A stretch of DNA of 37,448 nt from positions 1-37,448 of IMG/VR virus record IMGVR_UViG_3300025009_000256. The stretch is one strand, 5' to 3'. Made by a program: the position numbers and the translations under genes. Position 1 is the first letter of the stretch. Each line of letters opens with the position of its first letter. This DNA is from a virus. Below the pieces are notes generated by a model. That model worked only from the letters and a program-made list of their open reading frames with translations, had not been told where the DNA came from and ran no database searches. Below are positions 1 through 37,448 of this stretch, piece after piece.

Positions 1-45
1 GTTTTGCGCGCGCATCCGCGAAATTAGGTAGGGGGGTGGGTCAGG
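1..45. other. Left genome end, probable right half of cos region
   Basis: Short non-coding stretch before the small terminase start. It contains an alternating GCGCGCGC tract at about 5-12 and GGTAGGGGGG at 27-36. The same ten bases occur at 37408-37417 by the opposite end of the window. In phages with an HNH-TerS-TerL order the cos site usually lies between HNH and TerS, so the window ends probably meet here. The exact cut and overhang cannot be read from sequence alone. Confidence 0.55.
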
Positions 46-525
46 ATGCGCGGCAGAAAACCAAAGCCAACTGAACTCAAACGGCTGGCTGGAAATCCAG
101 GCAAGCGCGCGTTAAATCGCGCCGAACCACGACCGAGGATCGTATCACCTCGGCCGCCAGCGCATTTAAGTGACGATGAAAAAGCCAAGTGGAAAGCACT
201 AGTCAAGGTGCTGTATCCACTCGGCTTGGTGACCAATATAGACCTCGACCAACTGTCCGTGTATTGCGTGCTTTGGGGGCGATGGATAAAGGCGGAGAAG
301 ATGGTCCGGGAAAAAGGGGAGATCATCAAGACCGCGGCTGGGAACATTATTCAGAACCCATATTTATCTATTGCCAACCGTGCGCTTGAGCAACTCAATA
401 AATTGGGATCTGAATTTGGCATGACACCCAGCAGCCGTTCACGTGTGAAGACGGAACTACCAGATGCAGAACATGAGCTCGAGCAGATGCTGTTCGGGCA
501 GAGAGTGATGGTGACCCATGAGTGA
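46..525 (+). CDS. terS: Terminase small subunit, P27 family (copy 1)
   Basis: This 159-residue protein has the P27-family signature near its N-terminus: GRKPKP, then a leucine-rich segment, then GNPGKR (about residues 3-22). The C-terminal half has the family's EFGMTPSSRSR motif. TerS proteins bind the cos or pac site and load the large subunit for headful or unit-length packaging. It is the first gene after the putative cos site and just downstream of HNH on a circular map, the expected place. A second full-length paralogue of the same length lies at 3660-4139, which is unusual. The gene overlaps the following methyltransferase gene by 8 bp, suggesting translational coupling. Identification is firm at family level; which copy is the working packaging subunit is unknown. 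Confidence 0.93.
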   Translation: MRGRKPKPTELKRLAGNPGKRALNRAEPRPRIVSPRPPAHLSDDEKAKWKALVKVLYPLGLVTNIDLDQLSVYCVLWGRWIKAEKMVREKGEIIKTAAGNIIQNPYLSIANRALEQLNKLGSEFGMTPSSRSRVKTELPDAEHELEQMLFGQRVMVTHE

Positions 526-1858
526 AGAGTTGATTTATATCGCTGAAGGGCTTCGAAGCCTGGCGATTCCAATTGACGAACTGCACATAGACCCGGCCAA
601 CGCACGCGCCAACCATGCGCTGGACCGCATCGCGGCATCGCTGAAGGCCTATGGCCAGCGTAAGCCGATTATTGCAAACCGCCTACAGGGCGGGAAGATT
701 GAAGCCGGTAACGGGACATGGATGGCGGCCAAGAAGCTCGGCTGGACTCACATAGCCGTGGTTTTCGTGGAGGATGATGCGGCCACCGCGGCGGCCTATG
801 GTATTGCAGACAACCGGCTGAGCGAACTGAGCGCCTGGGATCTGGATGCGCTCGGTGCATTGATCCCCACTGTGGATGATTTGTTTACCGGCTTTACGGA
901 GGCCGAAATCCGTGACCTGCTTGGTGAGCAGGGCGGCGGCATGCTGGTGGACCCGGGCCCCCAGGATGACAAAGAAGACAAGCTCGCCGAGCTGCGCGAG
1001 AAATGGCACACCGACAATGGGCAAACCTGGAGCCTGGGCAAGCATATTCTTGTGTGTGCCGATACAACGCAATTGGATATCGATGCGCTGGGTTGGATGG
1101 GGATCGCTTCGCTGGCCGTGACATCCCCACCCTACTGGGTGGGCAAGGAGTATGAGCGCGAGAAAAGCGAAGCCGAGATTGACCAGTTCATCCAGCGCGC
1201 CGCGGCGGTGATGGCTCATGTTGTGCGCGTGGACGAGTCCCGCATTGTGATCAACACCGGCACAGGCTTCACCACCTCGTTCGAGAAGCGCAAGAAGCGC
1301 CAGGTACTGTTGCTGATCGACAAGTGGATGAATGCACTTTACCCGCTCGGCTGGAATCTACGCCATATCAGGCACTGGATCAAGGAGGGACAACTGGCGT
1401 CCATTTCGCCGAAGACCGATTTGATTGACCAGCATTCTGAATTCATCGGCACCTTCGAAGCCGATGATGGGCAAGAGATGGACTTTACCGACACGCTCAA
1501 CGAGCAGGATATCGGCCTGCTCGAGACGTACTACAACCGGGTGGGAAAGAACCGCGGCCAGGAACGAACCAAACAGAAATGGGCCCTGCGCTCGTACTGG
1601 GATGATATCAAAGGCACGGCCAGCGCCAATGGCCACGTGGCCGCCTTCCCGCTGGAGATTCCTGCCCGTCACATCCTGCTCTATACCCAGCCCGATGAGA
1701 TCGTGTTCGAGCCGTTCTGCGGATCGGGGACGACCATCATTGCCTGTGAAATCCTGAACCGTGTTTGCCGAGCCGTGGAGATTGACCCCGGCTATGTGGC
1801 CGCATCCCTGGAACGATGGCACTTGATGACTGGTGAAATGCCAGAGAGGCAACAATGA
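518..1858 (+). CDS. ParB-like nuclease domain fused to DNA methyltransferase (SPPY type)
   Basis: The 446-residue protein has two parts. Residues about 13-135 form a ParB/sulfiredoxin-like domain with DPANAR, KAYGQRKPI and GIADNR. The rest is an S-adenosylmethionine-dependent amino-methyltransferase. Catalytic motif IV is TSPPYW at 202-207 and the SAM-binding motif FEPFCGSGTT is at 397-406, so catalytic motif precedes SAM motif as in beta-class enzymes. TSPPY is most common in N4-cytosine and some N6-adenine enzymes, so the methylated base is not certain. ParB-MTase fusions between terminase genes are common in phages and may protect DNA from host restriction or mark it for packaging. The start overlaps the terS stop. 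A paralogue with a different catalytic motif lies at 2419-3663. Confidence 0.9.
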   Translation: MSEELIYIAEGLRSLAIPIDELHIDPANARANHALDRIAASLKAYGQRKPIIANRLQGGKIEAGNGTWMAAKKLGWTHIAVVFVEDDAATAAAYGIADNRLSELSAWDLDALGALIPTVDDLFTGFTEAEIRDLLGEQGGGMLVDPGPQDDKEDKLAELREKWHTDNGQTWSLGKHILVCADTTQLDIDALGWMGIASLAVTSPPYWVGKEYEREKSEAEIDQFIQRAAAVMAHVVRVDESRIVINTGTGFTTSFEKRKKRQVLLLIDKWMNALYPLGWNLRHIRHWIKEGQLASISPKTDLIDQHSEFIGTFEADDGQEMDFTDTLNEQDIGLLETYYNRVGKNRGQERTKQKWALRSYWDDIKGTASANGHVAAFPLEIPARHILLYTQPDEIVFEPFCGSGTTIIACEILNRVCRAVEIDPGYVAASLERWHLMTGEMPERQQ

Positions 1859-2118
1859 CAAATATAGTTACAGATCAAGTTGTTGAGTGCCATCACACAA
1901 TAACCCAGGGACGTGAACACGAAACAGGAAGTTGGTGTGTGGCCTGCGGCGTGAAGGTATTGGAAGTTGAAACGCGGGAATGCCAGGATTGCAGATGGTT
2001 CAAAGATTTGGGGCCTTTTAACCGCCCGGCGATTTGTAAAAAGCATTTGATGGGTGTGAATGCCGTTATGCACGTGACCTATTTTGTGCATGATGGCTCT
2101 TGCTTTGAAGGAAAATAA
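1855..2118 (+). CDS. Small cysteine-rich protein, probable zinc ribbon
   Basis: An 87-residue protein of unknown function. It has CVAC at about residues 28-31 and CQDC at about 42-45, then further Cys and His residues (CKKH), consistent with a zinc-binding fold. The start forms an ATGA overlap with the methyltransferase stop, so it is translated in the same operon. It lies between the two ParB-methyltransferase genes. It may be a DNA- or RNA-binding accessory protein, but nothing in the sequence proves that. Confidence 0.7.
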   Translation: MTNIVTDQVVECHHTITQGREHETGSWCVACGVKVLEVETRECQDCRWFKDLGPFNRPAICKKHLMGVNAVMHVTYFVHDGSCFEGK

Positions 2119-2119
2119 C

Positions 2120-2422
2120 ATGGGTCAACAACGAAAGAATTTCAGCGACTTGAACGAGAATGGCCAACTTGGGGATTGGTGCTTTCTCAAAAATGAAGAT
2201 CTGCATTTGCTCTTGCGCTATCCCCGCACCGATGGTGAACCGTATCCCGAAGGATGGGAGCACCGCGGCGAGATTGTTAGTTTACTCATCAGTCGTGAAC
2301 CGAACGTCCCCAAACATTGGCAATGGAATGGGAGCCTAGACGCTCCGACCCTAACTCCATCCATCAATGTCATCGGGAAATGGCATGGCTATTTGAGAGA
2401 TGGGAAGTTGATCACAGTATGA
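2120..2422 (+). CDS. DUF6527-like protein
   Basis: A 100-residue protein. The C-terminal pattern W-x-NGSLDAPTLTPSI followed by W-H-G-Y-L-R-DGKL resembles the DUF6527 family of small phage and bacterial proteins of unknown function. I chose ATG at 2120 because AAGGA sits 7 nt upstream at 2108-2112; an in-frame ATG at 2084 would overlap the previous gene and lacks a ribosome site. It ends in an ATGA overlap with the second ParB-methyltransferase. The family name is from memory of the motif and would need a profile search. Confidence 0.65.
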   Translation: MGQQRKNFSDLNENGQLGDWCFLKNEDLHLLLRYPRTDGEPYPEGWEHRGEIVSLLISREPNVPKHWQWNGSLDAPTLTPSINVIGKWHGYLRDGKLITV

Positions 2423-3663
2423 CCGATCTCCCCTACATTGCTGTATCTCTCCAGCCCCTGGCTGTGCCGATCGGCAGTCTGCATGAAGATCCTGCCAATG
2501 CGCGCGTGGGGCACGACGTGGCACGCATCTCTGCATCTCTCAAGGCTTATGGTCAACGGAAACCAATCGTCGCCAACCGCCTGCAGGATGGCAAGATCGA
2601 AGCGGGCAACGGAACATTCCGGGCTGCCAAGCAACTAGGCTGGACCCACATTGCTGTGGTCTTCGTGGATGACGACCCTGCCACTGCAGCCGCGTTTGGG
2701 ATTGCAGACAACCGGGTGGCAGAGTTCAGCCGATGGGACGAAGACGTGCTGCGCGAGATCTCTGCCAGCGTGGGAGACCTGTTTACCGGATTTGAGCCCG
2801 CCGAACTGGATGACCTGGTAGGGAAGACCGTTTCCACCGAAACGCCCACGGCGGAAGACCCGGGCGCGGAGCCGGAGCGTGCCGACGAGCTGCTGGTCAA
2901 GTGGCAGGTACAGATCGGGCAGGTGTGGCAATGTGGACCGCACCGCTTGATGTGCGGGGACTCCACCAAGCGGTTAGACGTGGCGCGGTTGATGGGCAAG
3001 GATCTCGCCCGGATGATCTGGAGCGACCCGCCCTGGAATGTGAATTACGGCGGTGGGGTGGATAGCGACAATGCCCAGGGGTACAAGGTCCGGGTCATGA
3101 ACAACGATAACCTGGGAAAGGAATTCCCATATTTCGTGGAGAAATTCACCGGGTTGATGTATGCATTCTGTGTACCCGGAGCGCCGATCTACGTGGCGAT
3201 GGGTGCCCAGGAGTGGCCGGTCATCGATCACTGGCTGCGCGTGAGCGGGTTCCACTGGTCGAGCACCATCGTGTGGGTCAAGGATCAACTGGTGCTATCC
3301 AGGAAGGATTACCACACGCAATATGAACCGCTGTGGTACGGATGGCGAGGCGATGCCGCCCGCCTGCAGGAAGTCGTGGACCGCAAACAATCCGATGTGT
3401 GGCTGATCGACCGACCGAAGAAGAGCGAGGAGCACCCGACCATGAAACCGCTGGAGTTGGTCGAGCGGTCGCTATTGAACTCCAGCAAGCCGGGCGATAT
3501 CGTGCTGGACTTGTTCGCAGGATCTGGCACGACGCTCCTCGCTTGCGAACGACAAGGGCGCATCTGCCGCACTATGGACAATGACCCAAAATACGCGGCG
3601 GTATGTCTGGAACGTTGGGCCGTGGCTACCGGGCAACAGCCAGAATTGGAAGGAATATCTTGA
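2419..3663 (+). CDS. ParB-like nuclease domain fused to DNA methyltransferase (DPPW type)
   Basis: 414 residues from the ATG at 2419, which overlaps the previous stop as ATGA. The N-terminal ParB-like half is almost the same as in the gene at 518-1858 (shared KAYGQRKPI, EAGNGT, LGWTHIAVVFV, GIADNR). The catalytic half differs. Motif IV is SDPPWN at about 202-207, typical of N6-adenine methyltransferases, and the SAM motif LFAGSGTT is at 365-372. MKPLELVERSLL precedes it, as in beta-class m6A enzymes. The two proteins thus share a targeting domain but carry different catalytic types. It is translationally coupled to the second terS gene through a TTGA overlap. Confidence 0.9.
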   Translation: MTDLPYIAVSLQPLAVPIGSLHEDPANARVGHDVARISASLKAYGQRKPIVANRLQDGKIEAGNGTFRAAKQLGWTHIAVVFVDDDPATAAAFGIADNRVAEFSRWDEDVLREISASVGDLFTGFEPAELDDLVGKTVSTETPTAEDPGAEPERADELLVKWQVQIGQVWQCGPHRLMCGDSTKRLDVARLMGKDLARMIWSDPPWNVNYGGGVDSDNAQGYKVRVMNNDNLGKEFPYFVEKFTGLMYAFCVPGAPIYVAMGAQEWPVIDHWLRVSGFHWSSTIVWVKDQLVLSRKDYHTQYEPLWYGWRGDAARLQEVVDRKQSDVWLIDRPKKSEEHPTMKPLELVERSLLNSSKPGDIVLDLFAGSGTTLLACERQGRICRTMDNDPKYAAVCLERWAVATGQQPELEGIS

Positions 3664-4139
3664 AAGGTCGCAGGCCAAAGCCATCCGTCGTCAGGAAATT
3701 AGAAGGCAATCCAGGCAAGCGGGCGATGAACAAACAAGAGCCCAAGGCTGCCGCAGGCGTTCCCAAGTGTCCCGAACATCTGAAAGGCGTTGCGCGCACT
3801 GAATGGAAGCGTATCATTTTGGAGCTGGCCGAGATGAAAGTGCTCTCGAGGGTGGACCGCGCCGAACTGACTCTATGTTGTTCCGCCTGGGGCATGTACG
3901 TGAAGGCATGCAAAAAGATCGAAAAAGAGGGGGAGGTCATCATCAGCGATGGTGGAGGTATGTACCAGAATCCGTGGGTGGCGATTCGCAACAGAAGTAT
4001 GGAGCAGATTCATAAGTTTTATACCGAATTTGGGATGACACCGTCCAGCCGGTCGCGCATCAAAGTGGAGACACCGACCGAAGAGGATGAGATGGCAAGT
4101 CTCCTTTTTGGATCGAAGGTAAAGGTCAACAAGCAGTGA
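3660..4139 (+). CDS. terS: Terminase small subunit, P27 family (copy 2)
   Basis: Using the TTG at 3660, with GGAAGGA six bases upstream (3648-3654), the protein is 159 residues, exactly the length of copy 1. An upstream ATG at 3603 would add 19 residues with no family similarity. It carries the P27 signature (GRRPKPSVVRKLEGNPGKR, about residues 3-21) and the EFGMTPSSRSR motif, so both copies are intact. It directly precedes the large subunit gene, the usual partner position. Copy 1 and copy 2 have diverged clearly in the middle, so they may recognise different sites or form mixed rings. Confidence 0.92.
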   Translation: MKGRRPKPSVVRKLEGNPGKRAMNKQEPKAAAGVPKCPEHLKGVARTEWKRIILELAEMKVLSRVDRAELTLCCSAWGMYVKACKKIEKEGEVIISDGGGMYQNPWVAIRNRSMEQIHKFYTEFGMTPSSRSRIKVETPTEEDEMASLLFGSKVKVNKQ

Positions 4140-4140
4140 G

Positions 4141-5868
4141 ATGGCAAAGCGCAAACGGAAGGAGGCTCTGCATCCTGCAGAACAATATGTCAGGGACGTC
4201 ATAGACGGGAGAATCGTCGCCTGCAAGTGGGTGCGCCTGGCATGCGAACGTCATGTTCACGATCTGGTACATGGTCACGAGCGCGGGTTGTATTTCGACG
4301 AGGTCGCGGCCCAGCGAGTCCTGCATTTTATAGGCTTGCTGCGGCATTCAAAGGGCAAGTGGGGACGTAATGGCGGAGAACGCATTATTCTCGAAGGCTG
4401 GCAACAATTTATCATCTGGAGCGTCTTTGGCTGGATGCGCGAGGATGGCCTGCGCAGGTATCGCACGCTGTACCAGGAGGTTGCGCGCAAAAATGGCAAG
4501 AGCACCATCGGTGCGGCCATCGGTCTGTATTTGGCATTTGCGGATGGTGAACCAGGTGCGGAAGTTTATAGCGCGGCGACCAAGCGCGACCAGGCGCGCA
4601 TCGTGCACAAGGAAGCGATCCGCATGGTCCGCAAGAACCAAGGCCTAAAGAAATTTATCAAGGTTTACAAGGACAATCTGAACCTTGAGCGCACAGCTAG
4701 TAAATACGAGCCGCTGGGGGCAGACTCGGATTCAACGGACGGATTGAACGTGCATGGGGTGGTAGCGGATGAACTGCATGCATGGAAAAGCCGGGAGATG
4801 TGGGATGTGCTCGAAACGGCCACGGGCTCACGCGAGCAGCCATTGATTGTGGCGATAACCACCGCAGGGATTGACCGTCGCAGTATCTGCTATGAAAAGC
4901 ATGAATATACCCGCAAGGTGCTGGAGGGGTGGAAGGATGGCACCTTCGAAGACGATACATGGTTCGGGATTATTTACACGCTCGATGAGGGGGATGACTG
5001 GCGCAATGAGAAAGTCTGGATCAAGGCAAATCCGAACCTGCACGTTTCCAAAAACCTAGACGACCTGCAGATGAAGGCAAAGCGGGCTGGCCAGATGGCG
5101 GCCGCGCTGAATAATTTCTTGCGCCGCGAACTGAACGTGTGGGTGCAGGGCGCCGTCAAGTGGATGAACATGGATGAATGGCGGAAATGCGCTGGCGACG
5201 TGCCTGCGCTGGAGATGGCAGGGCGGGTGAAGGGCATGACCAGTTATGGTGGTCTGGATCTGTCCGGCACATCTGATATCACGGCGTTCGTGCAGGTTTT
5301 TCCCGATGATGATGACACCATCCGCGTACTATGCAGGTTTTGGATCCCCGAAGACACACTGGAAATTTTGCCGCATTACCGTTCCCCCGATGATGCAAAA
5401 CACATTCGCCAGTGGGTGAAGGAAGGTTACATCGAGGCTACTCCTGGGAATGTGATTGACTATGATTTTATCTTTGCCCAGATCGAGAAGGATGCGGATG
5501 ACTTTGACATTGACCAGATCGCATTTGATCGCTGGGGCGCGGCGCGGGTAGTGCAAGTGCTGGAAAAGCAAGGCATGCAGATGGTGCAGTTCGGCCAGGG
5601 TTTTGCCAGCATGAACCCGCCGATGAAGGAACTCGAGCGGCTCGTGCTTTCAAAGAAAATTCATCACGGGAATAATCCTGTGTTGACCTGGATGGCAGAC
5701 AACCTGGTGGCGCGCGTAGACCCTGCTGGGAACATCAAGCCAGACAAGGAAAAGTCTCGCGAGAAGATCGACGGGATTGTGGCGCTGATCATGGCGCTTG
5801 ACCTGGCTCTGCGGCATCCTGAGACGAAGTCAGTTTATGAGAAGCGGGGGATTCGGACGGTTGGCTAG
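4141..5868 (+). CDS. terL: Terminase large subunit
   Basis: 575 residues, typical for the Terminase_1 (HK97/phiC31-like) family. The N-terminal packaging ATPase has a Walker A-type ARKNGKST at 115-122 and Walker B VVADELH at 207-213, followed by a coupling-type motif AITTAG near 238-243. The C-terminal nuclease has the acidic strand YGGLDLSGTSD at 369-379 and a late conserved Asp in the segment EKIDGIVALIMALDLAL. The enzyme cuts concatemeric DNA and pumps it into proheads. It starts one base after the terS copy 2 stop. All key motifs are present. Confidence 0.96.
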   Translation: MAKRKRKEALHPAEQYVRDVIDGRIVACKWVRLACERHVHDLVHGHERGLYFDEVAAQRVLHFIGLLRHSKGKWGRNGGERIILEGWQQFIIWSVFGWMREDGLRRYRTLYQEVARKNGKSTIGAAIGLYLAFADGEPGAEVYSAATKRDQARIVHKEAIRMVRKNQGLKKFIKVYKDNLNLERTASKYEPLGADSDSTDGLNVHGVVADELHAWKSREMWDVLETATGSREQPLIVAITTAGIDRRSICYEKHEYTRKVLEGWKDGTFEDDTWFGIIYTLDEGDDWRNEKVWIKANPNLHVSKNLDDLQMKAKRAGQMAAALNNFLRRELNVWVQGAVKWMNMDEWRKCAGDVPALEMAGRVKGMTSYGGLDLSGTSDITAFVQVFPDDDDTIRVLCRFWIPEDTLEILPHYRSPDDAKHIRQWVKEGYIEATPGNVIDYDFIFAQIEKDADDFDIDQIAFDRWGAARVVQVLEKQGMQMVQFGQGFASMNPPMKELERLVLSKKIHHGNNPVLTWMADNLVARVDPAGNIKPDKEKSREKIDGIVALIMALDLALRHPETKSVYEKRGIRTVG

Positions 5869-5928
5869 GGTGGAGTGGTTGCGGCAATTTCAGTTCACGA
5901 TACGAGAGGCATTCAGGTAGGAGAAGTG

Positions 5929-5956
5929 TTGACGGGTGCGAAGAAGATCGTATAAT
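5929..5956 (+). promoter_or_regulatory. Sigma70-type promoter for the orphan gene at 5979
   Basis: TTGACG at 5929-5934, a 16-nt spacer and a perfect TATAAT at 5951-5956. A strong ribosome site GAGGAGG follows at 5968-5974, 4 nt before ATG. This gives the downstream gene its own transcription inside the late region, as expected for a moron-type gene expressed from the prophage. Confidence 0.75.
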
Positions 5957-5978
5957 CCACTTATATTGAGGAGGCCCT

Positions 5979-6320
5979 ATGAAGGATAGATTTGTTGTAA
6001 CGCGTGTATTGGGAACCGTTGATCTTGACACTCCGGAATTACGAGAGCAGAACAAAAAGAAAATGAGGTTGGTCGCTGGTGGGGCATATCCATATGCCAT
6101 CAGAGAAATGATGAAACAGTGTGGGCATGGAATCCTTTCCAGCAGTAATGATCCTCAAGAGAAAGAGGATGCGAAATTACTAATATGTTATAGCTGGTGG
6201 TCGAGGGCGCTGGAAGGCGGGATACCCAAACGATATTTTGAGGCTTTTATGTTAGACCATCTAAAACATCTAGACGGTGACCCTGGTATAAATCTGGTGA
6301 AGTGGCAGAAATACGGTTAG
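5979..6320 (+). CDS. Orphan protein with its own promoter (possible moron)
   Basis: A 113-residue soluble protein with no domain I recognise. The gene has a near-consensus promoter and a very strong ribosome site immediately upstream, and is richer in A+T than the terminase genes on its left. The second leader RNA and its promoter begin right after it. Independent expression between structural modules and odd composition are typical of morons, which often alter the host or exclude other phages. That role is inference from context only. Confidence 0.75.
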   Translation: MKDRFVVTRVLGTVDLDTPELREQNKKKMRLVAGGAYPYAIREMMKQCGHGILSSSNDPQEKEDAKLLICYSWWSRALEGGIPKRYFEAFMLDHLKHLDGDPGINLVKWQKYG

Positions 6321-6346
6321 GACAACCTGTTCACTCTTGATTTTTA

Positions 6347-6355
6347 TGCTATAAT
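6347..6355 (+). promoter_or_regulatory. Extended -10 promoter of late operon 1
   Basis: TGC followed by TATAAT (6350-6355) is a perfect extended -10 element. No good -35 is seen at the normal distance; TTGATT at about 6337 is only 7 nt away. The expected start point is near 6361-6363, so the transcript would begin about a dozen bases before the conserved hairpin at 6375. Confidence 0.65.
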
Positions 6356-6361
6356 GCTTTC

Positions 6362-6446
6362 AACAATTGAAGCACTCCTGGTGTAGACCGGGAGAATTTG
6401 TCGGAAATGAGCGCCCGACTCTCTATGTGAGAGTCGGGCGCTTTTT
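6362..6446 (+). ncRNA. Late leader RNA, copy 1: hairpin, antiterminator segment and terminator
   Basis: Hairpin P1 is 6375-6381 paired with 6388-6394 around the loop UGUAGA. GUCGG at 6400-6404 can pair with CCGAC at 6415-6419, which is part of the 5' arm of the terminator below. The two pairings exclude each other, as in attenuators and riboswitches. The same order, the same loop and compensatory stem changes recur at 36527-36595. It lies between a promoter and the peptidase-portal-head-tail operon. I do not recognise a known RNA family. Confidence 0.7.
6410..6446 (+). terminator. Intrinsic terminator of leader RNA copy 1
   Basis: A perfect 13-bp GC-rich stem (6411-6423 with 6429-6441), loop TATGT, then TTTTT at 6442-6446. 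It sits before the peptidase gene, so transcripts must read through it for the lysis, head and tail genes to be made. Confidence 0.88.
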
Positions 6447-6467
6447 GTTTTGCTTTTGGAGGTAGCG

Positions 6468-7274
6468 TTGAGGAAATGGACTGTGGCGCAGGCGCCATTG
6501 CGGACAGACCCAGGCGGCCGAGTGAAATTGCTCGACATGCCGCGCCATCGTCTGTGCGATCCGACAGGCGTGACGCAGGAAGTCCTTTATCGAGGCATAC
6601 CGACGACATGGGCTGAAGTTGTTTATCACGACAGCGCGGGCAGGCACTATGGGTGGGTTTATGCTGCACTGCTCGAAGACTACGACGAGACCGATCATCC
6701 CCCGATTGTTTCCATCCCCAACCAAACGACCGATCCCCAGGATGCGGCGCAGTACATGATCTGGCGCGACCAGAAGCAATATAACATGTGCGGCGAACTG
6801 TGCGTGTCGTTCATCGCGGTTGCCGATCTGGGCGCGCTTCTCAACGATTGGCAAGCGAAGGCGATCAATATATTCCAGCGCGTGTTTGGGAGCGGTGGGC
6901 GGGCGCGCGGTACCGGTCTGGGGGAACTCGACAGCATGCTCTCGATTTTCGGCTATCCAACTCCATCCATCCGTCTCGATATAGGCCTGCGCGATCCCAT
7001 CCTGGAGCGCCCGCTGGTCACCCCTGCGCGCATCCAGAGCATGCTGACGTTGCATCAGGCGATCGTGGGCGTCAAGATTGACGGCGCCACGGGCAATCTG
7101 CGCGGGAGCGGGATCGCGCATTGGGTTGTGTTGGAAAATGTGTACCCCCACGGGATCAACCGCGGCATGGCGGAAATTTACAACCCCTACCACAATCAAA
7201 TGCAGGGCTATTCCTGGGATGAGTTGGTGAGCTCAATGGGCAGCCCGTATGGTCTATGGGTGGCGAGGAGATAG
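6468..7274 (+). CDS. C39/papain-like cysteine peptidase, putative endolysin
   Basis: 268 residues from TTG at 6468, chosen because GGAGG lies 5 nt upstream (6458-6462). The N-terminal third has an SH3-like pattern ending in HYGWVYAALLEDY. The rest looks like a C39/papain-type peptidase: nucleophile Cys in YNMCGELC, His in GIAHWVVLENV and an Asn-containing strand in EIYNPYHNQMQGYSW. Such enzymes cut peptides, including peptidoglycan cross-bridges. Two tiny membrane proteins follow, so a lysis role is likely, although this position between terL and portal is unusual. No other lysin is visible in the window. A virion-associated or bacteriocin-processing role cannot be ruled out. Confidence 0.7.
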   Translation: MRKWTVAQAPLRTDPGGRVKLLDMPRHRLCDPTGVTQEVLYRGIPTTWAEVVYHDSAGRHYGWVYAALLEDYDETDHPPIVSIPNQTTDPQDAAQYMIWRDQKQYNMCGELCVSFIAVADLGALLNDWQAKAINIFQRVFGSGGRARGTGLGELDSMLSIFGYPTPSIRLDIGLRDPILERPLVTPARIQSMLTLHQAIVGVKIDGATGNLRGSGIAHWVVLENVYPHGINRGMAEIYNPYHNQMQGYSWDELVSSMGSPYGLWVARR

Positions 7275-7514
7275 ATGGAGAATTCCTCCTATATCAGTTT
7301 GCTTGTTCAGGTCCCCTTGGTCGGGATGTTCATCTGGTTCACACTCCGCCAAAGCAAGGATTTTTTATCGGCAATGGAAAAGCGCGACGAGCAGTGGCGT
7401 ATTTTTCTCAAGGATCACACCGAGGCCACCAATATGGCGATCGGTCGGATTGCTGAGGAAGTCAAGAACCTGGGGCGTGAGGTGTCGGAAATGCGCGGGA
7501 GGAACGGAAAATGA
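7275..7514 (+). CDS. Small membrane protein with coiled coil, holin/BhlA-like
   Basis: 79 residues: one N-terminal membrane segment (about 7-23, SLLVQVPLVGMFIWFTL) followed by a charged helix likely to form a coiled coil. The layout resembles BhlA-type holins and spanin-like partners. It starts at the base after the peptidase stop and overlaps the next membrane protein gene by 4 bp. With the peptidase it forms a compact cassette. The holin function is inferred from topology and position. Confidence 0.65.
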   Translation: MENSSYISLLVQVPLVGMFIWFTLRQSKDFLSAMEKRDEQWRIFLKDHTEATNMAIGRIAEEVKNLGREVSEMRGRNGK

Positions 7515-7681
7515 AATACCGTTTCGATGGAAACGATGGAATGTATTACCTGGGACTGCTCCTGCTGGGTCTCGGCCTGGCGTTTAGCGTATCCTGGCAA
7601 ACCGCGTCGATCGTGGTCGGAGCGATCCTGGCCGCGGTGAGCGCGATCAATTCGTATGTGCTGGTGTGGCTGAGTAAATAA
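7511..7681 (+). CDS. Tiny membrane protein, putative holin
   Basis: A 56-residue protein. It starts at ATG 7511 inside the previous gene (ATGA overlap) and its TAA shares one base with the portal ATG at 7681. After a short polar N-terminus it has two hydrophobic segments (about 12-27 and 31-54), a class II holin-like topology. Tight packing on both sides and the strong hydrophobic bias support a real gene. Holin, antiholin or pinholin function is inference. Confidence 0.65.
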   Translation: MKYRFDGNDGMYYLGLLLLGLGLAFSVSWQTASIVVGAILAAVSAINSYVLVWLSK

Positions 7682-9270
7682 TGCTGCTCAAACCGTCGAT
7701 GATCATCTCGCGTGCAACCGCACTTCCCCCTTCCAGATCTGTGGATCGGAATGCAGGATCCTCTGCGCGCGCTTTGCGCGAAACGAGTCACAGCGACGAG
7801 ATCATCACGCCTGAAATTTCTCTGACCGTGCCAGGCGTTCTGGCAGCCTTCACAATCTTGTGTGAGGATATCTCCAGCCTGCCGCTGGTGCTCTATCAGC
7901 GCGGGCCGGGCGAGGAGCGCCAGCGCGCTTACGGAAACAGTTATTACAGCCTGATGCATGATGCCCCCAACTCAGAGCATACCAGCATGACCTTCCGCGA
8001 AATCGAGATGGGTCATCTGCTGGCCTGGGGGAACTTCTACGCCCAGATCATCACGGACCGCCAAGGCAATGTAGCAGAGCTCTGGCCATTGCGCCCCGAT
8101 CGAATGACGGTGCAGCGGGTGGATGGAGAGAAGGTTTATCGGTATCTGACCAGCGAAGGCAAACCGGTCACATTCCTGCGGGATGAGATATTGCATGTTC
8201 CCGCGTTCGGCTTCGATGGGCTGGTCGGTTATTCGCGGATCGCCCTGGCTCGCAACACAATCGGACTGGCGATGGCCACCGAGCGTTTTGGTTCGAAATT
8301 TTTCGCAAACGATGCCCGGCCAGGGATCGCGCTCAAACATCCGACGACTCTCTCCGACACCGCATACCAACGGCTGGTGGCATCCTGGGACGATAAGCAT
8401 AAAGGGGCGGATAACGCCCACAAAACTGCAATCCTTGAAGAGGGGTTGGACATTGCCGAGATTGGTTTCCCGCCTGAAGACGCCCAGTTCATTGAGACCC
8501 AGCGATGGACGGTAGCGCAGATCGCCAGAGTCTTCCGCGTCCCGCCACACATGATCGGCGACACCGATCGATCGACGAGCTGGGGCACTGGCATCGATAG
8601 CCAGGAGCAGGGCTACGTCAACCATACGTTGCGCCCGTGGACGGTCCGCATTGAGCAATCCCACAATCAACAGTTATTGCTGCCTGATGAGCGAAAAATA
8701 TATTTCTGGGAGCACCTGTTCGATGCTCTCGTGCGCGGCGATCTGACAACCCGATATGCCACCTATACGCAGGCCATCACCAATGGAATCATGTCGCCCA
8801 ACGAAGTGCGGCGCAAAGAAAATATGAGCCCGTACGAAGGCGGTGATGTCTATGTTTTGCCGCTAAACACCGGCCCGGCGGATCAAACCGATGATGAAGA
8901 TGCTCCCGAGGAAAAGACGCCTGACGAGGATATGGAAGACATGCAGGCACGAACCCGGCCATTGTTTCTGGATGCGGCCCAGCGCGTGCTCAGGCGCGAG
9001 ACCAGCGAACTGCGTGACGCCGGTCAGCGTTGGCTGGATAAAGGCAAGGCGGAGAAATACCAGGCTTGGGTCGAGCAGTTCTACAAACAAAGTCTCCCGT
9101 CTTTTGCATTATCTGTGTTCCAGCCGTTGATAGATGCGAATTTAATTTCACTAGTAAAAGTGCAGACGTGGCTTGCCATATTCTGCGAGGTGCGCGGCGA
9201 CCAGGCGCGTACAGACGCCAATATCTCAGACTATCCCCCCGCTGATTTTGTGCGGGGATTATTGGAGTAA
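7681..9270 (+). CDS. Portal protein, HK97-type
   Basis: 529 residues. The N-terminal half has HK97-portal features: VPGVLAAFTILCEDISSLPLVLY, WPLRPDRMTV, DEILHVPAFGFDGLVGYS, then FANDARPGIALKHP and VAQIARVFRVPPHMIGD. The C-terminal part (from about residue 400) is acidic and then helical. The dodecameric portal forms the DNA entry vertex and binds the terminase motor. It lies downstream of the putative lysis cassette and just before the maturation protease, matching the usual portal-protease-coat order. Confidence 0.95.
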   Translation: MLLKPSMIISRATALPPSRSVDRNAGSSARALRETSHSDEIITPEISLTVPGVLAAFTILCEDISSLPLVLYQRGPGEERQRAYGNSYYSLMHDAPNSEHTSMTFREIEMGHLLAWGNFYAQIITDRQGNVAELWPLRPDRMTVQRVDGEKVYRYLTSEGKPVTFLRDEILHVPAFGFDGLVGYSRIALARNTIGLAMATERFGSKFFANDARPGIALKHPTTLSDTAYQRLVASWDDKHKGADNAHKTAILEEGLDIAEIGFPPEDAQFIETQRWTVAQIARVFRVPPHMIGDTDRSTSWGTGIDSQEQGYVNHTLRPWTVRIEQSHNQQLLLPDERKIYFWEHLFDALVRGDLTTRYATYTQAITNGIMSPNEVRRKENMSPYEGGDVYVLPLNTGPADQTDDEDAPEEKTPDEDMEDMQARTRPLFLDAAQRVLRRETSELRDAGQRWLDKGKAEKYQAWVEQFYKQSLPSFALSVFQPLIDANLISLVKVQTWLAIFCEVRGDQARTDANISDYPPADFVRGLLE

Positions 9271-9272
9271 CC

Positions 9273-10493
9273 ATGATGAAACATGCCCCCATTCGATGCT
9301 TCGAAGGCAAGGCCCAGCCTGGTGATCCGTTCTGGACAATCACTGCGTCCAACGATGGCACGGAAGCCACCCTGCAGTTCTACGGTGTGATCTCGGAATT
9401 TTCCTGGCTCGGGGATGAGATATCGCCAAAGAAATTCCAGGATGACCTGTTGCGCGTTGGCCAGGGAAAACCGATCACCCTGAGGATCGATTCGCCGGGC
9501 GGTGATCCCATCGCAGCCTCGGCCATTAGTGCGATCATCTCATCCTATCCCGGCAGGGTGACGGCCCAGATTGACGGCCAGGCGTCCAGCGCAGCCGTGC
9601 TGGTGGCGTTGGCGGCCAGCCGCGTGCGGATCATGGATACAGCCTACATGATGGTGCACGATCCAGCGGTCAATATCTTACTGGCGCTGTTGGATATTGA
9701 GACCTTGAGCCACCTGTACACATCCCTGCAATCCATCAAGGCGGGCATGGTGGCTGCCTACTCGGCCCGGACAGGGTTGAGCGAAAAGCAACTCAACCAG
9801 ATGCTCACCGATGAAACATGGATGAGTGCGCAAGAGGCCGTGGATTTCGGCTTTGCGGATGAGATCGTCAAGGGCGGGCAGAAGCGATCTGCAAAGAAGT
9901 TTGAAAATGTGCTGCGGAATTTCGAGCACGTGCCCCCCGCCCTGTTGAATATGGCGGAAGAACCCGAGGAAGCCAGCGAAGGGGATGAACCCCCGGTAGC
10001 TGAACCTATTGAGCCAGACGAGGCAGGTCAGGCCGTGCCAGGCGGCACGGAAGACGGTCCGGCGGAGGATCCGCTGGCCGCGCCGAAGCTCGCTCTCCAA
10101 TCCAAGCGTGTAGTGTCAAAACAAGGAGTAACCATGTACATGCGTGAATTGATTCAAAAACGCTCCACTCTGGTCGCTGAAGCCGACGCCCTGGTGAAAC
10201 AGGCCGACGGCGAAGGCCGCGATTTCACCACTGAAGAGCGGGCCCGCTTTGTCGCCATCCTCGGCGAAGGTGAGACGCCCGGTGAGATCGGCGCCCTGGA
10301 CGCCCAGATCGAGCAGATCGAAGGCGAGCGTGAGAGACTGCGCGCCGCTGCGGAGAAGAAATTCTCAGACCGTCAGACCAACAAACCCGAACCGTCAGCG
10401 CCTGGAAACACCATGAAGCGCGGCGAGTTCGTTGCGCTTTCCCCTGCCGACCAGGCCGCCTTTGTGCGCAACGGCGGCAAGATCACAGATTAG
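9273..10493 (+). CDS. Head maturation protease, ClpP type, fused to scaffold-like C-terminus
   Basis: 406 residues. Residues about 30-215 form a ClpP/S14 serine protease: IDSPGGDP at 72-79, catalytic Ser in GQASSAA (about 106) and His in MMVHDP (129). An acidic E/P-rich linker (about 225-270) leads to a helical C-terminal part (from about 288) rich in E, R and A, like an HK97 delta or scaffold domain. The protease trims scaffold and coat proteins during prohead maturation. A separate ribosome site and in-frame ATG at 10134 suggest the C-terminal part is also made alone. Confidence 0.92.
   Translation: MMKHAPIRCFEGKAQPGDPFWTITASNDGTEATLQFYGVISEFSWLGDEISPKKFQDDLLRVGQGKPITLRIDSPGGDPIAASAISAIISSYPGRVTAQIDGQASSAAVLVALAASRVRIMDTAYMMVHDPAVNILLALLDIETLSHLYTSLQSIKAGMVAAYSARTGLSEKQLNQMLTDETWMSAQEAVDFGFADEIVKGGQKRSAKKFENVLRNFEHVPPALLNMAEEPEEASEGDEPPVAEPIEPDEAGQAVPGGTEDGPAEDPLAAPKLALQSKRVVSKQGVTMYMRELIQKRSTLVAEADALVKQADGEGRDFTTEERARFVAILGEGETPGEIGALDAQIEQIEGERERLRAAAEKKFSDRQTNKPEPSAPGNTMKRGEFVALSPADQAAFVRNGGKITD
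10134..10493 (+). CDS. Nested in-frame scaffold protein
   Basis: AAGGAG at 10123-10128 lies 5 nt before ATG 10134, in frame with the protease gene. Translation from here gives a 119-residue protein that begins MYMRELIQKRS, a typical start for an HK97-like delta or scaffold domain, and is highly helical and charged. This mirrors the lambda C/Nu3 arrangement, where scaffold is the C-terminal part of the protease gene made from an internal start. The perfect internal ribosome site in an otherwise coding region is the main evidence. Confidence 0.72.
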   Translation: MYMRELIQKRSTLVAEADALVKQADGEGRDFTTEERARFVAILGEGETPGEIGALDAQIEQIEGERERLRAAAEKKFSDRQTNKPEPSAPGNTMKRGEFVALSPADQAAFVRNGGKITD

Positions 10494-10505
10494 CGAGGAA
10501 ATCAC

Positions 10506-11657
10506 ATGTCCAACACCCTTACCAATCTCATTCCCGACATTTATGCTGCGCTGGACGTAGTCTCGCGCGAGCTGGTCGGGTTCATCCCCGCCGTGGCACG
10601 CGATCCCAGTGCTGACCGGGTCGCGCTGAATCAGACCCTGCGCGTCGAGCAAACTCCGGCCAATGCGGCAGGAGGCGATATCACCCCCGCGATGGCGCTC
10701 CCTTCGGCGGCCGACCAGACCATCGGAAACAAGAGCCTGACCATCACCAAGAACCGCTTCTTCCCGTTCTCGTGGACGGGCGAAGAGCAATATGCGGTCA
10801 ATAAAGGCCCTGGATATCTGACCATCAAGCAGGATCAGATCGCCCAGGCCGTCCGCGCCGCGATCAACGAGATGGAGACCGATATTGCCACCGCCGCGTA
10901 CAAGGGCGCATCCCGCGCCTATGGAACGGCCGGAACCACTCCATTTGCCTCCACCCTCGCGGATCCCGCCAATGGAAAGAAAATCCTTGACGACAACGGC
11001 GCCCCCTCGTCAGACCGCCACCTGGTGATCAACACCACCGCAGGTGCGGCCATGCGCACGCTTGCCCAGCTCACCAAGGCCAACGAAGCCGCCGATGCAT
11101 CCCTGCTGCGGCAGGGCGTCCTTTTGGATATCCACGGCTTTGCCATCCGGGAATCGGCGAAGGTGCAGGCCGTCACCAAAGGCACCGGATCGGGCTATCT
11201 GGTGGATCTGGTGGCAGGCTATGCAGTCGGCGACACCACGGTTCATGTGGACACCGGGACCGGCACGATCCTGGCAGGGGACTGTGTCACCTTCGCGGGC
11301 GACACCAATAAGTACGTGGTGGCGACCGGCTTCGCGGGCGACGGCGATGGAGACATCGTTCTGGCCGCCCCTGGCCTGCGCCAAACCCTGGCGAATGATG
11401 TGGCCATGACCATCGGCAACAGTTTCACCGCCAACGTGGGCTTCACGCGCAACGCCATCCTGCTGGCCACCCGCCTGCCCGAATTGCCGGAGGAAGGTGA
11501 CATGGCTCTCGACCGCATCGTGATCACCGATCCATTGACGGGCATTTCGCTCGAATTCGCCGTTTATCCCGGCTACCGCATGAACGTCTACCACGTCTCG
11601 CTGGCGTGGGGCGTGACGGTGATCAAACCGGAACATGCGTTCGTGTTGCTCGGCTAG
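10506..11657 (+). CDS. Major capsid protein, P22 coat-like family
   Basis: 383 residues. The N-terminus (NTLTNLIPDIYAALDVVSRELVGFIPAV) and the segment DQTIGNKSLTITKNRFFPFSWTGEE match the P22 coat-like (gene 5-type) capsid proteins found in many siphophages. A beta-rich insertion (about residues 235-300, with repeated GD and TG turns) is common in this group. Coat proteins of this fold assemble the icosahedral shell around the scaffold encoded just upstream. It follows the protease/scaffold gene by 12 bp with a GAGGAA ribosome site. A stable hairpin follows the next small gene. Confidence 0.92.
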   Translation: MSNTLTNLIPDIYAALDVVSRELVGFIPAVARDPSADRVALNQTLRVEQTPANAAGGDITPAMALPSAADQTIGNKSLTITKNRFFPFSWTGEEQYAVNKGPGYLTIKQDQIAQAVRAAINEMETDIATAAYKGASRAYGTAGTTPFASTLADPANGKKILDDNGAPSSDRHLVINTTAGAAMRTLAQLTKANEAADASLLRQGVLLDIHGFAIRESAKVQAVTKGTGSGYLVDLVAGYAVGDTTVHVDTGTGTILAGDCVTFAGDTNKYVVATGFAGDGDGDIVLAAPGLRQTLANDVAMTIGNSFTANVGFTRNAILLATRLPELPEEGDMALDRIVITDPLTGISLEFAVYPGYRMNVYHVSLAWGVTVIKPEHAFVLLG

Positions 11658-11666
11658 GAGTGAATC

Positions 11667-11870
11667 ATGGCCGAATTGATTGTGATGGAAAAAGAGGGCG
11701 GGCGGATGAACGTCCCGCCTGCCAAACTCCAAGAGTATTTGGATGCAGGCTGGGTGGAGGTGGAGCGCGTCGTGATGACGAGCGACACTCCCCCCGCCGG
11801 GTCCGAGACTCCTGAAGCCAAGCCGAAGGCCCCGTCGCGGAAGCGATCGGCCGAGGCTGCCGACGCCTAG
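11667..11870 (+). CDS. Small protein downstream of coat gene
   Basis: 67 residues. The first half (MAELIVMEKEGGRMNVPPAKLQEYLDAGW) resembles the small proteins often found between coat and connector genes in phages, and the second half is a disordered A/P/K-rich tail. The start is 9 bp after the coat stop with GGAG upstream. Function is unknown; head decoration or assembly is possible but not shown. Confidence 0.7.
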   Translation: MAELIVMEKEGGRMNVPPAKLQEYLDAGWVEVERVVMTSDTPPAGSETPEAKPKAPSRKRSAEAADA

Positions 11871-11877
11871 TGAGACT

Positions 11878-11914
11878 CCCTGTCGCCGTTGGCCCTTCCC
11901 CAGCGGCGGCAGGG
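11878..11914 (+). terminator. Hairpin after coat gene pair (attenuator-like)
   Basis: 11-bp stem with one G-U pair: 11878-11888 with 11904-11914, loop of 15 nt. There is no T-run, so it may be a transcript-stabilising hairpin or partial attenuator that keeps coat mRNA abundant. It also argues that the next gene starts at 11937, not inside the hairpin. Confidence 0.55.
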
Positions 11915-11936
11915 GCTCCATTTGAGGTTCCCCCCT

Positions 11937-12485
11937 GTGACCCTGCGCCTGATCACCGCCCCAACCACCCAGCCCGTTTCCACGGCAACAGCCAAGACCT
12001 TCCTGCGCGTGGATGGCACAGATGACGATACGTTGATCGCATCGCTCATCAAGGCCGTCACGGAGAAGGGCGAGGAGCTCTCCCGGCGCGCATTCATTAC
12101 GCAAACGCTGGAGATGACGCTGGATGACTGGCCAGCTGACTATCGCCTGTCTCTCCTGCGGCCTCGCCTGCAGAGCGTGACATCTGTGAAATATCTCGAT
12201 GCAGATGGTGTGGAGGCCACGTGGACGGATTACCTGGTGGACACGAAGAGTGAGCCTGGCGCGATCCTGTTCAACAGCGTGCCTGGCACGGAACTGTTGG
12301 CGTCGGGTGCGATCACGGTCCGTTTTGTGGCGGGCTATGGGGCTGTCGATACCGATGTTCCAGAGCGCATCAAACAGGCCATATTGTTTCTGGCGGCGTA
12401 CTGGTATGAGAATCGTGACATGGTGGGCGATGTGCCGTTGGGCATTCGCAATATGTTCGTGAACGAAAGGGTTGTGTGGTTCTGA
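11937..12485 (+). CDS. Head-tail connector, gp6-like
   Basis: 182 residues from GTG 11937 (MTLRLITAPTTQPVS). The TTG further upstream lies in a hairpin loop and adds residues without family likeness. The pattern LRVDGTDDDTLIASLIKAVTEKGEELSRRAF and the end PERIKQAILFLAAYWYENRD fit the gp6/gp15-type connector family that docks under the portal. It overlaps the next gene by one base (TGATG). Confidence 0.85.
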   Translation: MTLRLITAPTTQPVSTATAKTFLRVDGTDDDTLIASLIKAVTEKGEELSRRAFITQTLEMTLDDWPADYRLSLLRPRLQSVTSVKYLDADGVEATWTDYLVDTKSEPGAILFNSVPGTELLASGAITVRFVAGYGAVDTDVPERIKQAILFLAAYWYENRDMVGDVPLGIRNMFVNERVVWF

Positions 12486-12838
12486 TGGCCGGATATGCTG
12501 TGAAAGTCGCCGATCTGCGCACCCGTATCACGTTCCAGAGCCCAACCGTAACGGCGGACTCTGGCGGCGCGCAGGTGCCCAGCTGGGCGAATATCAGCAC
12601 AAACCCGACGGTCTGGGCGCGCTGGATCAATGCGCACGGCGATGAACTGGTGAACAACGAGGCCGTCCAATCCACCCAGCGAGCGACCGTGACGATCCGT
12701 CATCGTACTGATCTCGTAGAAAGTTGGCGGATCAAACGGGATGACAACACGTATTGGCAGATCATCTCGATTGACCAGGTGCAGGATCGCAACCGCTGGA
12801 TCGAGCTCGTGGTCGAGCGCGTGAAAGGAACGCTGTAA
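12485..12838 (+). CDS. Head-tail adaptor, SPP1 gp16-like
   Basis: 117 residues, starting at ATG 12485 in a TGATG overlap. It has the head-tail joining pattern VADLRTRITFQSPT, then VWARWINAHGDEL, then IRHRTDLVESWRIKRDDNTYWQI, seen in the Phage_H_T_join family of stopper proteins that close the connector after packaging. Length and position fit. Confidence 0.85.
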   Translation: MAGYAVKVADLRTRITFQSPTVTADSGGAQVPSWANISTNPTVWARWINAHGDELVNNEAVQSTQRATVTIRHRTDLVESWRIKRDDNTYWQIISIDQVQDRNRWIELVVERVKGTL

Positions 12839-12839
12839 C

Positions 12840-13247
12840 GTGACTACACAAGGCAAATTCACGCTGACTGGGATTGCAGAATATCTGGAGGATCTAGCCA
12901 AAGCTGCAGAGGACATTGATCAGGTTGTGCAGGAAGTCTTGATGGATGCTGCGCTCGATGTGCAAGCCGAAATGCGTAGCCTTGTTCCTGTTGATACAGG
13001 CAACTTGCTGGCACATATCCAGATTGATGGGCCCCACCAAGAAGGCAACTTCAGCTATGTTGAGGTTGGTGTGATTCACGATATCGAACACACAGACGCA
13101 AATACGGCTATCTATGGCAATGTTATGGAATATGGCTCGGCGCGCGTTGCGCCACAGCCATATATCCGTCCCGCGTTGGCGAGAAAGAAGGGCGTCATCA
13201 AGATTGCCTTGAAAAAAGCCTTGGCGCGCTTTGGGTTGCCAACATGA
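12840..13247 (+). CDS. Neck/tail completion protein, HK97 gp10-like
   Basis: 135 residues, GTG start at 12840. LVPVDTGNLLAHI and YGNVMEYGSARVAPQPYIRPALA are hallmarks of the HK97 gp10 family, which acts in head-tail joining or tail completion. It overlaps the next gene by 4 bp. Confidence 0.87.
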   Translation: MTTQGKFTLTGIAEYLEDLAKAAEDIDQVVQEVLMDAALDVQAEMRSLVPVDTGNLLAHIQIDGPHQEGNFSYVEVGVIHDIEHTDANTAIYGNVMEYGSARVAPQPYIRPALARKKGVIKIALKKALARFGLPT

Positions 13248-13588
13248 CCACGATCTTCGAGCGCGTGAAAACCGCACTGGACACGCTCAGCCCTGCAATC
13301 CCCTACGCCCTGGGTCAGTACCTGACGGCCAATGGCGCCGACCTGCCTGATACGTTCATCGCCTACCTCGAGGTTTCCGGCGTGCCAGAGCAGCATGCCG
13401 ACGACGCAGAATCCCTGCGCAGTTATCGAGTTCAAATTTCCATCTATGCCCGGGCCGGGCTGGTCAGCCTCCCTGATGTGGATACGGCCATGCTTGCCCA
13501 GGGCTTCCGAAGAGGTCCCGAGCGTCAGCTGCCCTATGACAAGGACACACGTCATTTCGGCCTGGCGAAGGACTACTTCTATCTGTAA
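13244..13588 (+). CDS. Tail terminator-like protein (DUF3168-like position)
   Basis: 114 residues starting in an ATGA overlap. It has the mixed alpha-beta pattern of small tail terminators (FERVKTALDTL, then SYRVQISIYAR). It sits between the gp10-like gene and the major tail protein, where the terminator is expected. Assignment rests on position, size and pattern rather than a firm motif. Confidence 0.65.
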   Translation: MTTIFERVKTALDTLSPAIPYALGQYLTANGADLPDTFIAYLEVSGVPEQHADDAESLRSYRVQISIYARAGLVSLPDVDTAMLAQGFRRGPERQLPYDKDTRHFGLAKDYFYL

Positions 13589-13599
13589 AGGAGTGCACC

Positions 13600-14502
13600 A
13601 TGAATTACAAGTCCTACGTTGGCGTTGACCAGGTCTACTATGCCCTGGTGACGCAGGATGATGAGTCCGCCTATGCGGCGGGCACACCTGCCTACCTGGC
13701 GCCAGTTATGCACGTGGCACAGGCGCCCAAAGTGAGCAGCAAAGTCCAGTATGCGGACAACCAGCCATTCGACGCGATGAGCGCCGAGGGCGAGACCGAG
13801 CTGGATGTGGAGATCACCGGTCTGCCCCACAGCGTGGAGGCAGTCATCCTAGGCAAGATCTGGGATGAGGTAAACGACCGCCTGTATGACCACGGCGGGC
13901 AGGCGCCCTACGTGGCGCTGGGATTCCGGGCGAAGAAGTCAGACGGTACGTACCGCTACTACTGGTTCCTGAAGGGGCAGTTCTCCGCTCCTTCCGAGGA
14001 GCAGGCCACCCAGGCTGACGCGCCGGATCCCAAGAGCATCAAGGTAAAGTTCACAGCGGTGCGCACAGTGTACGAGTTCGACCTGGACGGTGGCACCACC
14101 GTGGCGAGCGTCAAACGCGTAAAGGGCGACACGGCCGACGCCGGTTTCAGCGCGACCAACTGGTTCACCGCGGTGCAGGTCCCGAACGCTGGCACGCCGT
14201 CGGCGATCACCTGCACGCCTTCGCCCGCGGATGCGGCCTCAGGCGTGGCAGTTTCCACCAGCATCACCCTGACCTTCAACAACCCGCTGGCGGGCGGCGC
14301 CGAGAACGGCATCGTACTGACCACTACAGCGGGTGTGGTCAAGGCCTGCAGCCGCACGTTGAACGCGGCGCGCACGGTCGTGACATTGGACCCGACCACG
14401 AACATGGACGCGCTCACCGACTATCTGGTGATCGTACCTGGCGTGACCGACATCTATGGTCAGTCGTTCGCAGATGTTGCCTACGACTTCACCACGGCGT
14501 AA
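13600..14502 (+). CDS. Major tail protein with C-terminal Ig-like domain
   Basis: 300 residues. The first two thirds have tail-tube features: opening MNYKSYVGVDQVYYAL, EGETELDVEITGLP, YYWFLKGQFSAPSEE. The last about 100 residues (from TPSAITCTPSPADAASGVAVSTSITLTFNNP) look like a Big_5/SbsA-type immunoglobulin-like domain, ending DIYGQSFADVAYDFTTA. Such domains decorate the tail tube and may help stick to cell surfaces. A GGAG ribosome site precedes ATG and a perfect hairpin follows the stop. Confidence 0.9.
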   Translation: MNYKSYVGVDQVYYALVTQDDESAYAAGTPAYLAPVMHVAQAPKVSSKVQYADNQPFDAMSAEGETELDVEITGLPHSVEAVILGKIWDEVNDRLYDHGGQAPYVALGFRAKKSDGTYRYYWFLKGQFSAPSEEQATQADAPDPKSIKVKFTAVRTVYEFDLDGGTTVASVKRVKGDTADAGFSATNWFTAVQVPNAGTPSAITCTPSPADAASGVAVSTSITLTFNNPLAGGAENGIVLTTTAGVVKACSRTLNAARTVVTLDPTTNMDALTDYLVIVPGVTDIYGQSFADVAYDFTTA

Positions 14503-14512
14503 TCAATCCAAT

Positions 14513-14542
14513 ATCCCTGCCCCGAGTCAACGGGGCAGGGAT
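14513..14542 (+). terminator. Perfect 12-bp hairpin after major tail gene
   Basis: 14513-14524 pairs perfectly with 14531-14542 around a 6-nt loop. It lacks a T-run. As after the coat gene, it follows a gene whose product is needed in many copies, so it may lower read-through or protect the mRNA 3' end. Confidence 0.65.
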
Positions 14543-14564
14543 GAATGAGAAACGGAAGGAACTC

Positions 14565-14903
14565 ATGGCAAACACACCGATCACCATCACTTTGTACGGC
14601 GCGAATGATGAGGAGAAGCGCACCTACAGTCGCGCCATCATCCCCTGGGGCACGCTGAAGCGGGCTATCCGGCTGACGAAATCTGTCAACCAGAATGCCA
14701 TCTCCGAAGGCGATATGGATGCGATCGCCGGACTGGTTGTGGAAGCGTTCGGCGAACAGTTCACGCTGGATGAGCTGGATAAGGGCGCGGATATCGGCGA
14801 GATGCTGGTGGTGCTTGAGAACATCGTGTCCAGGGCGGGGGCGCTGGTGAAGGCAAACCCTACCAATCTGCCGCCCTCGAACTCGAAGAAGAAACTGCGA
14901 TAG
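14565..14903 (+). CDS. Tail assembly chaperone (gpG-like)
   Basis: 112 residues. I chose ATG 14565 because GGAAGGA lies just upstream; an ATG at 14541 falls in the hairpin. Size, acidic helical character and place between major tail protein and tape measure match lambda gpG-like chaperones. The reading frame ends at 14903, but the -1 frame is open from 14819 to 15097 and ends right at the tape measure start, as expected for a G/GT frameshift pair. Confidence 0.78.
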   Translation: MANTPITITLYGANDEEKRTYSRAIIPWGTLKRAIRLTKSVNQNAISEGDMDAIAGLVVEAFGEQFTLDELDKGADIGEMLVVLENIVSRAGALVKANPTNLPPSNSKKKLR

Positions 14904-15097
14904 ACGAGGATGGCAACTGGATACTCGACCTAGAGTGCATGCTGGTTGAGTTGTTCCACTGGCCGCTGCATGAAATCGACGCGACCGACATCTCAAGCCT
15001 GATCCCGTTTGTGTTCCATTACCCGCACTGGAAAGGGACACGCGGCAGGCCGGATCGGACGAGAACACTATTTGCAGATGAGGCTGACTGGTTGTAA
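14819..15097 (+). CDS. Tail assembly chaperone, -1 frame extension (gpT-like)
   Basis: This frame is open between a TGA at 14816-14818 and the TAA at 15095-15097. The end has the recognisable pattern LECMLVELFHWPLHEID and ADEADWL of GT chaperone C-termini. It has no good start of its own (ATG 14939 lacks a ribosome site), so it is probably made by -1 frameshifting from the previous gene within 14819-14900. No canonical slippery heptamer is present; GGGGGCG at 14837-14843 or the AAAC at 14855-14858 are weak candidates. Its stop overlaps the tape measure start. Confidence 0.72.
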   Translation, partial: EHRVQGGGAGEGKPYQSAALELEEETAIDEDGNWILDLECMLVELFHWPLHEIDATDISSLIPFVFHYPHWKGTRGRPDRTRTLFADEADWL

Positions 15098-17358
15098 TGG
15101 CTGATGCTGAGAGACTCTCTGGAAAAGTAGGACTGGACACCACCGATTTCAAGACCGGACTGGCGGCGATGAACCGCGAGTTGCGAGTCATCGAGTCGGG
15201 GTTTCGCGCGTCGGCCGCCAGCCTGGGGGATTGGGCGCAGGATGCGAGCGGGCTGGAGATGCGGATCGGGTCGCTGACCAAATCCATCGAGGTGCAACAG
15301 CAGAAGGTCGCGGCAGTGCGCGGCGAGTACGAACGGGTGAAGGCCGAGAAGGGCGAGACATCCCGGGCTGCGCAGGATCTGGAAATTAAATTAAACAAGG
15401 AAACTGAGACGCTCGGAAAAATGGAAAGTGAGCTACGCAATACCGAGAGCTCACTGGCTGAGATGCAGGATGGAAGCGACCAGGCAGAGCAGTCGGTGGA
15501 TGACCTGGGCGAAACGAGCGAGGAGACTGGCGGGAAGCTGGAAGGCTTCAAGACCGTGCTGCACGGCGTGGGCGCGGTTGCCAAAGCAACGGTGGGCATT
15601 CTGCTTGGACTGGTGGCCGGTGTAGCGGCCGTGGCTGCGGCAGTGTCCGGGCTGGTCTTCGGTTCCGCCAGCGCGTCGGCTGAACTGGTGGACATGAGCG
15701 CCAAGACCGGTATCAGCACCGAGCGATTGCAGGAGTTGAACTACATCGGCGAGCAAGTGGGAACGAGCCTGGACACGATTGCAACCAGCCAGGCTAGGCT
15801 GACGCGCACAATGGCCGCGGCGCAAAGCGGCAGTAAAGATGCCGCGGATGCGTTCAAGACTCTGGGTGTGGATGTCGAGAACACCGACGGAACCCTGCGC
15901 AGCCAGCAGGAAGTCTTCGAGGAGACGCTCGATGCACTGGGGCAGATCGAGAATGCGGCCGAGCGGGATGCACTGGCAATGCAGATCTTCGGCCGCGGTG
16001 CGATGGAGCTCAACCCGCTGATCAAGACCGGCTCAGATGAAATGGGCCGATTGGCAGACGAGGCGCACCGCGTGGGTGCGGTCATGTCCGAGGAGGATGT
16101 GGCAGGGTTGGAAGCCTTTGACGATACGCTGGCCAGCCTAAAACTTGGATTGCAGGGAACACTGGGCACGCTCTCAACGGCCTTCCTGCCGGGCTTCCAA
16201 GCGGTGTTCGGGCAGTTGGGCGGATATCTACAGACGTTTGCAGGAATTGTTAATACGTCGGGTGGCGATACCGACCAAGTGATCAATGGCCTGATGGGCC
16301 TATTCACGCGGATCGTTGGCGATATCGCTACGCAAGCGCCACAGTTACTGCAGGCTGGGCTGGGAATCGTGCAGGCAATACTGTCAGCGATCGTGAAGGC
16401 ACTGCCTCAACTGCTGAGCGCTGGCATTTCCATCCTGAACACACTGGTCAATTTCATCGTGCAGAACCTGCCGATGCTAATCGATGCGGGTGTGCAGATC
16501 CTGCTGACACTGGTCAATGCTATTTTGCCGCAACTGCCTCTTTTGGTAGAGGCCGGAATCCAAGCCATCACGATGTTGATGAATGGCCTGGCGAGCGCTG
16601 CCCCGGAGTTGGTGCCTGTTATTGTTTTGGCGATAGGTCAGATATTGCAAGTCATCATGGACAACCTACCTGCCTTCCTTGATGCGGGCGCGCGCTTGCT
16701 AATCAGCATATCGCAGGGACTGGTCAATGCGGTCCCACAGAGCGCGAAAGAATCCATCGAGCGGTTCCTGACGGAACTGACCTGGAATATCGTCAGCGGA
16801 GCCATCCGATTGGCGGAGAGCGGCAAAGAGCTTTTACAGAATCTGAAAGACGGCCTGATCAATGGGCTGCCTTCGCTGGGCGAGATCGGCGCAAAGATTG
16901 GAGAAACTCTCAAGAAGGCGGTCGTGGGCATTACATTTGTGCTGTTGGGAGTTGGCAAAGATATCGTGAACGGCATCTGGCGAGGGATTGAGGCGCTGCG
17001 GGACTGGTTCTACCAGAAGGTCTTTGATTTCTTCGAGGGGATCGTGGAAGCTGTGCAATCTGCTCTCGGCATTCAGTCGCCAAGCAAGGTGATGTATGCC
17101 CAGGGCGTGCAGGTGGTGCGCGGCTTCGCGCTGGGTATCGGAAGTGAAATGGGCAAATTGGAACAACAGATGGCCGCGGCGTTTGGCGGGCTGGCAGTCA
17201 ATCCTGCATTCTCGGTGACGCCTACAGGAGGATTTGGCAGTGGCGCTGGCGGGGCAGGCGGAAACGTGACAAATGTGTATCTGTATGGTGTGCAGGTTGG
17301 ATCGGGCGTCGGGCGGGATGTGACGCTCGGCCAGCTGCTCGAGAAGTTGAATCAATAA
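15097..17358 (+). CDS. Tail tape measure protein
   Basis: 753 residues. The N-terminus LSGKVGLDTTDFKTGLAAMNRELRVIESGFRASA is typical of tape measures, followed by a long coiled coil (about 45-130), a hydrophobic block with likely membrane segments (about 150-190) and tandem hydrophobic repeats (about 425-550) built on a pattern LPxLLxAGIxIL. The C-terminus is glycine-rich. The protein sets tail length and is ejected during DNA entry. At about 1.5 angstrom per residue the tail would be roughly 110 nm, assuming most of the protein is extended helix. The start shares one base with the chaperone stop. Confidence 0.95.
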   Translation: MADAERLSGKVGLDTTDFKTGLAAMNRELRVIESGFRASAASLGDWAQDASGLEMRIGSLTKSIEVQQQKVAAVRGEYERVKAEKGETSRAAQDLEIKLNKETETLGKMESELRNTESSLAEMQDGSDQAEQSVDDLGETSEETGGKLEGFKTVLHGVGAVAKATVGILLGLVAGVAAVAAAVSGLVFGSASASAELVDMSAKTGISTERLQELNYIGEQVGTSLDTIATSQARLTRTMAAAQSGSKDAADAFKTLGVDVENTDGTLRSQQEVFEETLDALGQIENAAERDALAMQIFGRGAMELNPLIKTGSDEMGRLADEAHRVGAVMSEEDVAGLEAFDDTLASLKLGLQGTLGTLSTAFLPGFQAVFGQLGGYLQTFAGIVNTSGGDTDQVINGLMGLFTRIVGDIATQAPQLLQAGLGIVQAILSAIVKALPQLLSAGISILNTLVNFIVQNLPMLIDAGVQILLTLVNAILPQLPLLVEAGIQAITMLMNGLASAAPELVPVIVLAIGQILQVIMDNLPAFLDAGARLLISISQGLVNAVPQSAKESIERFLTELTWNIVSGAIRLAESGKELLQNLKDGLINGLPSLGEIGAKIGETLKKAVVGITFVLLGVGKDIVNGIWRGIEALRDWFYQKVFDFFEGIVEAVQSALGIQSPSKVMYAQGVQVVRGFALGIGSEMGKLEQQMAAAFGGLAVNPAFSVTPTGGFGSGAGGAGGNVTNVYLYGVQVGSGVGRDVTLGQLLEKLNQ

Positions 17359-17366
17359 AAGGTCAT

Positions 17367-19760
17367 ATGTGGCATATTAAATCTTTTAATGGCATCAGTC
17401 TGAACGACGCGACATATTTCGCATTTTTGGCGGATGAGGACAATCCGACCATCCTGCCAACCATCAACGCAACCATCATCAAGCGCGGGGCATTTGCGCC
17501 GGAGATCGCTGGGCTTGAACGGGAACCGGATGTACTGCTTGCGACCGTGCGGATCAAGGCGGCAGACTGGCGGGCCGCAATGAAAACATTGGGGACAACA
17601 TTCCGCAACGATGAGACATCACTGCATCCGCTGATCGTGATCGATAGCAACGGGACTGAGTGGACCGTGCAGGCTCGAGCCAAGGCGCTACTGCGGCCCA
17701 AGACTGGTAATGATTTCAAGGTGCTGCTGGATGTGCCGGATCGCATCTGGAGCAAGGCAGCGACACCGGTCATCATGAGCATTACGAGCAGTCCAGCCAA
17801 CCAGGCTGTGACGAACGCGGGCAACACAAAGAGCGCGCCGAAATTCACGTGGAAACCGACCGCACAGAAGAACACTGGATTTTTGTATCGGCATTGGGTG
17901 CCAATCCGAAACGCGACCAGCCTGGCGTTTGTGGATTTCGGACTGGACTTGGCAGGCGGGACGGTGAACGCATCGGTCAGCAACCAAATCAACCAAGTGG
18001 GCGGAATCACGGCGGCGGCAACCACAATTGCAATTGATACAGCGGTGGGCGGAGGCCTACCAACGATTGGCATTGGCAAAGTTGACGACGAAATCATTGC
18101 CTGGCTGGCCAATTCCGGCTCATCGCTGACCAACGTGCTGCGCGGGCTGGGAGGTACGGCTGCGGCCACGCATGCTGACAACGCAGTGATCACTGGCTAC
18201 GGATTGGATACGACCGGCTGGGTGGCAGATGCGACCATCAGCAACCAAATCAACCAGGGGGGTGGAATCACAGATGCGGCAACCACGATACCGATCGATA
18301 CGGATGTCGGCGGAGGATTGCCAAACTCTGGCATGGGATACGTGGATACAGAGCAGATCGCCTGGACCGGCAAATCTGGCGGGCAACTGACCGGTGTGAC
18401 ACGCGGCATTGGAGGCACGGCCGCAGCCACGCACGCAGACAACGCGGTGATCAAGCTTTCCTACATGCTGGCCAATGGCGCAGACTTGCGATTTTATTTA
18501 GACGGTCTGGAGACCAGCCTGTGGCTCGATGGGATAAATACAACGCTATCGCATCTATGGGCAGTGATCAACCTGGTGCCGAAAATCGAGCTGGCGCTGA
18601 AAACGCAGATCGCAGCTACGGGCGATGTGACCGCGCTCGAATTCGCCTTGACGACCGCGAACCGCGAGGCGTTCGCTAAATTGCCGACCAGTGGGATGAT
18701 CCAGATCGGCGATGAAATGTTCACGTACAGCAGCAAAACGTCAATGACGTTATCCGTGACCGTTGCGGAACGAGCAGCCAAGGACACAAGCATGGCACTG
18801 CATGCGGTGGGAGCCACGTGCTATTGGATCGAGCACGACGCGTGGATCTATTCCGGCAACCCGTCACTGAGTGCTGAGACAGATGACACTAAAAAGCCGA
18901 TGCTCGACCTCGGCGATTCCAGCAATCTGCTGAGGGTCTGGTATGAGTTCCGCGAGAGCACCGGCTTGCGCGTCAATTCATTCATGATGAATGTGTTGCG
19001 CAGCAGTAACGTGGCGGAACGGGGAAGCAGAATCTATACAGGCGATCATCAGGATGAGACTGCCGATCCTGCCACGGAGGCAGGTATGCGTATGATGGCA
19101 ACGTATCGTAATGGGCGGTGGAACCCTGAAAACGGAAAAATCGCCACCTCGATTTATGAGCCTGCGGGTATCCAGGCGGCGGCAATCAATGCAGAAAAAT
19201 ATCGGGTCGGCTCCTGGCCGAACCTGTGCAGGATGGAGAAATCAAAAGACGGCGTGCTCTACGCATCACAGTACGCGATCGCGACTCCAAGCGTCGCAAG
19301 CAGCTGGCAATCCATAGCATCCGGGTGGCAATCGTTTGGAACAGGATATCGGCATATGCGGGTGCTAATGGAAGGAGTGGTCAATGCTGGCGCATCCTAC
19401 GAGGCGGATGTCGAGCTGAATGATTGCGCAATTGCGTTAATCAACCCGCCGGTCGTTTCGATTGGGACACGGCAGACCAACAGCTATGAGGCCAATTTCT
19501 CAGTAGAGAACGCCGCGAATGGTCAGTCATTCCAGATCAACTTCACGGGTAAGTTGGACGGTGAACTGGTGATTGATTGTAAAGCGAAAACGATTCGGTA
19601 TCTGGTGGATGGCCAATATTATCGAGTGGCGCTGACCAAACCGACCAACCAAACGCCGTGGATGGAGCTCGAGGCGGGTAGCAACACATTGACCTATACC
19701 GAGGAAGGCGCAACAGGCGTAACGTTGACCATTGAGTATGACGATATGCTGGTGGCCTGA
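17367..19760 (+). CDS. Distal tail / tail-tip protein with tandem 87-residue repeats
   Basis: 797 residues. The first about 160 residues have a distal-tail (Dit-like) pattern (FNGISLNDATYFAFLADEDN, WRAAMKTLGTTF, LLDVPDRIWS). From about residue 200 there are two adjacent copies of an 87-residue unit (261 bp apart, near 17970 and 18231) sharing SNQINQ-x-GGIT, ATTI, IDT and GGTAAATHADNAVI. A third, weaker copy may lie near 18640-18830 (LPTSGMIQIGDEMFTYS). The C-terminal part is beta-rich (NPPVVSIGTRQTNSYEANFSV), like a carbohydrate-binding or tail-tip domain. It probably forms the tail tip and may contact the host. Confidence 0.78.
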   Translation: MWHIKSFNGISLNDATYFAFLADEDNPTILPTINATIIKRGAFAPEIAGLEREPDVLLATVRIKAADWRAAMKTLGTTFRNDETSLHPLIVIDSNGTEWTVQARAKALLRPKTGNDFKVLLDVPDRIWSKAATPVIMSITSSPANQAVTNAGNTKSAPKFTWKPTAQKNTGFLYRHWVPIRNATSLAFVDFGLDLAGGTVNASVSNQINQVGGITAAATTIAIDTAVGGGLPTIGIGKVDDEIIAWLANSGSSLTNVLRGLGGTAAATHADNAVITGYGLDTTGWVADATISNQINQGGGITDAATTIPIDTDVGGGLPNSGMGYVDTEQIAWTGKSGGQLTGVTRGIGGTAAATHADNAVIKLSYMLANGADLRFYLDGLETSLWLDGINTTLSHLWAVINLVPKIELALKTQIAATGDVTALEFALTTANREAFAKLPTSGMIQIGDEMFTYSSKTSMTLSVTVAERAAKDTSMALHAVGATCYWIEHDAWIYSGNPSLSAETDDTKKPMLDLGDSSNLLRVWYEFRESTGLRVNSFMMNVLRSSNVAERGSRIYTGDHQDETADPATEAGMRMMATYRNGRWNPENGKIATSIYEPAGIQAAAINAEKYRVGSWPNLCRMEKSKDGVLYASQYAIATPSVASSWQSIASGWQSFGTGYRHMRVLMEGVVNAGASYEADVELNDCAIALINPPVVSIGTRQTNSYEANFSVENAANGQSFQINFTGKLDGELVIDCKAKTIRYLVDGQYYRVALTKPTNQTPWMELEAGSNTLTYTEEGATGVTLTIEYDDMLVA

Positions 19761-20800
19761 TGTCTAGTTATGCATTGCTATTCGACCGCAGCGGGAAATT
19801 ACTGGATGAGATCAATGGCACGTTCTCACGCTCGTGGAAACTGTCCGCGTCTGATCAATGCAAATTTGCGTTTCCGGTCAGTAGCCCAAAATGCACGCGG
19901 CGAAATTTCGAGGCGGGCAACTTCATCGTGGTCTACAACGAGGATGGGCTGACAGCCTGGGGCGGGCGGATGGATATGCCGAGAGGCTGGCAAAGCGGCG
20001 AAATAAAAATCACAGCCTATTCTGGCGAGGATCAATTTGCGCAACGGGCAGGTGTGCCGTTTGTTTATCCCTACGTGGTAAAGGCTACAGCTGGGGTGAT
20101 ATTCCAGGAGCTTGTCCGAGTGGCAAACCTGGAGGAGGACACATTGTTACGGCCAGGAGAGATCTATATGGGAGGCGCCACTACTGCGCTGGAGATCTCG
20201 CCCGCGACGCTGCTCTCGATAGGGATCACGAGACTGCTGAAACGGACTGGGATGGATTACTCTGTTGAGCCGGTAGTGCTCGGCAACCAACTGACGTTCC
20301 AGGCGAACTGGTATGAGCGACGCGGCAGTCTGGTCGGCGCGGGATTCAACGACCGCAACTCCGAGTTGGTGGAGGACGGGCTCGAGGAGCAGGGGCCAAT
20401 CATCAACCGCGTGTTTGCCTATAGCGACGGCGAATCAAATGGCGAACGAAAATATTATCTAGCAGAGGACAAGGAAAGCCGCGCACAATTTGGCCTGCAT
20501 CACAAACCGCTGCCGGTGTCGACCGATGGCGAAGGGGCGGAGGCGGTAGTCAAATGGGCAGCTGAGGCGGAGGTCAAACGACTGGCCTGGCCGCGCAAGG
20601 TCTATAAGGGGACGGCCAAACGAACTGATAATTTTTTTAGCACATTGGATATCGGCAACATCTATCCATATGAAAACGCCGAGGCGGGTTTCGGCGATGG
20701 CGAAGAAATTGGCACTGAAACTCACGTGCGTTTAAAAGGAATGGCCTATACGGATGGCGACGACAATGCAAGCGTGGTATTAACCGAGGAGATTCTATGA
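19760..20800 (+). CDS. Tail-tip hub protein, Gp37-like
   Basis: 346 residues beginning in a TGATG overlap. The pattern SYALLFDRSGKLLDEI, then FIVVYNEDGLTAWGGRM and YSGEDQFAQRAG fits siphovirus Gp37-like/tail hub proteins that sit below the distal tail ring. Its middle has FQANWYERRGSLVG and INRVFAYSDGES, as in baseplate hub folds. It lies between the Dit-like and fibre genes as expected. No protease active site is visible. Confidence 0.7.
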   Translation: MSSYALLFDRSGKLLDEINGTFSRSWKLSASDQCKFAFPVSSPKCTRRNFEAGNFIVVYNEDGLTAWGGRMDMPRGWQSGEIKITAYSGEDQFAQRAGVPFVYPYVVKATAGVIFQELVRVANLEEDTLLRPGEIYMGGATTALEISPATLLSIGITRLLKRTGMDYSVEPVVLGNQLTFQANWYERRGSLVGAGFNDRNSELVEDGLEEQGPIINRVFAYSDGESNGERKYYLAEDKESRAQFGLHHKPLPVSTDGEGAEAVVKWAAEAEVKRLAWPRKVYKGTAKRTDNFFSTLDIGNIYPYENAEAGFGDGEEIGTETHVRLKGMAYTDGDDNASVVLTEEIL

Positions 20801-21777
20801 ACCGTGATTTTCTGGCAGGGCTGGACTTGGGTGATGACAATGATCTGCGTGCACGCGTACGTGCACTAGAGGATATGATGCAGTGGAGGCAGACACATAG
20901 TATAAATCTATTGGAAAACGGGGTTTTGCGCGACCTAATGAGTGACGGTTTTTTGTCCGTATTTCCGTTTGGCAACGGTGCGGACGGGGATGTGGAAATA
21001 TCAAGCAACGCCACACTGACGCGGGATATGTATTACGGTAATCTGACCATCACAAATGGTGCGAGCGTACAGACCGACGGCTACAAAATTTTTGTGGCGG
21101 GCAAGCTGCAAATTGATGCAGGCGCACGACTGCACTGTGATGGTGGTGGCGGTGGAGGTAGCGGCGGTGGGGTGGCTGGTCTGGGGGGCAGCAGCGTGAA
21201 CATTGGGGCAATCAACTCGCCTCGAGGTGCAAATGGCACCGCAGGTGGGACTGCGGCGGCAGCTGGTTACAGCCTCGGGCTCGCTGGTACTGTAACCGAT
21301 TCATTTATCCCAGCCGTGACATCATCGTTTGCGCCGTTCACCTGGCAGGTGGGTTGCGGCGGTACTGGCGGCGGCGGGCATGGCGCGGGCGCGCTGCTCG
21401 ACTCATCCAACACAGACCAGTCTATGTTCCACAGATATGCTGGCGGACGCGGCGGGCACGCGGCCGGAACCGGGATTACGCAACTGGGCGGCGGCGGCGG
21501 TGGCGGTGGCGCCGGCATTCTTTTTCTAACTGTGTACGAACTGGATAATGCGGGTGTAATTTCGGCCAGTGGGGGCGCGGGAGGCAACGGACAGACAGTC
21601 GGCGCGCTCTCGTCTGGCAATGGCGGTGGTGGTGGCGGCGGCACAACGATAATTTTCTATCACATACTCAGCGGCTCTGGCATCGGCACCAGGGATGTAT
21701 CCGGCGGTGCGGCCGGAACTGGAGGCAATGGCGGCTCGTCCGGTAACAATGGTCAAAATTATAGTTTCAACATTTGA
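20797..21777 (+). CDS. Glycine-rich tail fibre or adhesin
   Basis: 326 residues starting in an ATGA overlap. A short coiled-coil start (about 10-40) leads to a beta-type segment (SNATLTRDMYYGNLTITNGASVQTDGYKIFVAGKLQI), followed by about 200 residues with many poly-glycine runs (up to nine Gly in a row). This composition is like polyglycine-II domains of phage adhesins such as gp38 of T-even relatives. It probably forms the receptor-binding tip. Confidence 0.75.
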   Translation: MNRDFLAGLDLGDDNDLRARVRALEDMMQWRQTHSINLLENGVLRDLMSDGFLSVFPFGNGADGDVEISSNATLTRDMYYGNLTITNGASVQTDGYKIFVAGKLQIDAGARLHCDGGGGGGSGGGVAGLGGSSVNIGAINSPRGANGTAGGTAAAAGYSLGLAGTVTDSFIPAVTSSFAPFTWQVGCGGTGGGGHGAGALLDSSNTDQSMFHRYAGGRGGHAAGTGITQLGGGGGGGGAGILFLTVYELDNAGVISASGGAGGNGQTVGALSSGNGGGGGGGTTIIFYHILSGSGIGTRDVSGGAAGTGGNGGSSGNNGQNYSFNI

Positions 21778-21787
21778 AAGGAATACG

Positions 21788-22060
21788 ATGAAAACACTTT
21801 ATTTGGCACTGTTGATCGTCATACTGGCTGCCGTCATCGCCCAGCCAGTGACTGCAGCACGCAGTTCATGCGTCTACATGCTAACCCGCCATGATGCATA
21901 TATGGTGGATTGGCTTTCTCAAGGACGTGTATTCGTTCCAGGCGGCAGTGAGGTCTACAATTGCGGATGCTCTGGCCAGTTGTGCAGGATCTATTACGGC
22001 CTGTGGGTGATCCCGCCCGTTTACGATGGATGGATCGGGATACAGGCATTCTGGCCGTGA
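21788..22060 (+). CDS. Small secreted or membrane-anchored cysteine-containing protein
   Basis: 90 residues from ATG 21788 (AAAGGAA upstream). Residues 1-23 are a clear signal peptide or anchor (KTLYLALLIVILAAVIAQPVTAA). The mature part has four Cys (SSCVY, YNCGC, QLC) and aromatic residues. It ends the tail operon, abutting the integrase stop with no gap. Superinfection exclusion or lysis roles are possible, but nothing decides. Confidence 0.65.
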   Translation: MKTLYLALLIVILAAVIAQPVTAARSSCVYMLTRHDAYMVDWLSQGRVFVPGGSEVYNCGCSGQLCRIYYGLWVIPPVYDGWIGIQAFWP

Positions 22061-23113
22061 TTATGCGCGCTGTTTGAGTAATTCCAGCAATTCGTCCAGC
22101 TTGTCTTCGAGACTTCCGCCTGTTTTGGAATTCCCCAAACGGGCAATGATATTGCGCACATCATCGCCGACCAGATTGCCATAGATACCGTCGGTGATGG
22201 TCACGCTGGAGTGCATTACATTCTGGCTGATGGCTTTCAGTTCAGCCATGCTGCCAGCGCGTTTCAGGGCATATACCACATGCCCGTGGCGCAATTTGTG
22301 AGGGGATAGATAGGTTACACCTGCGCGAGCACAGATCAAGCGGACATCCTCCTCGATCACACTGTTTCTGCCTTCGAAGGCTATTGTGGTGGGTTTCAGA
22401 GACATGCCGTCGTTGGTGAGCGTCGCGTACCAGAGAGCCGAGTCGGGTAGGGCGCGCACGCGGCGATCCCAGGTATTCACGACGGCCAGCAGTTCGGGGA
22501 TCTCGAGCAGGTAGGTAATGGCCGCCTTGCGGTTTTTGGTACGAACCCCATACTCGGGCAGCTGTCTTACCTGGCGCTCCCCGATATCCACGCAGGAGAT
22601 TGGCAGGGATGCCAGCGCATCGGCGCGCATGCCGGAGAGGAACAACATGCACACAGCCACCTTGCCACGCTCTTCCCGCAGTGTTTCTGTGGAAACGGCC
22701 GCGATGCGCCGCACCTCCTCCAAACTGTAAAATTGATGGGGGGACAGGCGGAAGTCCCGCCGAGCCTGGCGCGGGGGCTGCAGGAAATCGATCCAGCCAT
22801 CCGAGAGCGATTTGTAGCGGAGCGGCCATTCCACACGGGCAAACCTGAAGAACTGACGGGCGTTAGCTAGGCAGCGGATCACGGAAGCGGGGGCCAGCGG
22901 CTTCTCCCGGCCATCCGCTCGGGCCGTCAGCAGGTAGACCGGGAACGATGGGTCAAGGGAACGGGCCTGTGAGAAGGGGGTCTCGTCCGACCACTCCAGC
23001 AGGTGACGGAGATGCGACCGGGCGCGCTTGGTAGTCTCTGGATCATTTTGGCGGACGCGCTCGATGTGATGTAGATAGGCGCGGATATCCAGCCAGTTTT
23101 GACGATGGATCAC
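22061..23113 (-). CDS. int: Tyrosine integrase
   Basis: 350 residues from the GTG at 23113, which has CGGAGG seven bases upstream. The longer reading frame to 23260 overlaps the upstream gene and adds no family sequence. Catalytic residues of tyrosine recombinases are present: Arg163 (GMRADAL), His272-x-x-Arg275 (HKLRH), His301 (VMHSS) and nucleophile Tyr311 (DGIYGNL). An N-terminal SAM-like core-binding domain (about 5-115) is followed by the catalytic domain. It is coupled to the upstream HTH gene by a GTGA overlap. The likely attP lies 0.5 kb upstream. Confidence 0.93.
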   Translation of the reverse strand: MIHRQNWLDIRAYLHHIERVRQNDPETTKRARSHLRHLLEWSDETPFSQARSLDPSFPVYLLTARADGREKPLAPASVIRCLANARQFFRFARVEWPLRYKSLSDGWIDFLQPPRQARRDFRLSPHQFYSLEEVRRIAAVSTETLREERGKVAVCMLFLSGMRADALASLPISCVDIGERQVRQLPEYGVRTKNRKAAITYLLEIPELLAVVNTWDRRVRALPDSALWYATLTNDGMSLKPTTIAFEGRNSVIEEDVRLICARAGVTYLSPHKLRHGHVVYALKRAGSMAELKAISQNVMHSSVTITDGIYGNLVGDDVRNIIARLGNSKTGGSLEDKLDELLELLKQRA

Positions 23114-23520
23114 TGTGCGCCTCCGTTCCGTCGTGCTCGGGCACGATTGACCGTAGTGCCGCATGCAGGGCAGGGCGCTTGCAGGAGCTCCAGATATCGG
23201 TTGACGGTCCGCACGCGAGGCGTAATCAACGGGACCGCCTGGTTGCAACGCATGCACCATGCATGGCCAGCGGGCAGGCCTGCGCGCTGGCTCCGCTTTT
23301 TAGATATCGTCTCTCGTGCCCAGGCAGCAAAGGCCGGGCCGTGGATCCAGACGTCGCCTTGTGCATCACGGGTATGCGGCGCGCCGGCGGGGAGATAGGA
23401 TCGGTAGACCGTATCCTGTGCAACGCCGATCTCCTCGGCAATCTCGGACGGTCTATAGAGCATATCCAGCAAACGGCCGAGTTTGACGATGTGGCAATGT
23501 TTCAGTTTTGGCTGTCTCAT
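23110..23520 (-). CDS. HTH plus zinc-ribbon protein coupled to integrase (excisionase candidate)
   Basis: 136 residues from ATG 23520 with CTGGAG upstream. Residues about 22-46 (YRPSEIAEEIGVAQDTVYRSYLP) resemble a MerR/excisionase-type helix-turn-helix. The C-terminus has CMRC (89-92) and CPAC (117-120), a zinc ribbon. It overlaps the integrase start by 4 bp and is transcribed first. Together these suggest a recombination directionality factor or an integrase regulator; a plain transcription regulator is also possible. Confidence 0.7.
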   Translation of the reverse strand: MRQPKLKHCHIVKLGRLLDMLYRPSEIAEEIGVAQDTVYRSYLPAGAPHTRDAQGDVWIHGPAFAAWARETISKKRSQRAGLPAGHAWCMRCNQAVPLITPRVRTVNRYLELLQAPCPACGTTVNRARARRNGGAQ

Positions 23521-23540
23521 ATGCGCTCCAGGAATCAAAA

Positions 23541-23594
23541 AGGCGAAAATGCGCGAGCCGCATAAGCGGCGGCCGCTGGAACGCATCTCGCCTC
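23541..23594. promoter_or_regulatory. Inverted repeats upstream of HTH-integrase operon
   Basis: An imperfect 12-13 bp inverted repeat (23541-23553 and 23582-23593) encloses a small perfect hairpin (23557-23561 with 23566-23570). The block sits between attP and the HTH gene start, so it could be an operator or integrase/excisionase arm site. No clear promoter hexamers are seen. Confidence 0.4.
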
Positions 23595-23635
23595 CTGAAG
23601 CGATGGAGTCCACGGTCATAGTTGGACTCTTAGGT

Positions 23636-23675
<40 letters not shown>

Positions 23676-23740
23676 AACGCGGATCACATCGAGGAACCCG
23701 TCATTTTGCTTTTTCCTTGACCAGGAGCGTGCGAGATGCG

Positions 23741-24148
23741 CTATTTTTCAGCAATGATCTCAAGATCACTGAGCTCAAGATCGAGCCGTACTCCAAAATC
23801 GGCTTGTTCACCAGTTGAGCGCTTGATAAATCCGCCTTTGACGCTGGCATAGCACTCTCCAACAACATCGACGAGTTGAAGAGCGGAGAGCCCCTGTCTG
23901 TACTTTTTTGCGTCTGCTTTGGAGAGATACCCAACGATCTTGCCTTCAATTTCAACGCGGACAGCATTGCCGGGATCGTAGCGGTTTTCGTCTTCCAAGA
24001 TGAGTTGGGCGATCAAGTCGTCAACGTTCGCGCCTTCGTCATCCACATACACAAGTGCGTCTTCAATATTGGCTTTGTAGGAAGATTCGCCTTGGACTTG
24101 AAGCGGATACGGTTCAGCATACGAAGATCTAAATCTGACAATATTCAT
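23741..24148 (-). CDS. HIRAN-domain-like protein
   Basis: 135 residues with AAGGTG ahead of the ATG. The pattern GESSYKANIEDALV, then LEDENRYDPGNAVRVEIEGKIVGYLSKADAKKYRQGL fits a HIRAN domain (about 20-100), a fold that binds DNA ends or stalled forks. It is the last gene of the leftward repressor operon and lies next to attP, so it is likely expressed in the prophage. A role in protecting DNA ends or in defence is inference. Confidence 0.72.
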   Translation of the reverse strand: MNIVRFRSSYAEPYPLQVQGESSYKANIEDALVYVDDEGANVDDLIAQLILEDENRYDPGNAVRVEIEGKIVGYLSKADAKKYRQGLSALQLVDVVGECYASVKGGFIKRSTGEQADFGVRLDLELSDLEIIAEK

Positions 24149-24151
24149 TTT

Positions 24152-24448
24152 TCACCTTATCCAATGAACAACGAGGCGCGGGCGAGACCAGACTGACGGC
24201 AGGACTGCCAGCGCAACGATGACCAGGTTGCCGGTCATTAGAACGATGAACAGGTTTTCCATTTGCAGAAGCGTGATCGAAATGAACAGGGCGATCTGGG
24301 CGAGAGCGGCGGGCACGAGCAGGTGGGCGGGGCGCAGGTTGCGCAGGTTGTACGGGAATCTGGAACGCTCGATGCGCATGATCATTTGGCGCATCAATTC
24401 CAGCCGCTCGGTCTCGGTAAGGCGGTTGTAAATTTCATTCCAATTCAT
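24152..24448 (-). CDS. Small two-pass membrane protein
   Basis: 98 residues from ATG 24448. The first half is a charged helix (NEIYNRLTETERLELMRQMIMRIERS), then two hydrophobic segments (about 46-64 and 68-88). It starts inside the end of the upstream tiny gene, consistent with translational coupling. A longer start at 24472 is possible. Superinfection exclusion is a typical job of such lysogeny-region membrane proteins, but this is inference. Confidence 0.6.
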   Translation of the reverse strand: MNWNEIYNRLTETERLELMRQMIMRIERSRFPYNLRNLRPAHLLVPAALAQIALFISITLLQMENLFIVLMTGNLVIVALAVLPSVWSRPRLVVHWIR

Positions 24449-24578
24449 GTTTTTCTGGTTTCTGGTCATCATTCTTTTTGTTGTCTTCCCGATCGAGCGC
24501 CCAAACGATCAAGGCGCCGAACAGGATAATAGGAATCCAGCCAATCAGAACGACCCACTCGGCTTCGCCCATAGTCAT
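24435..24578 (-). CDS. Tiny single-pass membrane protein
   Basis: 47 residues. ATG 24578 has GAGGA seven bases upstream. A hydrophobic stretch (WVVLIGWIPIILFGALIVWAL, about 8-28) is followed by a strongly charged tail. It lies between the repressor gene and the two-pass membrane protein, overlapping the latter by 14 bp. Unknown function. Confidence 0.55.
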   Translation of the reverse strand: MTMGEAEWVVLIGWIPIILFGALIVWALDREDNKKNDDQKPEKHELE

Positions 24579-24594
24579 GTGGTTTTCCTCTTCA

Positions 24595-24978
24595 TCATCC
24601 CGCCTTCCGTGGTTTCAAGGTGGGCACGATTTGTTCTTTCTTTCGGCGTTTGATTTTCATCTCGGCGATCTGGCGCAGCTCTGCACTGTCATCTGGATCA
24701 AGCAGGGATATTAGGTATTTCCAATCTTCAAATACGATCTCATCATCTGGGCCGGGAGACAATAAGCCGGCTTTGCGAAATGCAACGGCGGGGGATCGAT
24801 CTACTGCCTCGGCCAGGGCCTTGCACGCATCCCAGCTTGGAATCATCCCCTGACGTGCCTTGCTTAATACCGATGCTGAAATACCTGCCATTGATGACCA
24901 TCTGTTATCTGTCAGGCCATACAGCAATTCGATCTCATCTACCCATTCAATAAACGGATGCTTTATCTGTTGGGACAT
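24595..24978 (-). CDS. XRE-type repressor (CI-like)
   Basis: 127 residues from ATG 24978. Residues about 27-70 form an XRE helix-turn-helix (RWSSMAGISASVLSKARQGMIPSWDACKALAEAVDRSP). The C-terminus is acidic then very basic, without a LexA-type peptidase domain. It is divergent from the early operon whose promoter starts at 25045, the layout of an immunity region. The ribosome site is weak, so leaderless or low translation is possible. Confidence 0.78.
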   Translation of the reverse strand: MSQQIKHPFIEWVDEIELLYGLTDNRWSSMAGISASVLSKARQGMIPSWDACKALAEAVDRSPAVAFRKAGLLSPGPDDEIVFEDWKYLISLLDPDDSAELRQIAEMKIKRRKKEQIVPTLKPRKAG

Positions 24979-24994
24979 AATGTTTTTCTTATCG

Positions 24995-25005
24995 GCAATT
25001 ATTGC
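24995..25005. promoter_or_regulatory. Palindrome in immunity region (possible operator)
   Basis: GCAAT-T-ATTGC is a perfect 11-bp palindrome upstream of the repressor start. A related half site (ATTGCC) overlaps the early promoter -10 at 25072-25077. A CI-type operator is plausible but not proven. Confidence 0.4.
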
Positions 25006-25044
25006 ACGTTTGATTTTTCCTTGCGGAAAGAATAACCTTGCCCC

Positions 25045-25074
25045 TTGACAACATTGTAAACATGGGTGTATATT
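25045..25074 (+). promoter_or_regulatory. Early rightward promoter
   Basis: Perfect TTGACA at 25045-25050, an 18-nt spacer and TATATT at 25069-25074. It drives the rightward early operon starting with the gene at 25121. A small palindrome CAAGA-CAAT-TCTTG lies at 25085-25098 in the leader and may be an operator. Confidence 0.75.
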
Positions 25075-25120
25075 GCCACACAACAAGACAATTCTTGCTT
25101 GAAGGCAAAACACAAGACCC

Positions 25121-25354
25121 ATGACCCAACTGACCTCACGAATCGCAATCGATCCCAAGACGCACCGAAAAGCCCAGGTACTGGCCAGCGCCGGCGTACG
25201 CTACGCCGGTCACGACCAGATCGGCGACCTGGTGCGTTTTTTGTTGGATGACGCCTGGCAGGAAGCGTTGAACGCCGGGCTGGTGACGGATGCCATGCTG
25301 GAACCTGCAGAGCAGGTTGGTGGTGCGCGTGCTGCTGTCATGGCTCCACGATAG
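25121..25354 (+). CDS. Small possible ribbon-helix-helix protein, first early gene
   Basis: 77 residues. The start MTQLTSRIAIDPKTHRKAQVLASAG followed by a helix (DLVRFLLDDAWQEAL) resembles ribbon-helix-helix DNA-binding proteins, and it occupies the cro position opposite the repressor. The family match is weak and no other motif is seen. Confidence 0.5.
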   Translation: MTQLTSRIAIDPKTHRKAQVLASAGVRYAGHDQIGDLVRFLLDDAWQEALNAGLVTDAMLEPAEQVGGARAAVMAPR

Positions 25355-25365
25355 CACACAGGAAC

Positions 25366-25689
25366 ATGAATTACATGAACGGGATGCAAAGCGGCGCACT
25401 TTCGGCAGTGATTTTCCTCGGCCTGTTCCTCTTCGGCTTTTGGTTCAACGGCAAGGTTGAGAAAGCCGGCACGGATGCAGATGGCTTCGTGTGGCTGCTG
25501 GTAGTGATTGGCAACACGGTCACATTGATCGGGATCGGCCTGCTTGACCTGCTCCTGAACTGGAACGCCGGGCTGATCGGATTGGCAGCCTTTGCGGCAA
25601 GTGGTTTCTTCATGTGCTACGGAGCGATCAAGCGATACATCACGCTGCGCAGACGGTTGAAGGAATTGATAAAGCATGACGCCGCGTAA
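25366..25689 (+). CDS. Three-pass membrane protein
   Basis: 107 residues with AGGA ahead of ATG. Three hydrophobic segments (about 10-28, 43-65, 68-88) and a basic C-terminus. It is in the early operon and overlaps the next gene by 14 bp. Function unknown. Confidence 0.6.
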   Translation: MNYMNGMQSGALSAVIFLGLFLFGFWFNGKVEKAGTDADGFVWLLVVIGNTVTLIGIGLLDLLLNWNAGLIGLAAFAASGFFMCYGAIKRYITLRRRLKELIKHDAA

Positions 25690-25897
25690 GCGCTGGCCGA
25701 ACGAAGCAGACTGGGCGAGATTGAATGCCATCGCCAGGGCGCAACGGATCGATACGCTGGCGCAACCGATTCTGAACGGCGAGTCCATGACCGAGATCGA
25801 GCGCATTCAGAGGGCCGGCCGAATCTGCCGTTCAGCGCTGGAGATCGTGCGAGACCTGCAGGCGGTAGGTCCGCAGGAATTCAAGACAGAACCTTGA
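25676..25897 (+). CDS. Small hydrophilic early protein
   Basis: 73 residues, helical and rich in Arg. It overlaps the membrane protein gene. No motif is recognised. After it begins a 647-bp stretch with no convincing gene but much RNA structure. Confidence 0.5.
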   Translation: MTPRKRWPNEADWARLNAIARAQRIDTLAQPILNGESMTEIERIQRAGRICRSALEIVRDLQAVGPQEFKTEP

Positions 25898-25976
25898 CAA
25901 GTAAATCCCGCGTCATCGCAAGGTGGGCCTGTTCCCCCCGCAGGAGCACTTTGCGAAAGCGAGATGTTTATTGGTA

Positions 25977-26013
25977 GCCGGGCTGGGAGGTGCAACAGCC
26001 ATCCCAACCCGGC
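25977..26013 (+). other. Stable hairpin ahead of tRNA-like gene
   Basis: GCCGGG (25977-25982) pairs with CCCGGC (26008-26013), and TGGGA (25984-25988) with TCCCA (26002-26006), with one mismatch between. It ends three bases before the tRNA-like cloverleaf and could be a processing or termination structure. Confidence 0.5.
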
Positions 26014-26016
26014 CAA

Positions 26017-26087
26017 GCGTGAGTAGCACAATGGCAATGCGCAGCGGCTCCACCGCTGAGATGGTGGTTCGACCCCACCCTCCCGCT
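26017..26087 (+). tRNA. tRNA-Gly-like (anticodon TCC), atypical loop
   Basis: A 71-nt cloverleaf can be drawn. Acceptor 26017-26023 with 26080-26086 has one mismatch. D-stem 26026-26028 with 26038-26040 has GG in its loop. Anticodon stem 26042-26046 with 26054-26058 is perfect. T-stem 26063-26067 with 26075-26079 is perfect with loop TTCGACC. Discriminator is T. Overall it resembles bacterial tRNA-Gly(TCC). Odd points: position 33 is C, not U; positions 32 and 38 are G and C; the acceptor has a T-C mismatch; CCA is not encoded. It may be a true phage tRNA, a decaying one, or a tRNA mimic. Confidence 0.72.
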
Positions 26088-26095
26088 CATACACT

Positions 26096-26220
26096 AGAGA
26101 CCCCTGCAAGCCTGCGGTCATGGCCGCTCCAACTACCCGTGCGATTTGGAGCTGTGACCTGAGATGACTGGACGCATCGGACTGGCGAGAATGGTTGCGA
26201 GCACGGCAGGAGAGGGTCTC
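26096..26220 (+). ncRNA. Candidate structured RNA, nested helices
   Basis: Five helices fit together without conflict: 26097-26103 with 26214-26220 (7 bp), 26111-26115 with 26206-26210 (5 bp), 26116-26120 with 26155-26159 (5 bp), 26126-26132 with 26146-26152 (7 bp) and 26173-26176 with 26196-26199 (4 bp). This gives a closed multi-branch fold. It follows the tRNA-like gene by nine bases. I know no family that it matches; chance pairing is possible for the shorter helices. Confidence 0.4.
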
Positions 26221-26251
26221 GCTAACGATGGATGAGTGTGAACGTAGCGAC

Positions 26252-26294
26252 GTTGGCAGGCTGTGACGAGGAGTCCAGCGACCAGCCTGCCAAC
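26252..26294 (+). other. 12-bp perfect hairpin
   Basis: 26252-26263 pairs perfectly with 26283-26294 around a 19-nt loop. No T-run follows. It closes the RNA-rich block. Confidence 0.55.
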
Positions 26295-26544
26295 CAGCCA
26301 GACATTGATTTTTCATTGGCCGCGCTAAAGAACGTGAATCCGGCGCAAGAAGCGGCCACGAGTATGCCGGCGGGAGCGCTGACGCGGCAATTGCGGCATG
26401 AGAACGCCTGGAGCCAATAGAGCGCAGAAATAGGCGTGACGGATCGGAGAGACGATCAACGTATTTCTCCTCCTCAGCCAGCGGCCGCTGGCATGGATGA
26501 CCAGTGGCCGTATGGGGAGGATGATCAATCGGAAGGAAAAAACG

Positions 26545-26979
26545 ATGGACTATCAAACAAATATCCCAGCAATACTGATCGATGAAGGCGAGTTGAGCGA
26601 CCTGATCGCACGCCTGGGCACAACGTTTGGCGTGACACCACGGATCGAGAAGCAGTTCGTTATCAGCACAGATGATGGCGAGTTCTCAGAGATCCTGGAC
26701 TCGATTGCCCTCGGCTTGGAGAGCAGGAAGCCCGTGCGGAAGCCAGAGGACAAGGTCCGCAAGCCGCGCCAAACAAAAGTAAAGAGCAAAGCAATGGGGC
26801 GTGCATCGTATCGAATAGTTCAAAGCGGGGAGATCGTCTCGACGCGCAAGTTACACGAGACGATGAAGACCAACGAGGCCGTATTGCATCAGGTGCTCGA
26901 AAATTTCAAGGGTGAACGCTTCGTCATCCTGCAGGATGGTCACAACGGCATGATGTTGGCGAAGGAGCCGCAGGAATGA
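26545..26979 (+). CDS. Hypothetical early protein upstream of parB
   Basis: 144 residues from ATG 26545 (GGAAGGA upstream). An N-terminal alpha-beta part is joined by a highly basic linker (about 70-95, rich in K, R and P) to a second part (ASYRIVQSGEIVSTRKLHETMKTNEAVLHQVLENFKGERF) that looks like a small winged-helix or HTH. ATGA overlap with the ParB gene suggests they work together. No known family recognised. Confidence 0.65.
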   Translation: MDYQTNIPAILIDEGELSDLIARLGTTFGVTPRIEKQFVISTDDGEFSEILDSIALGLESRKPVRKPEDKVRKPRQTKVKSKAMGRASYRIVQSGEIVSTRKLHETMKTNEAVLHQVLENFKGERFVILQDGHNGMMLAKEPQE

Positions 26980-28667
26980 GCGAGCTGATCCCACTCGAAC
27001 TGATCAAGGACAACCCCTACCAGGGCCGCGACGAGTACGGCGATATCGAGACGCTGGCGAGAAGCATCGCCACGGACGATATGCAGGAGTATCCCCGGGC
27101 ACGCAAGAGCGGCAAGGGTTACGAGCTCAAATTCGGGCATCGGCGCGTGGAGGCTTTCCGGTGGCTATGGGAGAATTGGCAGGCGCAAGGTCTGGCCAAT
27201 CGTTACGAGGGCTACACTGTCATCCCGCTCGACATCGAGGATTTGACTGATGAGCAAATGTTCCGCGGTGCGACTATCGAGAATGAACAGCGGAAGAACC
27301 TGACGCCCATCGAACAGGCGCGGATGATGATCGTCTACCGTGACCAGTTTAAGAAGACGAGCGCCGAGGTGGGCGAATTATTCGGGATGCAGGGAGAGAC
27401 GGTGCGCGGGTTGATCCGCTTGCTGTCCCTGCCTGAACCCGTGCAGGCACAAATTGAAAACGGGGAGATCACCCAGGGGCAGGCGCGCAAGCTGCTGACC
27501 ATCGCCAGTGTGGATGAAAAGGAAGTGGTGCTGGCGGCGAAGCGTCTTCAGCATGGGGAAAAAGTGGAAGACGTGATGGAACAGGCCATGCGCTCTGCCG
27601 AGAACGCGGTGACGATGTGGCAAGGCTGGAATGATGGCTCACCGCGTGGCGGGCAGGGACTCTGGCCGTTGGCGATGACGCCCGATAAATTCCCGATGAA
27701 GCTCCTTCCCAAACTGACCGCGGCGGATGTGTCCAAGGCGCTCGAACTCGAATTTACTGCCGACCTGCGGCAGAAGATCGAAGCGTATATGCGCTACCTG
27801 CTCGACGAGATGCAGTTGGACGTAACCGCTGAGATCGAGCGTCATCCCGAGGATGCCGACCTGATCGAGCGCATTGCACACTTGGCGAAACCGCCTGCCT
27901 GTACCACCTGCTCATTCCATGCCGTCGCTGACCGCGCTCACTACTGCGGATTCAAGGCCTGTCATGTGCGCAAGAAAAAAGCGTGGATCCAGCACGAGAT
28001 AGAGAAAGTCTCGAAGACGCTCGGCATCGCCGTCTACAACGCGAAGGTGGATGGATCAGCGACCCTGCCCCTGGAAGAAAGCACATATTCGGATGCGCAC
28101 AAGCTCCACGCCAAGCTGGTGGCCGACAAAGATGCCGACCTGCGCGTGGCGCAACACAGGAACGAATACAGCCAGCATAAATGGACGGAGAGCCATTGGT
28201 GCCGACTGGTGCTGGTGGGGAGGAGAGTGACCGAAGCCAAATCGTCCCAAGCCGAGAACGAGGAGAAGGCGCGTATCCAACGTGAGTTGACGCAACAGCG
28301 CAAGAACGCATCCCACAAGTTTCTCGATGCGTACGCATTACCGATTTTGGCTGTCGCGTTCGAGCCGATTGAAAAGGTGGCCATCCCTGTTTTGTGCAGT
28401 TACTTTAGCTGTCGTGCGCCCAAGGCGGATGCGGCGGCCAAGAAATCCTTCTATGCCAGTTTGCGGGTCACGATGGCCAGCAATGCCGTCCGTTATCTGT
28501 TCGGCTGGCTGGACTATGAGAAGGGACCGACCAACGTCGCGAAGAAGTTGGTGGGGCTGGCGACGACGTGGGGGGTGAAGCTGCCGTCTGATTTCCTGAC
28601 GGTGGCCAAGGGCTTCGAGCCTATCGTTGCTGTGGAAACGGAAGGGAAGAAGGGGATGAAGAAATGA
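26976..28667 (+). CDS. parB: ParB/RepB/Spo0J-like protein with C-terminal Cys cluster
   Basis: 563 residues. The ParB N-terminal domain is clear: NPYQGR near 13-18, FGHRRVEAF at 53-61, then ENEQRKNLTPIEQARM near 102-117 and an HTH (about 128-154). The middle has a Cys/His cluster (CTTCSF, CGFKAC; about 309-330), likely a zinc site. The C-terminus is unassigned. No parA is visible, so it may not act in classical partition; phages often use such proteins as nucleases or regulators. Confidence 0.85.
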   Translation: MSELIPLELIKDNPYQGRDEYGDIETLARSIATDDMQEYPRARKSGKGYELKFGHRRVEAFRWLWENWQAQGLANRYEGYTVIPLDIEDLTDEQMFRGATIENEQRKNLTPIEQARMMIVYRDQFKKTSAEVGELFGMQGETVRGLIRLLSLPEPVQAQIENGEITQGQARKLLTIASVDEKEVVLAAKRLQHGEKVEDVMEQAMRSAENAVTMWQGWNDGSPRGGQGLWPLAMTPDKFPMKLLPKLTAADVSKALELEFTADLRQKIEAYMRYLLDEMQLDVTAEIERHPEDADLIERIAHLAKPPACTTCSFHAVADRAHYCGFKACHVRKKKAWIQHEIEKVSKTLGIAVYNAKVDGSATLPLEESTYSDAHKLHAKLVADKDADLRVAQHRNEYSQHKWTESHWCRLVLVGRRVTEAKSSQAENEEKARIQRELTQQRKNASHKFLDAYALPILAVAFEPIEKVAIPVLCSYFSCRAPKADAAAKKSFYASLRVTMASNAVRYLFGWLDYEKGPTNVAKKLVGLATTWGVKLPSDFLTVAKGFEPIVAVETEGKKGMKK

Positions 28668-28801
28668 ACTGGAGGCTGGCCGCGGAGATCGCCCTGGTGC
28701 TGTACCTGGTTTGGATGCTCCTGTTCGCGTGGGCTGCGTACACCGCGCCCAGCGGCTGGGAGGATGATGACGGGTTCCATCGAGGAAAGAAGGATCAATA
28801 A
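28664..28801 (+). CDS. Tiny single-pass membrane protein
   Basis: 45 residues starting in an ATGA overlap with parB and ending in a TAATG overlap with the next gene. One hydrophobic segment (about 5-26, LAAEIALVLYLVWMLLFAWAAY), then a charged tail (EDDDGFHRGKKDQ). The packing on both sides supports a real gene. Confidence 0.6.
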   Translation: MNWRLAAEIALVLYLVWMLLFAWAAYTAPSGWEDDDGFHRGKKDQ

Positions 28802-29178
28802 TGATGCCGACCATCTTATCTAAAAACGACTGGGTGAGGCGCGTGGTCAAGCTCGATAACTCGAAGTCGCTGTACACCTGCGAAGAGTGCGGCGGAGAAG
28901 GGATGACTACGTGCCCTTACTGCGGACATGAAACCGAGTGTACCGCATGCGGAAGCGAGGGAATGCTGTCCCATCCAACCACTGCCGATTATCGCAACCG
29001 CAAGGATCTGGATCTGCGAATGCTGGATTGTTTTCTCAACGGTACGCCGTTGCCAGAGCATATCTACAGTATCTACAGAGCGTTGGCAGCCTGCGAACCG
29101 AAGGGAGAGCGCGGCAAGCCTGTCAAAATCCTGCTGCGTCTCCCGCTGACGGGAGAGGTGCAAACATGCCTACTCTGA
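28801..29178 (+). CDS. DnaJ-type zinc-finger protein without J domain
   Basis: 125 residues. CEECGGEG, CPYCGHE and CTACGSEG (Cys 27/30, 38/41, 47/50) match the CxxCxGxG repeats of the DnaJ zinc centre, though only three units are present. The C-terminus is unassigned. A separate J-domain protein is encoded at 35393-35911, so the two parts of DnaJ occur in different early genes here. Confidence 0.65.
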   Translation: MMPTILSKNDWVRRVVKLDNSKSLYTCEECGGEGMTTCPYCGHETECTACGSEGMLSHPTTADYRNRKDLDLRMLDCFLNGTPLPEHIYSIYRALAACEPKGERGKPVKILLRLPLTGEVQTCLL

Positions 29179-29546
29179 CCGATGAGCAACTGGACGTGCA
29201 GGTGCGCTCGATCCTGCTGGTGCACAAAGGCAAGGCGCATCGCATCAGCCGCTGGCAGCTGGTGGAGATGGTGTTCGGGCGGGAGGCCGCCACCAACCGC
29301 GGCAACAACAATCCCTACGACCGCCGCATCCGCGACTCCATCAGCCGCTGGCGCGATGTCGACCTGATCGTCTCCTCTTCATCCTCCGGCGGATACTGGC
29401 TGGCCGAAGACATGAACGATGTGGAAACGATCGCCCAGGAATACATTTCCCGATCTCGGGAGATGGAGGAGCTGGCCAAGAACCTACGCAGGCGGGGCAC
29501 TGAGGTGTTCGGTCCGCAGATGCCACTCTTCGGAAAAGTGAACTGA
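29166..29546 (+). CDS. Hypothetical protein, possible winged-helix
   Basis: 126 residues from ATG 29166, which overlaps the zinc-finger gene by 13 bp and has GAGAGG upstream. LVHKGKAHRISRWQLVEMVFG, then NNPYDRRIRDSISRWRDVDLIVSSSSSGGYWL looks like a winged-helix DNA-binding fold with a C-terminal coiled coil. Function unknown. Confidence 0.65.
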   Translation: MPTLTDEQLDVQVRSILLVHKGKAHRISRWQLVEMVFGREAATNRGNNNPYDRRIRDSISRWRDVDLIVSSSSSGGYWLAEDMNDVETIAQEYISRSREMEELAKNLRRRGTEVFGPQMPLFGKVN

Positions 29547-29547
29547 G

Positions 29548-29805
29548 ATGAACAAACCGCATTGCACGAAGTGTGGACGTGCCCTCTCCGATCCCTTCTC
29601 CATTGCAGTCGGGATGGGGCCCGAGTGCCGCGGCGGACTGAGCAAGAAGGGTTGGAAGTTCCCCAAACCGAAGTACCGCGTGCGGCATGGCCGAGTGGAA
29701 CTGATCGGGATGGTTGGCAAGGTCGAGCCGCCGACGGTGAACACGACCGAGATCAAGGTGCGGAGGACGCGCATCAAGAAGGATGACCAGGAGAGTGAAG
29801 AATGA
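29548..29805 (+). CDS. DUF6011-like zinc-binding protein
   Basis: 85 residues. HCTKCGRALSDPFSIAVGMGPECRGGL matches the CxxCGRxLxDPxSxxxGxGPEC pattern of DUF6011-like proteins, whose role is unknown. The C-terminal tail is basic and charged. It overlaps the next start by 4 bp. Confidence 0.72.
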   Translation: MNKPHCTKCGRALSDPFSIAVGMGPECRGGLSKKGWKFPKPKYRVRHGRVELIGMVGKVEPPTVNTTEIKVRRTRIKKDDQESEE

Positions 29806-30089
29806 TCGTAAATGGAATCTACTGGCAGAGCACGAAGCCTATGTCGGAACGGGTGCAGGACGCGGCCGAGGCGTATCTCAAAAAATTCGGTGTGAAGCCA
29901 TCCGTGGCGTACACCAACCCGAAGAATCTGAGTGATCACCAATTGGATGTGGCCGGCGTGACGGTCCGCCCGATGCGTGAGATCGCTCCGAACATTCTGT
30001 GGATCGGGGTGAACGAGGTAGCCCAGCAGCTCGAGAACCAGAGCGCGGCCGTCCTGGCGAAGGTGATCGAGGCAGTGGAGGCGCTATGA
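29802..30089 (+). CDS. Hypothetical early protein
   Basis: 95 residues with an ATGA overlap at both ends. It has a helix-rich start and an alpha-beta middle (KPSVAYTNPKNL, VAGVTVRPMREIAPNILWIG). No family recognised. Confidence 0.6.
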   Translation: MIVNGIYWQSTKPMSERVQDAAEAYLKKFGVKPSVAYTNPKNLSDHQLDVAGVTVRPMREIAPNILWIGVNEVAQQLENQSAAVLAKVIEAVEAL

Positions 30090-30280
30090 ACCAGTATCCA
30101 AGCGGAGCGAGCAGCCTGTTCGCAATCATCGCCAGGAGCGAGCCAGTGGTCACGCAGGAGGATGACGCCCCGGTGACCTGCCCGTGGTGCCTGAGCGAAG
30201 AGACGAAGGTCATAGACCAGGAACATGGCATCTACGAATGCACCAACTGCGGCGAGACGTTCGGGCGTCCGGCCGGTTGA
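30086..30280 (+). CDS. Small zinc-ribbon protein
   Basis: 64 residues from ATG 30086 (ATGA overlap). CPWCLSEETKVIDQEHGIYECTNCGETF is a four-cysteine zinc ribbon (about 32-59). It may bind nucleic acid or a protein partner. Confidence 0.7.
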   Translation: MNQYPSGASSLFAIIARSEPVVTQEDDAPVTCPWCLSEETKVIDQEHGIYECTNCGETFGRPAG

Positions 30281-30503
30281 CCGGCCATTAGCCTGGATCG
30301 GAGCGGACCGCCTGCTGTGTGATGACGTAACGCCATACGGCCTGCATCGCCAGGTGGTGGCGCGGAAAAATGAGCCGCCGAATGTGAACGATTATTTGGC
30401 GGCGATCCAGCAGAAGACGAATGCGGAAGTGCATCACTGGATCGTGGAACGAGATGGATTTTTCTGTCTGTGGATGGTTTGGAAGGAGCCTACACATGGA
30501 TGA
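30225..30503 (+). CDS. Hypothetical early protein, start uncertain
   Basis: Up to 92 residues if it starts at ATG 30225 inside the zinc-ribbon gene. The part after about residue 18 (DRPLAWIGADRLLCDDVTPYGLHRQ, then NAEVHHWIVERDGFFCLWMVWKEP) looks like a real protein. The upstream ribosome site is poor; a GTG at 30354 would give a much shorter product. Confidence 0.45.
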   Translation: MASTNAPTAARRSGVRPVDRPLAWIGADRLLCDDVTPYGLHRQVVARKNEPPNVNDYLAAIQQKTNAEVHHWIVERDGFFCLWMVWKEPTHG

Positions 30504-30942
30504 TTCAAAAGGACTGTTCTTGTTCATTGGACTATTCGCTGCGCTGGCACTGGCGGCAATCCTGCTCGGCAACCTGAACGAAATCACGCCGATGGCGGCT
30601 ACAGCGCAGACTGAAATAGCAGTCGGGCCAGGCGCATCCAAGGCGCTCAGCCAGGTTGTGGCGTTGATCGCAAAGTGGCTGCTCGGCGGGATCGCGACCG
30701 GGGTCGCCATAGCAGTATATGCCGAAGCGCGCAAGGCATACCAGGCCTGGAAGCGGCAGTCATACAACCGTCGCTGGCAGGGCGGGCCGAACGCATACTG
30801 GCAGCAGCCGCGCGAACCACGGTTGAGCGCATCGGATAAGTTCCTGCTGGCGCTGTCAGGCCGTGTGCAAGCGCCGGCCAGCAGGCAGCGCGCCAACCGG
30901 GAGATGCCCGTTAGCAGAGACGACCTGAACGTGGAGATGTAG
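30496..30942 (+). CDS. Two-pass membrane protein
   Basis: 148 residues from ATG 30496 (AAGGAG upstream). Hydrophobic segments at about 7-26 and 54-75, then a basic cytoplasmic-type tail (WKRQSYNRRWQGGPNAYWQQ). It precedes the lipoprotein and FtsK-like genes, and the three may form a membrane complex. Confidence 0.65.
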   Translation: MDDSKGLFLFIGLFAALALAAILLGNLNEITPMAATAQTEIAVGPGASKALSQVVALIAKWLLGGIATGVAIAVYAEARKAYQAWKRQSYNRRWQGGPNAYWQQPREPRLSASDKFLLALSGRVQAPASRQRANREMPVSRDDLNVEM

Positions 30943-30944
30943 CC

Positions 30945-32027
30945 ATGAAGACGATTCGTCTCTTTATCTTTTTCATGCTCATGCCCCTGACGGCCTGCGG
31001 AAGCGGGCTGGATGCAATGGAGTCCAGGATCGTGGCGACACAAGCGGCGCAGGGCACGCCTCCGCCGGCGAAGTATCAGACGGCCGCGGCGATCTACCTC
31101 GGCCTGACGCTGACACCCACGCCCAGCAGCGGAATCGGCGTGGTGGATTATGGCTCTACCATGATCGCTCATCAGCAGAACATGGAATTGACCAAGCAGG
31201 CACAAGATCTGGCGTTGGAGCGCGAGAAACTGATTGCCGAGCAGAGAGCAGATGCGGCCAGGGCAACGGCAATGGCGGCTGACCGCACCGCAGTGGCAGT
31301 GGATGCACAGAGAACTGCATACGCACAGGCCACCAACCAGCAGGCAACGGCCTACTCGCAGGCAACCGCGACGCAGGTCTCACTGATCTACATCCAACAG
31401 ACCCAGCAGGCGCACGGCCTCGAAACCCAGCAGGCTGCACAACAGACGGCGGTGGTCGAGCCCACGCATGCGATCTGGACTCAGCAGGCGATCTACGTGC
31501 AACAGACCATCACAGCCGGCCAGGCCGAGCAGGTGCAACTGGCTGTGCGGCGCCAGGAGATGAAGAACGGCTTTGACGCATACGGGCCTTGGGCGATTGT
31601 CATATTTGTGCTACTGGCATCCTCAGAGGGCTTTCGCAAGTGGCTGAAGACCCGCGTGTTCAAGCGCGACGAACACGGCAAGGCGCCTGTGCTGGCATTC
31701 GAAAAGGACGGCGTGACAGTTGTGACCCGGCCTGACCTGATGATCAGCCAGGCGATGCAGATCGGGCAGGACGGAGCCATAGCTGCGCCGCAGGTAACCG
31801 ACCAGGACGCGCAAATGTTAGTGGCGCGTGGTGCGCAGTTGATCGAGGCTGTTTCCTTCCTGCCGCCGGACCGTGGTCAGCAGGGAAACAAATGGCTCAA
31901 CGGCTATTTCAGCCAGAGAGTCCAGTCATACGAGGTGCTCTCTGCAGGACAGATGCCACCGGCAGGACTGGTGGATAGCCAGGCGGTCCGTGAAATGGAG
32001 ACTGTGTGGAAGGAAGGTCAGCAATGA
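30945..32027 (+). CDS. Lipoprotein with long coiled coil and internal membrane segment
   Basis: 360 residues. A signal peptide ends in the lipobox LTAC (Cys18). A T/P-rich linker (LTLTPTPSS, about 54-62) leads to an Ala/Gln/Thr-rich coiled coil (about 70-205), then a membrane segment (about 213-228) and a soluble C-terminal domain. The protein would be anchored outside by lipid and cross the membrane again. It overlaps the FtsK-like gene by 4 bp (ATGA), so it may be a membrane partner of that motor. No family recognised. Confidence 0.72.
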   Translation: MKTIRLFIFFMLMPLTACGSGLDAMESRIVATQAAQGTPPPAKYQTAAAIYLGLTLTPTPSSGIGVVDYGSTMIAHQQNMELTKQAQDLALEREKLIAEQRADAARATAMAADRTAVAVDAQRTAYAQATNQQATAYSQATATQVSLIYIQQTQQAHGLETQQAAQQTAVVEPTHAIWTQQAIYVQQTITAGQAEQVQLAVRRQEMKNGFDAYGPWAIVIFVLLASSEGFRKWLKTRVFKRDEHGKAPVLAFEKDGVTVVTRPDLMISQAMQIGQDGAIAAPQVTDQDAQMLVARGAQLIEAVSFLPPDRGQQGNKWLNGYFSQRVQSYEVLSAGQMPPAGLVDSQAVREMETVWKEGQQ

Positions 32028-33328
32028 ACGAACAATGGCTGCATGCCCTGGCTGAGCGTGTGGAAGCGCTGCTGCTCGAACAGCGTGCGCTGTTGACGGA
32101 TGGGCAGACCGCGTTCTACGTCTGGCCGCGGCAGGATCGTGCCGTGATCGTTTTCGACACGGCGGTGATCGACCTGAGAAGAGTCAACGAGCGACTCGCA
32201 CATTACCTAAGCACTCGCTTGCAGGGCCGGCGAGTGGTGCAGACCAATCACCGTGGTCTGTACTGGCAAGTCGGATACGAGATCCCGCCCGCACTGATGG
32301 AGATGAACGAGAAACCGCTCGACCTGAGCACACAACCGACGCCGGTGCATATCCCTATCGGGACAACACAACGCGGCGACCTCTGGATCTCGCTGCTGGA
32401 TGCCAACTCCATTCTTGTCGGTGGAAGCCGGCGCATGGGCAAGACTGGATTGATGCATGGTTTCATCCAGTCACTACTGCACGGAAACTGCGTGGAATTG
32501 TACGCGTGGGATGGCAAAGGCGGAATTGAGTTCATGCGCTACGTCTCCCAGCCGCGCTTCAATATTTTGCCGGATAACCTGCAGGCCGGGCTGGGCAAGT
32601 TGAAGCTGATCGTCCAGGAACGGCGGAAGAGGCTGCTCGAGAGCGGCCAGACGAACATCCTGGAATACAACGAGGCTCACCCGAACGAACCGATGCTGCC
32701 GATCTGCCTGATGATCGACGAGGCAGCGCTGGTGCCCGATGCCATGAGGCCGGCGCTGGTGGAACTGGTCGAGCGGGAGGGAGCAGCGGGCATCTACCCG
32801 ATCTTGGCGACCAATCGCCCCGAGCAGAGTTCTCTGCTGGTCAAGGCGAACCTGGTCACACGTATCAGCCTGAGTGTACCGTCCTGGAATGCTTCCATGA
32901 TGGTACTCGGACGGACCGGCGCAGAGACGCTCCACAAGACGCGGGGGCGGGGACTGATGGAGTGGCAGGCCAGGGAGATCCGATTCCAGTCATTCGCAGT
33001 GGACTACCCACAGCCTGACCCGGATGCAGTGCGGGCAGCGCTGGTGGCGGCACAGGCTGAGACGGTCGAGTCTGAGCCTGTGGTCAGCGAGGAAGATGCG
33101 CAGATCATGGAGCTGATCAACGCTGGAAATGGCAATGCGGCGATCGTGCGCAAGGTCTGGGGGGTGACAGGTGGCTCGACACTCTATCGCCTGAGGGACC
33201 GCGTGCAGGCGCTCAGGGTGAAAATTGGCACTTCTTCTACTTCTTCTTCTACCAAAACAGGCGATATTAGCCTGGAATCGGTGGCTGGAATGGTAGAAGA
33301 AGAAGTTTTGGAAGGAGCGAATCCATAA
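32024..33328 (+). CDS. FtsK/SpoIIIE-like DNA translocase ATPase
   Basis: 434 residues from ATG 32024. Walker A GGSRRMGKT is at 133-141 and Walker B LMIDEAA at 229-235. Downstream, PILATNRPEQSSLLVKANLVTRISLSVPSW and a Gly-Arg-Gly motif fit FtsK/SpoIIIE-type domains found in mobile elements. A short HTH-like segment follows (about 368-395), then a Ser/Thr-rich tail. It lacks membrane segments of its own; the upstream lipoprotein and membrane protein could anchor it. It may move DNA during replication, partition or transfer. Confidence 0.85.
   Translation: MNEQWLHALAERVEALLLEQRALLTDGQTAFYVWPRQDRAVIVFDTAVIDLRRVNERLAHYLSTRLQGRRVVQTNHRGLYWQVGYEIPPALMEMNEKPLDLSTQPTPVHIPIGTTQRGDLWISLLDANSILVGGSRRMGKTGLMHGFIQSLLHGNCVELYAWDGKGGIEFMRYVSQPRFNILPDNLQAGLGKLKLIVQERRKRLLESGQTNILEYNEAHPNEPMLPICLMIDEAALVPDAMRPALVELVEREGAAGIYPILATNRPEQSSLLVKANLVTRISLSVPSWNASMMVLGRTGAETLHKTRGRGLMEWQAREIRFQSFAVDYPQPDPDAVRAALVAAQAETVESEPVVSEEDAQIMELINAGNGNAAIVRKVWGVTGGSTLYRLRDRVQALRVKIGTSSTSSSTKTGDISLESVAGMVEEEVLEGANP
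33239..33306. repeat. 15-bp perfect inverted repeat at end of ATPase gene
   Basis: 33239-33253 is an exact inverse of 33292-33306 with a 38-nt spacer. CCAAAAC (33252-33258) can instead pair with GTTTTGG (33305-33311), so two exclusive folds exist. The arm codes for the Ser/Thr-rich tail. It may be an attenuator or protein-binding site. Confidence 0.6.
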
Positions 33329-33348
33329 ATGCGTATTTCAGGAGCCGG

Positions 33349-33522
33349 TTGCAAAGCGATCTAGTGAGCGCGAAGCGGCTCGAGAAGGAAGTGGATGCGG
33401 CTCTCGAAGAAGGCGTGACGATCCATGAGACACACACGCTGGAAGAGCAGATGCCTATCGATGAGCAGATCCAGATGTTCGAGCGGGACGCGGGCGATCT
33501 GCAGCCGGATTTGGATGCTTGA
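33349..33522 (+). CDS. Small acidic early protein
   Basis: 57 residues if TTG 33349 is used (AGGAG at 33340-33344, 4 nt upstream). GTG 33364 would give 52 residues but is far from the ribosome site. The protein is acidic and helical (EKEVDAALEEGVTIHETHTLEEQ). Function unknown. Confidence 0.5.
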   Translation: MQSDLVSAKRLEKEVDAALEEGVTIHETHTLEEQMPIDEQIQMFERDAGDLQPDLDA

Positions 33523-33570
33523 CGCCATGCAGGTTCGGCGGCCTACTGACTGACACAGGAGCACAATGCA

Positions 33571-34299
33571 ATGAGCAAAGACACAAAAAAGACACCGATC
33601 CGATCCGTGCTTTTATGGGGTATGGCCGGCGTGCAGGCAGTCCGATATGCGCGGGCATTTGCCATCGCTGAGGTAGGCCGTACAGCGCTGACAGGCATGG
33701 CTGGCGTGGATGCAGTCCTAGCATATGCCTCACTGGCCGCAGGCCTGGCTATGGGACTGGGAATGTCGCTCGGCCTGGCATTCGTGGCAAGCAGGCTGCG
33801 CAGCCTGAAGGGTAAGAAGCAAACTCGCTGGACAACCGCACTGTTTGCAGCCATGCTGACGATATCGCCTCTCGTGCTGGCGCCGATGATCAAGGGCACG
33901 ATGGCAGAGTGGCTTTCCAACCTGCTGTACTACCCGCTCATCCAATGGCTATGGGCCTCGGGTGTGGTCATCCTGCCTGATGCACTGATCGCTGCCATTG
34001 GCTTCATGGATCGCTCAGCGACGCTGGGAGCGACGCTCAGCGACGTGCCAGCGAAGGCCAGCGACGCTGGGAGCGACGCTCAGCGACGCTCAGCGACGCT
34101 GAAAAGTCGCTCAACGAAGAAATCAGCGACGCTCAGCGACGCTCCAGCGAGGGTTTACCGATGTGAATGCGGCCTGACGTTCGCTGACAGGTTCAAATAT
34201 TCAGGTCATACACGTACGTGTGCGAAAAGACAAGAGATCAAGGCGGGAAAGGGATTGATCGCTGTGGAGATTCCAACGAAGACGGAGGTGGAGCGATGA
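33571..34299 (+). CDS. Membrane protein with C-terminal zinc finger; gene carries iterons
   Basis: 242 residues. Likely membrane segments at about 46-72, 90-106 and 124-146. A linker (about 148-192) is coded by the palindromic DNA repeats, then a C2HC-like zinc finger (Cys198, Cys200, His213, Cys217). The gene overlaps the replication initiator gene by 4 bp. Membrane anchoring next to an origin could tie replication to the membrane; this is inference. Confidence 0.7.
   Translation: MSKDTKKTPIRSVLLWGMAGVQAVRYARAFAIAEVGRTALTGMAGVDAVLAYASLAAGLAMGLGMSLGLAFVASRLRSLKGKKQTRWTTALFAAMLTISPLVLAPMIKGTMAEWLSNLLYYPLIQWLWASGVVILPDALIAAIGFMDRSATLGATLSDVPAKASDAGSDAQRRSATLKSRSTKKSATLSDAPARVYRCECGLTFADRFKYSGHTRTCAKRQEIKAGKGLIAVEIPTKTEVER
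34017..34143 (+). repeat. Eight palindromic 9-mers, iteron-like (putative origin)
   Basis: AGCGACGCT occurs perfectly at 34017, 34029, 34060, 34072, 34082, 34092, 34125 and 34135, with imperfect copies at 34039 and 34050. Each unit is a 4+1+4 palindrome. Copies fall in all three reading frames, so selection acts on DNA rather than on the protein. The gene for a DnaA-N-containing initiator begins about 150 bp downstream. This is the layout of an iteron origin. Confidence 0.72.
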
Positions 34300-35396
34300 G
34301 ACCACAATTTACACAGTTCGAAGCCATGCTATACGGGAACGTTCGCTACCAGCGAGCAGGATGGCTGATTCCGTTGTTTATCCGGTTCGCGCCGATGGGG
34401 CGAGATGATGTGGTGGATCGCACAGGCATCAGCGAGGTGACCGCGGCCAAGTACCTGACCGACCTTGCACAGCTGGGCATCATCATCCGCCAGGGATACC
34501 ACGACGGCTATGTGCTGACTGCAGGTGGCCAGCAGCTCATTGCCAAGCCATTGTTGGAGGCCGTGTTGGAGGCCGGCGAGCCGACCGAGGTCACGATAGA
34601 CGCGGTAGCCCAGGAGCCGGCGGAAAGCAAAGGTGCAATTTATACCTTTGTCTCCTCAGAGAATCAGTCATTAATAATACCTGAATCAGATCCTCTGATT
34701 GAGGAGGATATGAATCATCCTCAATCAGTTGACGCGAAAGGTGCAATTTGCACCTTTGAGAAAATGATCGCCCACACGGATATCCTGTTCGGTGACGGGG
34801 TTTCGGGTGTGGGCCTGAAGAGACGTGATTTCAAATACACATTGGGGTGGATCGCACAGGCCTACGTGCAGGGGCAGAACGGAAAATTGCACTCGCCACA
34901 GGCGCTGATCTACAAGCGGTTGAAGGAACCAGTCAATCCACCACAGAGAAAGTATTTTGAGCATCCAACGGACTATCTGCCAGACGAATATCTGTCGGCG
35001 ATTGGTCTGTGGCGGAAAACCTGCGATTGGTGCGAGGTGGAAATCACAGATTTGGATGCATACAACGCGCATCGCGGGCAGTGTGTCATGACCCGCCAGC
35101 AACCAGAGATCGAAGTGGTCGAGGTGATGGCGGATGAAACAGTTACGAATGACGTCCTGCAATGCTGGGACGGTGTGTTGGGGAGACTGCAGGCTAAAAC
35201 GCCCAAGGCATCATTCGAGACCTGGATGCGTGATACCACGCCAGTGCATTGCGAGGGTGGCGTGTTGACGGTGGCTGCACGCAATGCATTTGCACGGGAC
35301 TGGTTGGCCAGCCGCATGACCGCGACGGTCGAGAAGATGGCCGGGATGCGGGGGAAATTTGTGGCCGGTGTTGCCACGGAAACGGAGGAAGAATGA
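34296..35396 (+). CDS. Replication initiator-like protein, wHTH plus DnaA-N-like domain
   Basis: 366 residues from ATG 34296. The N-terminus (about 15-95) looks like a winged helix (DDVVDRTGISEVTAAKYLTDLAQLGII). A Cys/His motif (TCDWCEVEITDLDAYNAHRGQC, about 238-262) may bind zinc. The C-terminus (about 290-350: WDGVLGRLQAKTPKASFETWMRDT) resembles DnaA domain I/N, which docks the replicative helicase. This fits phage initiators that bind iterons and recruit helicase. No ATPase motif is visible. Confidence 0.8.
   Translation: MRPQFTQFEAMLYGNVRYQRAGWLIPLFIRFAPMGRDDVVDRTGISEVTAAKYLTDLAQLGIIIRQGYHDGYVLTAGGQQLIAKPLLEAVLEAGEPTEVTIDAVAQEPAESKGAIYTFVSSENQSLIIPESDPLIEEDMNHPQSVDAKGAICTFEKMIAHTDILFGDGVSGVGLKRRDFKYTLGWIAQAYVQGQNGKLHSPQALIYKRLKEPVNPPQRKYFEHPTDYLPDEYLSAIGLWRKTCDWCEVEITDLDAYNAHRGQCVMTRQQPEIEVVEVMADETVTNDVLQCWDGVLGRLQAKTPKASFETWMRDTTPVHCEGGVLTVAARNAFARDWLASRMTATVEKMAGMRGKFVAGVATETEEE
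34629..34757. repeat. Paired palindromes flanking A+T-rich AATCAG repeats
   Basis: Two related 21-bp palindromes: 34629-34649 (imperfect) and 34737-34757 (perfect 10-bp arms AAAGGTGCAA). Between them AATCAG occurs at 34662, 34684 and 34723 and reversed at 34695-34700, in an A+T-rich stretch. They lie inside the initiator gene, as the lambda origin lies in gene O, and could be a second part of the origin. Confidence 0.55.
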
Positions 35397-35911
35397 CACG
35401 CAGGTTCACAGCAACTCAACAATCCACGGTTCGCGACCTCCAGCGGATCATGGGCAAGATCGGTGCCACATCCCTGCGCATCGAACAGGATGTGATGGGC
35501 GGAGGCGTGAAGGTGACGTTTGACCGGGCTGGGAAGCGCTACGTGCGGGAGTGCGTCCGCTGGGCAGATAGCATCGATAACTTGCGCGCCATCGGCCTGC
35601 AGATTGACTACTTGTATCGAGCGCTGGAACTATATGGCGTGGAGATGAGTGAGACGAATTTTGACCGTGAATTCGACACTATCTTCGGCGGTTTTCTTGC
35701 GGCACCCGATGACAGTGCATTACTGCTCGGAGATGGCAAGGCGGCATGGTGGGATGTGCTGGGTGTCAAGCAAACTGCCACGAAAGACGATATCCGCAAT
35801 GCGTTCAAGGCGTTGGCCCGGATTCATCACCCTGACGTCGGAGGCAGCGAGGAGGATTTCAAACGATTACGCCAGGCCTACGATGATGCGATCAAGGCGG
35901 TGAAGAAATGA
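35393..35911 (+). CDS. J-domain (DnaJ-like) protein
   Basis: 172 residues from ATG 35393. The C-terminal J domain (about 119-170) has AWWDVLGVKQTATKDDIRNAFKALARIHHPDVGG with the essential HPD at 146-148. The N-terminal 118 residues are phage-specific. J proteins activate DnaK. Next to the initiator this suggests help in remodelling the origin complex, as DnaJ/DnaK do for lambda O-P-DnaB. Confidence 0.88.
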   Translation: MTRRFTATQQSTVRDLQRIMGKIGATSLRIEQDVMGGGVKVTFDRAGKRYVRECVRWADSIDNLRAIGLQIDYLYRALELYGVEMSETNFDREFDTIFGGFLAAPDDSALLLGDGKAAWWDVLGVKQTATKDDIRNAFKALARIHHPDVGGSEEDFKRLRQAYDDAIKAVKK

Positions 35912-36189
35912 ATCCTGATATCTCCCTTGCGACCCTGCGCCGGCAATTGCGGGCGCGTGCACTGGCCGAGCAGAATATCCACCATCTGGCGCAGGCCATC
36001 TTCCAGGAAGGAGCGAAAGTGCAATATCGGGTCACTATGGCAAATGACACGGTGCGCGAGTATTTCGGGGCCGTAGTGGCTGTGTGTGGCATCCCTGGCA
36101 CAACCCGGGTGAGGGTGCGGAACCTGGCCACGCTGAAGGAACGGGAGGTCGGGCTCGAGCAGATCACTGGATTGGTGCAGGAGGAATGA
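35908..36189 (+). CDS. Hypothetical early protein
   Basis: 93 residues in an ATGA overlap with the J-domain gene. After a helical start there is a beta-rich part (KVQYRVTMANDTVREYFGAVVAVCG, RVRVRNLATLKEREVGLEQI). No family recognised. Confidence 0.6.
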   Translation: MNPDISLATLRRQLRARALAEQNIHHLAQAIFQEGAKVQYRVTMANDTVREYFGAVVAVCGIPGTTRVRVRNLATLKEREVGLEQITGLVQEE

Positions 36190-36476
36190 TGCCAGCAAAT
36201 GAGCGCAGGTTGTGGCCACGGCCAGCAATCCACGAGCATGTGCTGGGCGAGGTGAAATTCGTTTTCATCGGACAATCGCGAGTAAGGGCGCTGATGCTGT
36301 ATGAGCATTCTGTTGATCGCAATGCAGTGCCTGACGAAATGCCACAGATCCGCGGGCGATTGACCGGCGGTGACATGGATGAAATCCGTTGCACGATCTG
36401 CAAGAGACCAGTTGCTGACTGGCATATCGGTGAAGACGCAATGGAGGCGCTACTGAGCAGTGTTCGAAAATCGTGA
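36186..36476 (+). CDS. Hypothetical protein with Cys motif, last early gene
   Basis: 96 residues in an ATGA overlap. CTICKRPVADWHIGED near residues 73-88 is a single CxxC, perhaps half of a zinc site. The late promoter -10 of leader copy 2 begins 2 bp after its stop. Confidence 0.6.
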   Translation: MMPANERRLWPRPAIHEHVLGEVKFVFIGQSRVRALMLYEHSVDRNAVPDEMPQIRGRLTGGDMDEIRCTICKRPVADWHIGEDAMEALLSSVRKS

Positions 36477-36478
36477 TG

Positions 36479-36484
36479 TATAAT
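36479..36484 (+). promoter_or_regulatory. -10 element of late operon 2
   Basis: Perfect TATAAT just after the last early gene, without a recognisable -35, as in late operon 1. A TAATAT at 36513-36518 is an alternative and is closer to the hairpin. Lack of -35 in both copies suggests an activator. Confidence 0.5.
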
Positions 36485-36519
36485 CAGCGCTGAAAGGAGG
36501 TACCAGCCAATTTAATATT

Positions 36520-36595
36520 GTTTGCACCCTTGGTGTAGACCGAGGGAGTTGTCGGAAGCGATGCACCCGGCGCCGTAATGGCGTCGGGTGCTTTT
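36520..36595 (+). ncRNA. Late leader RNA, copy 2
   Basis: Hairpin P1: 36527-36533 with 36540-36546 and loop UGUAGA (36534-36539). GUCGG at 36551-36555 can pair with CCGGC at 36567-36571 in the 5' arm of the terminator. Compared with copy 1 the P1 stem differs at three positions and pairing is kept. Flanking bases (TTG...GCAC before, TTGTCGGAA after) are also conserved. Confidence 0.7.
36563..36595 (+). terminator. Intrinsic terminator of leader RNA copy 2
   Basis: 12-bp stem with one G-U (36563-36574 with 36580-36591), 5-nt loop, then TTTT. Located before the holin-like gene. Confidence 0.85.
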
Positions 36596-36626
36596 GATTT
36601 CCATTCGTTCATCAAAAGGAGTTGCT

Positions 36627-37058
36627 GTGAAACTGAATCTCGAAAGTATCTTGAAGGAACTTGCGTGGCCGCTCGGCTTAATCGCAGTCTTCTCGACTGT
36701 GCTGGCGCTGTTTGGCGTGGACTTGAACATGGTGCTCGCCGTCGCTGCCACAATGGTTGGTACACAGGCACTGATCAGTTTGCTCGTGGATGTGCTGAAG
36801 TGGTCAGGTGTGGTGGATGACGGGACCGCAGGTAAGTGGTCGGCAGCGTTCAACCTGCTCGGCCTGGCTGGCATCGCTGTTGGCCTGTACCTCAACCCTG
36901 ACTTTGACTTCAGCGCACTGGATGCACAGTTCCAGATATTGGCACAGTTTGCAGTGCTGGTCTTTGGTTATATTGTTCAGATTGCTGGCTCGAAACGTGT
37001 GCACCAGTTGACGGTTCGCGGGCTGGGTGTGACTGCCTTATCGGCGAGCAGTGCCTAA
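36627..37058 (+). CDS. Four-pass membrane protein, holin-like
   Basis: 143 residues from GTG 36627 (AAAGGAG five bases upstream). Hydrophobic segments at about 11-28, 33-55, 72-88 and 103-123. Size and topology fit phage holins or other small membrane proteins. It is the first gene behind leader copy 2 and overlaps HNH by 8 bp. There are other holin candidates at 7275-7681. Confidence 0.6.
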   Translation: MKLNLESILKELAWPLGLIAVFSTVLALFGVDLNMVLAVAATMVGTQALISLLVDVLKWSGVVDDGTAGKWSAAFNLLGLAGIAVGLYLNPDFDFSALDAQFQILAQFAVLVFGYIVQIAGSKRVHQLTVRGLGVTALSASSA

Positions 37059-37422
37059 GCGACCGCCACATCCATGCGCAGTGCCTGGATGTCCTAACCT
37101 AATCTATGAAGGGAGTAGGTGCGCAACGCACCTACTCCCCAGGGATCGCACACATGAAACTGCGCGGCCATCTGCATCAGCGCGTGGATATGGCAGGCAA
37201 TGGCAAGCAGAGCGCAAGCAGTGGCTTCAATCGCATCCGTGGTGCGCTGATCCATATGGATTGCACCAAGGACAACAGGTCAAGGCACGGATCGTCGACC
37301 ATATCCGACCGCTAAGTCATGGAGGAACCAATGACAAAGGCAACTATCAATCTCTCTGCATGGGGTGCCACAACTACAAGACGGCCCACGATGGCAGTCG
37401 CCAGAGGGGTAGGGGGGGGTAA
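37051..37422 (+). CDS. HNH endonuclease next to cos
   Basis: 123 residues from GTG 37051. C-x4-C near 9-14 and a later CxxC (103-106) frame a zinc site. The HNH core is present: DHIRPLSHGG (His84), Asn98 and CMGCHNYKTAH (His107). HNH proteins next to terS are needed with the terminase for specific cos cutting and packaging in HK97-like phages. On a circular map terS follows at once. Confidence 0.92.
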   Translation: MPKRPPHPCAVPGCPNLIYEGSRCATHLLPRDRTHETARPSASARGYGRQWQAERKQWLQSHPWCADPYGLHQGQQVKARIVDHIRPLSHGGTNDKGNYQSLCMGCHNYKTAHDGSRQRGRGG

Positions 37423-37448
37423 ATCTCTGGGGCTGGGAGGCGGAGACT
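37423..37448. other. Right genome end, probable left half of cos region
   Basis: 26 purine-rich bases after HNH. The direct repeat GGTAGGGGGG at 37408-37417 overlaps the end of HNH. Joined to position 1 it makes the HNH-terS spacer. Confidence 0.5.

Follow-up and report, generated by a model that had tools for sequence, protein, structure and literature searches.

The P27-family HNH/cos phages are the closest described counterparts of the window analysed here, the whole 37,448-base stretch of an IMG/VR virus record, and resemble it in the arrangement of the small (terS) and large (terL) terminase genes, the HNH gene and cos, as well as in the Pfam and PHROG matches of these genes, whereas the window encodes two small subunits. 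In the one paper located on the subject (PMC9409062), the presence of two small terminases in the same phage is called unheard of and the candidate was a misannotation; the literature on two-TerS phages otherwise yielded only unrelated uses. Phage ParB-methylase fusions (phrog_498) have the same domain order as the two methylases of the window, a ParB-like domain followed by an N6/N4 methyltransferase, and often occur near terminase genes; the window differs from them in carrying two catalytic types in tandem, with matched ParB halves, 3' of a small-terminase paralogue.

Results

The genes terS1, MT1, two small ORFs, MT2, terS2 and terL follow one another on the plus strand of the window with short overlaps. 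The methylase-linked small subunit, terS1 (positions 46-525, plus strand), encodes 159 amino acids and belongs to the P27/Terminase_4 family (Pfam Terminase_4, 1.5e-27; phrog_83, 1.3e-49). The second copy, terS2 (3660-4139, plus strand; Terminase_4, 3.4e-28; phrog_83, 2.7e-49), also encodes 159 amino acids when read from a TTG and adjoins terL (4141-5868, plus strand; Pfam TerL_nuclease, 5.4e-53; TerL_ATPase, 4.3e-36), though the choice of start is uncertain, with an ATG at 3603 giving 178 amino acids (3603-4139). Against a Terminase_4 gathering cut-off of 24.7 bits, terS1 scores 96.3 bits and terS2 98.4 bits, placing both in the family. Only terS2 is a direct upstream neighbour of terL, while terS1 is separated from it by the methylases.

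The two small subunits share 41% identity over 159 amino acids (E 1e-51), far above chance, and are, as judged from their sequences, old paralogues. Phylogenetically, terS1 is placed beside a single-terS phage (L238) and not beside terS2 in the best tree, and a single origin of both copies is compatible with the data (p-AU 0.19). Low dN/dS values among the closest pairs (about 0.04-0.13 for terS1 and 0.05-0.10 for terS2) indicate that both copies are maintained by purifying selection, with terS2 evolving faster (median identity among orthologues of 62%, compared to 78% for terS1). The main helices occur in the same order in AlphaFold models of both proteins, at a weak mean pLDDT for terS1 (60) and a moderate one for terS2 (72), and a PDB search with the terS1 profile returned no relative. 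TerL binding is expected at the C-terminal tail of TerS, based on other phages (PMC9611059), and since this tail is conserved in TerS1, as it is in TerS2, TerS1 may still touch TerL.

MT1 (518-1858, plus strand) consists of a ParB-like region (about 551-931) and an N6/N4 methyltransferase (about 1103-1855), with matches to N6_N4_Mtase (2.3e-25), phrog_498 and, weakly, ParB_N; the overlap of its gene with terS1 suggests that the two may be translationally coupled. MT2 (2419-3663, plus strand) likewise combines a ParB-like domain and an N6/N4 methyltransferase (Pfam N6_N4_Mtase, 7.7e-23; phrog_498, 1.8e-107). Both methylases possess the N6_N4_Mtase domain with its catalytic motif and an FxGxG motif, and the catalytic motifs are invariant among the orthologues of each, with motif IV reading TSPPYW in MT1 and SDPPWN in MT2. 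The former is typical of N4-cytosine enzymes and the latter is closer to N6-adenine enzymes. Based on this general motif typing, loosely supported by PDB matches (PvuII for MT1; CcrMI, RsrI and DpnA for MT2, along with N4C enzymes), MT1 is probably of the N4-cytosine type and MT2 of the N6-adenine type. For the ParB-like halves, the Pfam ParB_N scores of the MT1 and MT2 fusions (20.4 and 17.9 bits) are below the cut-off of 26.3, the PHROG ParB families match both strongly (1e-26 to 1e-32), and phmmer gives a weak match to Noc structures.

The slot between the two methylases holds accessory genes that differ among members. In the window these are an 87-amino-acid, cysteine-containing ORF (1855-2118, plus strand), with no Pfam or PHROG family, and a DUF6527 ORF (2084-2422, plus strand; Pfam PF20137, 1.2e-8), while two other members (L046 and L156) have stand-alone TerL-nuclease-like proteins in this position.

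Within the clade of the window (group A), the order HNH-cos-terS1-(MT1)-MT2-terS2-terL was present at every one of the 26 distinct terS1 loci collected from IMG/VR and GTDB genomes, some of them Chloroflexota prophages; the count is of distinct sequences, and their lineages are not all fully independent. Downstream of terS1, 26 of 26 have MT2 and another terS and 20 of 26 have MT1, and none of these loci has terS1 without MT2. Three members belong to genome bins: L065 (Anaerolineales) and L066 are Chloroflexota, and L067 was binned as Bacteroidetes. Matches to the terS1 profile at E 1e-20 were found in five of 396 host-class genomes, with two copies only in the known carrier (G001). No second place for a terS was found among 591 phage records matched by terS1 or 575 matched by terS2.

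A scan with the MT1 and MT2 alignments recovered the same methylase pair in phages with a different terminase (group B), in the order X1-MT1-MT2-...-X2-terL, where terL belongs to phrog_38 (Terminase_6N/6C), X1 is a gene of ~200 residues that overlaps the start of MT1, and its paralogue X2, located 2-5 kb from MT2, precedes terL. The X family has no Pfam or PHROG name, no profile similarity to the P27 TerS (hhalign probability 0.1) and no relative in a PDB search with its profile. As a single-copy X lies directly before or overlaps terL in Anaerolineae genomes, X is taken by position to be the small subunit, and the occurrence of the family in these genomes is also the basis of the host assignment of group B. 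Mean identity is 68% for X1, 44% for X2 and 41% between X1 and X2, so conservation is higher for the copy beside the methylases than for the one before terL, as in group A. In two members (L311 and L328) X1 is without its last ~40 residues, and three (L360, L380 and L394) are versions without MT1.

Of the 154 distinct methylase loci compared, only those of groups A and B showed a paralogue of the gene immediately 5' of the methylase, using a filter whose overlap limits missed a few members. A prophage fragment (L246, MT-terS...terS) was considered as a third dual-terS case and rejected, as a methylase precedes its first terS and no terL was recognised close by. Many other phages (e.g., L392 and L185) have a ParB-methylase near the terminase and a single terS, which indicates that the methylases need no second TerS in general. 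Additionally, MT1-type enzymes occur just 5' of genes judged to be terminase-like by position and visible motifs in L313, L317 and L327.

The window's MT1 and MT2 (E 3e-86 overall) are 69% identical in the ParB half, with a best DNA stretch of 76% over 195 nt, and 27% identical in the catalytic half. ParB halves within one genome share 65-70% identity in group A and 62-81% in group B, compared to 29% between the groups, while the catalytic halves are orthologous across the two groups (64 and 63% identity). Separate phylogenies of the two halves, as proposed in an earlier note on this DNA, conflict with each other. The ParB tree follows phage group, with the group A halves in one clade (SH-aLRT 97) and a grouping of the MT1s of both groups rejected (p-AU 5.7e-8); the catalytic-half tree follows enzyme type, with a group A clade rejected (p-AU 2.4e-32) and a grouping of the MT1s of both groups not rejected. 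Both trees were inferred quickly and include some long outgroup branches, and the identity values give the same pattern directly. Each group has, it would appear, either exchanged both of its ParB halves at once or overwritten one with a copy of the other.

Several claims of the earlier note can be revisited with these results. The order terS-MT ... MT-terS-terL with two intact P27 terS genes and the different catalytic motifs were read correctly, and the view that neither terS is decayed agrees with the intact lengths and the dN/dS values. The idea of one targeting domain paired with two catalytic kinds is strongly supported and proves general, as it applies to two phage groups that are unrelated and have different ParB versions, though describing the ParB halves as nearly identical was an overstatement. 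A tandem duplication of the module does not hold as stated, as the catalytic halves are not duplicates, and a recent event is ruled out by the divergence of the terS copies and the catalytic-half tree, with a module order unlike a simple tandem repeat.

Four single-terS members fall inside or at the base of the dual-terS clade in the terL tree. Scars in L068, L166 and L161/L224, in which the first codons of terS1 are fused to the 3' part of MT2 and followed by terS2 and terL, are best read as deletions of the terS1-MT1-MT2 block, from inside terS1 to inside MT2, in three different events that kept terS2-terL, and L169 has a single terS2-type gene with no evident scar. The terL-linked terS was kept in every case of loss. 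The possibility that one terS is dispensable, which the earlier note held would count against its interpretation, is thus realised in part: terS1 was deleted in three lineages, but only along with the methylases. Losses of MT1 took a different form, with the remaining methylase opening MT1-like and continuing as MT2. The crossover point differs among L066, L145, L225 and L223/L008, and the first ~50 residues of the L066 methylase are nearly identical to MT1 of a close relative (L228). These MT1-to-MT2 crossovers point to the matched ParB halves acting as recombination sites.

The window represents a near-complete virion genome with the HNH gene at its end. It starts exactly at the cos cut, GTTTTGCGCGCG, 15 nt 5' of the CCGCGAAAT core, and the left virion end (1-45, plus strand) is cos-proximal sequence, with the CCGCGAAATT core at position 16, to which the internal cos sites of relatives align. 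Contigs from 14 loci of P27-type phages, including L006 and L050 from the clade of the window, start exactly 15 nt before CCGCGAAAT. Compared to the internal cos sites of relatives, the right virion end (37423-37448, plus strand) has a last base (T) unlike theirs, and ~10 nt of CGGCGGGGCA-like sequence, located between the end and start of the window in read-through relatives, are missing. This gap is as expected for a lost 3' overhang, with a putative length taken from the missing bases. A 10-nt 3' overhang has been mapped in the Variovorax phage VarioGold (PMC9658991), and the same kind of end would explain the ~10 bases missing from the window. Due to the shared contig starts and the bases missing at the ends, the window is read as a virion genome with cos located between the HNH gene and terS1. 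The HNH endonuclease gene (37051-37422, plus strand; Pfam HNH, 3.8e-9; phrog_144) adjoins terS1 across cos in relatives and, with the fixed genome ends, identifies the window as an HNH/cos packaging phage. The cos core is common to the dual-terS clade and single-terS phages. An integrase gene (22061-23260, minus strand) suggests that the phage is temperate.

Discussion

The reading favoured here, tentatively and at slightly less than an even chance, is that terS1, MT1 and MT2 form one functional module, with terS2 and terL as the packaging terminase proper and the methylases acting at or near cos. The case for it is drawn from sequence. The genes keep their order, are inherited together and have been deleted together, the two ParB halves match, purifying selection is evident, and the layout recurs independently beside an unrelated terminase. 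TerS1 would have retained the DNA-recognising function of a small terminase and would now work with two ParB-methyltransferases, the N4-cytosine-type MT1 and the N6-adenine-type MT2, both acting at or near cos. The two methylases would dock on one shared partner or site, with TerS1 and the cos DNA bound by it as the likeliest candidates, and a need for both to dock there may be the reason that they have the same ParB half. As the module opens the presumed late operon next to cos, the marks could label the phage's own packaging site, or time its cutting, just before packaging. Probably, the methylases either work at the packaging site or are guided there, and we infer that TerS1 may recruit them directly; TerS1 and the ParB halves working together at the packaging site would be the simplest account of both the terminase-methylase tie and the matched ParB halves. 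A more specific version, that the small-terminase paralogue is the specificity subunit of an N4-cytosine plus N6-adenine complex marking the packaging site, assembled at least two times with unrelated terminases and with ParB halves matched locally, is possible but less likely.

The main rival, itself unlikely and close to a suggestion of the earlier note, is a switch in which cos is methylated by MT1 and MT2, and the two small subunits package or nick cos in different states, TerS1 the methylated and TerS2 the unmethylated form or vice versa, such that packaging timing follows methylation. A terS1 that is useless, and hence lost, without the methylases would also be predicted by such a switch, matched ParB halves would suit a common cos-binding role, and TerS1 retains its C-terminal tail. 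However, it requires cooperation of TerS1 with TerL, yet terS1 never adjoins terL and the X1 of L311 and L328 is C-terminally shortened, and the single-terS phages have the same cos core. The MT1-type genes near terminases in L313, L317 and L327 fit either steering or mark-reading. The suggestion in the earlier note that two small subunits serve two DNA ends is unsupported.

Phage methylases are common and often have an anti-restriction role. MT1 and MT2 could be ordinary enzymes of this kind, with terS1 a second packaging subunit (in a mixed ring or as a spare specificity) located beside them by chance of operon order, and purifying selection on both TerS would be in line with this, but it is an improbable account, as it leaves the matched ParB halves unexplained, an unusual layout recurs with an unrelated terminase and terS1 is lost only together with the methylases. 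It is very improbable that TerS1 and the ParB-methylases recognise or mimic the packaging sites of satellites or superinfecting phages and mark or block them, despite the variable accessory genes in the MT1-MT2 slot, including the TerL-nuclease-like proteins, and the report that methylase-fused ParB domains of Bacillus cereus can nick DNA (PMC5512222), as an arms race would be expected to leave TerS1 less conserved than TerS2, and the reverse is observed.

The dual TerS described here for viruses of Chloroflexota bacteria is conserved and under selection, and it occurs in two packaging systems of unrelated origin, each time with the same methylase pair. Its recurrence in a second, unrelated set of viruses suggests that packaging choice and the chemical marking of DNA have a little-known link, and the coupling of DNA modification to genome packaging becomes a directly testable question. 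The module may give a role to the common and unexplained ParB-methylase fusions beside terminase genes, and the matched halves represent a natural domain-swap set for finding what the ParB half recognises.

Among known systems, phage P1 regulates the cutting of pac through adenine methylation, which would be a precedent for packaging-site methylation, though P1 relies on one methylase activity and lacks an additional small subunit. Type I HsdS offers an analogy only, with no homology claimed, for a DNA-binding subunit that steers a methylase, a part that in the window phage would be played by the small terminase. In SaPI satellites, an additional TerS alters what is packaged, whereas the window phage itself encodes both copies, with methylases linked to the additional one.

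Stand-alone proteins resembling the TerL nuclease domain are flanked by MT1 and MT2 in two of the compared phage loci, L046 (3670-4251; Pfam TerL_nuclease, 1.9e-12) and L156 (6736-7536; 6e-05, just below the cut-off), and the third acidic motif is seemingly changed in both. The TerL ORF of L238, a phage with a single terS, encodes 926 aa (8492-11272) and can be aligned with the TerL of the window only from residue 140 onward; the extra part is likely an intein or a fused insertion.

Elsewhere in the window, genes encode a separate ParB-like protein of 563 aa (26976-28667) and an FtsK/SpoIIIE-like protein (32006-33328). The 274-aa ORF between terL and the portal gene (6450-7274) had no PHROG match, and its sequence, as read by eye, hints at a candidate papain-like or C39-like peptidase.

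In eight group B loci (L305, L307-L309, L312 and L379-L381), a promoter-like leader, TTGACAAA..TAGAACG..CGTTCTAAAAT, is conserved 5' of X1. It includes an inverted repeat similar to LexA-type operators, and a GC-rich hairpin comes after the leader.

Belonging to neither group A nor group B, a prophage fragment (L246, 6100-8354) carries a ParB-methylase followed by two P27 terS-like genes. Methylases between cos and terS-terL are not unique to the window's clade, because another P27 phage, L164, has in that interval, as judged by eye, both a cytosine-5-type methylase and a ParB-like gene (together at about 5000-7800).

Follow-up and report, generated by a model that had tools for sequence, protein, structure and literature searches.

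Late-gene antitermination timing is known in detail in few phages, mostly lambdoid, and the targets described are DNA (Q), a hairpin together with Nus factors (N), or an RNA that acts alone (put). The lambda Q protein, encoded immediately upstream of the late promoter, is loaded at a DNA site, qut, during a sigma-dependent pause, and put is already active once transcribed. The RAT element of BglG/LicT systems is a single imperfect hairpin bound by the CAT domain. In HK022, put comprises two cis-acting RNA copies near the transcript 5′ end, which act alone on RNA polymerase to serve early genes (PMC9378689). LoaP is a NusG paralog associated with a leader hairpin common to two operons, dfn and mln, and followed by an intrinsic terminator (PMC12691694). 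The bipartite conAn system of pLS20-type plasmids pairs a protein with an RNA, stands at the head of a single operon and acts processively across more than 20 terminators (PMC8955417), and canT of Tn916 is most likely a cis-acting processive RNA (PMC11658703).

The stretch of DNA analyzed here, which we call the window, comprises the 37,448 bases of a single virus record (IMG/VR IMGVR_UViG_3300025009_000256) and carries two related leaders. Copy A (6371–6450) separates the terminase genes from the portal-head genes; copy B (36523–36595) lies ahead of an HNH gene and, over the record ends, the terminase genes (all by PHROG matches). As in the pR′-tR′-Q arrangement of lambda (and of 21Q and 82Q), a late promoter is followed by a short leader and a terminator, with a protein gene directly upstream, and we propose that the late genes of the window are likewise reached only by read-through. 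Unlike the lambda Q system, what is conserved in the window phage is an RNA structure, covarying and overlapping with the terminator, and there are two late leaders rather than one. Searches of the record for Q-family antiterminators (PF06530 and PF03589) gave no match, whereas control genomes did match. The leaders resemble HK022 put in being two related RNA copies near the 5′ end, one per operon; put, however, consists of two stem-loops that do not pair with a terminator, and here the 3′ strands of a pseudoknot (P0 and P2, below) lie in the terminator arm. They also share with dfn and mln a small leader hairpin placed before an intrinsic terminator and common to two operons, but the dfn hairpin has a UNCG loop and no described terminator pairing, and a search of the phage record for a NusG-family protein (PF02357) found none, against matches in 10 of 14 controls. 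Like conAn, the arrangement would join a protein (a candidate, Q96, in the window) to an RNA on a mobile element; unlike conAn, the window element overlaps a single terminator, and it differs too from the cis-acting processive RNA of canT. With RAT leaders and pseudoknot riboswitches it shares an antiterminator whose strands lie in the terminator arm, so that the two forms are exclusive; it differs from RAT in being an H-type pseudoknot with an inserted hairpin and in having no Rfam family. By analogy, the leader logic appears to be that of lambda pR′-tR′-Q, although the tests made give no ground for placing the leaders in the Q, put, LoaP or known riboswitch families. In mechanism they come closest to antiterminator/terminator leaders and to riboswitches built on pseudoknots, the likely ligand here being a phage protein.

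Two leader copies and their predicted folds

A sequence-only reading of the window had placed duplicated elements at 6375–6446 and 36527–36595. Inspection found both at these sites, but the conserved unit starts four bases earlier in each, with the P0 5′ strand at 6371 and 36523. The order given in that reading, a hairpin (P1) followed after a linker of 4–5 nt by GUCGGAA and then by a terminator with a U tract, is seen in both copies. A 26-nt pattern allowing up to three mismatches gives 0.03 chance matches per shuffled window, and a covariance model run on the window recovers the two copies (E values of 1.5e-22 and 1e-20) and no third. Placing the copies ahead of two late operons presupposed a circular genome, and this too holds: in relatives the two copies (at 1213 and 9276 in contig L314) share a contig and enclose the HNH-to-TerL genes, and the succession of copy B, HNH, terminase and copy A on these single contigs supports the same order across the window ends. 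The window encodes an integrase (PHROG match), from which we infer that the phage is temperate. Two terminase small subunit paralogues (46–525 and 3603–4139, both PHROG 83) flank a pair of paralogous ParB–methyltransferase fusions (518–1858 and 2317–3663), and a tRNA-Gly (TCC) lies in the early region at 26017–26088.

All leader, promoter and terminator features described here for the window, as well as the Q96 gene, lie on the plus strand. In copy A, P1 (6375–6394) is a 7-bp hairpin of sequence CUCCUGG-UGUAGA-CCGGGAG with its loop at 6382–6387; in copy B it occupies 36527–36546, reads CCCUUGG-UGUAGA-CCGAGGG and has its loop at 36534–36539. The two stems had been said to differ at three positions, but only two pairs differ (U-A/C-G and C-G/U-A, both compensatory); the U-G pair is common to both copies and is no third difference. 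The full order of the RNA is P0 5′ (NGCA), P1, a linker of 3–7 nt, P2 5′ (GUCGG), a short AAnnGA, P0 3′ (UGCN), one or two bases and P2 3′ (CCGAC). Because P0 and P2 interleave, they make an H-type pseudoknot, whose first loop contains P1. In copy A, the P0 5′ strand (AGCA, 6371–6374), an instance of the conserved NGCA that covaries with its 3′ partner in the family, forms a weak helix of two pairs only with 6410–6413, and the P2 5′ strand (GUCGG, 6400–6404) pairs with CCGAC at 6415–6419. In copy B, the P0 strands, which likewise covary in the family, are UGCA at 36523–36526 and UGCA at 36562–36565, and GUCGG at 36551–36555 pairs with CCGGC at 36567–36571. The pairing of GUCGG with CCGAC or CCGGC proposed in the earlier reading is thus borne out as P2, which covaries across the family. 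Its view that this pairing competes with the terminator also stands, but the antiterminator consists of the two helices P0 and P2, not of GUCGG alone.

The terminators of the two leaders, with stems of 12–15 bp and a U tract, far exceed every other terminator-like site of the window in strength, and its late operons contain no further strong terminators. Terminator A (6409–6450) has a 15-bp stem at 6409–6443 and a hairpin energy of −28.2 kcal/mol; terminator B (36563–36595) has its stem at 36563–36591 and a hairpin energy of −25.6 kcal/mol. The basal half of the terminator 5′ arm is made up of the 3′ strands of P0 and P2 (6410–6419 within the arm at 6409–6423 in copy A; 36562–36571 against 36563–36574 in copy B), so that the pseudoknot and the terminator exclude each other. 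The mutual exclusion claimed from the two copies is therefore supported by strand overlap as well as by covariation, and exclusive, covarying pairings over a terminator arm are the general mark of a two-state antiterminator/terminator leader. The computed energies are −6.2 kcal/mol (copy A) and −5.6 kcal/mol (copy B) for P2 and about −2.5 kcal/mol for P0. When the RNA is cut before the 3′ arm of the terminator, the predicted fold consists of P1 and P2. On these energies, the pseudoknot should be able to form first and would then be displaced unless held.

A family of covarying leaders

We found about 60 copies of the element in contigs of related uncultured phages, usually two per phage, one ahead of the HNH-terminase operon and the other downstream of the terminase genes. 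These copies came from pattern scans of viral contigs, from contigs with a related terminase and from contigs with Q96. The least biased scan required only GCA, the P1 hairpin and a terminator, leaving P2 free; it yielded 40 distinct elements (after removal of one false match and one duplicate), all of which keep at least four of the five P2 pairs. Such conservation is a real test of the element against chance. Further divergent copies are detected by the covariance model.

Covariation was counted in 43 distinct elements, as well as in a set of 26, with the columns kept in register by cutting out loops and linkers; some sequences in the covariation set came from scans that required P2, whereas the 40-element set did not. 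Double changes occur in 13 of the 16 pairs, including six of the seven P1 pairs, and 97.8% of the cells are paired. None of 500 shuffles of the 43 elements reached any of the covariation measures, a count that is not a probability because the element sequences are related. When the partner strand is slid by one column, pairing falls to 34–47%, and these slid controls, together with the number of distinct pair types, make the stronger argument. For P2 the pair types are GUCGG with CCGAC, CCGGC or CCGAU, AUCGG:CCGAU, GACGG:CCGUC, GAUGG:CCAUC, GUUGG:CCAAC, UUCGG:CCGAA and UCAGA:UCUGA; for P0 they are UGCA:UGCA, UGCA:UGCG, CGCA:UGCG, GGCA:UGCC and GGUU:AACC. Since the P2 5′ strand lies outside the terminator, P2 covariation cannot derive from the terminator stem. 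The covarying leader proposed from the two copies of the window thus proves to have homologues with compensatory changes, the absence of which would have counted against it. This bears directly on the reading that the leaders are ordinary terminators preceded by a hairpin and kept by close relatedness, with no switch at all. The elements do come from one phage lineage and their terminators are strong, but that reading would leave the compensatory changes in P0 and P2 without reason and is contradicted by them, and a leader terminator ahead of both late operons silences them unless it is bypassed; we regard it as highly improbable.

The loop of P1, described as an invariant UGUAGA, is constant among the nearest relatives only; the loops of the family include CAUAGG, UAUAUGA, UACUUGA, UUGAU, AAUUUGU and UGAAAUUGG, and loop invariance was rejected. 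Nearly invariant across the family are GGA, GA and the U.G pair of P1. The statement that no known motif is present agrees with our search of Rfam 15, riboswitches included, in which no family matches the leaders at the gathering cut-off; the matches obtained at relaxed thresholds all fall far below it and are terminator-driven noise, and the single match at the cut-off in the window is a tRNA. A BLAST comparison of the leader with named phages returned two 26-base matches, which were rejected as chance. The leaders are a new RNA family, absent from Rfam 15, for which a switch between pseudoknot and terminator is well supported.

Some members depart from the usual arrangement. In L010 (2843–2899), copy B lacks the terminator 5′ arm and loop and retains P1 and GUCGG along with what is left of the 3′ arm; it is possibly a natural constitutive variant. 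Contigs L351 (1740 and 3300) and L357 (7739 and 4004, minus strand) carry tandem copies that both lie downstream of TerL, so that some relatives divide the late region further.

Promoters, Q96 and other candidate triggers

Copy A is preceded by an extended −10 promoter (TGC-TATAAT, 6347–6355), from which the RNA is expected to start near 6362. Among related A copies, TTGACA-N16/17-TATAAT or a near match to it is the usual promoter, its −10 box being 14–28 nt before P0; in a subgroup the promoter is further upstream and followed by another hairpin. For copy B, the −10 box TATAAT (GATGTATAAT) is at 36479–36484 with no −35 match; the layout is alike in related B copies, which have GATGTATAAT-like −10 boxes and no clear −35 match. 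Strong sigma-70-type late promoters in a phage with an integrase call for a lock, and the leader terminator is a plausible one. The expected 5′ end of the B transcript carries GAAAGGAGG (36491/36492–36500), which is Shine-Dalgarno-like with no conserved start codon after it. At this transcript end AAAGGAGG is common to most B leaders, and either GAAAGGAGG or AAAGGAGG is found in those of L047, L263, L275, L309, L311, L320 and others. A 5′ stabilizing Shine-Dalgarno sequence (STAB-SD) is known from Bacillus cry genes, and the B-leader sequences resemble it. A conserved hairpin with the loop core GGTGCCCCCCTCACCC lies between the terminase genes and copy A in L011, L043, L092, L263, L264, L265 and L275; cores of this type occur 26 times in the fetched loci, behind promoter-like sequences and in some cases with a LexA-like GAAC-N4-GTTC box. 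Possibly it represents a small RNA whose loop is C-rich; none was seen at the corresponding place in the window.

Directly upstream of copy B lies a gene for a 96-residue CxxC protein, Q96 (36186–36476), which ends 2 nt before the −10 box. No Q-like gene had been recognized in the sequence-only reading, but this conserved gene, ending at a late promoter, is a Q-like candidate and our candidate late antiterminator. Every relative that could be tested has it upstream of copy B. Q96 is present in all 18 of the whole records with an element that were examined, and 12 terminase relatives have neither Q96 nor the element. When viral contigs were scanned with the Q96 profile alone, 17 were found, and in 16 of them the element lies downstream; the last stops about 750 nt past Q96, yet has the element elsewhere. 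The gap between gene and element is below about 75 nt in 11 of 18 Q96 loci and 2.5 kb in one. L351 and L357, considered as exceptions lacking Q96, were rejected as such: both contigs start within the terminase genes, the copies that they carry all lie downstream of TerL, and the Q96 locus therefore falls outside them. The L332 record (67,683 bases) contains two Q96 genes along with four elements, arranged as a pair of phage-like units some 36 kb from each other, and possibly represents tandem related prophages. Just before Q96 in the window, a gene whose product combines the DnaA N-terminal domain with a winged-helix-like part (34218–35396) overlaps one for a DnaJ-domain protein (35249–35911).

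In an alignment of 19 Q96 sequences, His17, Cys68 and Cys71 are invariant; the pI is 6.9, so the protein is not strongly basic. Q96 has no match in named phages and plasmids or among Pfam, PHROG and PDB families (neither Pfam nor the PHROGs gave a Q family), and a scan of viral contigs with the single sequence found no relative, although the profile scan did. The confidence of the AlphaFold model (pLDDT) is 58 with 10 sequences and 83 with 19. No recognizable RNA-binding or antiterminator fold is seen in it, the predicted fold has no PDB match at E values under 0.001, and its best match among viral proteins (A0A1P8DJL1, E 0.006) is without function.

Within a genome, the P1 loops of copies A and B agree more often than when shuffled (P 0.0003; P 0.014 without the UGUAGA genomes), and their stems and P2 often differ. 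This agreement hints at a trans-acting reader of the loop, although shared descent could give the same result. The partial correlation of loop type with Q96 (0.26, P 0.025) is not clearly better than that with an HNH control (0.28, P 0.054), and the co-occurrence of Q96 and the element may reflect shared phage lineage only.

The sequence-only reading had left three effectors side by side, a new antiterminator protein, a small riboswitch and a put-like RNA; we judge a phage protein likelier than the latter two. Were the P0-P1-P2 pseudoknot a small-molecule aptamer, the late genes would answer a metabolite. The arrangement, in which the terminator arm is formed by the 3′ strands of a pseudoknot, is classic for riboswitches, and GGA, GA and the U.G pair of P1 are nearly invariant; against this, the P1 loop varies freely between phages and the identity of P2 also changes fully, no Rfam family reaches its cut-off, the element is seen only in phages of the Q96 group, and the agreement of the A and B loops within a genome suggests a phage-specific partner. 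We therefore hold a riboswitch to be improbable. We are similarly doubtful of a self-acting, put-like RNA that would bind RNA polymerase and make it resistant to terminators without a phage protein. HK022 likewise has two related cis-acting RNA copies of ~70 nt each, made of stem-loops, one per operon (PMC9378689), but the pairing partner in the present leaders is the terminator itself, and an element that acted alone, given its own overlapping terminator and the strong promoters of the relatives, would make the late genes constitutive; its co-occurrence with Q96 also argues against action by RNA alone.

A further possibility, which we consider rather unlikely, is that the switch is real and its trigger is a host protein or a second early protein of about 125 residues (frame 28938–29546, true start probably near 29166). 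The latter appears winged-helix-like by eye and has no Pfam match. It is present in 15 of 15 early regions compared and in 14 of 16 whole element records, and is absent from all 12 element-less relatives and from 50,697 named phage records. It was not found, however, in two element records that do have Q96 (67.7 kb and 31.6 kb, possibly incomplete), and its gene lies 2–8 kb upstream, not adjoining a late promoter.

A proposed two-state switch for late genes

We favor, as the probable reading, a default-off leader switch between pseudoknot and terminator that is opened when the pseudoknot is stabilized, most likely by Q96. Each leader, at the 5′ end of a late transcript, would be a two-state RNA switch. 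By default, the long terminator hairpin would fold and late transcription would end after ~80–110 nt. In the alternative state, P0 and P2 would pair into the pseudoknot that surrounds P1, keeping the basal half of the terminator 5′ arm occupied, and RNA polymerase would continue into the late genes. On its own the pseudoknot is far less stable than the terminator and so needs a partner to hold it. Q96, an early gene product, is the most likely candidate for this role; once made, it would bind both leaders and turn on the packaging operon and the structural-gene operon together.

More tentatively, and with somewhat less than even confidence, we propose that Q96 is the founder of a new class of late regulators: small, zinc-ribbon-like and with no known relatives in fold, it would turn on all late operons by clamping the pseudoknot of the nascent leader, blocking terminator folding locally and leaving RNA polymerase unmodified, with loop and protein co-evolving.

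Uncultured phages would thus have arrived at a separate solution, in which a pseudoknot built from the terminator's own arm stands before two operons and is served by one small candidate protein. The system is compact, with two parts of ~80 nt and 96 residues, and is directly testable in a reporter strain. It would add an RNA family, and possibly an antiterminator family, to those known, and it seems to offer phages a new means of timing their late genes.
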